64,000 nt of DNA from Odiellus spinosus (taxonomy: Eukaryota > Arthropoda > Arachnida > Opiliones > Phalangiidae), in NCBI GenBank assembly GCA_963920705.1, contig OY987236.1:5318190-5382189 (forward strand). The letters are read 5' to 3'. The notes beneath the pieces were generated by a model. It was given only the letters and a program-made list of their open reading frames with translations, was not told where the DNA came from and made no database searches. The position numbers were made by a program, and so were the translations under genes. Of this stretch, positions 1-64,000 are shown one piece after another; within the stretch, counting starts at the first letter, position 1; each line of letters starts with the position of its first letter.

Positions 1-1312
1 GAGATGACCACAGAATGGAAATGTCCACCCCTTTTCTATTGAAAAGATTTGAAAAACCCCCTTTCAAAAATAGACCTTAAAACGAAGCTTAACGAAAACT
101 TTGGAAACAGAACGTCGGCGCCTACCAGTTTTAGCGAAATGTTTGAAAGAAATACTCATGTTTTCTTTAAAGGGATGATGAAATATAATTAAACAAGTAT
201 TCGTTTCCTCAAGGCCAAAATTAATAAAAATAAAATAGTACTGTTGCTATAAAATGAATTTAATAAATATATAATTCTATATGTACATTTGTCTGTCTGA
301 CTGTCTGTCGGTAAAGAACGCTAAAATGTACAAACAAAGTTAGATACACTATTTTTAATTTCCTTTCAAACTCTCCTCAAGTTTTAATTTCAAACACGCG
401 GCGAGTTATTATTTCCTAAGATTTTGAAAAAAGACTAGGACTTCCTAGAAATCATTGGAAGGATTTTTATTTTATTTCCGGCATTTTGTGTTTTTGGATA
501 TTTTTCTAGAATTTGCGAATTTTTTTTAAAAATGCGAAATTTACGGTGGAAATTTTAAGAGTATTTTTCATTTTATTCGGATGATATGTGGTGCGCTTTA
601 GTGATATTGTAAAAAAAAGTTTTATTGGTCGAAGGCAATTTTTAATAACTTTTTCCCACTTTTAAAATTATAATAAATTTTATAAATAATAATGAATTAC
701 ACTATAATTTTACCGTAAATTAAAAAAAATAGAATTAAATAAAAATAATTTTCAATTTCATTCTACCTTTAAACGAAATTATAACACAAAATAGGATCTG
801 AGAAATAGCTAGGGTGTCATCAATTTCCAAAATACTTTTGTGTAAAGAAGATGAAATCTGTAAAGTGTCCTATCTGATACACCCAAAATGTTTTGGTGGG
901 CCATTAGGCGACAAAATTGGCCCTTAAAAGGGGTTCGCGTCCCTATTTTTGATTGATCATGGTCATTTATACAATATAATTCTACGCTGGGTCACAATCT
1001 GCGTTTTCAATACGTTGTGAACTACTAGAGGTGTTTAGTTTCATTAAATTCAGTGAGAATACTAATCTTTAAACCTTAACACACGTGAGCGTGTATTCCC
1101 TAAATCCCTGTAGGATTATTGCGAAAGGCGCAGGTGTACCTTCAGAATACTTGTGTGGGAATCAGTTTGTCACGATGTTAACATAATATTCCATTTAAAA
1201 TTCTTCGAAATAACGTGATCAACGACTTGATCTTACTCTAGAGAATTAAATTCAAAAACGATTCACAATGATGTAAAAACTAGCTCCGTAAAGCCAACTT
1301 TCAATTGGTTAA
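1..1312. other. AT-rich intergenic DNA, no gene seen
   Basis: No convincing open frame, exon or RNA gene. A copy of the dispersed TTAA-AGGG-ATGATGAA end motif lies near 166-183 without an identifiable partner. A short TGTCTGTCTGACTGTCTGTC run is at about 290-310. Confidence 0.5.
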
Positions 1313-1434
1313 AGGCGCGTTTTCACGCGAAAGATATTTTTTCAATGAGGGACAGACAAAATAAATGTGAAATAGTAGGTGTGATAAAGAAACTCCCTTA
1401 TTTTTCTTGCAAATTGCCCTCATGAAAACGCGCT
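1313..1434. mobile_element. Short MITE with TTAA target duplication
   Basis: The ends AGGCGCGTTTTCA and TGAAAACGCGCT are inverted copies, differing by one missing base, and both are flanked by TTAA (1309-1312 and 1435-1438). GAGGG/CCCTC words continue the symmetry inward. TTAA duplication is typical of piggyBac and Kolobok; the AGG terminus fits Kolobok better, but this is inference. The right TTAA also begins a second end motif (AGGGGGAATGAAG), so two insertions may share this site. Confidence 0.6.
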
Positions 1435-1438
1435 TTAA

Positions 1439-2472
1439 AGGGGGAATGAAGCGATACGTCATTCAACCCACCAACAAGTTAGCAAATTTCAATTTTACAC
1501 CTGGGTGGGTTTTCAAATCACGTGATTTATTTTGTTACACATTTTCCCACCCTTTTCAGTCAAATTTGTAAAATTCTAGGTAAAATTTCAGTAAGAGTTG
1601 ATTCGAAAAATCCCTTCAGAGAAAATATCTCCAAGGTGTCTCCCCATCAATTGGGCAAGACGAATTGTGTGCCTATTTTAACTCCTCCCTAGAGATCAAG
1701 GTTATAGCGACCTCTATCGAGTCTTTACATAAATTAAATTTCACAGAAAGGAGTATTGCATTATTTTTAATTTAATATTATTTTGGAAAAGATTAAAAAT
1801 TTGTCAATTTCTTGTAATTAAATTCGCGAGCTTGGCATGAGGTCAATTAGACAAGGCCCGAATCGAGTCACTTTAAAGTTATTTCCGAATAAACTTCTCA
1901 AATTTCATTTGGAACTTAAAAAAATCCGTTATAGCCTCTCTTTAACTAGTTTATTCAATACAATACTTCGCAAACTCACCCGCCATGAAGTTAAAAATAT
2001 TTTGTAGACAAAGTTCAAAGGGTATGGGACAATCGGGCGCCATATAATTTTAAAGTCTCCAAGAGATGACCTTGAAACTAAAAATAACCCAGTATGAGGC
2101 CTCCCAATTTCAAAAACTTGGTCAGTAGGTTTTCCACAATGTGTCTGTAGGTTAATCTTAAAATTTCAAGGCGAGTATTCAGCGCGGTGAAAGATGGACC
2201 TTACTTTAAAAACCATTGATTGCGTGGAAACCTAGGAATGGGTTCGGAGAAATTTCTTTGAACCTTACTTTATATAATTTAACACTTTGACGCGGTTTAG
2301 ACAGCCGCTTTACGAGGATGGCGACTCTCTGGCGGAGAGAGTAGACCACCATCACCTATCCCGCTGACAGTTAAAGAAAACATGCCCAACTTGGACATAG
2401 TCTAACTGGCGCCAAAATGATTCTCACCTTATATATTTATTTTAAATATCTATTTCTCTATTGTAACCTTTT
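1439..2472. other. AT-rich intergenic DNA
   Basis: No gene or repeat recognised apart from the AGGGGGAATGAAG end motif at its left edge. Confidence 0.4.
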
Positions 2473-2610
2473 CAGACAAGGCTTAACTAGCCGGTTTAAT
2501 CAGATTTAACCGAGGTTTAATCATAATTAACCGAGGTTTTGAACTATATAAGAAGGCTATGTATACCTCGGTTAAATCTGATTAAACCAAGGCTAATTAC
2601 GCCTCGTCTG
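2473..2610. repeat. 138-bp imperfect palindrome
   Basis: The arms CAGACAAGGCTTAACTAG...GGTTTAATC and their inverted partner ending CCTCGTCTG pair over about 45 bases. A near-perfect inner block (GGTTTAATCAGATTTAACC then GAGGT) lies at 2492-2516. A further AACCGAGGTTT lies in the loop. No target duplication is visible, so it may be an old MITE or a stem-forming insert. Confidence 0.6.
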
Positions 2611-4173
2611 TAGATGGTATAAGCCTGTTAAAATATGCGTAAAAACAGTAAAATTATCAAGGTTTCGCGGTAATTTACAGTTGATTATCAAAGTTGCGAA
2701 CTGAACTCGTTAAGAAGGAAACTTAGAAAGTAAAATTTATCGATAACTCAGAATTGCAAACGTCAATGAGAGACCAACAAAAAATTGCGCGTGTACCAAG
2801 TTAACTATTATATTTAAGCTAATTATTAAAACATCTAGTTTGATCAACGTGCTAGTTCAAAAAACCAACTCTCAATGCATCCGAAGAGTTAATTATTTCG
2901 GTAAAATATGTACACAGATTACTTGACTATCATCTTTCGTAGTTACATAATCACTTTAGTACAGTCTTGTACACAGATTACACGGAGTGTTAAGTTACTC
3001 GTACGGCAAAAACCATTCTGGATTTTATATCAATCTGAAATTTCAATAAACACTGCTAAAAAAATTATTTATCTAATCTACTTTTTCAATAAGATTTATT
3101 TGGGCATTTTTCAGGTATTTCCTAGTAGCATTTTCCCATTTTGTTTTGACACCACTTTACTCATAAGTTAATTCAATTACAACTAGTTCAATAAATAAAC
3201 AACGATTTGGTTCTAGAACTCTCAGAAATATCTTTAATTAGATATGGAATATTTGTGGATCATATTTATTGAAATTTAAAAAAAATCTAATTTTCTTAAT
3301 AATTATTGTAAGTCTGGGATTTTTGTAATAAAGATTTGTTAAGAAAAAACTTGTTAAAATTGAAGTCATAATATTAGGCTTAATTATAAGAACCTTAAAA
3401 TACCGCAATTTAATTCGTGTTCAATTTCCATAAATTTTCTTTTAAATATTTCAAAAAATGCGAATATTTTTAGGCCTATTTCTTCTCCGATATTATTAAA
3501 ATTCATTTTTTATTTTTCTTCCAGTTCTGGAAATTTGGGATGTAAAATATTTTAGTTTTCTATTCTTTATTTTATTTTCTAGCTGTTTAGCCCGATGGTT
3601 TTTCCCTAGATGATCGGAACGTCACTAACGATAGCGAGTCGCTATTGGTCCCTTAGCGGATACGTCTCCTTCCGCGTGATTGGTTATCCCCCCTCCAAAA
3701 GGGCGGGTCGCCCCATTTTTTCCCCACTCCCACTTTGAATTTTATTTCGATTTCTGGCGCGCGCTCTTCGCAGCCACCCGACACAATTCCATCCCTTTTG
3801 TTGCCCCCCCCCCCTTGCCTTTTGTTTCTAACAATCTTCTCTGGAAGATTCTTTCTTCTCCTCTATCGGAATACCTTTGTGCTCCAAAATCTACCGACAC
3901 TCGAAAACATCACCGTCATGCCCAGAAAAAAATTAAATTAATTCTGATGTTGGAAAAATTAAAGGTTTTAATTGATAATCAAGATATTATTATAAATGTT
4001 TTTTTAAATAAAATATATAAATTTATATATATACCTTCCCTTTAAATTATCGTTTGTATATTTCATACTCCCTTTGAAATACGGTTATCATTTTCCCAAA
4101 ATTAGATTAAATGAACCCTATGATCAATTTCAATGGGAATATTAAATTCATATTATTTTAATAAAATATTATC
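2611..4173. other. Intergenic DNA, mostly AT-rich
   Basis: No gene recognised. A moderately GC-rich patch at 3590-3860 contains ATTGG words (CCAAT-box-like) and a C-rich run at 3805-3816. The short open frames there show no family resemblance. Confidence 0.4.
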
Positions 4174-4241
4174 TTGCCCCTGAAAGTTATACTTCAATAT
4201 GATCACCGAAGTACGACCCTTGGAACACTTTTACAGGAGCA
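4174..4241 (+). repeat. Dispersed ~70-bp short repeat, copy 1
   Basis: Begins TTGCCCCTGA and ends GGAACACTTTTACAGGAGC, with CACCGAAG in the middle. The same order recurs at 17789-17856 and 52210-52273 and, inverted, at 37106-37173 and 7891-7958. The termini GCCCCTG and CAGG(GG)C are complementary. Confidence 0.65.
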
Positions 4242-5559
4242 AATTTAAAAATTCCGAAGTTACAAAAAATAAATCTAGAATCTAATGGAAATGTCCTATA
4301 ACAATCTCTCGTGATAACCCTCGAAACATCATTAATACGTATATAAGTTCGTAACTAAAATTAGCAACTTGGGACTAAAAATTAGGATTAAGGTTGAGAA
4401 TAAAAAAGCTCGGCTTTAGTTAGTGGCGCTTTGGGTATTTTTACGACTATGAAGACAGTTATAAAATAAGTTAGGCTTAGCTATCTTTTTTAACCTGTTG
4501 ATTAGTATTAAAAAGAAGCTCGGGAGCGAGCGCGAAGGGGGATTTAGTGGGAGGCGCTCTGGAAAATCCCCTATCAGGGGGGTAGCGGCTCTAGGGACGC
4601 GCTCGCGCGGCCACTGGTCGGCAAAAAGGGCAGAACCCTGGAACATATAGGGTACACTAGAGTATAAGAGGATCGGCGCGCGCTCGCGAGGAAGCTTTAA
4701 AAGCGGAAAGCGCGCCATTTCGGACCCTCCCATGGGGGAAGAAGCCAAGAGGGTGTGGTATCAAAAAGCCTAGAATCTATGGCGCAACTCCCCGAAGTTG
4801 CACCTCGACGCCGTTCGGGGGCGCCAGTTACTCCGTACGAAGGGAACATCGTTTCCACAAACCAAACGGAGAATTCAACGCGAACAAACCCCAACAAAAA
4901 TAGATTCGGTTCTACGAAATCTAACGGAAGGGAGTTAGCGATTCTCGAACGGAACTTGTTGAATACTTGGGGCTGGGCATTTATCCGATCGTAATCGCGA
5001 GGCTTTTTGCTACGTCCCAGAGGTTCGACCCCCTTAGTTTCTGCCCCGAAACGATCCCGTGGCTCCAAAGGGAAACGCCAGATTCGCACCGAGTCTCTCA
5101 TCACCGCGGGGCCCTTCTAAAAGTAAAACTATCTCAACAAAATCCCGAAATCCCAAATCGACGCAAAAATTAGCTGGGACAATAAAAAAGAAAAAAAAAA
5201 AATCAACAAACTTTGCGTTGCATAATTAATTTTTAAAACTTTAGTTAAAGTCGTTTCGATTTTAATATCTTTTTAATTTATGCAATTAATATAAATTTCA
5301 ACCTAAAAGGTCAGCCCTCCAAAAATACCGGGAATTTCGATTAAAAATTATTTTCAGTATTCTTTAGTACTTAATTATATCGCGCGCTAATTAAGACCTT
5401 GCCAACACGATTTATATTAATTTTTGGGTATTTTAAACTTCCATTTCGAAAAATTGACGGTTTAAAAGATTAAAATAGAACGAGACTCACCCAAGGGGTA
5501 ATAAAATTATCTCGGCAAACAGGAATTCGGAATTTGAAGAAAGAATCGAGAGAAAATCA
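4242..5559. other. Upstream DNA with a GC-rich patch
   Basis: The part at 4500-5130 is CpG-rich and unlike its AT-rich surroundings. It has overlapping open frames on both strands, none resembling a known protein. It could be an outer promoter, an enhancer or an unrecognised upstream exon; the sequence alone does not decide. Confidence 0.4.
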
Positions 5560-7241
5560 GTTTCCGGTATCAAGCGCCAGAGGGCGGCTACGTCTCGACG
5601 CGACCGGAAACTAGGAGTATATATCCAGTACATATACGTAATACGTACATCAGAGAAGAAGAGGAGCGGGAGGAAAAGAGAACGCGCGGAGGGAGAAAAG
5701 AGAGAGAGAGAATCGAGTCCGCTCGAGATCGAGAGAGTGACCCAAGCTCTAAAAGCAACGACAAGGATCTGTCTATAAAGCCCAGGCAGGGTCGCCGGTA
5801 GGATCGGGACGCGCGCGTGGAGGGAAGAAGGAGCCCAACAGCGCGCGCCAAAAGGGACATCAAAAAGAGGGGGGAGAGAAAGAGTAGCGAGCGCCAGCCT
5901 AAAAAGAAGCTAGTGGTCCCGAGGAGAAGGGGGTGGGGGAGAGAGAGAGAGAGGGAAGACGGGACGGACGGAAAAGGGGAGGTGGCGCGAGGCGGAGTGC
6001 GTGCAGTTTTAAAGAGAAAACCAAGGGGGTGACGCTCGAGCTAGGAGGAGAGAGAGACGTATCTGGGATAGAGAGAATCCCGAAGCTCGCGCTCTAGGAC
6101 TCTCTTGTTTATAGAGGCGACAGTTCCCCGAGCGAAAGCCAATTGGGACCGACGGCTCGGAACCGACGCTCCGCTCCGACATCTCTCGCCTCCGAGAAAA
6201 GAGAGAGAAACGTTGAAGCGCCGCCGCTTATACCTCTCCTTCCAACCAACCAGTTCCGAGAGAGAGTGAGAGCCGCTAGCGTTGCTGGCCCACCGCGCGA
6301 CCAAATCTCTCGAAAAGTATTATCGGGAGTCAGCGGAGGAACAAACACGTCGCCGGAAAACGCGACCCGAGCTACTACGGAAAACACTCCCGAGATTCGG
6401 GAGTCCGACGCTAAACGCCAATTCCCCAACGGCGCGATTCAACCCCGCGGACTATAACCCCCTCGAACTCGCGGGGGCCCCGGCTACTAGAAGAAAAGAA
6501 AAGGCCCCTTTTCGACATCCACCCCCTCGGGCTTGACCATCATCTAACGAAAATTTGGAAAGGAGGACGGAAACGTCCCCGTAGAGAGAACCGACTCTCG
6601 AATTATCCGACTAGTACCCCGAAGGAATTTTACCAAAAGGCCCAACTCGATCGACCCTCTTCTAAACGTCTACGCAAAAATCCCAACGCGAATAAAAAAG
6701 AAATAAAAAGTTTTTTTCGTCAATTTGACATTCAACAACGACGAGTGGAAAGATAAAGAAACAATTGACTGAAATTTGACCCAAATACTAAATTTCTCGG
6801 GGCAACAGTTTTCGAGGCATCAAATCCCGATGGACCAGAATTGAAACTGTTTTAAAATCGCGCGGAATGATTTTCATCTTCTAGATTGATATTTAAAAAT
6901 TTAAATAATTATGAATTTCAATTCGTCTCGGAGAAGGTGATATTAAAACTTGGTAAACGCGGTTCGGTTTCGGAGCTTTTTAAATTCGGTTAACTAGGTA
7001 TATCTCTATCGAAGATTTAGAAGAGTTAGGGACACAGTCGCGCTTCGGTTTGGTTTTGAAAGAGCCAAATTTTCGGAAGATTAGAGAGACAAGGGGGCTA
7101 AATTTGACCCGAGAAGCTCGTTCGACCGCTGCCGTGGAAGTCGGCTGGAGAAATTCACCGCTCCCGGCGGGATCGGCGACCGCATTCGGTATCGCGGCGG
7201 CGGCTAGCTGTTTTTTTCAACGCTCGACTCGGGCTCCGACC
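5560..7241 (+). promoter_or_regulatory. CpG- and GA-rich promoter / 5' UTR region of COE
   Basis: Base composition changes sharply here: the AT-rich background gives way to CpG-rich sequence with long GAGA tracts (about 5640-6060), many cgcg words, and short open frames on both strands that come from the composition. A TATAAA word lies at 5774-5779 and a TATATAT at about 5614, but neither can be assigned as the start site. The COE ATG is at 7242 with only uncoding sequence before it, so a long 5' UTR within this zone is likely. No splice site for an upstream non-coding exon could be fixed. Confidence 0.6.
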
Positions 7242-7429
7242 ATGTTCGGATTGCACGCCGCTCATCATCATCACCATCACGGCCAAGAGGGCGTCGGCTC
7301 TCTGGGGGGTCCCCTTCAACCCAGGGGACCCATGGCCACCCTTAAAGAAGAGCCCCTGGGCGCCGCTCAGCTCGGTGCCGTCCGAAGCGGTTGGATGCAA
7401 CCGGCCATGCTTGACCAGACCGCCGCCAG
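7242..7429 (+). CDS. COE: COE exon 1 (coding part): N-terminus
   Basis: Sixty-two codons plus two bases (phase 2), then donor gtaagc at 7430. The ATG at 7242 is chosen because the protein then begins MFGL, as in EBF/knot proteins, and no upstream in-frame ATG was found in this open stretch. Residues 8-13 are six histidines (CAT/CAC). Residues 27-40 read [14 protein letters not shown], close to fly knot (PRGPMTSLKEEPLG, from memory). L34-K35-E36-E37 fits the sumoylation consensus psi-K-x-E; whether it is modified is inference. Residues 50-59 ([10 protein letters not shown]) match the conserved W-M-Q...D block before the DNA-binding domain. Confidence 0.95.
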
Positions 7430-10400
7430 GTAAGCTATCTCTTAAAATTACCCTTAATTACGCGTGGCAGGCTCTATAAACTTAAGTATCTACATCAAAA
7501 TACTTATACCCCCTAAAAAAAGAGTGTCAAGATATTGACATATCTCTATATATAATTAATAGTAATAGTGCTGTTTCTTTATAAAAAATACTATACGAGA
7601 TAATTAGGTTAATGTAATAAAGAGGCATATCATCAGATACAAAGATTATCCCGTGTCGAGATAAATTTTAAAACGATAACACTTAATTTATCATTGACCT
7701 TTAACAAAATTAGATATTATTAAAGTTAAGTTTGTCCAAAATGGAATTTTATTTCCCGTACCACCTTTAGGTATATTTAAATTATATTTTTATTCAACAA
7801 TTTCGGCTGTAGAAATATTTAATAATACTTCTTCAGTGCTAATATTGAAGTATAATCATCAGGGGCAATAAAATAAGGTATTTCGAATGTTAAGCCTGTA
7901 AAAATGTTCTACACACCATACTTTGGTGTTTACGATTGAAGCTGATCTAACAGGGGCAATATATTAAAAAGTATTATTATAGTTTATAATTAAACTCACA
8001 CCAGATACTGTTATTGTTTATATATAAGCATATTCGATTTTAAACGAGCTTAAAATCGAATATGTTGATTATAATTACGTTAAAATCCCTTAGAATACCT
8101 AACAGATATTCTCTGATGACAATTTAATATTAATTTCCCTGTCTGATCATAGTTAGAATACAATTCACCAATATGACCTTAATTATATTTTATAATTAGG
8201 AACGTGGGAGTAATTATCTCCACGTGAGTGTAAGAGAATTGTATAAACAATTAATGTACAATGTATCATAATTACTATTACTTTACTATAAACGTTTCGG
8301 TGTAAATTAAAATTTTCTGCTAGGTTTTAGCCTATTTTACCAATTTTCTATATATGTACCATCAATCCAGCCAATCTCTTTGCTTCAAGGGATAAATAAG
8401 ACGAGTATCTTGTTACTTTTAATAGCTTAGGAGCGTTAGAATAGAGTATTACTGTCTCACAATAGTTTAAGGGAAATAAAAACTAAAATTTACATTTTGG
8501 ACGCAAAATTTAACGCTTTAGATAGGCTCTGCTGCTGGAGTATGAAGGCAGAATGAGCCCAGTTCATTGGCTAGAATACCTGTGACGTTTTTTCCCCCCA
8601 CAAACGATACTTACTCTAAAAGCGTTAATACAAAACAAAAACTCACCAATCAAAGGTTTCTAGTTAATTAATAATTAACGAAGATACAATTTCAGCCCAC
8701 GATAAAAAATGCTCGAAAACCTGTAGCAGATGAGTTTAAAACTGGCGCAAATTTTAGGGTCTGCGTTAGATTTTCTGTATTTTTTATTATTTAAGGCTAA
8801 GCGTGGGCTCAAAACGTTAACTTAGTTAATTAACGAGAAACTCTAGCTCAATTAAGTCTTAATAAGGTGTTTATGCATATTTTATCGCTCCTAATCGATT
8901 ATAAATAACACGAATGCAAAATCGGATTTGAACTGTTGAGATTAACCTATAATCGCCAACTATAAGAGGGCTTAAATTACATTTAATTCCCAATCAGGAA
9001 ACAGTACCGAGCTTTATACCCGAGTCCCGGTCTAGTCTAAATTTGATCCGATTAGTAAATTAACTTCCAGGATTGAAGATATATAATTTATGCGCAGAAT
9101 CAATAAATACGATCAAAATCTCCAGTCAATTCACTAAGGCATATTGAATTAATTTCATTAATGAGTGAGAATTAATTGTTAGTCGATTAAGAATATTTCT
9201 AACCAAAATTACGTTAATTACAATTGGAATAAAATTTGCTGTAATCAACAGCAGACTTGCTATAGTTAAAGGGAGAATGAAAGGCCAAAACAACCTATTT
9301 TTAATCGATTAAGAATGCTAAAATAATGAGAAAAACAATAATATAACTCACCAAAAATATTTCGTTATTTTATAATCAATTTCCAAAGTTCCGAAACTTG
9401 CAGATGCTAAGTATTGCTGCCTTGCTCGTCGAACTAGGCGAGCACGAGCCGTATTTTTTAATATTCCCGTGTGATCTAGTCGCCAATCAGGAGCGAGTAC
9501 GCGTATTTTTAAAATACGCGTACTCGCTCGTGATTGGCGACAAGAGCAGCCGCGAATATATAAAAAAAAATACAGGTCGTGCTAGCCTAGTTCAACGAGC
9601 TAGGCAAACTAGGCTTAGCATCGGAACTTTGGAAATTGATTATAAAATAACGAAATATTTTTGGTGCGTTATATTATTGTTTTTCTCATTATTTTAGCAT
9701 TCTTAATCGATTAAAAATAGGTTGTTTCGGCCTTTCATTCTCCCTTTAAACACATTTTTTTTTGAAAGCTGCTGATGTAGAAAAATTTTAAAATTAAAAT
9801 AAATTTACTATTTAACTTTCGAAGCAAAAGTTTTCTAGGTCAATTAATTTATTTTATAAATTAATAAACCCTTTTGGTTAACGTTTATTCAAATATTAAA
9901 TTACCTATTTCATTCCCCCTTTAATTTTAATCATTAAGAATTAATTTTTAATTATTAAACAGCTATTATCGGTGTAATTTTGAATCATTAAATCAATTAC
10001 GTTGCCAATAATGTTCTAAAGATATAAGTCAGGGAATTAATCTTTGAGACATCACCTCGGGCGCTCTGATAGCCAATTTGTTTGTACTTTGTTATAACAG
10101 GGGGCAAGCGCCCGCTAAAAAAGGGACAAAAGAAACCGATTTGCTCGCTAGGAAAACCCCACGGTTTTCCTTCTTTTCAGAAGCAGACAAAATTTCTCAT
10201 TGAAAATTCTTTTCATGTGAAAACGAAGATACTTTTTTTTTCCTTTTGAAGATTTCCGCGAACTACTATAAACCAAGGCATTCTGCGCTGCCTTAAAGCC
10301 ATAATAAAGACGAGTTGTATTTATTAAAATTAGGGAGTGTTTATATATTCATATTAATGTAATTAAAACTCAAAGGTTTCTCGTTAATATGAATATGCTA

Positions 10401-13400
10401 AGCCTAATCTCAATAAAACACGAATACAAATATCAGAAGCGCGTGATTTAAGGTTCGTTTGACGCCTGTGAAATATTTTAAAACATTTTTTCGATTAGCT
10501 AAAGGTATTCAAATATTTTTAATCAGTATGAAAATTGAGATTAGGCTTAGCAGAATAATAGACGATTCCATAAAGTCTGACTATGTCCCAACCTTGAAAA
10601 ATGCTAACATCTTCCGTAGAAACGGGTTCTATTTAACGGCTATTTTTGTTAGTTTCAAGGTTGGCAAACGTATAGAAAATCCTATACTTTGAACCAACCT
10701 TGAAAAAACGCTAAATTTTCAATATAAACGGGTGCTTTTTAACGGCTATTTTATTTGTTTCTACATTATTGTAAATTAAAGAGAAATTGTTGATGAGTTT
10801 TAATAACGTTAAAATGAATTAACACTTTCATGGTTTAGCCCAAGGTTAATAATTATTGAATTCTAAAACTGATTATTAATTTAGTGTTGGCGAGGAATTT
10901 ACGTACATATTTTATTACCCACTATAGAAAAAACAATGCTAGTTATTACGCCTACGTTTAAGCTCAATTTTCAAACTATTATGTCCACACAAAAACTGTA
11001 TCTAACCCCCCTATCTAATAATTGCGTATATAACAGAACAAGATTTAATGGGGTAATATCTACTGAATAGTCCTGGTCGATTTCCAAAACCGGAAGTCTA
11101 GAGAACCTCGCGAAAATTTTGGCGGGGAAAACTTTTTGTCACGTGATCGTCCGCCATCTTTTTGTAGTGTGAAAATAGCTACAGACTAACCAACGCCTCC
11201 TATACTTTATCATATAGGAAGCGTTGGACTAACAACTTGAATTTGGTTTGTGGGAAATAAAATTAGAAATAGTCTGGCAACCTGTTACTACAAAAAGATG
11301 GCGGCGCGGCTATGAGACAAGGGCCCATTTCCGGCAAATCGACCAGGACTATAATAATAATATACTACTAAACAAATACTAACTAGGCCTACAGTACTTT
11401 TTTCAATAACCAAATTCTTGGTAAAACGACAACTAAAGCATTATAGTGATGGATACTATATGACCCCTTCACCTATTATATCTCTCTGCTACTATTTTAG
11501 GATAAATTTGTGTTGTAACGCAGTCGAAACTGTGTTAAATTCGTAACTGATACTCAAAATTACCCTAAAATTAAGTATTGACTAACTACATTCAACAAAG
11601 TAACCAAAGTAATTTAAAGAAACAGTTCTTCAAACGAAATTAAAAGTTTAATTTGGTTTGTAAAAGAATCCCACCGTTAACTAATATCTTTTCGCGGGTG
11701 GTACGTGACATATCTCATTCTAATTTGGTTAATTAAACTGTTTAATTTAGGTTTAATCGAACTAGAGACGAAAATGACTCTACAGACCCTGAGCAGTCAG
11801 TCACTTGCCATTTTTGCGTATGAGATTTTAGGATTTAAGTTTTTTTTTTGCGATTTTAAAGCTATTTTTCGGAATGATTTTGAGTTTTTCATGTAGAGAA
11901 GGTTTAGAGATTTCGGGATTTAATAATCTAATTGAGGATAAAACAGCAACCCGCTTATAACATTCGAATTTCCCACCGCTCGTTTTTGCACTAAACTATA
12001 ATAGAATAGTAAATTAATTTGTTTTTTACTAAATTAACTAATTTCTGGCTATGTTTCGTTTTTTCCCGCCTTTTTTCTATTTTTTTACGCCACAAATTAC
12101 GGATGGGACATCAGCGTGGGTCTCGGTCGAGCGCATTTCGAGAAGCAACCTCCGTCGAATCTGCGCAAGAGCAATTTCTTCCATTTCGTCATAGCGCTCT
12201 ACGACAAAGCCGGTCAACCCGTCGAGGTCGAACGCACAGCCTTCGTAGGATTCGTCGAAAAGGACCAGGTCAGTCGGCTTCAGGTCAGGTGACGAACGAG
12301 TGACGTCGTCAGTTTTGACACTAACGTCATTTACTCGTTTCATAATCATTATCATTATATTCCCCGGAGTCAATCCAGTTTAAATAAATTCATTTAATTT
12401 TAATCTAAAGGCTAAGATTGTCATTTTTCTAGCATTTTTAATCTAACGTGTTAAAGAATTAGAAAACCGCGCAATAATAAACGAAACTAATTAGGCTTAG
12501 ATCTTCTAATAATGAATTAGATTACTTCAACGAACCATATTCGTAATTAAGATGGATGAAACTCAATTTTAAATAAACTTACAGCTTAAAAATAATATTT
12601 ACAATTAGGCTTAGGTATTATTTCAACACTAAAATTGCGCTAACCCTTTATTTATAATTAGGCCTAACATTTTCAAATTAGGCTTAGTTGTATCAACACT
12701 ATTAAATCTAAAATAATCTAATTAGGCTTAACCATATAAGATCTCTAAAATAATTCGTGAAATCATTGAAATATGATTAATTACACTCTTTTAACACTAA
12801 ACTAACATTTATAAATAGGCTTAGTTAATTTTAACTGTACAAACAATAAAGTCAAATTAGACTAAGCGACTTCAAAACAAAGAATAATTCAAAACGAATT
12901 CTGACTTCTAAATAATTTAAGCCTAAATCGGGCCTAACAAGTGTGTAAACAAAATATTTATAATTCGAGGCTAATCAAATGATGATTAAAAGATTAAACA
13001 GAACGAAAATTGTTATATAAGTTTGCGAAACCAGGGAAAAACTAGCATTAAATAGTTAAGAGGTTAGCTTTCTAAAGCATCTATCTTAAAAACAGAAAAG
13101 TATAGCGGATAAGAGGAAGGGGTGGATCAATTTAAACATTCAGCGCGGGCGGAGTTAAGTTCGCGCTTTATTCATTAAGAAAACAACTCGTATTGAGCTA
13201 AGCCTTGGCTTCACGAGCGTGCTGTAAACTAGACTAGATTTTAAATCTAACTGTAGAGTAATCGTGAATGAAAAAATAAAGAAAAACGGTATGAGAAAGG
13301 GGAAAGAGGGGGGGTGCGAGCTTGGTTTTAAAAGGTATATATAAAAGCATGGAGAAATGAAGGTGGAACGGGAGGAGCAGGGGGTATAAGGAGTAACTTA

Positions 13401-16400
13401 CTTTAATCTGGGGGTCGTTAAGGAGAAGGGACTGGTAAAGCCGAGGCTTAACGACAAGAAACGAATAGCTCTCCGAGCAATTAAATTCATTAAAAGCTAC
13501 CATGCAAAACATAAGAGCCAAGGAGAGAGACGATAGGTAAGGGGGCAGAGTGAAACCTACTTCATCCGGAAAGAGAGCTACAGAGAGATATAGGAAACGC
13601 GAGAATACATCACTAAGGTATATAAGAATACTGTAAGGAGAAGAAGGAATCTTCGTTTAAAACTATACTCGTGTTCCAAGAAGAGTTGACACGATCTATT
13701 TTATTTTCTATGAGGTTTAAGATTACGTATCCCTTCGCGTCAATATTTCCAATTACACTCTTTCTCTCGAACCAAGTGAAAGTATTTTAAGGCCTTGCCA
13801 ATCTAAAATTGAATGATATTGTATATAATTTACTATTTAAATACAACATTTATTAATTATAAGTATATTTATATACTAAGAATTAATTTGTGAATCTGCA
13901 AATGGTTTAGTCGGTGAATAGTTTAATGATTAAATTAATCAATCTATTTAACTTTTTAAATTACTTTGAGTTTTGCGAACTAATCAATACAAAAATCTGC
14001 TTGTTTATGTATTACTATCTATTAGATAATTAGGTTTAAATGCCACAATTTTTTATATTTAAGGAGAATGAAATTATAATTTTACGGATTCATTTGAAAA
14101 AATTCAAAAATATGGTTTTGGGGTTATCCAAAAATAAGCTTTCTACTTTTCCTCGCGGATTTAAACACCAATCTTATTAATTAACGTAGATGATAAAGGT
14201 ACAATGAACTGTTTAAAAAAATATTTAGTTACAAATTACCCAAAGAAAGCTATGGCGCCATAGATAATGTTAAAACAGTGTACTGCTTTGTATATGATTT
14301 AAAACTAAATTCTATTCAACTGTAAAACTGAACAAATTAACGATCAATACCATTGCAAATTCAAAATGATATGAACTACATATATTCGAGGAAAGATACA
14401 AGCGTGCATTGCAGTTCTTGTAGGAGAGGGACCCTCAACAGTTTTGTCTAGATAGTGGAATGGTGTGGTGTGGTGGGAGAGGGTTTGGACTATCTCTGAA
14501 ACGCGGTTATCCGTGGCGGCTCGGTAACCGTTTCGTCGTAGCGGTGTCGAGCAAATGAGTCGCGATAAATCGCCTCTCTAGATTTTAATTCCGCTACAAT
14601 TCCAACCACCCCTTTTCACTCCACCCCCCCCCCTTATAACCCCTTTTCATTCGGATACTCTCCAACCTTGAAAAGATTCACCTAGAATTCACGTAAACGT
14701 TTATTTTACCAACTTTTCAAGGTGTCAAATTTAATTTTTGGGATTATCAAATAATGGATTCGTATTAAAACTAATTTTACTTTTTGAAAAAAAATATTAA
14801 GATGTTTATTCTTTTAGCACGAATAATATCAGAAGTAGATGAAACCCTCCTTTGAAGTCTACTACTCTAATGTTCGATATAGCGCTCCTCTCTGTATGGG
14901 TAAAATTCACAATTTTACGAGATCGGAGGGGGTCCTACTTCATACCCATTGTCTACGGAAAATTGGAAATTCTCTTTCTCCACAAACGAGGACGTTTTTT
15001 GGACGAACTCCAAGGCTGCTAGAGATATTCGCTCGACGAACTCCCGCTCCGAAAATATCTACCATTAGGAGGTGTACGAATCGCGTTTTTTGAAACTAAC
15101 CCATACAGAGAGGGGTAGACAAGACCAGGGAGTAATAGACTTCAAAGGAGGGTTTCATCTACTTCTGATAATATTTACTTCAAAGTATCAAAGGAAAGGA
15201 TAGAATAATATTCAATTTTATAAAAATGCCATTTATGAATAAGTGAAGTAATAGTTATTCCTCCGAAAGGTGGTTGAAAAATCAACTAAGTTTTAATTTA
15301 CAACAACAAATATTTGAAAAATATTTCTAAGAAACTTTTGGCCTTTCCTATTTTTTAAAGATTAGACTTAAATTTAATTTTCTTGTCAAAATTATAACAA
15401 CGCGTTTTTAAAAGCCTTAATTGTAAATAAAAAAATTAGATTCAAATAAAAATCGGTGAAATTTTAGTTTAAATACGTTGCTTCTTAGATCGCAACTACC
15501 TACACAGAACGTTAAAACTATCTGAACGAATGAAGCCTAAAGTTAGTTATCTAGATAGTGTAAGAGTAAAAATAACCAAAGAAAAATAGCTTTAAACGTA
15601 TTGCTTCGAATGAAAAGCGTGGGTTTCCGACCCCTTTAAAAGTAAGAGGAAGAACCCGAATCAGACTAAAGGGGCGTGGGTGAGGAGGAAGAAGCGCCCT
15701 TAGGATAGGATCTAGTACTAGGAAAACGAGAGTGGAAGGCAGCGCATTTAATTACGAGTATCCGACCCCTTTCTCATTAGCCTAACTCGATAAGAAAGTT
15801 GCACCCATTACACATCTCGAGGCCTTGCCCGTCTCTCTCTCTCATACTCTTATACGCCCGGAGAATATACACATACATTTTAGTTTCACTTTCAGTTGTA
15901 GTTTACAGCACGCGCGGAGTTATAATTTTTATAAAACAGTGCAGAAAATATTCTAATACGGTATTAAAGTGATAATGAAGCCGAACATGGACTCGTGGAG
16001 AGTTTAAAATCTAGTTAAATTAATTATACTAGTGAATTTTGCATATTTAAATGATGAGAAATTGATAGATAATCACTTATATCAGAAGCCGATGAAACCC
16101 TCCTTTAAGTCTACTACTCCAATGTTCCATATAGCGCTCCTCTCTGTATGGGTAAAATTCACAATTTTACGAGTTAGAAGGGGCCCTACTTCATTCCCCC
16201 TGTCTACGGAAAATTGGAAATTCTCCCTCTCCACAAACGACGACGTTTTTGGACGAACTCCAAGGCTGCTAGAAATATTCGCTCGACGAACTCCCCCTCC
16301 GAAAACATCTACCGTTAGGAGGCGTACGAATCGCGCCTTTTGAGAATAACCCATACAGAGAGGGGTAGACAAGACCCGGGAGTAATAGACTTCAAAGGAG

Positions 16401-19400
16401 GGTTTCATCGGCTTCTGCTTATATTCGGGTTGCAACTGCATTCTTCCTTTTAACGCATCTCTACTAGGTTTCACAATCTCTTTTAAAAAAATGAACTTAA
16501 AAATTCATATTTTAGTAAAAAAATAAAAAGGCAAAATAATATCTCCATAGCGGTACTTAAAAATATTTGTTTTATATGACAAAATATTAAAGCAACGAAT
16601 TTCTTCAAGCGTGAAAAGGGTATAATATTAAGTAAAAGGATTTAGGAATAAATCTATATATATTCTTTTAGTGTTTTAAAAACCGTGTCGTCTGTTAATA
16701 AATAAACAAAAGAGCTCTAGCACGCGCCAGGGGAAGTCGCGATGGAGAAAGTATACCTTCATATGATAGCTAGGAGGAGAAAAAGCTAGAGGCCAAAAAC
16801 GCGGGAGAAAAAAAAAATCAATATAGAAAGCGCGCGCTGGCATTAACGGTAGAGTGTACACATTTATGCCTAAGCTGCTAGCGATGGTGGATCCATATAG
16901 GGCTAAAACAATGTTGTTACAGACACAGAGGTCCAATGCCTATCTTATTTTTTTTCCTCCTTCTATAACGTTCCCCGCCACCTCCCACTACCTTCTCTAG
17001 CTAGCTCCGAGATTGCACGCGCTCGGAGTCTCATCCTCATACCCTGCCTTCAGACGGGAGTTTCCCCGCTTTTCTTAAATCCCACGGGAACACCCATTTC
17101 TCCTTACCTATACGCTTCCTAGCCCTAAAGGAGAAGGAAGGAAAAGCTAAGCCTAACCACCCACTACGCGACGTATACGTAGTCGGCTAACTCTAGCGCG
17201 CGACTCCCCCGCTCGCGCGAGATACGACCAACGACAGAGCGCGAGCTACATCAACCATATACTATTCTAGAAAAGGGCGGGAAATAACGGCGAGAACCTT
17301 TCTCTTATGGCGGGCGAGCGCGCGACCCCCCTTTATTGTGTAAAACGCTTCCAGTGATTCACCCAAGCGTTAATATTTCGTAAACATTACGAAAGAAAGA
17401 AAGCGCGGGAAAAACTGGCGGGAAAGAGGAGGGAAGAACGAGACTAGGAGGAAAAAAAAACCTCGCCGGGCAGAAAACACTTTTCAAAAACGAAAAAAAA
17501 ACCCACCATATAACAGCTTCACAATGCGAGGACAATTCGCAAGAATGACTTACCCTCCTTCATTCTCCTTCTTAAGATCATAAGGAACGCCATGTTAAGC
17601 CTATTTTTAACCTAAATGTTAAGGACGTGACAATAGGGTTAAATCACTTTGAACTAAATCGATTTCACAGCGCGCGAAAAAGTCACAACGCATCTGAATT
17701 AGATTTTGGTATATTTCGAACTGGTCTTGATCAGGAGTATAATAATTGTTAACTTGATTGGCTTATTTAAAAACTGCGAATGAAAATACTTGCCCCTCGT
17801 GGTGCGCCTCTTCGAGAACACCGAAGCATAACGGCTGGAACACTTTTACAGGGGCTGATAGGAAATACATTACACGGTTTCATCCTGAAGTCGAGCTTCC
17901 CATGACTAATATATCAGGAGCCAGAGTCAGAAATTAGTTTGAATTGTACCAAATAGAGCATACATGATTTTAAACTAGTCAAATTCTAACGTATATTAAT
18001 AATAATGTCATAGAAAGCCAATATTTCATTGGAGCCATTTTTCCCTTCATTAAAGATCGCAGATATTTTAATTTAAAAGCTGTATATTTAATTAAGGTGA
18101 CCTTACGCCTTCTTTAAATTAAAATAAGCGCATCAATTTGGTCTTAAAATCGGGTAAAATTCCTCTTAGCACAAAAAAAAACAAAAACTACAGTACTGTC
18201 AGCACTTTTAAAAATAACAGCTTAAGCGCTAATCCACCCCAAATGATTTAGTACATTTATAAACGTTTTACCTTCACTTTAATCCCTCTTCCCATTTCAT
18301 ACCGCGTGTATAATTCTGATCCATTTTGTAATACACCCATTTTCCTACGGATGAATGCCCAAATATTGAAATAACCTAAATCGTCTCGTTACACGCACTT
18401 CACTAGAGAGAAAAACATATTTCAACCCCGCGTTGACGCAATATTGATATAAAATTGATATAAAACACACAGACAATAACCAACCAAGCAACCGCAGTAT
18501 TGAGCTAGCACCCCTCGAGCTATCATCCAATGCATTCGCAAAAATTTCAACAATGAAGATGATTTTATACCGTAATTCTTTTCAATAATATCAAAGCTAA
18601 CATTAAAGCTATATAGCTGCCTGTTCTCGACAAAAAAAAAGCTGATTACGAATATGTTACCGAGTTAAATGTCAAGTCTCACGGTAAATATAGTAGTTAA
18701 GAATGGATTTTGATCAATAACTAATTTTTGGCACCTTTAATTTAAAAGAAATATGGAAGCACATATTTTCTAAACCATGCTTCCACGCAAACTTGAACAA
18801 TGAAAGTTTAAATAAAAAATTGTACACTAAAATCGATTATATATTAATTTAAACAAATCTCAACTTCGTTAATTAACTGTAAATTAACAATTTTAACACT
18901 CTAGTTCTTTATAAAGGTTTGAAAAAACGATTAGCAGACGAATTTTAGATATGGCTACGATGTATTTAAATATTCTTTGGTGCATAAAGAACGAATTCTT
19001 GTTCGAATTTAAATTAATCTAAATTAAGACCTTTCTCTTAATCATAAAAAAAGTTATGTCTACGAATTAAAACTGAAGAGAAAATTTTAGAAATAGTTTT
19101 AAATATAACACTTTTTCCGTGACGTCAAACGCGTGGGTCAAAACTTAAATATTCAAATTCACGCCTGTTTTTTTAGATTTTTTAAAGCATTGTAGACCTA
19201 AATGTGATATTTATCTCGTATAATATTAATGATCTACAATTTATTTTAATTATTACTTACTACTATCATTTAATATTTAGTTTAAACGTATAAAAATGGA
19301 ATAAATATGATATAATTAAATGCCAATGATTTTATTTTGAATCTTTATCCAATTAAAAATGCGAATTTACACGAGACTTGTACTTTAACCCGGTATCACT

Positions 19401-22400
19401 GCCATACAGAACTTACACTAATTCAACTTCGTCCCATGGACAATCTAAGCAGTAACGCGTCATCCTGCATATAAAAAAATCTACTGGTGGGGGTCAATTT
19501 TTGCAGGTGGACTGGGGGCCGATTTTATCAAAGCGCAAGGGGGAAATAAGTTTGGAAATGTCAATAGAGGGTCAAATTGTCGAATTATATTGAACCAATA
19601 TCGTCAAAGCTGTTAGATGAAATACTTGCCCCTTATACAACACAATATTAACTGAAATAGAATGATGAGCTAAAGTCAATTCTACCTCGAGTTGGCAGCG
19701 CGTACAAAGCTAAGATCCCTTTTATTTCAAAGTAAAATAAACAAGACAACGGAAATATTTAAGCTTGTACACGGAGTCCATGAGGCTATGGACGCTTTTG
19801 ACTCAATTTGAGTACTATATCTCGGTAACAGCCTTATAAAGGGACTAAAGGGAGAATGAAACAGACAAAGTTTTAGTTTTTTTATCAATTCCTCACTGAT
19901 AAAATGGGAAAATCCTGTAGGCCCAAACAAATATTAATCTATAAAACAAATAATTTATTCGAAAGTAGGCTTAACAAGGATCCATTGATAGTTTGAAATC
20001 TCACCGTTAACAGTATCCAAGCGAAAAAAGGGCGCCTCTTAACATAAAACGCGTGTTTCCCACGTGATTCGCCATGCAGAGTCTATTAAAGGGCAAAATT
20101 TCAAGTATGGATCCCTGTTAAGCCTACTTTTAGAATAAAGTTTGATTTTTTTAACTAGTAAATTAATTAGACCTATTTTAACGATAAATCTATTTCTGTT
20201 TCATCTTCATTATCCCTTAGAAAGCCAGTTTCACAATGTTAATTTCGGTCCTTTTCAAGGTTTTAACTTAATATATATTAGGATGGACGAGGAAACCAGA
20301 CGTAATAAGCCGGGACAATGGAAAATGTACTTCCAGCCTTAGTGAATATTTTTCCTCCTAGTTTTTAGGCTTAGGGGGTTTCGACTCCCACTGCACTGCT
20401 CCGCACTCCTCCATGTTTACTTAATATCGTATATAGGAAAGGGGAAGGACCTTTATAATACACGTGTTAGCTCGGACACTAATGGAATTAGAATACCCCA
20501 CGATACCCTGTTTGCTCATGTATGAACGGGTGGGAATAGAAAAAAAAAACGACAATATGCTGAACGTAATACAACCAATGCAGTATTTCGTAGAGACATA
20601 AGGCTTTTAATACGTTGGTTGTGACATTACTCTATAATAGATTTTGGTTTTAGGGTATATACTGCTCGCGTAACTAGTTTGATTATTACTCAAAGTCAAT
20701 ACATTAATCTCAATGAAGATGCCAGGATCATATTATATAATATACTCCAGTTGGTGCTCAGTTGTTTGCAGGAACTATTTTCAACCACTATAAGATATAA
20801 TATTGCGTCTTAATCCGCCTTAACGTTAGCTATATTCTGCAAAGTTTAAGGCATTAGAAAGAAGACATTCCCTAGATTATTTTAAAATCATAAAATTCTG
20901 TTTCGCCACTCGAAAAGGATGTTTCGTCACTCGATGGAAATCGTACAAAAACCCCAAAAATGACCCCTATCTTAAAATGGCCGTAACTTTTCTTTACGAT
21001 CTCCTAGGCATAGAACAATGGCATAAATAGAAAGAAGACATTCCCTAGATTATTTTAAAATAATAAAATTCTGTTTCGCCACTCGAAAAAGATGTTTCGC
21101 CACTCGATGGAAATCGTACAAAAACCCCAAAAATTACCCCTATCTTAAAATGGCCGTAACTTTTCTTTACGATCTCCTAGGCATAAAACAATGGCATAAA
21201 TAGAAAGAGGACTTCCATTAGATTATTTTAAAATCATAAAATTCTGCTTCGCCACTCGAAAAAGATGTTTCGCCACTCGATGGAAATCGTACAAAAACCC
21301 CAAAAATGACCCCTATCTTAAAATGGCCGTAACTTTTCTCTAGGATCTCCTAGGCATAAACCAATGGCATCAATTGAAAGAAGACATTCCCTAGATTATT
21401 TTAAAATCATAAAATTCTGCTTCGCCACTCGAAAAAGATGTTTCGCCACTCGATGGAAATCGTACAAAAACCCCAAAAATGACCCCTATCTTAAAATGGC
21501 CGTAGCTTTTCTCTAGGATCTCCTAGGCATAAACCAATGGCATCATTTGAAAGAAGACATTCCCTAGATTATTTTAAAATCATAAAATTCTGCTTTGCCA
21601 CTCGAAAAAGATGTTTCGCCACTCGATGGAAATCGTACAAAAACCCCAAAAATGACCCCTATCTTAAAATGGCCGTAGCTTTTCTTTACGATCTCCTAGT
21701 TATAAAACAATGGCATAAATAGAAAGAGGACTTCCATTAGATTATTTTAAAATCATAAAATTCTGCTTCGCCACTCGAAAAAGATGTTTCGCCACTCGAT
21801 GGAAATCGTACAAAAACCCCAAAAATGACCCCTATCTTAAAATGGCCGTAGCTTTTCTCTAGGATCTCCTAGGCATAAACCAATGGCATCATTTGAAAGA
21901 AGACATTCCCTAGATTATTTTAAAATCATAAAATTCTGCTTCGCCACTCGAAAAAGATGTTTCGCCACTCGATGGAAATCGTACAAAAACCCCAAAAATG
22001 ACCCCTATCTTAAAATGGCCGTAACTTTTCTTTACGATCTCCTAGGCATAAAACAATGGCATAAATAGAAAGAGGACTTCCATTAGATTATTTTAAAATC
22101 ATAAAATTCTGCTTCGCCACTCGAAAAAGATGTTTCGCCACTCGATGGAAATCGTACAAAAACCCCAAAAATGACCCCTATCTTAAAATGGCCGTAGCTT
22201 TTCTCTAGGATCTCCTAGGCATAAACCAATGGCATCATTTGAAAGAAGACATTCCCTAGATTATTTTAAAATCATAAAATTCTGCTTCGCCACTCGAAAA
22301 AGATGTTTCGCCACTCGATGGAAATCGTACAAAAACCCCAAAAATGACCCCTATCTTAAAATGGCCGTAGCTTTTCTTTACGATCTCCTAGTTATAAAAC

Positions 22401-25400
22401 AATGGCATAAATAGAAAGAGGACTTCCATTAGATTATTTTAAAATCATAAAATTTTGCTTCGCCACTCGAAAAAGATGTTTCGCCACTCGATGGAAATCG
22501 TACAAAAACCCCAAAAATGACCCCTATCTTAAAATGGCCGTAACTTTTCTCTAGGATCTCCTTGGCATAAACCAATGGCATCAATTGAAAGAAGACATTC
22601 CCTAGATTATTTTAAAATCATAAAATTCTGCTTCGCCACTCGAAAAAGATGTTTCGCCACTCGATGGAAATCGTACAAAAACCCCAAAAATGACCCCTAT
22701 CTTAAAATGGCCGTAGCTTTTCTTTACGATCTCCTAGTTATAAAACAATTGCATAAATAGAAAGAAGACATTCCCTAGATTATTTTAAAATCATAAAATT
22801 CTGCTTCGCCACTCGAAAAAGATGTTTCGCCACTCGATGGAAATCGTACAAAAACCCCAAAAATGACCCCTATCTTAAAATGGCCGTAACTTTTCTTTAC
22901 GATCTCCTAGGCATAAAACAATGACATAAATAGAAAGAGGACTTCCATTAGATTATTTTAAAATCATAAAATTCTGCTTCGCCACTCGAAGGAGATGTTT
23001 CGCCACTCGAAGGAAATCGTACAAAAACCCAAAAAATTACCCCTATCTTAAAATGGCCGTAGCTTTTCTTTACGATCTCCTAGTTATAAAACAATGGCAT
23101 AAATAGAAAGAGGACTTCCATTAGATTATTTTAAAATCATAAAATTTTGCTTCGCCACTCGAAAAAGATGTTTCGCCACTCGATGGAAATCGTACAAAAA
23201 CCCCAAAAATGACCCCTATCTTAAAATGGCCGTAACTTTTCTCTAGGATCTCCTTGGCATAAACCAATGGCATCAATTGAAAGAAGACATTCCCTAGATT
23301 ATTTTAAAATCATAAAATTCTGCTTCGCCACTCGAAAAAGATGTTTCGCCACTCGATGGAAATCGTACAAAAACCCCAAAAATGACCCCTATCTTAAAAT
23401 GGCCGTAGCTTTTCTTTACGATCTCCTAGTTATAAAACAATTGCATAAATAGAAAGAAGACATTCCCTAGATTATTTTAAAATCATAAAATTTTGCTTCG
23501 CCACTCGAAAAAGATGTTTCGCCACTCGATGGAAATCGTACAAAAACCCCAAAAATGACCCCTATCTTAAAATGGCCGTAACTTTTCTTTACGATCTCCT
23601 AGGCATAAAACAATGACATAAATAGAAAGAGGACTTCCATTAGATTATTTTAAAATCATAAAATTCTGCTTCGCCACTCGAAGGAGATGTTTCGCCACTC
23701 GATGGAAATCGTACAAAAACCCAAAAAATTACCCCTATCTTAAAATGGCCGTAACTTTTCTTTACGATCTCCTAGGCATAAAACAATGGCATAAATAGAA
23801 AGAGGACTTCCATTAGATTATTTTAAAATCATAAAATTCTGCTTCGCCACTCGAAAAAGATGTTTCGCCACTCGATGGAAATCGTACAAAAACCCCAAAA
23901 ATGACCCCTATCTTAAAATGGCCGTAACTTTTCTCTAGGATCTCCTAGGCATAAACCAATGGCATCAATTGAAAGAAGACATTCCCTAGATTATTTTAAA
24001 ATCATAAAATTCTGCTTCGCCACTCGAAAAAGATGTTTCGCCACTCGATGGAAATCGTACAAAAACCCCAAAAATGACCCCTATCTTAAAATGGCCGTAG
24101 CTTTTCTCTAGGATCTCCTAGGCATAAACCAATGGCATCATTTGAAAGAAGACATTCCCTAGATTATTTTAAAATCATAAAATTCTGCTTCGCCACTCGA
24201 AAAAGATGTTTCGCCACTCGATGGAAATCGTACAAAAACCCCAAAAATGACCCCTATCTTAAAATGGCCGTAGCTTTTCTTTACGATCTCCTAGTTATAA
24301 AACAATGGCATAAATAGAAAGAGGACTTCCATTAGATTATTTTAAAATCATAAAATTCTGCTTTGCCACTCGAAAAAGATGTTTCGCCACTCGATGGAAA
24401 TCGTACAAAAACCCCAAAAATGACCCCTATCTTAAAATGGCCGTAACTTTTCTCTAGGATCTCCTTGGCATAAACCAATGGCATCAATTGAAAGAAGACA
24501 TTCCCTAGATTATTTTAAAATCATAAAATTCTGCTTCGCCACTCGAAAAAGATGTTTCGCCACTCGATGGAAATCGTACAAAAACCCCAAAAATGACCCC
24601 TATCTTAAAATGGCCGTAGCTTTTCTTTACGATCTCCTAGTTATAAAACAATTGCATAAATAGAAAGAAGACATTCCCTAGATTATTTTAAAATCATAAA
24701 ATTCTGCTTCGCCACTCGAAAAAGATGTTTCGCCACTCGATGGAAATCGTACAAAAACCCCAAAAATGACCCCTATCTTAAAATGGCCGTAACTTTTCTT
24801 TACGATCTCCTAGGCATAAAACAATGACATAAATAGAAAGAGGACTTCCATTAGATTATTTTAAAATCATAAAATTCTGCTTCGCCACTCGAAGGAGATG
24901 TTTCGCCACTCGATGGAAATCGTACAAAAACCCCAAAAATTACCCCTATCTTAAAATGACCGTAACTTTTCTTTACGATCTCCTAGGCATAAAACAATGG
25001 CATAAATAGAAAGAGGACTTCCATTAGATTATTTTAAAATCATAAAATTCTGCTTCGCCACTCGAAAAAGATGTTTCGCCACTCGATGGAAATCGTACAA
25101 AAACCCCAAAAATGACCCCTATCTTAAAATGGCCGTAACTTTTCTCTAGGATCTCCTAGGCATAAACCAATGGCATCAATTGAAAGAAGACATTCCCTAG
25201 ATTATTTTAAAATCATAAAATTCTGCTTCGCCACTCGAAAAAGATGTTTCGCCACTCGATGGAAATCGTACAAAAACCCCAAAAGTGACCCCTATCTTAA
25301 AATGGCCGTAGCTTTTCTCTAGGATCTCCTAGGCATAAACCAATGGCATCATTTGAAAGAAGACATTCCCTAGATTATTTTAAAATCATAAAATTCTGCT

Positions 25401-28400
25401 TCGCCACTCGAAAAAGATGTTTCGCCACTCGATGGAAATCGTACAAAAACCCCAAAAATGACCCCTATCTTAAAATGGCCGTAGCTTTTCTTTACGATCT
25501 CCTAGTTATAAAACAATGGCATAAATAGAAAGAGGACTTCCATTAGATTATTTTAAAATCATAAAATTCTGCTTCGCCACTCGAAAAAGATGTTTCGCCA
25601 CTCGATGGAAATCGTACAAAAACCCCAAAAATGACCCCTATCTTAAAATGGCCGTAGCTTTTCTCTAGGATCTCCTAGGCATAAACCAATGGCATCATTT
25701 GAAAGAAGACATTCCCTAGATTATTTTAAAATCATAAAATTCTGCTTCGCCACTCGAAAAAGATGTTTCGCCACTCGATGGAAATCGTACAAAAACCCCA
25801 AAAATGACCCCTATCTTAAAATGGCCGTAGCTTTTCTTTACGATCTCCTAGTTATAAAACAATGGCATAAATAGAAAGAGGACTTCCATTAGATTATTTT
25901 AAAATCATAAAATTTTGCTTCGCCACTCGAAAAAGATGTTTCGCCACTCGATGGAAATCGTACAAAAACCCCAAAAATGACCCCTATCTTAAAATGGCCG
26001 TAACTTTTCTCTAGGATCTCCTAGGCATAAACCAATGGCATCAATTGAAAGAAGACATTCCCTAGATTATTTTAAAATCATAAAATTCTGCTTCGCCACT
26101 CGAAAAAGATGTTTCGCCACTCGATGGAAATCGTACAAAAACCCCAAAAATGACACCTATCTTAAAATGGCCGTAACTTTTCTTTACGATCTCCTAGGCA
26201 TAAAACAATGGCATAAATAGAAAGAGGACTTCCATTAGATTATTTTAAAATCATAAAATTCTGCTTCGCCACTCGAAAAAGATGTTTCGCCACTCGATGG
26301 AAATCGTACAAAAACCCCAAAAACGACCCCTATCTTAAAATGGCCGTAGCTTTTCTCTAGGATCTCCTAGGCATAAACCAATGGCATCATTTGAAAGAAG
26401 ACATTCCCTAGATTATTTTAAAATCATAAAATTCTGCTTCGCCACTCGAAAAAGATGTTTCGCCACTCGATGGAAATCGTACAAAAACCCCAAAAATGAC
26501 CCCTATCTTAAAATGGCCGTAGCTTTTCTTTACGATCTCCTAGTTATAAAACAATGGCATAAATAGAAAGAGGACTTCCATTAGATTATTTTAAAATCAT
26601 AAAATTTTGCTTCGCCACTCGAAAAAGATGTTTCGCCACTCGATGGAAATCGTACAAAAACCCCAAAAATGACCCCTATCTTAAAATGGCCGTAACTTTT
26701 CTTTACGATCTCCTAGTTATAAAACAATGGCATAAATAGAAAGAGGACTTCCATTAGATTATTTTAAAATCATAAAATTTTGCTTCGCCACTCGAAAAAG
26801 ATGTTTCGCCACTCGATGGAAATCGTACAAAAACCCCAAAAATGACCCCTATCTTAAAATGGCCGTAACTTTTCTCTAGGATCTCCTAGGCATAAACCAA
26901 TGGCATCAATTGAAAGAAGACATTCCCTAGATTATTTTAAAATCATAAAATTCTGCTTCGCCACTCGAAAAAGATGTTTCGCCACTCGATGGAAATCGTA
27001 CAAAAACCCCAAAAATGACACCTATCTTAAAATGGCCGTAACTTTTCTTTACGATCTCCTAGGCATAAAACAATGGCATAAATAGAAAGAGGACTTCCAT
27101 TAGATTATTTTAAAATCATAAAATTCTGCTTCGCCACTCGAAAAAGATGTTTCGCCACTCGATGGAAATCGTACAAAAACCCCAAAAACGACCCCTATCT
27201 TAAAATGGCCGTAGCTTTTCTCTAGGATCTCCTAGGCATAAACCAATGGCATCATTTGAAAGAAGACATTCCCTAGATTATTTTAAAATCATAAAATTCT
27301 GCTTCGCCACTCGAAAAAGATGTTTCGCCACTCGATGGAAATCGTACAAAAACCCCAAAAATGACCCCTATCTTAAAATGGCCGTAGCTTTTCTTTACGA
27401 TCTCCTAGTTATAAAACAATGGCATAAATAGAAAGAGGACTTCCATTAGATTATTTTAAAATCATAAAATTTTGCTTCGCCACTCGAAAAAGATGTTTCG
27501 CCACTCGATGGAAATCGTACAAAAACCCCAAAAATGACCCCTATCTTAAAATGGCCGTAACTTTTCTTTACGATCTCCTAGTTATAAAACAATGGCATAA
27601 ATAGAAAGAGGACTTCCATTAGATTATTTTAAAATCATAAAATTTTGCTTCGCCACTCGAAAAAGATGTTTCGCCACTCGATGGAAATCGTACAAAAACC
27701 CCAAAAATGACCCCTATCTTAAAATGGCCGTAACTTTTCTCTAGGATCTCCTAGGCATAAACCAATGGCATCAATTGAAAGAAGACATTCCCTAGATTAT
27801 TTTAAAATCATAAAATTCTGCTTCGCCACTCGAAAAAGATGTTTCGCCACTCGATGGAAATCGTACAAAAACCCCAAAAACGACCCCTATCTTAAAATGG
27901 CCGTAGCTTTTCTCTAGGATCTCCTAGGCATAAACCAATGGCATCATTTGAAAGAAGACATTCCCTAGATTATTTTAAAATCATAAAATTCTGCTTCGCC
28001 ACTCGAAAAAGATGTTTCGCCACTCGATGGAAATCGTACAAAAACCCCAAAAATGACCCCTATCTTAAAATGGCCGTAGCTTTTCTTTACGATCTCCTAG
28101 TTATAAAACAATGGCATAAATAGAAAGAGGACTTCCATTAGATTATTTTAAAATCATAAAATTTTGCTTCGCCACTCGAAAAAGATGTTTCGCCACTCGA
28201 TGGAAATCGTACAAAAACCCCAAAAATGACCCCTATCTTAAAATGGCCGTAACTTTTCTTTACGATCTCCTAGTTATAAAACAATGGCATAAATAGAAAG
28301 AGGACTTCCATTAGATTATTATAAAATCATAAAATTTTGCTTCGCCACTCGAAAAAGATGTTTCGCCACTCGATGGAAATCGTACAAAAACCCCAAAAAT

Positions 28401-31400
28401 GACCCCTATCTTAAAATGGCCGTAACTTTTCTCTAGGATCTCCTAGGCATAAACCAATGGCATCAATTGAAAGAAGACATTCCCTAGATTATTTTAAAAT
28501 CATAAAATTCTGCTTCGCCACTCGAAAAAGATGTTTCGCCACTCGATGGAAATCGTACAAAAACCCCAAAAATGACACCTATCTTAAAATGGCCGTAACT
28601 TTTCTTTACGATCTCCTAGGCATAAAACAATGGCATAAATAGAAAGAGGACTTCCATTAGATTATTTTAAAATCATAAAATTCTGCTTCGCCACTCGAAA
28701 AAGATGTTTCGCCACTCGATGGAAATCGTACAAAAACCCCAAAAACGACCCCTATCTTAAAATGGCCGTAGCTTTTCTCTAGGATCTCCTAGGCATAAAC
28801 CAATGGCATCATTTGAAAGAAGACATTCCCTAGATTATTTTAAAATCATAAAATTCTGCTTCGCCACTCGAAAAAGATGTTTCGCCACTCGATGGAAATC
28901 GTACAAAAACCCCAAAAATGACCCCTATCTTAAAATGGCCGTAGCTTTTCTTTACGATCTCCTAGTTATAAAACAATGGCATAAATAGAAAGAGGACTTC
29001 CATTAGATTATTTTAAAATCATAAAATTTTGCTTCGCCACTCGAAAAAGATGTTTCGCCACTCGATGGAAATCGTACAAAAACCCCAAAAATGACCCCTA
29101 TCTTAAAATGGCCGTAACTTTTCTCTAGGATCTCTTTGGCATAAACCAATGGCATCAATTGAAAGAAGACATTCCCTAGATTATTTTAAAATCATAAAAT
29201 TCTGCTTCGCCACTCGAAAAAGATGTTTCGCCACTCGATGGAAATCGTACAAAAACCCCAAAAATGACCCCTATCTTAAAATGGCCGTAGCTTTTCTTTA
29301 CGATCTCCTAGTTATAAAACAATTGCATAAATAGAAAGAAGACATTCCCTAGATTATTTTAAAATCATAAAATTCTGCTTCGCCACTCGAAAAAGATGTT
29401 TCGCCACTCGATGGAAATCGTACAAAAACCCCAAAAATGACCCCTATCTTAAAATGGCCGTAACTTTTCTTTACGATCTCCTAGGCATAAAACAATGACA
29501 TAAATAGAAAGAGGACTTCCATTAGATTATTTTAAAATCATAAAATTCTGCTTCGCCACTCGAAGGAGATGTTTCGCCACTCGATGGAAATCGTACAAAA
29601 ACCCCAAAAATGACCCCTATCTTAAAATGGCCGTAACTTTTCTCTAGGATCTCCTAGGCATAAACCAATGGCATCAATTGAAAGAAGACATTCAATAGAT
29701 TATTTTAAAATCATAAAATTCTGCTTCGCCACTCGAAAAAGATGTTTCGCCACTCGATGGAAATCGTACAAAAACCCCAAAAATGACCCCTATCTTAAAA
29801 TGGCCGTAACTTTTCTTTGCGATCTCCTAGGCATAAAACAATGGCATAAATAGAAAGAGGACTTCCATTAGATTATTTTAAAATCATAAAATTCTGCTTC
29901 GCCACTCGAAAAAGATGTTTCGCCACTCGATGGAAATCGTACAAAAACCCCAAAAATGACCCCTATCTTAAAATGGCTGTAGCTTTTCTCTAGGATCTCC
30001 TAGGCATAAACCAATGGCATCATTTGAAAGAAGACATTCCCTAGATTATTTTAAAATCATAAAATTCTGCTTCGCCACTCGAAAAAGATGTTTCGCCACT
30101 CGATGGAAATCGTACAAAAACCCCAAAAATGACCCCTATCTTAAAATGGCCGTAGCTTTTCTTTACGATCTCCTAGTTATAAAACAATGGCATAAATAGA
30201 AAGAGGACTTCCATTAGATTATTTTAAAATCATAAAATTCTGCTTCGCCACTCGAAAAAGATGTTTCGCCACTCGATGGAAATCGTACAAAAACCCCAAA
30301 AATGACCCCTATCTTAAAATGGCCGTAACTTTTCTTTACGATCTCCTAGGCATAAAACAATGGCATAAATAGAAAGAGGTCTTCCATTAGATTATTTTAA
30401 AATCATAAAATTCTGCTTCGCCACTCGAAAAAGATGTTTCGCCACTCGATGGAAATCGTACAAAAACCCCAAAAATGACCCCTATCTTAAAATGGCTGTA
30501 GCTTTTCTCTAGGATCTCCTAGGCATAAACCAATGGCATCATTTGAAAGAAGACATTCCCTAGATTATTTTAAAATCATAAACTTCTGCTTCGCCACTCG
30601 AAAAAGATGTTTCGCCACTCGATGGAAATCGTACAAAAACCCCAAAAATGACCCCTATCTTAAAATGGCCGTAGCTTTTCTTTACGATCTCCTAGTTATA
30701 AAACAATGGCATAAATAGAAAGAGGACTTCCATTAGATTATTTTAAAATCATAAAATTCTGCTTCGCCACTCGAAAAAGATGTTTCGCCACTCGAAAAAG
30801 ATGTTTCGCCACTCGATGGAAATCGTACAAAAACCCCAAAAATGATCCCTATCTTAAAATGGCCGGAGCTTTTCTCTAGGATCTCCTAGGCATAAACCAA
30901 TGGCATCATTTGAAAGAAGACATTCCCTAGATTATTTTAAAATCATAAAATTCTGCTTCGCCACTCGAAAAAGATGTTTCGCCACTCGATGGAAATCGTA
31001 CAAAAACCCCAAAAATGACCCCTATCTTAAAATGGCCGTAACTTTTCTTTACGATCTCCTAGGCATAAAACAATGGCATAAATAGAAAGAGGACTTCCAT
31101 TAGATTATTTTAAAATAATAAAATTCTGTTTCGCCACTCGAAAAAGATGTTTCGCCACTCGATGGAAATCGTACAAAAACCCCAAAAATGACCCCTATCT
31201 TAAAATGGCCGTAACTTTTCTCTAGGATCTCCTAGGCATAAATAGAAAGATTATTTTAAAATCATAAAATTCTGCTTCGCCACTCGAAAAAGATGCCACT
31301 CGATGGAAATCGCACAGAAACCCCAAAAATGGCCGTAACTTTTCTCTACAGTAGCCACATGACCATAGTTATGACGTAGTATTGCGGGGAATTTTTATTT

Positions 31401-34400
31401 CAAAATTTTCGAAAATGTGATTAATAAATAGATATTTTTACTGTTGCGACAACTATTTTTATCCCTTATTAATATTTAATATAGTGTATAAATACGCCTC
31501 ACTTTTCGCTAAATTGCAAATATACTCGTAAGCATTTAAACATTGTATAGCGCGGTGTTTACACTAAAGAGAATATATTTGGTGTACTTCTGTTATTTAT
31601 TTAGCTGTTAACTTATTAACTAAACTCTAGTACGCGGATACTATCAACTCCTAGCTTTCCCAGTCATATAAACATAATTAAAGCCCGCAAAATATGCAAA
31701 TTAAAGACTATTTGGTTCTGATCTTTGTTTTGTTTGAATTTGCAGGAACCAGAAGGTCAGAAAACAAACAATGGAATTCATTATCGATTACAACTTCTAT
31801 ACGCAAATGGTAAGTACCGTAAGTTGAGTTTTCAATTCTAATTTAAAACTCTGAAACCTTTACTGACGCATGTTACAAATTAAACAATCAAAAATTACGC
31901 GAATATTAAAGATATTTCAACGTAAAACGTTCGCGATGTAGATAATATCATTTAAATTTACTTAAATAACTATTTTGATTAAATTAGGTTGTTAGAGATT
32001 ACTTATTTTAAAATTCCCTGACTTTTTCTCTTACCAATTTTCACGTTTTACTAAGAGGTAAAAAAAAGTGAAATCACATGGTTTTTCGCCATCTAAAACG
32101 TGCAAGTATTCGATTCCCCGACTTTTTGGACAATATCAAAATTCCCTCTGGTTATAAATAGTAAAGAAAAGTATTAACAAGTCAAAATAGCATAAATTAG
32201 GCTTAATTCAAAAACTGCGAACATGGTAGCGCGATATAAATTCAAACCCCGGAATCACTGTTTTATCACAAGGAGTCAGGGTGGAAGCAGACGACAATTC
32301 GATAAGAAATAGTCTAAGCACGCGGTAATATAAACGGAAAAAGGCTATATAATCGAGCCGAAGGGTAACGAGCTGAAGGGAAGACATATAACTAAACCGG
32401 AAGTGACCCTCTGGAAAATCGCCTCCTTATTCCGGCCAATTAGACCAACTAAACCCTGACGTTCCCAATTCGCCCAGCTTGACAACGCTATAAAAATCAA
32501 GGGCAGGCTTCCCATACAATTTCATTGTCAGAATCTGTTTGAAACTACAGCTAGTACGATGTTAAGGCACCCCTTAATCCCCGGTTAAAGATTATTAGAA
32601 ATAGAGGGTAGACTATAGGTTTCAACGTGCTGTAAACTACGAGAGGTTCGTACCATATAGGAAGTAAAATCAAGAGCACCCATGCCTGTCACAATGGTGT
32701 CATTAAAGGGAAAATGAAAGGGAATATTTAATTTTTAATCGTGGAATTAAAACTAACTTGTATGAGAATAGTTGGATACGTTTAGCCTTAAAGACAAATT
32801 TATCCTTAATTATTAATGGTAAAATATTAAATATAAAATTAAAACAAAAACGCGCGCCTCTAGAGGTCTAGTTGAAAACTAATCATGCCTGAAGACAAAT
32901 TTGTTTCCGGGTACGTTAAAAATGGATTTCTATAGCTTCATTTACACATATACTTAAATGAATAGGCATATTATAACGATATAAAAAGCAATTATCAAAC
33001 TTATTTTACTTGTAACAACAATACGCGCGTTATAACCTTTGTCGTTGACTTAAATTGCTCCGTGCATAGTTGCAAACAAAATTTCCCTATTGATAAATGG
33101 CAAATGAGTCGAACCACAACATATGGTGATCTCTGTGCTCGCCTGCAATTTTGTTTGCGAAGCAAATATTATTATCAACAATTTTTAATATATACCCAAG
33201 TTAATATACACAAGAGATAAAATTTAAGGGTCATTTCGGTCATCCTCTATTTCTGTCCAAGAATAACGAATAGATTAATTATAACAGGAAATAGAAGGCG
33301 AAGGGTGTCCAACGCAATTGTAACAAGAATCAGAACAACCTTGGAAAAGGCGGGATTAAATTAGCGTCAACTAATCACGTTCCATTAATTAAATTTATTT
33401 GACTGCAGTCAAGAATATGGGAACATAAAATATGATAAACCCTTCCTCGTATATTCAATGATTTAATAAAATGAAATCCGTCAATATTGGCGTAAAACAA
33501 TAATGCCTAGATTACGTAATTACAGCCCAATGAGAAAAAAAAATTAACTCTAGAGTTCATTCTACTACTTTAAGAGAGATGACAACGCGAATAGCAGACG
33601 AATTTGGAGTACTTTCTTTTGTAGTCTTTATTTATTTGTTTATCGGAACCAATATAGACAAGGTTTCAAAATTATGGAAATATACTTTAGGACAATTTTC
33701 TTCACTGACTAATTCGCGAAACGAAACCAACTTCCAAAAACGGGTCTAACTCTAATTACGCGACTAAAGCATTATTTAAATTAGATCTCCTTCCGATTAA
33801 GACTTTTTCTTTTTTACATTTGACCTTCCCTTTAACTAGGGGTGGTCTTATATATATTGTCGAGACGGGTTAGTGGGGGGATCAACACATTCCAAACGAT
33901 TGGAGAATGAAGGGTGTATCACGCAGTGGCGTGGTGTAGAAGATATAGTTGTAGGGTGCTATAGACAGTTTTATGGTCGCCAGGGCGCTAAAATAGGGGT
34001 TTTGGTTTTTCTGGCTCGTCAGCTTTTTGACAATCCTACTAGGATTAAATAGGCAGAAGGGAGAGACAAAGCTTACGTAACAATGGAAACCTAACTTTAT
34101 CCAATGGGTGGGAAATTTTACGAGACCGACTAAATTTGGAGCGGTAATAAAAAAAAAGAACCTTACAATCGCACGGATTATTTCGTTCATTGTAATCTAA
34201 ATGAAGCAAGTTCTGTATTATTTTTATATCCTAAATTAATTAACGTTATTTTAAACTACATTTAAATTAACAGACTATTCCAGACAGGGCTGGGTTCATA
34301 CAATAATTGGAAAACCCAATTTCCCTGACTTTTCCAGGTTTTACCAGAGGTTTTTAAATAATAGACAGTTTAATAATTGTGTTATTTTGGGTCCCCAATC

Positions 34401-37400
34401 AAAAAGTGCCCCTAATTATGAGATAATACCCATAGAGTGGAGCCCCAATCTAAAAAGGGTTCTTGAACCATAACGAACTCCCAATTTTTAGTACGTTCGA
34501 TTTGATTGTTATAAACCAAAAGACTTGTTTAGAAATTTATCTACGGCTAAAGGAATAAAATAAAAATATTACCGCCTTGTTTAAGAGCCCACTAAATCTA
34601 GTATCACACTGAGGACCCTCAACCCCTCTTGTTATTAAATAAACCTTTAAATTCTAGTGTCTTCATTAGTATTCCCAAGTCTACTTAGAAGTGCCATAAT
34701 CTAGGAGGGAGGATCTCTTCCTATTATATTAAAGCGATACAATTAGCTGAAATGAAGATTACTTATGTAAAAATATGCTTCCCTGAATTTTTTCATAGTA
34801 AAAATTACTATTAGAATTTTTTTTTTAAAGTTTTATATCCTAAATATCAGAAGCCGATGAAACCCTCCTTTGAAGTCTATTACTCCCGGGTCTTGTCTAC
34901 CCCTCTCTGTATGGGTTATTCTCAAAAGGCGCGATTCGTACGCCTCCTAACGGTAGATGTTTTCGGAGCGGGAACTCGTCGAGCGAATATCTCTAGCAGC
35001 CTTGGAGTTCGTCCAAAAAACGTCGTCGTTTGTGGAGAGAGAGAATTTCCAATTTTCCGTAGACAGGAGGGGATGAAGTAGGACCCCTTCTAACTCGTAA
35101 AATTGGGAATTTTACCCATACAGAGAGGAGCGCTATATGGAACATTGGAGTAGTAGACTTCAAAGGAGGGTTTCATCGGCTTCTGTAAATATGCATTTGA
35201 ATTTTTCTACCATTACCAACAAGCCAATCACATTCTCACAAAGCTATTGTTTATATCCTCCCCGAAATTCAATCGGTGCGTGTTTGCGTGGTTAATCAAA
35301 CTTGTTGGCATAATATATTCAAAAAATTAAATTTCAAACTGGATTCGCAAAATCTTGGGCAAATTTAGCTATTGTTTCCATCCTCCCAAAAAAAATGTAA
35401 TTCAATTGGCGCGTGTCTGCATGGTTAACCCAAACTTGTTGGCTTAAAATAAAAAGCGCGTGGCAATCAAGTCTCTAGAGATTAGATCTATCTCTATATC
35501 CGGATAAGGATTTTGGTCTACGATTCCCTAAGATAAGGAAAGAGAAGGATCTCGAGGTTGGCCTTGCGGTCGTTTAAGAGATCTGGCTGGAGTTAGAAGC
35601 ACGAGGGCTAGCTGCTGTTGGGCAAACGGCGTCTCTGTCTAGGTTCGTCCGTGGGGAGAGGACTTGTTAACCACTCCCGAAGGAGCGCTTTTTATAATGG
35701 CCTTTCCAAAAAAAAATAAAAAAAAAAAAAGCTTGCCCGAACCCACACACACACAGAAAAACCAAGGAAAAAAAACTACTATTTTCTTTTCTCGTGTTAT
35801 CTTGGTTATCAAGGTGCCTTCGCGAGAAATCGCGGGAAAAATATATATCCAGCAAAGCCATGCTTTGAGTTACTCAGACGAGTTTTACAATTTTTTAATA
35901 AGAATATGAAAGGCGGGAAAAATTTAGATCGAAATCACGTGACTTTTTTTTTTATAGATAAAGAAATAGCGCGAGTCAATTCTCGCGCAACCTTTTGAAC
36001 TTTTCCCGCAAATATTTCCCGCCAAAAATATTAGTTGTGAAGTTAAGGTTTATTTCATACCTTATAAATCATATCCAAATACGGAATTTCAAATTAGAGG
36101 CTTGAGAAATTCTTTAAGTTTGTTGTTATTGTGTTGGCCCACCCTTATATCTTAGGATGAGTGTTGTTGGGCAAGCTTTTTCCAGTCATCACGTAGACAT
36201 AGTGATGCTGTCGACGTGCTCGGTAGTCCCCCCGCTGTCCGTTCACCAAAGACTTTTGGGGATTAGGCTCGATATACCCCTTCCCCTCTCATTCTATAGA
36301 AGATGGTTCGAGTAGTTTCCTCCCCCCTTCGAGAAGTGGACAGTAAAATCAATAGGGTTTTCACTCCCCCCCCCCTTGTCTTCGGGATCCTTTTCTCTTT
36401 GGCAATAATGTGGGTCAAGCGATGACCAGATCTTTTGCGTTTTATCGTTTCTAGCCTTTATAACCTTCCTCCCCTTTACCCGCAATTTTTTAAAATTAAG
36501 TAAAGATGCATGGAATCTTCTATATTGAAAAGTAAACAGCCGAATACTTTTCTTCTATGAGATTTAAAGGGATAATGAAGTCAGTCAAAAATGAATTTAC
36601 TATCATTTTTATATCATTAATATAAGTTGTTTCAATGATTGAAGGTTCGGATACCTGACAAAATTCCGTACACTTTGTCGCGAATTCCAAAAATCTCTAA
36701 AACGTTCTTTACTGGGAAGTCCTTAAACTTACTCGGAAAGAAGGCTTAACAAGGATCAATCCTTGGGCGAAACGAGTAAAAGCGCGCGTCTGTTGAGTCG
36801 TTTTACTGCGATTGACGAGACACTATTTGACGTTGAAATTTCCCACTTTCCGCGAATCCTTGTTAAGCCTACTTTCCGAAATAGTAATCCGCCTAGTCTT
36901 TCCCAAACTAATTTTTAATCATTTTTACCTCTTCAAATTGGTTAATTTAGTAAGTTAGTTAATTTATAAAGTAGTAGAATATTTTTGGGATTAAATTGCA
37001 ATTGGAAGGGGGGCTAAATTGTTCCCCAAAAATTATTTAAAACAATTTTAGTCCTATTTTACATTGCAATTCATTAGGAAATTATTGCCCAAATGAATTT
37101 TCAACTAGCCCCTGTAAAAGTGTTCCTGCCTTCGCGCTTCGGTGTTACGGTTAAAGCCTAACCATCAGGGGCATAGGGTCCTATTTTGTAGAAGTTATAG
37201 TGCTATAATACCAAGGAGAAAATTAACGCTTATAAAAACCTTTTTTTATCAGCTATTTTAAATTTAAATAGAATTAATATTAATAAAAGTGAATTTGTGT
37301 CTTTTTAGGAGTTCGACAAGAACAAGACCTTCACGTCCGTCTCATAGATTCCGTTACAAAACAGGTGAGTCCACAAAAAAACTTTAAAAACGTTTAAAAA

Positions 37401-40400
37401 AAATAGGGTGGGGAAGTCAATCTATGGTATCGTGAAAAGTTGGGAGAAGCGCGGGAAAAAAAAAATGATAAAAAAATTGTTTATTTTTCGTCTCTCCCAT
37501 GAATGCTATCTCCTTGTATCGTTCATCTCTGTTTGAATTTGCGACAATATTACGTAGCGCTACCCATCTATCTCTATCATATAAAAAATAATAATACAGA
37601 AATGAAACCTAGCTTCGCACGTGCTGAAACCTCGTGGTGATTTTGACCTTAACTTCGTAGTGGATAAAAATATTTTGGCGCGCCATGTCACGCGCTCTTT
37701 GATATCCCCGCGCGCGCCGGAAAATGTTATTCTCTCGCGCCATTTTACCCCCTCGTCCCTATCTATAGTACGTCTTAACCATAGTTTTCAGCGTGTACAA
37801 AGTTAGACAACCTGGAAAATCCAATATATTCTCAAATCACAATAGACAATGAGATGAGGTGACTATATTACTTTACACGCGCTGACATCCGCGACTGAAA
37901 CAAACTGTAGCTATAAAAGAAGGCATAAGGAAGAAAAAAAAAGGGCGGGAAACAGCACGCGCCTTTATCGATCCCTGGCCTCGCTCAAGTACTTTATAAA
38001 GGGAAAATCTTAATTTTGTTCAACACTAAAAGAAAAAATAAATAATTAATTTACTCGGAAAGTAGGCTTAACAATGATTCATGATGAGTTTTATTACAAA
38101 CCGTTAACTAATCTCTGGTCACTGAGCAAATGCACGAGAGTCTTAAGCCTATTTTAAAACGTTTTATTGTCGGAATAAAGCTCATGTGATTCGCCGGAGA
38201 CTCGTTAATGGCAAGATATCCAACTATCCATGGATCCTTATTAAGCCTACTTTTCGTGTAAGTTAAAAATTGATTTCTAATTTCATAATGGTTTTAAAAA
38301 ATTTCTACCAGTAAATTTTGCAAATCATTCTCCCTTTGCGATTCGGATTCAGTTTAAAAATGATATCAATTAGACTAAAATATGCTGCTAACAGTAACAA
38401 GCGTTAATAATTAAATCAGATGAAGAGACATAAAAACTATAATTTAAAATTATTAAACTTCCCAACACTTTTTCAAGTATCGCGGCTTTTAAATTATGCT
38501 CTAATTTAGAGATGAGTAAAAGTTATAGATAAAAATTAAAGTTGACCTAAGACTTGACCTTGAGGTCGAAACACACCATCCTAGGAAGGAAAAATAGCGT
38601 TACTGTTCACCCTTATCACTCCCTCCATACACTAGGAGCCTATAAGAAGAGCAGGGTACATAGGCCAAGTTATAGCTATATATGGTATTGGATGTACCAT
38701 GGGTTGGGGTTGGGGGGTAAGGCCCTTCCTTCCGCTCTTTGTGTTGGAAGGTGAGAGCGAGGTACACTGTCACTCCCTTTCTTCGCCCCTATCTTGCCAA
38801 TAGTCCATAGTAGTATACCCCTATATAGGAACACCGCACCGTCACCATGGAGAGTGAAGATATAGAGAAATAGAAGAAATAAGATCGTTCAATGCGTAGA
38901 AGGACAAAAAATACTATCAGGCCATGACAGGGACCATCTAATGGGGGTTAAAAAGTCAACTGACAGATATATTGGAAATTATTGAGGGTTGCCGCAAAAC
39001 TTTAAATTAACTGAAATTTTTAATGTTCGTCTTGACCTTATTATTAAGATCTAGATCACGCAGACCAAAATATTACGTTATAAGACATATGGTCATAGTT
39101 CAACTCACAGTAATAAAGTGATGGAACTAGATGTATGTTTTCTTGATTGTGAAAACATCTTAACATATACTGACCTTGGATTTTTGCTGTCAAGGTCATG
39201 GATATAATATTACGTTATGAATGTGCGATAGGGAAAATGTTCACAGATACGCAGTGAGGGACTGTTCACTTGATTGTGACGAAATCTTAACAGACCTTGA
39301 AAGTTCAATTCAAGGTCATAAGGATATAGATATTATCCTGGCATGAAAGGAACCTTCTAATTAGCGGCCTGAACTCGCGACTTAGTTATTTGTGAGGCTC
39401 TTAACGCTACTAATCGAATAAAAATAAACACGTTACTATTCTTCATTATCCCTTTAAAAGACATTGTGATTTTTTCTAGTGATTGTGACACAAATAGGCT
39501 ATCTAATGAAGTTAGTTTACAAATATAAGTTTTTTGAAATATGTACACCGATTGCGTAACTGATTACAGCCTTTGGCAATGTTAAATACGCACGTAATCA
39601 CATTAGTACAGTTAAAGCGGAATGATCACACGGACCAGCAAATGGGTACACATTAAATTAGGGCAACTACCATTTGAAATTTCTAAAAATATAAAGGACA
39701 CCCATGCACATTTAAAATCGTTTGATTTCCTCAACAATGGTCTATTCTTTATACCTTTATAAGTAACCTCGCCTCATTTCGTGGTACGTAAAAATCTAAA
39801 TAATTTAGTCTAATAATTAGCAAAACTAAATGTTTTGAATCAGATATTTGATCTGAATTTTAAGGAAGATCCCCCTTGAGATGTTTTTTAGTTTTTTTTT
39901 TTGACACAGTCATCTCTATGAAGGTTTTGAGGGTGATGCGAAAAAGGTGGTAGAAGGGGAGATGGTGGCAAAAAATAAATAAAATAAAGACGAACGACGC
40001 GTTTTCTACAGTGAAAGCTTTCAATGAAGAGACAGAAAAAAATTCCGTGGAAGAGCGCGTTCTAGAGATCAGAGAATTTCAGATCTAACGGCTTTAAGTT
40101 AAAAGGGAAAATAAAATAATAGAAAAACACCCCCACTTTAAGCCTTTGTTACGTTTTTAAGCCTTTGTCAGTGTTATGCAAATCAATACACATTTAGACT
40201 ACAAATAAGGATTAATTCAACCCAATCAATAACTTTCCCATTTATTTAAAAATACTTAATTTCAACATTTCACTACCCCTTTAAAAGAAGGTAGTAGGTG
40301 GGTAAGATCTTTTAAGGTTTTGCCAGATAAATCGCCTCATAAAATCAACTGCCCGAATCCTGACGCTTATACTAGAGACACGTTTTGGATTTTCAGTGAC

Positions 40401-43400
40401 TATATGATTTCCTACATTGTTTTAAATAAGCGAATCCCTACGCCGTACGTTTCTGTGTACTGAAAACTTAACCTGATCGTGACTATATTTCTCCCAACCC
40501 ATTTCTTTATATTTGAAAGCCAAGAGGCCTGAAGTTAACCCTTACGCATTTCTCGGGAAACAATATGGTAGAAAAAAAGTATCAAAACGCGTTCAAAATT
40601 TATCAATGTAAGAAAAATAGTTCGTTAGAATTTTTAAATATATAACCATTCACGGTACATGATTAATCACGCGAGCTTAAAGAGTAATCAAAAAGCCACC
40701 TTGACCAGTTAATTTGTAGATATTTAATTATAAATTAATAATAACGATAATAAAATGGACTTACCGAGCCGAAAATTATATTATTGTAGAAATTACCGGT
40801 AAAATATTCACTTTTACACTCGGAAAATATTTTTCTATCTGATTTTACGCTAAGCCTAATTTGAAACTAAAAATCGCAATTTTGGCGCGAACATTTCCAT
40901 GGTTAAACTCTGAACGAGCGCGCGCCTCGTAGGCGCGAGAATCTTTAATGGTGATTGGCCATTGTAGTGTAGATATTTAATTATAAATAAATAATAACGA
41001 TAATAAAATCACTTGCCGAGCCAAAAATTATATTATTGTAGCAATTACCGATAAAATAAATATCTTTAACACTCGGAAATGATCTTTCTGCCTGATTTTA
41101 CGCTAAGCCTAATTTGAAAGTAAAAACCGCGATTTTGGCGCGAAAATTTCCAAGGTTAAACTCTGAACGAGCGCGCGCCTCTATATGGCGCGAGAATCTT
41201 TAACGGTGATTGGCCATTGAATTGTTTTGAAATTTAAATAGAGAGTCGTTTTTTATGGATTTTGATGTATAAATAATTATATTTTGAACTAAAATATATT
41301 TGAAGATTTGATTTAAATTACTTGTTCTATTAATTAAGAAGAAAAACACATCTCTTGGTCCCTTTAAGTTATCCTGGACTTAATTTTACCCGATTTTATA
41401 AATCCCTAGCTTAACTAAGTTATACAGGCTCCATACGAACTCTGGATTGAATAATGGAGCTCTAACCATTTTGAGATAATTTCAACAGATAGCGGTAGAA
41501 AAACAATAATTTGAAAAGAAGATTTAAATCTTGACTTACCCATTGGTTGTAACCAATTTAATTCTAGAGCTAGTTAGATGTAGGAAGCATCCAGAGACGA
41601 ATATAATATGACGTTTGTCTTTAATCTTGCGAAATAATCGTTAATTGTCGAGGAAGTATCTACATCAGCGTCTAAAAATAAAATAATTAAGATTTAAAAA
41701 AAAAGCAAAATGAAATTACGAACAAAATTGTTAATAAAAATCTAATTATTAAAATATTCATACTCTAAACTATACCTAACACTAAACAGGACTACATGTT
41801 TAGTGCTAGTAAAATATACCCATAAAAACAAAATCCTTATATTTGTAACATTACGATTCCAAAATTTTAATCCTTAAGCCACGTTTTCAATCAATGTTTT
41901 TCGAGTTTTTTCATTTCGCTTTTCCAATAGAAGCTTAAATTAATTTAGATATCGGCTTCTCTGTCAATCGCAGCCTGTTATAAAGTGTGTTAAATGATAA
42001 GCTTGATATGAACTTGGATTAATTAATAGGTTCGGTATTAATTAATCCATGATATGAACGAAAGCTCGATTCTTGATTGAAAACGCGCCTTTACTTCCAG
42101 ACGGATTTAACACCGAAAAGTTAGAAACTACCGTTATACACCTTATAAAAAAAAAGGCGGGAAAAAATCAATTCCAAATATAGAACAATCTTCCCCTTTT
42201 GGCGGATATAGTTTTAAGCGGGTAATTTCTTGAAGCTTAAAAAAAAAAAAGTTCGCTTAGGGTGAAAATAATGTAGGTGGATATTATCAGATAAAAAAGT
42301 GCCAATGACACCTGAGGGAGATTTAACGCCGACTCACCCACCGTGTAGTGTATCACCCTTAATTTACAACGCTTACAAAGCGAGGCTTAGATCTAAAATC
42401 ACTTTAACTAATAGGAGATGATACCTTTACACCTAATGAAAACTCAATATGATACGGTTCACTGAATTTAAAGCAATTGCGTGAAAGGTTGTGGGAATGA
42501 ATAATAGTATGACGTCATTACGCGTTTCTCTTTATCCCTGCCTTTAACTATATTACTTCTAAAACTATGGATAAAATGTATAAAGTTGGTTCTAAGGTTT
42601 AAGGTATTTGAAACAAGTCCCACAACTCTAAAGAAAAAAAAGTATGACGTCATTATCTCTTTATCTCTGCCTTTATCTTTATTACATCTAAATCTATAGA
42701 TAAATTGTGCACAGCAACGTTTAAAAAGCATACCCGTATCTCTTTCTCCACGGCTTTACATCTATTACATCCTAAATTTGTGGATAGGTTGCTTCTACCG
42801 TTTAAATGAATTTGAAATTGAAGCAATTCTAATATAAAGTATAAGGTTTGAAAGTTACTTAAAAATTATAGTAGACTGCATTTCGCTTTCTTCCCAAACA
42901 TTTCTCTATTGCCTGATTTTAAGTTAGACGGATGAAAGAGCGAACGAACGAGAGGGAGAGATAAATTCTCTAATGGAAGATTTTTTTTACCTCCCTCTCC
43001 TCCAGCTTGGCTATCCACTTTGAGAAAAAGAAAAAAAAAAAAAAAAAAAAAAAAAAACATCTCCCTGGGAAGATGAAGATGAGAATGTTTTTTTCATCCG
43101 TTTTTTGTTAACCTTCCCGTTTCCCGATGAAATTAGGTGAAAAACGCGTTCCAACCCTAAAGCGTCAAACAAGATGGTTTGTTTTATACGCTACGATATT
43201 ATCTAAGATTTATTAAAGGGAGAATGAAGTGATTAAATTTTTTTGATTGATTTAAAATTGAAATATCTGACAGATAAGCGTAGTGTCGTAGGGATTTTTA
43301 ATTTAAGAGCAGTTCATTTAAAAGGTTAAAAGATGATTAAAATATAATTTATAATTTAAAATTGTTTTAAGTTTAATTACAAAGGTTGAATGATTTAGTA

Positions 43401-46400
43401 ATCTCAACGCGCAATATTATAAAATTAATATCTCCGTTATTATTCATAAATCCCACCCGTATCTTAATTTTAATTCATATTAGACTAATTATCTTTCAGA
43501 CTTCATTGAATATAATTTAAAACCATTTGGTATCAAATCTATGGCAATTAAAAGAGTGAATAATAGATTCCTTAGACTAATTAAAATAAATTAAAACAAT
43601 TTGACATCATGCTTGGACTTTTTTAACAAAAAGGTGTTAAACCTAGCTCCCCTATAGACCAATTAAATCAAATCTTATGTTTCCAATTTAAATATGTTAA
43701 GCCTAGCTTACTTAAATTGGATTTAATTAAAACAATTTGACATCAAATATAATGATAATTTGAAATAATGAGGATTTGAACTTAAAGGTATTAAACCTAA
43801 TTAAGGACAATTTGGTACCAAAGTAGATATTATGTTATTTTAAATTTTTTCAAAATCTAATTTAATTTTTATGAAGCTTTATTTAATATCTCACTCATAA
43901 AATCTCTAGCCCAGTATATAGACAATATATCTTTACAATATAACTATATAACCATAAGTTAACCTCACAAATTACCACTTTAAGTTTATAGCCCTTCTAC
44001 CATCAACTTGGGCTTGTTATATTACCACAATTACACCGAAAAGAGCTCTTACATATCACCCCGCGCGCCATGTACTTGAACAACGAAATTTGGCAGTCTT
44101 CTTGAAACCCCCTCTCCACTGGTTCCTGCAAACTATAGACACTTTTCTATAGAATATGCACACTTTCAATAAACGGCATATGGACTCCGCAACTGGGGTC
44201 TGGGGCCCCTTAAGAGTAATACAATTTTACAAGCATTAAAATGGGACACAATACGTAGAGAAATAGACACAAGAAGAAGCACATCATCCTTTTCAATTGT
44301 ACATCAAACAATCACCGACAGATTTGGTGTATGTCCTAAAACTTAAAGGTCACGTCTCATGTAAAATAACGGTTTTAGATAAGTTTTGTTTCAGACTAAT
44401 CTTAATTAGTTCTTTAAAATGATGTTAATTTCATCAAAATCGGGCAATAATTAACAAAGTTACGAAATTTCAAAGATGATGATTCAAAATTTTGATATAC
44501 CTCTGAATTGACGCATTCTTAAGAAAATGTCAAAACTATATAGGTAATTTTTGTACGATGTATCATAATTAACGATAATTTTCGTACGAAAGATAGTTGA
44601 CTTTCTTAATTAAGTACTTTTACAAAAAAGACGGCGCGAAAGCGATCTTATCACGTTACAAAACGCGCGAGATAGGCTCTATACCATAGCGAAATTACGC
44701 GACCATAGTTGATGACGTAATATTGCGGGGAATTTTCATTTTAACAAGAATGCGTCAACCCATAGGTTCAAAATTTTGAATATTACGAAGAATAGAAAGA
44801 AAAAATGGTGACAGTCAGACTTTAAACTAAAACTATAATATGATCTAATCAGATTTAAACATAAGACTTTCCCTTTAAACAAACAAATCACGCGGACCCC
44901 TATGTCAAATTTTCTCTTTTAAACCTACACCGTATCTATATATTCGGTTCTATAACAGCGTACACTTGTCGGGTGTAGTTTAGAGTTACACCAGGGTTAC
45001 ACTAGAATACAATGGAGAGTGATATTAGGCATTCGGGGGTTTTTGCGGGCAGATGGGCCTCGCTCGCGTGACGTATAACAAGGGTCCCATTGTACGAACG
45101 AAACGTTCCCTCCCGGCTGGTTACGTATGTTAGGGTGTTCTTTGGTACCGCCACCTGTTATTTAGAGTCCCTGTCTATTCGGATAACTAGAACCAATATG
45201 AAATATATCATTTTTAAGGTTAAAAGTCTACCGTTTTCTCTATTTCCCTTTACATTTATTTATTAAATCTAAATGTATCAACAAACTATAATTTGTCTAT
45301 GAAACTTGATTTAATACAGTTGAAGGCGAGTAGTGTTTATATAAATACATTTACTTACGGCATTTTGTCACCCTCCCCTAACATTTCGGCATTAAATCTT
45401 GTTGTTTTAATAAAATATAATTTATGAAATTCGATTTAGTACAGTTGAAGGAAATTATGGTGTTTTTAAAATGTTAGTCTTACCGCTTTCTTCTTTCTTC
45501 CCTTAACAATTCTGTATTAAATCTAGTTGTTTAAACAAAATATAAATTATCTATAAAATGAGATTTAACGCGGTTGAAGGCAAAATATGGTGTTTTAACA
45601 ATAATTTCCTGTCCCGCATTTGTCACCTTCCCCTAACATATCTATATTGTATTATTTTTCATGAACATATTATATTTACTGTAGTTTCACCCTAACCATT
45701 CAGCACGTACAAAGCTAGATTCATCTCTAACTCAAAACAAATCGTATGAAATAAACTAGGCCTTGGTTAAACCGTGATGAATCTAAAACAAATTGTAGGC
45801 CTAACTAAACTTCATTCGCGAGGAAATTTTCAAACTATTTTCACGATCCTATGAGATTTAACATTAAATATAAATACGCCATAAAGTTATTTTAATTCCA
45901 ACTTAGCTCGCGAATAGAATCGACTGCCAGGCTTGGTTGGAAACAATACAAAAAAAAAAAAACCCTCTTTGAATAAGGCTCTAAATATAGGCGTTTGACG
46001 CTTGGATGATTCCAACGTCAATTCCTAATGGATGCTGTCTATGTGTAAAAAGCCGACAAAGAGAGATAGACTAGAATTGAATTTACGATGTTAAACTATA
46101 GCTATTTATCAGACTAAATTGGTAGCGTTGTTATAACCTAGTAGGGTTGATTTTTGGTTCCTTCCTTGTTAAATAGGATTTCTTTTTATGAAATTATTCG
46201 CTTCCCCGAATGACATTGGGCCAGGATAGAAATGTTTTGTTCACATGCCCTCTTCTTTGTATTTTTTGGCCCCTGCGTTTCGGGGTTCGACTTTTAACAG
46301 TCGGGAACGCTTGTCAAACGCTCGCCTATGCGTGTTATTTTTGGGTAATGTTATACATTAGCTCAATTGAATATAATTTTTAGGTTTTTCTTTGTTTGTG

Positions 46401-49400
46401 AGGAAAAATTTGGTACTTTTTGGGTTAACTTCTGTATTCGGAATTAAAAATTTATAGGGCTCCGTCAACTTGGCCCCCCCGATAACCGAATCGAAATTCT
46501 CCATCCCTATAATTTTGCTCCCCTTTTGCTCTATTTTGCTCCGTTATTCATTAATTTTGCACCCCCGCCCCTTTATAGTTATTTAAATTTTAATTGGGGG
46601 GGCTAAGTTAACATTCAGCCCCCCCACTCCTAACCAATCCCCTTTTGATGGGGCCGCCAGATCCGCTTTGTTTTGCTCCGTTATGCTCCACAAAAACTAT
46701 ATTTTGCTCCCTCCCCCTAGCCGAGATAATTAATTTTTTATTGGGGGGGCCAAGATAACGGTTGCCCCCCCAGTCCACCAAACGCTTTTAAACTTGAAAT
46801 ATATATTCTCGCATTAATGCTCCAACGATTAGAACCGTTAGTACAATTTGCTCCATAAGCGTTAATGAGTTAATTATAGTTTAATTCGGGGGCCAGATTA
46901 ACAGTTAGCCCCCCCAAGTTCCCCGATTAGTCCCATATTCTAAAGTCATAAAGTATCCAAAATGCTCTGCTGAGCATTTCTTCAAAACATTTTGCTCCAT
47001 ACTTAATGCGAAGTTATTTAACTTTTAATTGGCGGGGCCAAAGTAACGTATGGCCCCCCCAAACTTCTTCGATGTAAAATAATAAAATAGCCATTATGTA
47101 GGCCTTAATTTGCTCCACCTAACTGCGCTAAAATAAAATTTTGCTCCATAATTAATAAGAAGTTATTTAATTTTTAATTGGCGGGGCCAAAGTAACGTTT
47201 GGCCCCCCCAAACTTCTTCGATGTAAAATAATAAAATAGCCATTATGTAGGCCTTAATTTGCTCCACCTAACTGCGCTAAAATAAAATTTTGCTCCATAC
47301 TTAATAAGAAGCTATTTAATTTTTAATTGGCGGGGCCAAAGTAACGTTTGGCCCCCCCAAACTTCTTCGATGTAAAATAATAAAATAGCCATTATGTAGG
47401 CCTTAATTTGCTCCACCTAACTGCGCTGAAATAAAATTTTGCTCCATACTTAATCAGAAGTTATTTAATTTTTAATTGAATTGTCCATATTTTCCATGTT
47501 TTTCAACGGATTTTCCAAAACTCTTGTTTTTTATATAGACCTATAGTTGCTCTTTCGATTGGTGTGGATTTTGTCTAAATCGCTTAAAAATCAAATGTTT
47601 TGTGTCCATTTGAATCCAATAATCTTTGATTTTCAGTGTTTTTGCTTAATTTTAACCCATTTTATATTTGTCACGTTTTGGCAATTTAGACACAATCAAA
47701 TTCATTCGAAAGAGCAAATAATGGACAGTCTAAATAATAAGAGTTTTCAAAAATCCGTTGAAAAACAAGAAAAATGTGGCCAATTCAAGAAATCATACAA
47801 TATCAAAATAGTCAAATTTCAGATTTTAAAAATTAGCATTTTGATATTAGATGTTTTTTGAATTGTCCATATTTTCCATGTTTTTCAACGGATTTTACAA
47901 AACTCTTGTTTTTTAGATAGACCAATATTTGCTCTTTCGATTGGGGTTAATTTTGTCTAAATCGCTTAAAATCAAATGTTTTGTGTCCATTTGAATCCAA
48001 TGATCTTTGATTTTTAAGCGTTTTTGCTTAATTTTAACCCATTTTATATTTATCACGTTTTGCAAATTTAGACAAAACAAAAGTCATTCGAAAGAGCAAA
48101 TAATGGACAGTCTAAATAATAAGAGTTTTCAAAAATCCGTTGAAAAACAAGAAAAATGTGGCCAATTCAAGAAATCATACAATATCAAAATAGTCAAATT
48201 TCAGATTTTAAAAATTAGCATTTTGATATTAGATGTTTTTTGAATTGTCCATATTTTCCATGTTTTTCAACGGATTTTCCAAAACTCTTGTTTTCAAGAT
48301 AGACCAATATTTGCTCTTCCGATTGGGGTTAATTTTGTCTAAATCGCTTAAAAATCAAATGTTTTGTGTCCATTTGAATCCAATAATCTTTGATTTTTAA
48401 GCGTTTTTGCTTAATTTTAACCCATTTTATATTTATCACGTTTTGGAAATTTAGACAAAACCAAAGTCATTCGAAAGAGCAATTAATGGACAGTCTAAAT
48501 AATAAGAGTTTTCAAAAATCCGTTGAAAAACAAGAAAAATATGGCCAATTCAAGAAATCATACAATATCAAAATAGTCAAATTTCAGATTTTAAAAATTC
48601 GCTTTTTGATATTAGATGTTTTTTAAATTGTCCAGCTTAAAAATCAAAGATTATTGGATTCAAATGGACACACAACATTTGATTTTTAAGCGATTTAGAA
48701 AAAATTAACACCAATCGAAAGAGCAAATATTTGTCTATCTAAAAAACAAGAGTTTTGGAAAATTCGTTGAAAAACATGGAAAATATGGCCAATTCAAAAA
48801 ACATCTAATATCAAAAAGCGAATTTTTAAAATCTGGAATTTGACTATTTTGATATTGTATGATTTCTTGAATTGGCCATATTTTTCTTGTTTCTCAACGG
48901 ATTTTTGAAAACTCTTATTATTTAGACTGTCTATTAGTTGCTCTTTCGAATGACTTTGGTTTTGTCTAAATTGCCAAAACGTGACAAATATAAAATTGGT
49001 TAAAATTAAGCAAAAACGCTTAAAAATCCAAGATTATTGGATTCAAATGGACACAAAACATTTGATTTTTAAGCGATTTAGACAAAATTAACCCCAATCG
49101 AAAGAGCAAATATTGGTCTATCTAAAAAACAAGAGTTTTGTAAAATCCGTTGAAAAACATGGAAAATATGGACAATTCAAAAAACATCTAATATCAAATT
49201 GCAAATTTTTAAAATCTAAAATTTGAATATTTTGATATTGTATGATTTCTTGAATTGGCCATATTTTTCTTGTTTTTCAACGGATTTTTGAAAACTCTTA
49301 TTATTTAGACTGTCCATTATTTGCTCTTTCGAATGAATTTGATTGTGTCTAAATTGCCAAAACGTGACAAATATAAAATGGGTTAAAATTAAGCAAAAAC

Positions 49401-52400
49401 ACTGAAAATCAAAGATTATTGGATTCAAATGGACACAAAACATTTGATTTTTAAGCGATTTACACAAAATTAACACCAATCGAAAGAGCAAATATTGGTC
49501 TATCTAAAAACGAGTTTTGGAAAATCCTCGTAAATGTTAAAATTCATAGTGTCCACGGTTTCGATAACATAATAAAAAAATAATAATCGTAGACGGATAC
49601 TTCGTGGAAGTATCCGTCTACGATTATTATCTTTTTATTATATTTGGAAAATCCGTTGAAAAACATGGAAAATATGGACATTTTAAAAAAACATCTAATA
49701 TCAAAAAGCGAATTTTTAAAATCTGGAATTTGACTATTTTGATATTGTATGATTTCTTGAATTGGCCATATTTTTCTTGTTTCTCAACGGATTTTTGAAA
49801 ACTCTTATTATTTAGACTGTCTATTAGTTGCTCTTTCGAATGACTTTGGTTTTGTCTAAATTGCCAAAACGTGACAAATATAAAATTGGTTAAAATTAAG
49901 CAAAAACGCTTAAAAATCCAAGATTATTGGATTCAAATGGACACAAAACATTTGATTTTTAAGCGATTTAGACAAAATTAACCCCAATCGAAAGAGCAAA
50001 TATTGGTCTATCTAAAAAACAAGAGTTTTGTAAAATCCGTTGAAAAACATGGAAAATATGGACAATTCAAAAAACATCTAATATCAAATTGCAAATTTTT
50101 AAAATCTAAAATTTGAATATTTTGATATTGTATGATTTCTTGAATTGGCCATATTTTTCTTGTTTTTCAACGGATTTTTGAAAACTCTTATTATTTAGAC
50201 TGTCCATTATTTGCTCTTTCGAATGAATTTGATTGTGTCTAAATTGCCAAAACGTGACAAATATAAAATGGGTTAAAATTAAGCAAAAACACTGAAAATC
50301 AAAGATTATTGGATTCAAATGGACACAAAACATTTGATTTTTAAGCGATTTACACAAAATTAACACCAATCGAAAGAGCAAATATTGGTCTATCTAAAAA
50401 CGAGTTTTGGAAAATCCTCGTAAATGATAAAATTCATAGTGTCCACGGTTTCGATAACATAATAAAAAAATAATAATCGTAGACGGATACTTCGTGGAAG
50501 TATCCGTCTACGATTATTATCTTTTTATTATATTTGGAAAATCCGTTGAAAAACATGGAAAATATGGACATTTTAAAAAAACATCTAATATCAAAAAGCG
50601 AATTTTTAAAATCTGAAATTTGACTATTTTGATATTGTATGATTTCTTGAATTGGTCATATTTTTCTTGTTTTTCAACGGATTTTTGAAAACTCTTATTA
50701 TTTAGACTGTCCATTATTTGCTCTTTCGAATGACTTTGGTTTTGTCTAAATTGCCAAAACGTGACAAATATAAAATGGGTTAAAATTAAGCAAAAACGCT
50801 TAAAAATCAAAGATTATTGGTTTCAAATGGACACAAAACATTTGATTTTTAAGCGATTTAGACAAAATCCACACCAATCGAAAGAGCAACTATAGGTCTA
50901 TATAAAAAACAAGAGTTTTGGAAAATCCGTTGAAAAACATGGAAAATATGGACAATTCAATTAAAAATTAAATAACTTCTGATTAAGTATGGAGCAAAAT
51001 TTTATTTCAGCGCAGTTAGGTGGAGCAAATTAAGGCCTACATAATGGCTATTTTATTATTTTACATCGAAGAAGTTTGGGGGGGCCAAACGTTACTTTGG
51101 CCCCGCCAATTAAAAATTAAATAGCTTCTTATTAAGTATGGAGCAAAATTTTATTTTAGCGCAGTTAGGTGGAGCAAATTAAGGCCTACATAATGGCTAT
51201 TTTATTATTTTACATCGAAGAAGTTTGGGGGGGCCAAACGTTACTTTGGCCCCGCCAATTAAAAATTAAATAACTTCTTATTAATTATGGAGCAAAATTT
51301 TATTTTAGCGCAGTTAGGTGGAGCAAATTAAGGCCTACATAATGGCTATTTTATTATTTTACATCGAAGAAGTTTGGGGGGGCCATACGTTACTTTGGCC
51401 CCGCCAATTAAAAGTTAAATAACTTCGCATTAAGTATGGAGCAAAATGTTTTGAAGAAATGCTCAGCAGAGCATTTTGGATACTTTATGACTTTAGAATA
51501 TGGGACTAATCGGGGAACTTGGGGGGGCTAATTGTTAATCTGGCCCCCGAATTAAACTATAATTAACTCATTAACGCTTATGGAGCAAATTGTACTAACG
51601 GTTCTAATCGTTGGAGCATTAATGCGAGAATATATATTTCAAGTTTAAAAGCGTTTGGTGGACTGGGGGGGCAACCGTTATCTTGGCCCCCCCAATAAAA
51701 AATTAATTATCTCGGCTAGGGGGAGGGAGCAAAATATAGTTTTTGTGGAGCATAACGGAGCAAAACAAAGCGGATCTGGCGGCCCCATCAAAAGGGGATT
51801 GGTTAGGAGTGGGGGGGCTGAATGTTAACTTAGCCCCCCCAATTAAAATTTAAATAACTATAAAGGGGCGGGGGTGCAAAATTAATGAATAACGGAGCAA
51901 AATAGAGCAAAAGGGGAGCAAAATTATAGGGATGGAGAATTTCGATTCGGTTATCGGGGGGGCCAAGTTGACGGAGCCAATTTATAGGCATGTTCGTGGT
52001 TTTATAAACTATTAATTGAACATGCCTAAAATTAAACTAAATTAAAAGGAAAAAAATTAATGTTTCCTTTTTATATTATAGGCAATTGTGTACGAAGGGC
52101 AAGACAAAAATCCCGAAATGTGCAGAGTGTTATTAACACACGAAGTCATGTGCAGGTAATTTCATTTTAAATATTATTTACTAGCCAACGATGTAATCTT
52201 TTTTACTATGGCTCCTGAATGTCAGCTTTGTTCGGAGCATTATTGCGCGGCAGTTGAAACACTTTTACAGGCGTTAACAATGCTTTGGCAATAACTTTTT
52301 ACATTTCTTAAATTAATATATTTCTATAGACTTACAAGTGTTAGTAACAATTATTTTATACCTAAATTAGGCTTAGAAATACTGATACCTAAATTAGGCT

Positions 52401-53185
52401 TAGCAATACTGATACCTAAATTACACTTAACAATAACTCGGACATACAAATAACTCCTTGATAACTAAATTAGGCTTAGCAATAAAAGCCTTAATAACTA
52501 AATTAGGCTTAGCAATAACTCCTTGATAACTAAATTAGGCTTAGAATAAAACGCCTTAATAACTAAATTAGGGTTAGCAATAACTCCTTGATAACTAAAT
52601 TAGGCTTAGCAATAACTCCTTCATAACTAAATTAGGCTTAACAATAACTCCTTGATAACTAAATTAGGCTTAACAATAACTCCTTGATAACTAAATTAGG
52701 CTTAACAATAACTCCTTGATAACTAAATTAGGCTTAACAATAAATCCTTGATAACTAAATTAGGCTTAACAATAACTCCTTGATAACTAAATTAGGCTTA
52801 ACAATAAATCCTTAATAACTAAGTTAGGCTTAACAAGAACTTTTGACTACAAAAATTAGGCCAAGCAATAACTCTAACATTAGAATTAGGTTTAACAATA
52901 ACGATTTGAAAGATAAATTAGGCTTATCATAAACTATCTTCGAACCTTAAAATATGTTTATCCCCAAACGATACACGAATTCCGTTATGTTTCTTGAAAT
53001 TAGGCTTAGCCACAAAACACTTGAATTTAAGCTTTGCAAACAAAAACATCCTGAATAGAAATTAGGCTTAGCGATAGAAATCTAATAATCATTATTGTTT
53101 TCCTTTTAAAAAATAGCCGATGCTGTGATAAGAAAAGTTGCGGGAACCGAAACGAAACCCCATCTGATCCAGTCATCATCGACAG
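7242..53185 (+). CDS. COE: COE/EBF-family transcription factor, 5' six coding exons (3'-partial gene)
   Basis: Gene-level entry. Joining 7242-7429, 12115-12268, 31746-31809, 37309-37364, 52082-52155 and 53117-53185 gives one open frame of 201 complete codons plus two bases of the next. It matches the COE/EBF family (vertebrate EBF1-4, fly knot/collier), nuclear dimeric DNA-binding factors acting in neuronal, muscle and blood-cell development. Seen directly: an N-terminal KEEPLG motif; a DNA-binding domain starting near residue 64 with [19 protein letters not shown]; then [23 protein letters not shown] and [19 protein letters not shown]; and the COE zinc knuckle H174-x3-C178-x2-C181-x5-C187, followed by [14 protein letters not shown]. 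Every junction has GT..AG and compatible phase. The rest of the DNA-binding domain, the IPT/TIG domain, the HLH and the C-terminus must lie beyond the window. Introns are 4.7, 19.5, 5.5, 14.7 and 1.0 kb. Family assignment is near certain; the phylum is not. Confidence 0.97.
7834..7868 (-). repeat. Partial copy of the ~70-bp dispersed repeat
   Basis: Its reverse complement, TTGCCCCTGATGATTATACT followed by TCAATATTAGCAC, matches the first half of the copy at 4174-4241. It lies 22 bp before another copy. Confidence 0.5.
7891..7958 (-). repeat. Dispersed ~70-bp short repeat, copy 2
   Basis: Inverted relative to copy 1. It reads AAGCCTGTAAAAATGTTC, then CTTTGGTGTTTACG, then AACAGGGGCAA, the same blocks in the same order as the copy at 37106-37173. 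Confidence 0.6.
9270..9745. mobile_element. Palindromic TTAA-flanked MITE, copy 1 (476 bp)
   Basis: The ends AGGGAGAATGAAAGGCC and GGCCTTTCATTCTCCCT are perfect inverted copies, flanked by TTAA at 9266-9269 and 9746-9749. Symmetry runs through almost the whole element: both halves contain ATCGATTAAGAATGC, TTTCGTTATTTTATAATC and ACGCGTACTCGCTCG/complement near the centre (about 9490-9545). Single-stranded it would fold into a hairpin of over 200 bp. It has no coding capacity. A second copy lies at 58843-59327. A Kolobok-like origin is inferred from TTAA plus an AGGG end. Confidence 0.85.
10588..10790 (+). repeat. Imperfect local duplication, ~106-bp period
   Basis: Two copies of a block starting CCAACCTTGAAAAA (10588 and 10694), each followed by AACGGGT and TTTAACGGCTATTTT. 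The first copy has a spacer containing CAAGGTTGG, giving local inverted symmetry. Confidence 0.6.
11070..11349. mobile_element. TA-flanked MITE (280 bp)
   Basis: Terminal inverted repeats GTCCTGGTCGATTT / AAATCGACCAGGAC are flanked by TA on both sides (11068-11069, 11350-11351), as for Tc1/mariner-type insertion. The inverted structure continues inward: CCGGAA / TTCCGG and CGCCATCTTTTTGTAG / CTACAAAAAGATGGCG. There is no open frame. A separate 36-bp hairpin is inserted at its centre. Confidence 0.8.
11191..11226. repeat. 36-bp hairpin insertion with flanking duplication
   Basis: CAACGCCTCCTATA and TATAGGAAGCGTTG are inverted around a 10-base loop. GACTAAC occurs immediately on both sides (11184-11190 and 11227-11233), as a 7-bp target duplication would. 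It sits at the centre of the TA-flanked MITE. Confidence 0.6.
12115..12268 (+). CDS. COE: COE exon 2: start of DNA-binding domain
   Basis: The first base completes a Ser codon split with exon 1 (AG+C); 51 codons follow (residues 64-114). The acceptor is acatcag preceded by a T-rich tract around 12070-12090. The translation runs [20 protein letters not shown], then [15 protein letters not shown], then [16 protein letters not shown], which is the diagnostic COE block. The chosen donor is CAG|gtcagt at 12269. A second in-frame CAG|gtcagg lies 15 bases downstream at 12284. Upstream of exon 2, the sequence between the T-rich tract and the acceptor does not read as COE. Confidence 0.96.
12480..12960 (+). 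repeat. Degenerate TTAGGCTTA-containing repeat zone
   Basis: TTAGGCTTAG or close variants occur at about 12493, 12605, 12683, 12726 and 12816 in AT-rich DNA. The same word is the core of the 32-bp minisatellite in intron 5, so this may be a decayed relative or simply a favoured genomic word. Confidence 0.4.
14830..15167 (+). mobile_element. MITE with 7-bp target duplication, copy A (338 bp)
   Basis: The ends CAGAAGTAGATGAAACCCTC and its inverted copy GAGGGTTTCATCTACTTCTG are extended by CTTTGAAGTCTA / TAGACTTCAAAG. Weaker inverted symmetry continues to CTCTCTGTATGGGT. ATAATAT occurs directly outside both ends. It has no coding potential. Copies B, C and D share its internal sequence. A 7-bp duplication does not single out a superfamily; Dada, P or atypical hAT are possible. 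Confidence 0.88.
16083..16417 (+). mobile_element. MITE with 7-bp target duplication, copy B (335 bp)
   Basis: Same family and orientation as copy A. The ends are CAGAAGCCGATGAAACCCTC and the inverse, and CTTATAT is duplicated on both sides (16076-16082, 16418-16424). The open frames crossing it on both strands result from the repeat and are not genes. Confidence 0.88.
16960..17350. other. CpG-rich patch inside intron 2
   Basis: CpG- and C-rich sequence with many cgcg words, unlike its surroundings. It could be an internal promoter or enhancer, or a GC-rich insertion. No motif decides between these. Confidence 0.35.
17789..17856 (+). repeat. Dispersed ~70-bp short repeat, copy 3
   Basis: Reads TTGCCCCTCG, ACACCGAAGCATAACGGC and GGAACACTTTTACAGGGGCT, same orientation as copy 1, with complementary ends. 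A fragment AATACTTGCCCCTT also occurs at about 19620. Confidence 0.65.
19849..20217. mobile_element. TTAA-type MITE, second family, copy 1
   Basis: The ends AGGGAGAATGAAACAG and CTTCATTATCCCT are inverted relatives. An internal stem pairs AAAGTAGGCTTAACAAGGATCC (about 19964-19985, split here for reading as AAAGTAGGCTTAA + CAAGGATCC) with GGATCCCTGTTAAGCCTACTTT (GGATCCCTG + TTAAGCCTACTTT, about 20109-20130). The flanks are CTAA/TTAG-like rather than clean TTAA. Related copies lie at 36568, 38000 and 59703. The sequence AACAGTATCC at about 20011 is the unoccupied equivalent of the nested insertion site at 59807. Confidence 0.7.
20857..31349 (+). repeat. 173-bp satellite array, about 60 monomers (10.5 kb)
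   Basis: Monomers begin GAAAGAAGACATTCCCTAG or GAAAGAGGACTTCCATTAG and contain TTCGCCACTCGAAAAAGATG followed at once by TTTCGCCACTCGATGG. The internal near-repeat is about 21 bp. Spacing is exactly 173 bp from 20857 to about 30780 with no net indel. One 21-bp unit is then added (about 30770-30800), and the last two monomers are truncated. Adjacent monomer types alternate mainly as 346-bp dimers, and marker variants recur in blocks. Each dimer opens a 61-codon frame from ATGGCATCA, but 173 is not a multiple of 3 and the frames are isolated, so coding is unlikely. The array lies wholly within COE intron 2, about 400 bp from exon 3. Confidence 0.97.
31353..31412 (+). repeat. Array-flanking sequence shared with 44.7 kb
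   Basis: Directly after the last truncated monomer, GACCATAGTTATGACGTAG and TATTGCGGGGAATTTT match 44701-44740 (GACCATAGTTGATGACGTAA, TATTGCGGGGAATTTT) with about three differences in 41 bp. This suggests both belong to the same dispersed element. Confidence 0.6.
31746..31809 (+). CDS. COE: COE exon 3
   Basis: A 64-bp exon of 21 codons plus one base (residues 115-135, G136 split). Acceptor tttgaatttgcag at 31745; consensus donor gtaagt at 31810. It encodes [22 protein letters not shown], split here only by the last codon; the TNNGI-YRLQLLY-NG core is invariant in COE proteins, and the EGQK and YANG residues resemble insect knot. It begins only about 400 bp downstream of the end of the 173-bp satellite array in intron 2. 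Confidence 0.95.
34848..35185 (-). mobile_element. MITE with 7-bp target duplication, copy C (338 bp)
   Basis: Opposite orientation to copies A and B. Ends CAGAAGCCGATGAAACCCTC and inverse; TAAATAT is duplicated at 34841-34847 and 35186-35192. The internal segment with GCGATTCGTACGCCTCCTAA and CTAGCAGCCTTGGAGTTCGT matches the other copies inverted. Confidence 0.88.
36568..36935. mobile_element. TTAA-type MITE, second family, copy 2
   Basis: The left end TTAA + AGGGATAATGAAGTCAG is clear. The internal stem GAAGGCTTAACAAGGATC (about 36741) pairs with GAATCCTTGTTAAGCCTAC (about 36855). The right end is degenerate (CATTTTTACCTCTT), so the right boundary is approximate. Confidence 0.55.
37106..37173 (-). 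repeat. Dispersed ~70-bp short repeat, copy 4
   Basis: Reads TAGCCCCTGTAAAAGTGTTC, GCTTCGGTGTTACGG and ACCATCAGGGGCA: the reverse complement of the copy-3 layout, with both complementary ends preserved. Confidence 0.65.
37309..37364 (+). CDS. COE: COE exon 4
   Basis: A 56-bp exon. Two bases complete G136, then 18 codons (residues 137-154) read [18 protein letters not shown]. Acceptor ctttttag at 37308 after a T-rich run; consensus donor gtgagt at 37365. It matches the COE segment with the VRLIDS-TKQ core. Exons 3 and 4 together are 120 bp, so skipping both would keep the frame while skipping either alone would not. Confidence 0.95.
38000..38335. mobile_element. TTAA-type MITE, second family, copy 3
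   Basis: The ends AGGGAAAATCTTAA and CATTCTCCCT are inverted relatives. The stem GGAAAGTAGGCTTAACAATG (about 38059) pairs with GATCCTTATTAAGCCTACTT (about 38232). The flanks are ATAA and TTGC, so the target duplication is decayed or the edges are misplaced. Confidence 0.6.
38550..39320. promoter_or_regulatory. Cluster of TCAAGGTCA half-sites in an imperfect repeat
   Basis: Exact TCAAGGTCA (either strand) occurs at 38555-38563, 39190-39198 and 39310-39318, with near matches at 39033, 39171 and 39292. TCAAGGTCA is the extended half-site of monomer-binding nuclear receptors (SF-1/FTZ-F1, ERR). The last four form two facing pairs about 121 bp apart inside an imperfect tandem repeat (CTTGATTGTGA...CATCTTAACA), so the cluster may come from repeat amplification and not selection. 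Confidence 0.4.
40717..41222 (+). repeat. Tandem duplication of a 253-bp unit
   Basis: Two copies start TAGATATTTAATTATAAA (40717, 40970) and share TACGCTAAGCCTAATTTGAA, GAACGAGCGCGCGCCTC and GTGATTGGCCATTG. The copies differ by scattered substitutions and small indels, so the duplication is not recent. The unit contains a CCAAT/ATTGG word and a cgcg-rich core. Confidence 0.85.
42490..42800 (+). repeat. Imperfect tandem repeat, ~100-135 bp period, three units
   Basis: Blocks containing TATGACGTCATTA, CTCTTTATC(C/T)CTGCCTTTA, TATTACTTCTAAA or TATTACATC and GGATAAA/AGATAAA recur near 42508, 42642 and 42745. TGACGTCA is the palindromic CREB/ATF site and occurs twice, carried by the repeat. Confidence 0.55.
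43027..43057 (+). repeat. A-tract
   Basis: About 30 bases, nearly all A, after GAGAAAAAG. Simple sequence; no adjacent retroposon body or target duplication could be recognised. Confidence 0.8.
44483..44779. repeat. Inverted-repeat element of about 300 bp
   Basis: TCAAAATTTTGATATACCTC...TTGACGCATTCTTAA (44483-44523) is inverted at 44741-44779 as TTAACAAGAATGCGTCAA...GGTTCAAAATTTTGA. The interior includes GACCATAGTTGATGACG and TATTGCGGGGAATTTTC, shared with the right edge of the satellite array. The true element may be longer; no target duplication was found. Confidence 0.55.
45215..45665 (+). repeat. Imperfect tandem repeat, ~125-bp period, three to four units
   Basis: Each unit carries CCCTAACA or CCCTTAACA, then TATTAAATCTxxxTGTT, an AAATATAA stretch, GATTTAxxxCAGTTGAAGG and TGGTGTTTT. 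Copies begin near 45245, 45375, 45500 and 45640 and differ noticeably. Confidence 0.6.
47478..48624 (+). repeat. Foldback core, left side: three 382/383-bp units
   Basis: Units start GAATTGTCCATATTTTCC at 47478, 47860 and 48242. Each is itself partly palindromic: TTTTTCAACGGATTTTCC near its start and GGATTTTTGAAAACTC-type sequence inverted near its end. Similar open frames of 78-104 codons recur in every unit on both strands of the element, which reflects unit similarity and not a protein. Confidence 0.85.
49530..49655. mobile_element. Hairpin insertion in foldback core, copy 1
   Basis: Relative to uninterrupted units (GTTTTGGAAAATCCGTTG), about 125 bp is inserted between two copies of TTTGGAAAATCC. 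The insert contains a perfect 23-bp inverted repeat, AATCGTAGACGGATACTT and complement, with loop CGTGG (49580-49630). Outer ATAATAAAAA words extend the stem. It looks like a small MITE with a target duplication of about 10-12 bp. Confidence 0.7.
50420..50545. mobile_element. Hairpin insertion in foldback core, copy 2
   Basis: Second copy, 890 bp downstream of the first (stem 50470-50520), carried by the direct duplication. The flanks and insert position are the same, so it copied along with its host and did not insert independently. Confidence 0.7.
52082..52155 (+). CDS. COE: COE exon 5: first half of zinc knuckle
   Basis: A 74-bp exon of 24 codons plus two bases (residues 155-178). It reads [16 protein letters not shown] then LLTHEVMC, nearly invariant across COE proteins. 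H174 and C178 are the first two zinc ligands; the other two are in exon 6. Acceptor tttatattatag at 52081, donor gtaatt at 52156. The end of a 5.5-kb foldback transposon lies about 100 bp upstream, so the branch point must sit in the short remaining stretch 51988-52080 or inside the element. Confidence 0.96.
52210..52273 (+). repeat. Dispersed ~70-bp short repeat, copy 5
   Basis: Reads GGCTCCTGAATGTCAGCTTT, then GTTGAAACACTTTTACAGGC. The most diverged copy. Only about 55 bp from the exon 5 donor. Confidence 0.5.
52361..52960 (+). repeat. 32-bp minisatellite with TTAGGCTTA core
   Basis: About 16-18 units. The best-preserved run (52580-52840) repeats CTAAATTAGGCTTAACAATA + ACTCCTTGATAA at a 32-bp period. 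Outer units vary more (AATACTGATAC, AATAAAAGCCTTAATAA). Units abut without unique spacers. Confidence 0.9.
53117..53185 (+). CDS. COE: COE exon 6: second half of zinc knuckle
   Basis: A 69-bp exon. One base completes S179, then 22 codons (residues 180-201) read [20 protein letters not shown] plus ID, ending in AG of the next Arg codon. C181 and C187 complete the H-x3-C-x2-C-x5-C knuckle unique to COE factors. Acceptor aaaaaatag at 53116 has a weak pyrimidine tract (a tttccttttaaa run lies just upstream); donor gtagga at 53186 is also weaker than consensus. The next expected sequence (FFLKFFLKCNQNC) was looked for through 64,000 and not found. Confidence 0.95.
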
Positions 53186-53571
53186 GTAGGACCCAATATT
53201 TTTATTTTCCCATTTGCACCGGTGTTCTATTTAGAACAAACTTTGGTTTCTAAATATGTGGTGCGTTCAGAACCGAGCGCACGTGCTGTTAAAGTTGAAT
53301 TCAATCGAGCGGTAATATGTAAAACCTCCAAAACCCGGGTTGCAACGTCTGGCGAGATAAAACCGGAAACTTTTGTAATTGCTAGAAATAATTTCGATCG
53401 GAATTTTGAAGCACCACCACGCGCCTTAATTGATATATCAAAAACGGAACTACATTCTTCTTAACGGTATTTAATATTAGGTGTTCCTACGCCGTATAAT
53501 CGTCAATTATGTATTTTCCGACTTGGTCATGATTATGAAGAGTGGGAAGAAAAGGGTCTTCATAGATTTAA

Positions 53572-54010
53572 AGGGAAAATGAAATGTTATTTTTTTTTTA
53601 CAACCTGAATTTTTTTCCCTGAATTTTAATAAAAATCACATCACGTGACCAATCAATAGGACGTTTTGAATATAATCAACCCGCTAATATACGCATTCCG
53701 GATTTAGTATATTTTTTATCATAAACCCTAATTAAGTGAAAGGAAGGGGGCTGATAATACGATAAAGTATATCACGTGGTGATTAACAAAAATTTAAATT
53801 AAGATGCCAGTCACGAAATTATATTTCTTAAATTCTACAGTAATCATCTCTGATTGGTTCTTTTTAATTCTTCCTCGTCTTAATAAAATCCAATGGTTTC
53901 TATATTTGGAGTCTGATTGGTCATATGAAATATTTAAAGGGCGTTATAATTTAATTGGTAAAATACCTTTTTTTTTTCATTTTTTTTTTATCGCGGTTTT
54001 CATTTTCCCT
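53572..54010. mobile_element. TTAA-flanked MITE (439 bp)
   Basis: The ends AGGGAAAATGAAA and TTTCATTTTCCCT are perfect 13-bp inverted repeats with TTAA on both sides (53568-53571 and 54011-54014). The interior differs from the palindromic MITE copies but shares the end motif. CACGTGACCAATCA and ATCACGTGGTGAT give internal symmetry. No coding capacity. Confidence 0.75.
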
Positions 54011-57000
54011 TTAAGGCGGAGGTACGCTCATTGGATTTAAGGGGATTAGTCGGCTTTAGGCGCGCGCGTAGAAAGATTGCCGGCCAGGACTCATTAGACG
54101 GAAGGAAGACTAGGAAGGAAATGGGTTTGAATGGGGTGGTGCTTCCCAACGCCACCACGGGCTTATCCCGAATGAGAAGAGGGCGCACGTGCGCCCATCT
54201 AGATTGCGCACCCGAAACCCCCCGCGCGCTCAATCTAGGCCACGTTTTTGCATAGACGATTTCACTTTTATTCCACCACCCCTTAACCCCCTTTCACTAT
54301 AAGATTAATCTATATTTCGTATCTTCGAATATTTCCTAAATCCTATATTTATATTAAGGGGGTTTTGCGTAAAGTTTTCATTTAAAAGAATAAATTCCTC
54401 TTGTAATTAAATATTTAAGTTAAGTAAAAACAAATTAGGTTAGATTTCTCAATTATAAACCTTAAATAATATCAATGAAAAGAAGCGCAATTTAAAAACA
54501 TAATTATTAATTAATAATTTATTTAAATTAATTAATTTAAAGAGGTTTTAAATAAAAAGTTTAATATTGTAGAGAATAATTAAAATTGAAGAGGGCAAAA
54601 GTTTATGAAATAAATTCGAGTGTTTAATTTTGAATTAAATAAACTTTAAACTTAAAAACATAATTATTAATTTTAAAGAGGTTTTAAATAAAATGTTTAA
54701 TTTTGTAGAGAATAATTAAATTCGATTGTTTAATTTTTAATTAAATAAACTTTAAACTAGCGGAAAAAAATTTAGATTTTTCATTCAATTATTTATATTT
54801 TAAATTAATTTAATTCTGGAAAATAATTAATTTTATTACATTAAATTCAATGTATGAAACTTCAACCACAAAATTAAATTTGGGCCCACATATAGGAATA
54901 ATTATATTTCACATTTTACACGTAAATTAATTATTATTCCAATTTCTAAAAAATAATTTAGATTAAAACGAAGACCCCCCTTTTATTAACAATAGCAAAA
55001 ATTGGACGTTTAAAACTAACGTGTTATCTTAGTTCCCCTATACTTATTCCTTCCCATCATGCTTCGCGAAGTTAGATAGAGTGAATATTCAGATTCCTAA
55101 AAAAAAAAACTTAGAGCAATTTCCCCGTCTGTCCGTCGCGCTACGCGTACGTAAAGCTTTGGGCATATAAAATAGTTGACAAAGCCGACGTTATCCGAGA
55201 TGGTTCCTATACCACACAGTCCCCCCTTCGCTACATAAATATAATCTCTCTTCGTTGGGGCTACAATGTCTCATCTCTTCTTTCGAACGAAGGACCCATA
55301 TAACACATCATTAGAAAAAAAAACCAGCCCGGGAAAAACCCAACCTTACTATTTCATATATATACCTAGAAATATTATATATACTATTACAATATATTGG
55401 GTCTCGCGCTAAAGTTTTGATTTTGATCCCATCTTAATGGTGGTCCCTTTACTTATACGACAAATATATCTCGACAAGGGGATCTCGCGCCCGACAAGCG
55501 CACGTGACGCACCTCTCCAGCGCGAGCGCACGTTAAATTCAACTTTAAAGGCGCGTTCACATGGAGATATTATAATTGTGGGGAAACTATTGGCTCTACT
55601 CTGTTTATCCAGAGTCACAAATTTTACTAGTACCCCCACCCGGGGGGTATGCAGGTATAATAACCCTTTCCTATATTTAGCGTTACGAAAAAGGGTATGA
55701 TCGTGAAGGCGGATTAAGTTAGGTTATAAGTTAGTTTTTTTTAATAAATATAGACGCTGGTTTGTGAGGCAACCGCTTCTCTGATACATGCTCGTCAAGA
55801 TGCCTAGATCTCCACTTTTCACGAAATCCTATGATTTGATTTAAATTATACCCTGTTCCGAGGGGTCAGACACTCTTCAAGTCGCTGTACACCTGAGTTC
55901 AACTTCGACCGTGCATTGATTTCGAACTACTATGAACTCTGAGTTCAGCTTTGATAGTGTAAAGAGTTCAAAAATTTTGTACACCTGAGTTCGTGAGTGT
56001 CTGCCCCCTCGCCCTGCTCTTTCATTATGCAAAAATCAAATGAATAATAGATATAAGGAAAACTTGAGTCTCCTGTTCAGTTTCCAAAAGAATACAATCA
56101 TGAATGAAAACGCGACTTATATAAGATAGGAATACGAATAGAATGCGTTATAGGCATAATAATGTCTGTATACTCTCTCTTTTAGGGAAATCAGGTGATT
56201 TTTTGTAGTCGCGAGAAGTTTGAGCGCGCGCGAAAGAGCGCGAACGTAAGTGTGGAGATAGCGCGAGCGGTGGGGCACCAATACGTCACGGGCTGTTTGG
56301 TTTTTAGTGATGCACGAGGTTTTTTTTTTTAAAAGGGCGCGAACGACGTCATCACCCCACGTGCTAAATACATATAGGTGCTGCAGATGGAGAGCGCGCG
56401 CGCGACTTCAGTCACTTTAACGAGAATTGATGATATTGTTCTTAATGGTTTGATGGTATACATGCAGAGAAGATTTTTTATAAGCATCACCCTATTCACG
56501 GTACGGGTCGATTAGACCAGCTTATAAATACTGGCCTCTTACAGGGGTTCATACAAAACCAATTTTGTCCAGGATTTATCAGAGGTAATTAATTTCTAGC
56601 TTAATATTGGTTTTATTTTTATATTTAAACAGTCAAATTATCTTTATATGTCCATGTTTCATTATCCTTTCTTAAACTAATACTCGAATATATTCGCGTA
56701 CTCGGAATAACATTATCCTGATTAGTATGAAAAGTCCGTCTACCCCACTACATACACGTATTATTCTAAAAATCCAGGACATAAGACAAAAAGCTTCAAA
56801 TAATCCATCCCTTAAGTAGCCATGTATCCGTTGCTTCAAATACTACACGAACAGAATCAGTGACCTATAAAAACGGGTCACCAATCTTTCATTTGTCGTG
56901 AGACTCTCCCTCAGAATATTAAGCACTATTTACACAATATAACATATGAAACCAACTTGATTATAAATAGGAGACGTGTTCATTGAAAACCAAATATTTA

Positions 57001-57239
57001 TCAAAACAAAGGGATAGTAACACGATAGTCGAAATTTTAATTGAGTCCGAAAACTCTTTCATCGCGCGTATCAAATTTGACAATGCTATGAGGTCGCGAG
57101 ATTGGCTTCACAAGCTCTGGATAAAGAGTCACGCGTTTTAGTCATCGTAATAGGCTTAACTACATTTTGATCAGGATACAAATTCATCTACAATTTGAAA
57201 GCGACGCGTATTGTGTAAATATGACTTAAATGGAAGACA

Positions 57240-57680
57240 AAGCTCGTAGTAGGGTTGATCTCGCGCGAGGTTGCGTCCTTTCCTTAGTGAAAACGCGCGC
57301 GGTCCACCCCTCGCGCTCGTCTTGGGCTCGTGGAAATCGGGTCGTTCCACGCCACGCGCTTCTCTTATATGGTCGATGCCAATTAGAGCAAAGGGAGAAA
57401 AGCGCGCGCGGAGGCACGCTGCTAGTATAGTAGCGCGCGCGCGACCCTCGAAGGAAGCTATCGCGTGGATGGTGAAGGCCCAGCCACCATGCATGCACCA
57501 GTCAAGCGGCGCACGCGCCACTACGACAGTCAATCACGAGAGCGCGTCCCGAGGGACCTTCTTCCTAGCCGTATCTATCTTTTCCTTAGCCCCCTCCCAC
57601 CATCCCACCTTCTCCTACTCCGACGAACTCCCTATAGCTCCTAGATCCTAGACGACGACGACGAGGCTTAGCTAGAGATG
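57240..57680. other. CpG-rich patch in intron 6
   Basis: Dense in cgcgcg, with overlapping open frames on both strands typical of stop-poor GC-rich DNA. It could be an intronic promoter or enhancer; no protein family resemblance was found. Confidence 0.3.
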
Positions 57681-58842
57681 ACCCCATATATCTCCGTGCT
57701 TCATGCGCTAGATCGACGCTATACTTTTTTATCCCGTGGTATTCTACTATAAACCGAACGTAGTACCAAAATGCACCAGTAGCTCAAAATGTACGCGTAT
57801 ATACGATAACGGTTCAATATATACGGGATTTAAATCACTTAAATAGCTAAATACGTATGATACAAATATAACTTTTACAACTTTTGGTAATGCAACACTT
57901 TTGAAAAGTGAAACAACCTCAGAAAACTAAGGGAAAATAATCTAAATAACAGCCCACCTATTAAATTGCGCCCGTAAATGAGTTTATTATAGGCATACAT
58001 CTTAATTTCAACAACATGGAGGGTTTATAAGCGTTCATATCTATAAACCCACCAAATTAAGGAACGATTCTTTGCACTTTTCTCCACGTTTACCTGAGAA
58101 GCAAACCCAGTAGAAAAGCCAATAAAACAGGGATGAATACCTTGTTTCATTTCTCATATTATCTACCCCATGAGTTTAAAGAGGGAGCGGGCTAAATTGG
58201 ATTGCTTTTAAAATAAGGTTTTCCCCCGTATCGCGTTTAGTATCAACTCGAGTTGAAATCCAAATTGAGTCGATCTATGGGGAAAAGCAACGGGTCAAGC
58301 GGAACGACCCGGCCGAAAAGAAACCAAAGCTGATTTTATAGATGTCCAATATATTTTTCACCGTCAGATTCGATCGTGGGGACAATTGGGTGAACTTTTA
58401 GGGGGACAGGGAATTGTTAGTAGTCTAGGAATCTATATAGGTTAAGGCCTTAGTATTGTTTCGAATTGAAAAATAGTCGCCAGGAAGACCCTAGGGAAAA
58501 AAAAAAAGTGGGTTTTGTTGACTCAACGTAAAAATAGACCAATTTCCCACTAAAGTCTAAAGTGTAGGCTAGACAAGATTTTATAATATATATGTAATGA
58601 AAAATCGATAAAAATCGATTCAAAATAAATAATTATATTTCGAAATCAAATATTAATACCAAACCCGCTATATTACGTCATCATTACGGTAGCGTGCAGG
58701 GATTCTGTGACGTAATACGATCGGTTTCACGGGGTCTTTTTCGTGAAAGTTATTACTTTAAAATTCAGAAAGTATTTTATGTTCAAGAATCATTCATATC
58801 TGTAGATTTTTGGCGTCATTTTTATTTTTAAGTAAACTTTAA

Positions 58843-59327
58843 AGGGAGAATGAAAGGCCAAAACAACCTATTTTTAATCGATTAAGAATGCTAAAATAAT
58901 GAGAAAAACAATAATATAACTCACCAAAAATATTTCGTTATTTTATAATCAATTTCCAAAGTTCCGAAACTTGCAGATGCTAAGCCTTGGCTGCCTAGCT
59001 CGGCTAACTAGGCGAGCACGAGCCGTATTTTTTTTTTTTTAATATTTCCGTCTGATCTAGTCGCCAATCACGAGCGAGTACGCGTATTTATAAAATACGC
59101 GTACTCGCTCGTGATTGGCGACAAGAACAGCCGCGAATATTAAAAAAAAAAATACAGGTCGTGCTAGCCTAGTTCGCCGAGCTAGGCAGCCTAGGCTTAG
59201 CATCGGAACTTTGGAAATTGATTATAAAATAACGAAATATTTTTGGTGAGTTATATTATTGTTTTTCTCATTATTTTAGCATTCTTAATCGATTAAAAAT
59301 AGGTTGTTTCGGCCTTTCATGCTCCCT
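58843..59327. mobile_element. Palindromic TTAA-flanked MITE, copy 2 (485 bp)
   Basis: Closely similar throughout to 9270-9745, with ends AGGGAGAATGAAAGGCC and GGCCTTTCATGCTCCCT and TTAA on both sides (58839-58842, 59328-59331). Centre CACGAGCGAGTACGCGTA is inverted. Differences from copy 1 are mainly short A/T-run length changes and a few substitutions. Confidence 0.87.
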
Positions 59328-59702
59328 TTAAACAGTCGCTTTAAAAACATATTCCGGAAAAGACGTGTTTAGTTTTGGATATAATAATAATAATAATAAT
59401 ATGGTCTTTAGGGATCAATAATTTTTTTTTGCCAACGCTATTCGTTCTCGCTATATTTCTGTATCTAAAAATTCCATTACTCGTCTATCGAGTGTTTATA
59501 CAAGGTCTCCACCCTTACTCACGATGTTTATGCTATAAAATATTCAATCTTATTGGCCAATGGGAATTGTACCAGTAAAAAATAGTTCCCTTAGGTATAT
59601 CCGGATTAACTAAACCTATGGGATTTCGTAACATAATATAGAGAGTACGCTAAAAACCACAATTCTCGAGTTAGGCTTAACGAGACTTCTATTTATACTT
59701 AA

Positions 59703-60454
59703 AGAGAGAATAAATCCTAATCCACAAACAAATATTAATCTCGTAATCAATTTAAAACTTGATATTCAAATAAGGTTTAACATGAATCCTTGGAATTAAA
59801 CAGTATCAGGGTGACCACTGAAAATTTAAAAATCCTATATAGGAAATATAGGAAATTTCTTTGCGAAATATAGGAAAATATAGGAAGAATTTTATGTAAA
59901 ATATAGGATAAAATAGGAAGAAATAAGTGTAAAATATAGGATAAAATAGGAAAATAATTAATTAAAATATAGGATAAAATAGGAAAATAATTAATTAAAA
60001 GTAGGAGCCATATTTATTATTGCGTCACAACTCTCGCCACCGGTTTAAACATGGTATTAATATGATCCAATTGCTTAAATAGTATGGAATTTTACAAACT
60101 ATTTTAACTAGAAAATGTACAGTTAAGCTAAAATAATCTTATACAGCCACAGCTGACAGTATGATTCAGAACTTTACCCTTAATTAGAGATTTGGAGTAG
60201 AAATATAGGAGATTATAGGAATTGCCATTAAATTATAGGAGAAAATAGGAAATATAGGAAAAGTGGTCACCCTGCAGTATCTTAACAACCAATAATTTGA
60301 AACGTTTTACTGTAAAAATAAATCGCGATTGGCGGAAGATTAAAATGAATTAAAGTTAAAGGGTTTTAAAATTTAACATTCGTAATAATGTTAAAGTGAA
60401 TTTAGGCTTAATGCAGAGAAGGGTTCGATAAACCTTTTGCGCTTCATTATCTCT
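59703..60454. mobile_element. TTAA-type MITE, second family, copy 4, interrupted
   Basis: The ends AGAGAGAATAAATCC and GCGCTTCATTATCTCT are inverted relatives with TTAA outside both (59699-59702, 60455-60458). CAAACAAATATTAATCT and AAGGTTTAACATGAATCCTT match 19849-20217. A second element (59807-60274) splits it. Confidence 0.7.
59807..60274. mobile_element. Nested MITE, CAGGGTGACCACT termini (468 bp)
   Basis: Perfect 13-bp inverted ends CAGGGTGACCACT / AGTGGTCACCCTG, with CAGTAT directly repeated outside (59801-59806, 60275-60280). Subterminal repeats of ATATAGGA, AAAATAGGA and their spacing variants fill both sides. A CAGGG end is typical of hAT elements, but hAT normally duplicates 8 bp and only 6 are visible. 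No coding capacity. Confidence 0.82.
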
Positions 60455-61113
60455 TTAAATAAAAAACAAACTAAATTTATTTCACCTTGAGGGCAAAATA
60501 AAACTGAAGTGGTTCCCATAGATGTAATAAATATGTTACGATTCTATTTACTAATAAACATTGAGTTTTCTTAAGCCTAAAAATGTAAAAATACTTTCAA
60601 ATTAAAGGAGGGAGTTTCTGTATAAGTACTTTCACGAAAAAAGGCCGCGAAACTAAATATATTTCGGTTCATTTACCATTAAATCAAAATTAACCGAGAA
60701 AAATGGATTACGAAAGAGTCGGTAATTTTCGAGGTTATGTCGTAGAATTAACGATATTGGGGAGAAATTACTTAAGTTCCCGGAGCACGATCGAGCGCGG
60801 TCTCGAATAATAGGCTTAAGTAATTAAGGATTTTTGTTCCCAAAAAGATATATTTTCTAATTAGGGTTCCCCCTCTCCTGGCCGATACGCGTCAATAAGC
60901 TTAAACCCCGCATCTTTCTAAAACCTCTCTCTTCTTTGCCCTTTTATCTCTGCACCATTGGAAAAACAAACGCCCTGTCTTTACCTCATCTAACCCCGCC
61001 AACGCGTTACGGTTGACACTAAAGATAAAACTTATCGCCAAGTCACGCTTAAACCTCCATTGTTTTAGTTCAGTATTTTTCAAAGGATAAGCCTCAAATA
61101 TTAACCATTTTAA

Positions 61114-61450
61114 CAAAAGCCGATGAAACCCTCCTTTGAAGTCTGTTACTCCCGGGTCTTGTTTACCCCTCTCTGTATGGGTTAGTTTCAAAAAGCGCGA
61201 TTCGTACGCCTCCTAACGGTAGATATTTTAGGAGCGGGAGTTCGTAGAGCGAATATCTCTAGCAGCCTAGGAGTTCGTCAAAAAACGTCGTCGTTTGTGG
61301 AGAGAGAGAATTTCCAATTTTCCGTAGACAGGGGGGTATGAAGTAGGACCCCTCCGATCTCGTAAAATTGTGAATTTTACCCATACAGAGAGGAGCGCTA
61401 TATGGAACATTAGAGTAGTAGACTTCAAAGGAGGATTTCGTCGGCTTCTG
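61114..61450 (-). mobile_element. MITE with 7-bp target duplication, copy D (337 bp)
   Basis: Orientation as copy C. The left end carries CAAAAGCCGATGAAACCCTC (one change from CAGAAG) and the right end GGATTTCGTCGGCTTCTG. ATTTTAA is duplicated on both sides (61107-61113, 61451-61457). Confidence 0.87.
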
Positions 61451-61922
61451 ATTTTAAGTATAGACATCAATTCAAAGCCCAACATACCCCATGATGATAT
61501 CGCGTTTCAACAACAACCCTTTCTCATTTTAGACCTCCAAGTCAATCCTATATATTTTATTTATTTCAATAATTATATTTATGTGTGTTGGTTCTTATCC
61601 TTTATAAAGCTGTACTGTCGAGAGACATTGCGTAAAAAGAGTCACGCTAGTCATTTTGGCTATTGATTTTCAAGCAAGCTTGGCTTTTCAATCCCCCCCC
61701 CCTTTTTTTTACTTTTCGCAAAGAAAATTGGTCGACAAAACGAGAAAGGGTCGAAAAATTCCCTTACAGACAGACAAACGGACAGACTCACAGACTATCA
61801 ATGCTTTTTTTCCCCCTCTTCCCTTTACGTTTTATTTTCGTTTGCTCAAAACTGTCTCCATATGACTTACGTAAGAGTCACGAAAATTCGATCATAGCGA
61901 GCCGAGAGCGTTGAATAAACCT

Positions 61923-62101
61923 AACTTTATATAAAAATATTTAAAATTATTCGTACATTTAAATAAAACTTTATATAAAAATATTTAAAATTATTCGTAC
62001 ATTTAAATAAAACTTTATATAAAAATATTTAAAATTATTCGTACATTTAAATAAAACTTTATATAAAAATATTTAAAATTATTCGTACATTTAAATAAAA
62101 A
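61923..62101 (+). repeat. 44-bp tandem repeat, four copies
   Basis: AACTTTATATAAAAATATTT followed by AAAATTATTCGTACATTTAA and ATAA, repeated four times with essentially no differences. Such homogeneity suggests recent expansion. Confidence 0.92.
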
Positions 62102-64000
62102 TTAACAATTAATTAGACAAATTAACAGTTGAATTAACAGTTGATTAACAAAGTTAATCATTTGTTAACGATCTTGTCGGATCTTCCCTAAAAGGCTCCT
62201 CAAATTATGTTTATTTTTCAAGAGAGATTTTTGGATAGGAACCAAATTTTTAGGAAATGGGAAACCATCGAAAGTATAATTTAAATTCTTCCAAGCCCTT
62301 CCAACCACCCAGAAATAAAGTTAATATAAGTTTCGAGGCCATCTCTTCAAAACGAACAACCATCGGGAATTCAATAAAAAAAAACTCAATACCGGAAGTT
62401 CTTGTTTAGCCAGACCGGAAGCTTTAACACAATAGTGACAACACTATCGAGTATCCAGTAGACTCTCCCTCTCTTCCTCTATGTATATACAAAAGTTTCA
62501 ATCTTTAAAAGACCCTAATTTTAAAACAAAATACCTCCTTATATATACGATTTTTGAATCAATCTAAAACTAAATTTCTATAGACCCTAGAAGCTAGGCG
62601 GGCTGATCATTTTAAAGGGGATGAATTGAAATAGACGAAAAATAGGCCAAAATCATTGTATAATAGAATTAAATATTAATTGAACCAACTTCTGCTGGGT
62701 TGAATTTTAAAATAGGCTATATAATAAGAGATTAGGAAAGTGCCAGGGAAAATGATTCATCTTTAATCCGTTCTCTATAAAGCTATCTAGAACTAATACA
62801 GTGAAAGGCGGAGATAACATTACCTTGAATGAAGTTAATACTCTGACTTTCCTTTAGCTGAATTGATTCATAGGGTCTAAAATACTAGACAATTTTAGAT
62901 TTCAGGGGACATTGACGTAAAATATTTTCTGCGACTTTATTTCATAATTAATTGTACCTTATTTATTTTATTTACTAATTATATTTTCATTTGTTAATTG
63001 TACCCTAATTATACTTATGCTAGATAGTGGTACCAGTATTAAAATAATTGTATCATAATTACTATAATATATATTGAAATATTAAATTTAAATTAATTAT
63101 TAATATAGTAGTTAATATTAATACATTTAGTTAAAAATAGTTATATTATTAAAAAAATAATAGGCCCATAGGGAATATCCAACACCCTGCATTTGCCTGT
63201 ATTAACTGGAATACGAAAACAACATAGTCTGTCAACTCCCTATATTTATTTAATAACTAAAATTTATCATTTAAAAACTGTAATTTTATCATAATTATGT
63301 CCTTACATCTAGGTGTTTTACTCCCCCAGACCCCCGTGACATTATAATCCATTTTTAGCAAAAATGGCGACCATTTTGAATCAACTCGTTCAAAATTAAG
63401 AAGCCCTAAAACGTATCTTGACCTTTCCCGCCTTCCTCGTCACCTACTAACGCGAAACGCAAACTCATCGGTAAACCTCGGCCCCCACCGAACATCCCGT
63501 ACATCGTCGAAGTCAAAGATCGTAATCATCAATAAAGCACCCATCACTTACCCCTAAAAAAATGAAATTTTTTAAACTCACCGAATTTGGGGGGACCAAA
63601 AGAGATTATAACCTAAATTACAGATAGTTTAGACATCCTTTGCTCACGTATTACAAGAATTAACGATATTTTAAACGCGAATTAAACCGAATTTAATTTT
63701 AGTAAAACATCGGCGTATCGGTACCGTCAGGCGCCATATTATACTTTAGAGTCTAGACGGGGAAGAAGGGGGAGGCTCGAGGGGGCGTAACGAGAGGGCA
63801 TGACTGGAAATAAGCAAAAATATTCTAGAGTTGCATTATGGGCGGAAATTAATAATAAAAATGAATAAATATGTAAAACTATGAATAATTAAAACATTTT
63901 GAAGTGTTTTATTTTAAACTAAGGTTGAAAATAATTATAACAGTTTTAAAATTTATCCTGACACACGTTAATTATTATAAAATGTTTCAAAATTGATAAA

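Follow-up and report, generated by a model that had tools for sequence, protein, structure and literature searches.

A dispersed 173-bp satellite family forms a long, regular array within a COE gene intron of Odiellus spinosus

In the beetle Tribolium castaneum, dispersed TCAST repeats are over-represented in introns (PMC5844308), and genes associated with TCAST1 repeats, including intronic ones, are less expressed after heat stress, with H3K9me2/3 (PMC4537270). Recombination and circles have been proposed to account for the spread of these repeats (PMC5844308; PMC4537270). Transposable elements carrying satellite-like arrays are known as well (PMC7492417; PMC4079207). The array described below lies in a window of 64,000 nucleotides from Odiellus spinosus, by which we mean the whole stretch of DNA that was analysed.

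We found that the array is located in intron 2 (19,477 bp) of a COE/EBF gene, 396 bp upstream of exon 3 (Table 1), in agreement with the original prediction, which had placed it in a COE gene intron about 400 bp from exon 3. The gene was recognized by the PF16422 (COE1_DBD) profile, which matched above cut-off at five places on contig C14, three of them inside the window (12110-12337, 52082-52156 and 53103-53192), and by tblastn with EBF1 residues, which positioned exon 3 at 31743-31811 and exon 4 at 37308-37364 and additionally gave a weak first-exon match near 7335 (E = 0.14). Because the array is situated between canonical splice sites, it would be transcribed as part of the COE pre-mRNA and spliced out with intron 2. 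Its sense strand contains only two AATAAA hexamers (at 21062 and 31117) and neither ATTAAA, GTAAGT nor GTGAGT, which may make the array easy to tolerate. A foldback-type transposon found in intron 4 of the COE gene bears units of another satellite.

Table 1. Positions of the array, its flanking repeats and the neighbouring COE exons in the window.
Feature	Position	Strand	Evidence
COE exon 2, matched coding part	12116..12268	+	tblastn with EBF1, PF16422; GT donor follows 12268
Weak dispersed repeat, left flank of array	20757..20840	+	9 matches beyond self, 74-85% identity, 54-98 query bases
173-bp satellite monomers, 57 in register	20855..30715	+	TRF; 173-base split; segregating-site count
Right end of array: monomer with extra 21-bp sub-repeat, about 2 more monomers, truncated pieces	30716..31349	+	TRF rows 30763-30816 and 30590-30989; BLAST pieces up to 31349
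High-copy interspersed repeat at right end of array	31345..31480	+	2,047 first-look candidates, 40 scored; first 100-139 query bases matched
COE exon 3	31746..31809	+	tblastn with EBF1; preceded by TTTGCAG, followed by GTAAGT

In the window, TRF recognized a period of 173 bp in 59.9 copies at 20855-31242 (93% matches, 1% indels, score 17615), i.e., 10.4 kb of head-to-tail units, which extends to approximately 10.5 kb if the decayed tail reaching about 31349 is included. The 173-bp periodicity is far above chance: the identity of the array with its own copy is 0.926 at a shift of 173 bp and 0.36 at a shift of 172 or 174 bp. When the array is cut every 173 bases, the 57 leading monomers remain in register without a single indel, none departing from the consensus by more than 13 differences, and the 58th is distinguished by one additional 21-bp sub-repeat (30763-30816). 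The two edges are unlike, the left one being sharp and the right one decayed. The number of monomers (about 60), their 173-bp spacing and the coordinates of the array were thus predicted correctly from the outset, as was the near-nucleosomal unit length of a long regular array. The top periods in the dinucleotide content of the monomer are 9.1, 19.2 and 34.6 bp, and a clear 10-bp signal was not found. A search of the window against Rfam gave nothing at gathering scores, and the CpG observed/expected ratio is 1.21.

The description of the monomers as differing only by scattered substitutions turned out to be inaccurate: the variants fall into a small number of linked blocks that recombination has shuffled among monomers, and private changes are few. 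The 57 monomers represent 30 distinct sequences, the commonest present in 9 copies, and their 9,861 bp contain 39 segregating sites and 13 singleton variants. Common variants move as blocks, with marker positions 9, 132, 140 and 154 occurring in eight combinations, and the five-monomer stretch 30-34 (counted from 0) recurs without any change as monomers 35-39. These block mosaics and exact multi-monomer repeats, together with the small number of private mutations, point to growth by unequal exchange, slippage or conversion. The pattern suggests that the array grew recently, by unequal exchange or conversion, from few monomer types and with little time for mutation. The array has its own variant: mean monomer identity is 0.944 within it and 0.667-0.855 to monomers of the other loci compared, and all 57 genome-wide occurrences of one array 34-mer fall in this array. 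Homogenisation within arrays is, however, not uniform, a point against the reading of local amplification given below. Monomers are more alike within than between arrays in the window, L003, L005/L008, L006 and, narrowly, L002, but not in L001 (0.826 within, up to 0.840 to others), nor in L046, which consists of two monomers only (0.866 and up to 0.882, respectively); L035 is represented by a single monomer.

An assembly-wide search for the monomer, proposed along with the original prediction, revealed a dispersed family. In the genome searched (443 Mb, 286 contigs), a 347-bp query gave at least 245 matches (38 of 1,273 first-look candidates scored). A 34-bp core of the monomer, composed of two TTCGCCACTCG units 21 bp apart, was found 4,533 times at up to three mismatches (1,569 forward, 2,964 reverse), 61 of them in the window, and its reversed-pattern control 0 times; assuming one core per monomer, arithmetic puts the family at about 0.8 Mb, or close to 0.2% of the genome. 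For an exact 18-mer of the core there are 469 occurrences (58 in the window), and for a stretch of equal length to the core from the other half of the monomer, with one degenerate base, 2,565 (60 in the window). Among the matches listed, the family is present on at least 13 contigs (C1-C8, C11, C13, C14, C16 and C17). Seventy-eight of the 100 listed matches of the 18-mer (469 in total) form 39 sites at a 5-kb gap, mostly short groups; one long C11 run is represented among the 78 by its first and last matches only, two of the 39 sites being one array. Longer runs of matches elsewhere were observed at C11:17.4375-17.4605 Mb and C11:5.2503-5.2688 Mb, both at least of that extent, and at C3:6.9158-6.9333 Mb. 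The array is not unique, and is best read as an ordinary, euchromatic representative of a dispersed satellite family. A literature search did not retrieve the 173-bp satellite under any name, though it may still be published, and papers returned by a text search for TTCGCCACTCG look unrelated by their titles and the beginnings of their abstracts. A 253-bp tandem repeat at 40715-41219, considered as a relative of the monomer, aligns over 59 bases only (69%, E = 0.001); both sequences are AT-rich and the match is probably due to chance. Telomere repeats of the TTAGG type were found as well.

By far the most probable reading is that members of a dispersed satellite family were amplified locally, in euchromatin, to give an array that would be transcribed and then removed by splicing together with the intron. 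A few founder monomers may have reached this intron of the COE gene, where unequal exchange, slippage or conversion between monomers in phase would have raised their number to about 60; the resulting array would be copied into the COE pre-mRNA and then leave with the intron. The array is apparently recent, and a benefit to the host is unnecessary to explain it.

An unlikely source is the insertion into the intron of a Helentron/HINE-like or foldback-like transposable element, with subsequent expansion of its internal repeat block, even though carriers of this type are known (PMC7492417; PMC4079207) and several features of the locus would fit one: the right end of the array adjoins a high-copy interspersed repeat, a weak dispersed repeat lies just to its left, the same gene harbors a foldback element with another satellite, and two copies of an approximately 340-bp repeat upstream of the array (14830-15170 and 16083-16417) are inverted with respect to a third downstream (34848-35185), at 97% and 92%. 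The approximately 340-bp copies, however, enclose exon 3 in addition to the array and hence do not mark its ends; in our view they belong to an interspersed repeat distinct from the array. Two inspected copies of the right-flank repeat (L037 and L038) contain no monomer, and this repeat is probably unrelated to the array. Flanks are not shared among L001/L047, L002, L003, L005, L006, L046 and the window; two short matches were found in all, and L035 is a partner in each of them. The phase of the monomer at the edges differs between arrays, and neither direct nor inverted flanking repeats were found at the five short arrays spanned on both sides. On these grounds, no transposon carrier was found in what is a small sample, few arrays being readable on both sides. 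It is considerably less likely still that an assembly artefact has produced the array or its length. Assemblers can miscount exact repeats, and some multi-monomer stretches are repeated exactly here, but the window contains no N, COE exons are positioned on both sides in the proper order, and the 34-mer variant of the array is found at no other place, which means that no other assembled array was wrongly joined in here. As for a displaced or nascent centromeric or pericentromeric satellite, we regard this as the least likely origin of all, despite a unit length near that of one nucleosome and long, homogeneous arrays. The family occurs in many short groups along contigs, and no copy of the monomer is present in 20 contig-end stretches of 10 kb, which come from 19 contigs and include 12.5 kb of N; this argues against a centromeric role, although the assembly may lack centromeres. 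TRF, applied to two of these stretches (at the beginning of C20 and of C6), showed a different satellite of 382/383 bp that occupies almost the entire sequence. The CENP-B box is a feature of some centromeric satellites only; its best match on either strand of the monomer has 6 of the 9 required bases. The hint at centromeric or heterochromatic nature contained in the original prediction was therefore not supported, with at least 13 contigs among the matches listed, short groups, and none in the 20 contig-end stretches.

A function of the array, with its core binding a protein, or with the array silencing or phasing chromatin, and COE expression being tuned in this way, seems to us improbable, somewhat more so than a transposon origin. 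Among seven array consensuses (L005 and L008 merged; L035, a single degenerate monomer without part of the core, excluded) no other 33-bp stretch of the monomer varies as little as the core, with 3 of 33 variable columns vs. 51 of 138 in the remainder (Fisher p = 0.0015). Genome-wide, the core also outnumbers the equal-length stretch from the other monomer half (4,533 vs. 2,565). Yet, the core was chosen after the alignment had been viewed, and the probability that the quietest 33-bp stretch would be this quiet is 0.047; moreover, inside the window array it is not clearly quieter, as 6 of 34 core positions segregate vs. 33 of 139 others. For these two reasons, core conservation is suggestive only. 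Apparent conservation beyond that of the remaining monomer is not what pure drift would lead one to expect, and to that extent it counts against the main reading, with the proviso that the choice of the core was made post hoc. The core is, in addition, a family feature, nothing special to COE, and the CENP-B box was not found in it (6 of 9 bases). The more specific proposal that the core is a selected protein-binding box, and that some 60 regular boxes with almost no sense polyadenylation signal are kept as a copy-number-tunable element of COE transcription or chromatin, appears slightly more doubtful again. The EBF motif ATTCCC was noticed by eye in the monomer; it is a half-site only and is missing from the L003 and L005/L008 consensuses. 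Selection against intronic polyadenylation signals was rejected too. AATAAA is rare in the array because its monomers read CATAAA where five of six other array consensuses, and also L035, which was left out of that count, read AATAAA. A 21-mer with CATAAA is present 174 times genome-wide, 47 in the window and 127 outside, including a large C11 run (92 of the 100 listed matches lie together at C11:5.2503-5.2688 Mb). The 21-mer with AATAAA is present 233 times, two in the window and 231 outside. Since the scarcity of AATAAA is common to the large C11 run, selection is not needed to explain it, and a single founder accounts for the CATAAA/AATAAA difference. What favors a function from outside this genome is the Tribolium precedent, where intronic TCAST1 repeats repress genes after heat stress (PMC4537270).

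The array is real, tidy and of a known kind. Intronic and dispersed satellites have already been documented in beetles and flies, and the general view is not changed by this array alone. It provides a clean assembled example of satellite growth in the intron of a developmental regulator, in which the copying of multi-monomer blocks can be read, and could be used for testing how far introns tolerate large tandem arrays. Judging by Tribolium TCAST and Drosophila 1.688, kl-3 and kl-5, an intronic satellite array can matter, but an effect of the COE array on silencing, nucleosomes or transcription is hypothetical.

Similar to the satellite-like arrays borne by Helentrons in the Pacific oyster, the family consists of tandem arrays dispersed over the genome (PMC7492417), but the oyster arrays reside inside elements with defined flanks, in contrast to the arrays compared here, among which shared flanks were not found. 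As with the 1.688 satellite of Drosophila, whose euchromatic arrays are found near or in genes, including Netrin introns (PMC7642928), the COE array is euchromatic and genic; related copies of 1.688 form a heterochromatic satellite, whereas a heterochromatic form of the 173-bp unit was not found in the 20 contig-end stretches. An intronic satellite is likewise present in Drosophila kl-3 and kl-5, whose satellite introns are transcribed (PMC6508621). Those introns comprise megabases of simple repeats, unlike the 10.5 kb of a 173-bp unit in the COE gene, for which transcription is inferred. The TCAST family of Tribolium is also dispersed in euchromatin and present in introns (PMC5844308; PMC4537270), gene repression being a feature shown for TCAST. 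Yet, those TCAST repeats that lie in euchromatin are mostly single and do not cluster locally by sequence, whereas in the COE gene about 60 units share one intron and carry variants of their own.

We found that the fourth intron of the COE gene harbors a foldback-type element with inverted arms of 1,206 nt each, which are 99% complementary. The element terminates in GGCTCCGTCAAC and is flanked by a target duplication, AATTTATAG, of 9 bp (10 bp counting one G). Its end yielded 47 matches, 30 of which share at least 98% identity and fall into 15 inverted pairs, the element described here among them. Such near-identity of paired ends shows that the foldback element was active in the recent past.

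Repeated features in and around the COE introns
Feature	Position in window	Unit and copies	Location	Remarks
Foldback-type element	46458-51978		COE gene intron 4	inverted arms, target duplication
~340-bp repeat	14830-15170, 16083-16417, 34848-35185	3 copies		third inverted relative to first two
Tandem array	40715-41219	253 bp, 2 copies	in or next to COE introns	TRF
Tandem array	52449-52926	32 bp, 14.9 copies	in or next to COE introns	TRF
Short interspersed repeat	31345-31480	high copy

The copies of the ~340-bp repeat are mutually 92-97% identical; two are positioned upstream of the 173-bp array and the inverted one downstream of exon 3. The short interspersed repeat, which starts near CTACARTAGCCAC and ends near TTTTTACTGTTG, returned more than 2,000 first-look candidates and is possibly a MITE.

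At the contig starts, CCTAA telomere repeats open C10 and C14, the latter carrying the COE gene, whereas C8, C12, C15, C17, and C18 open with short tandem repeats (first 80 bases), the units of which, judged by eye, are roughly 14–23 bp long.

The foldback element also contains tandem repeats: TRF detected 3.3 copies of a 149-bp repeat in each arm, while the central part holds repeats of 382/383 bp. The 382-bp unit resembles the satellite with which contigs C20 and C6 begin, the best matches between the two showing 92-94% identity. A precedent for this foldback element is Tetris/TIR-220 of Drosophila virilis (PMC4079207).
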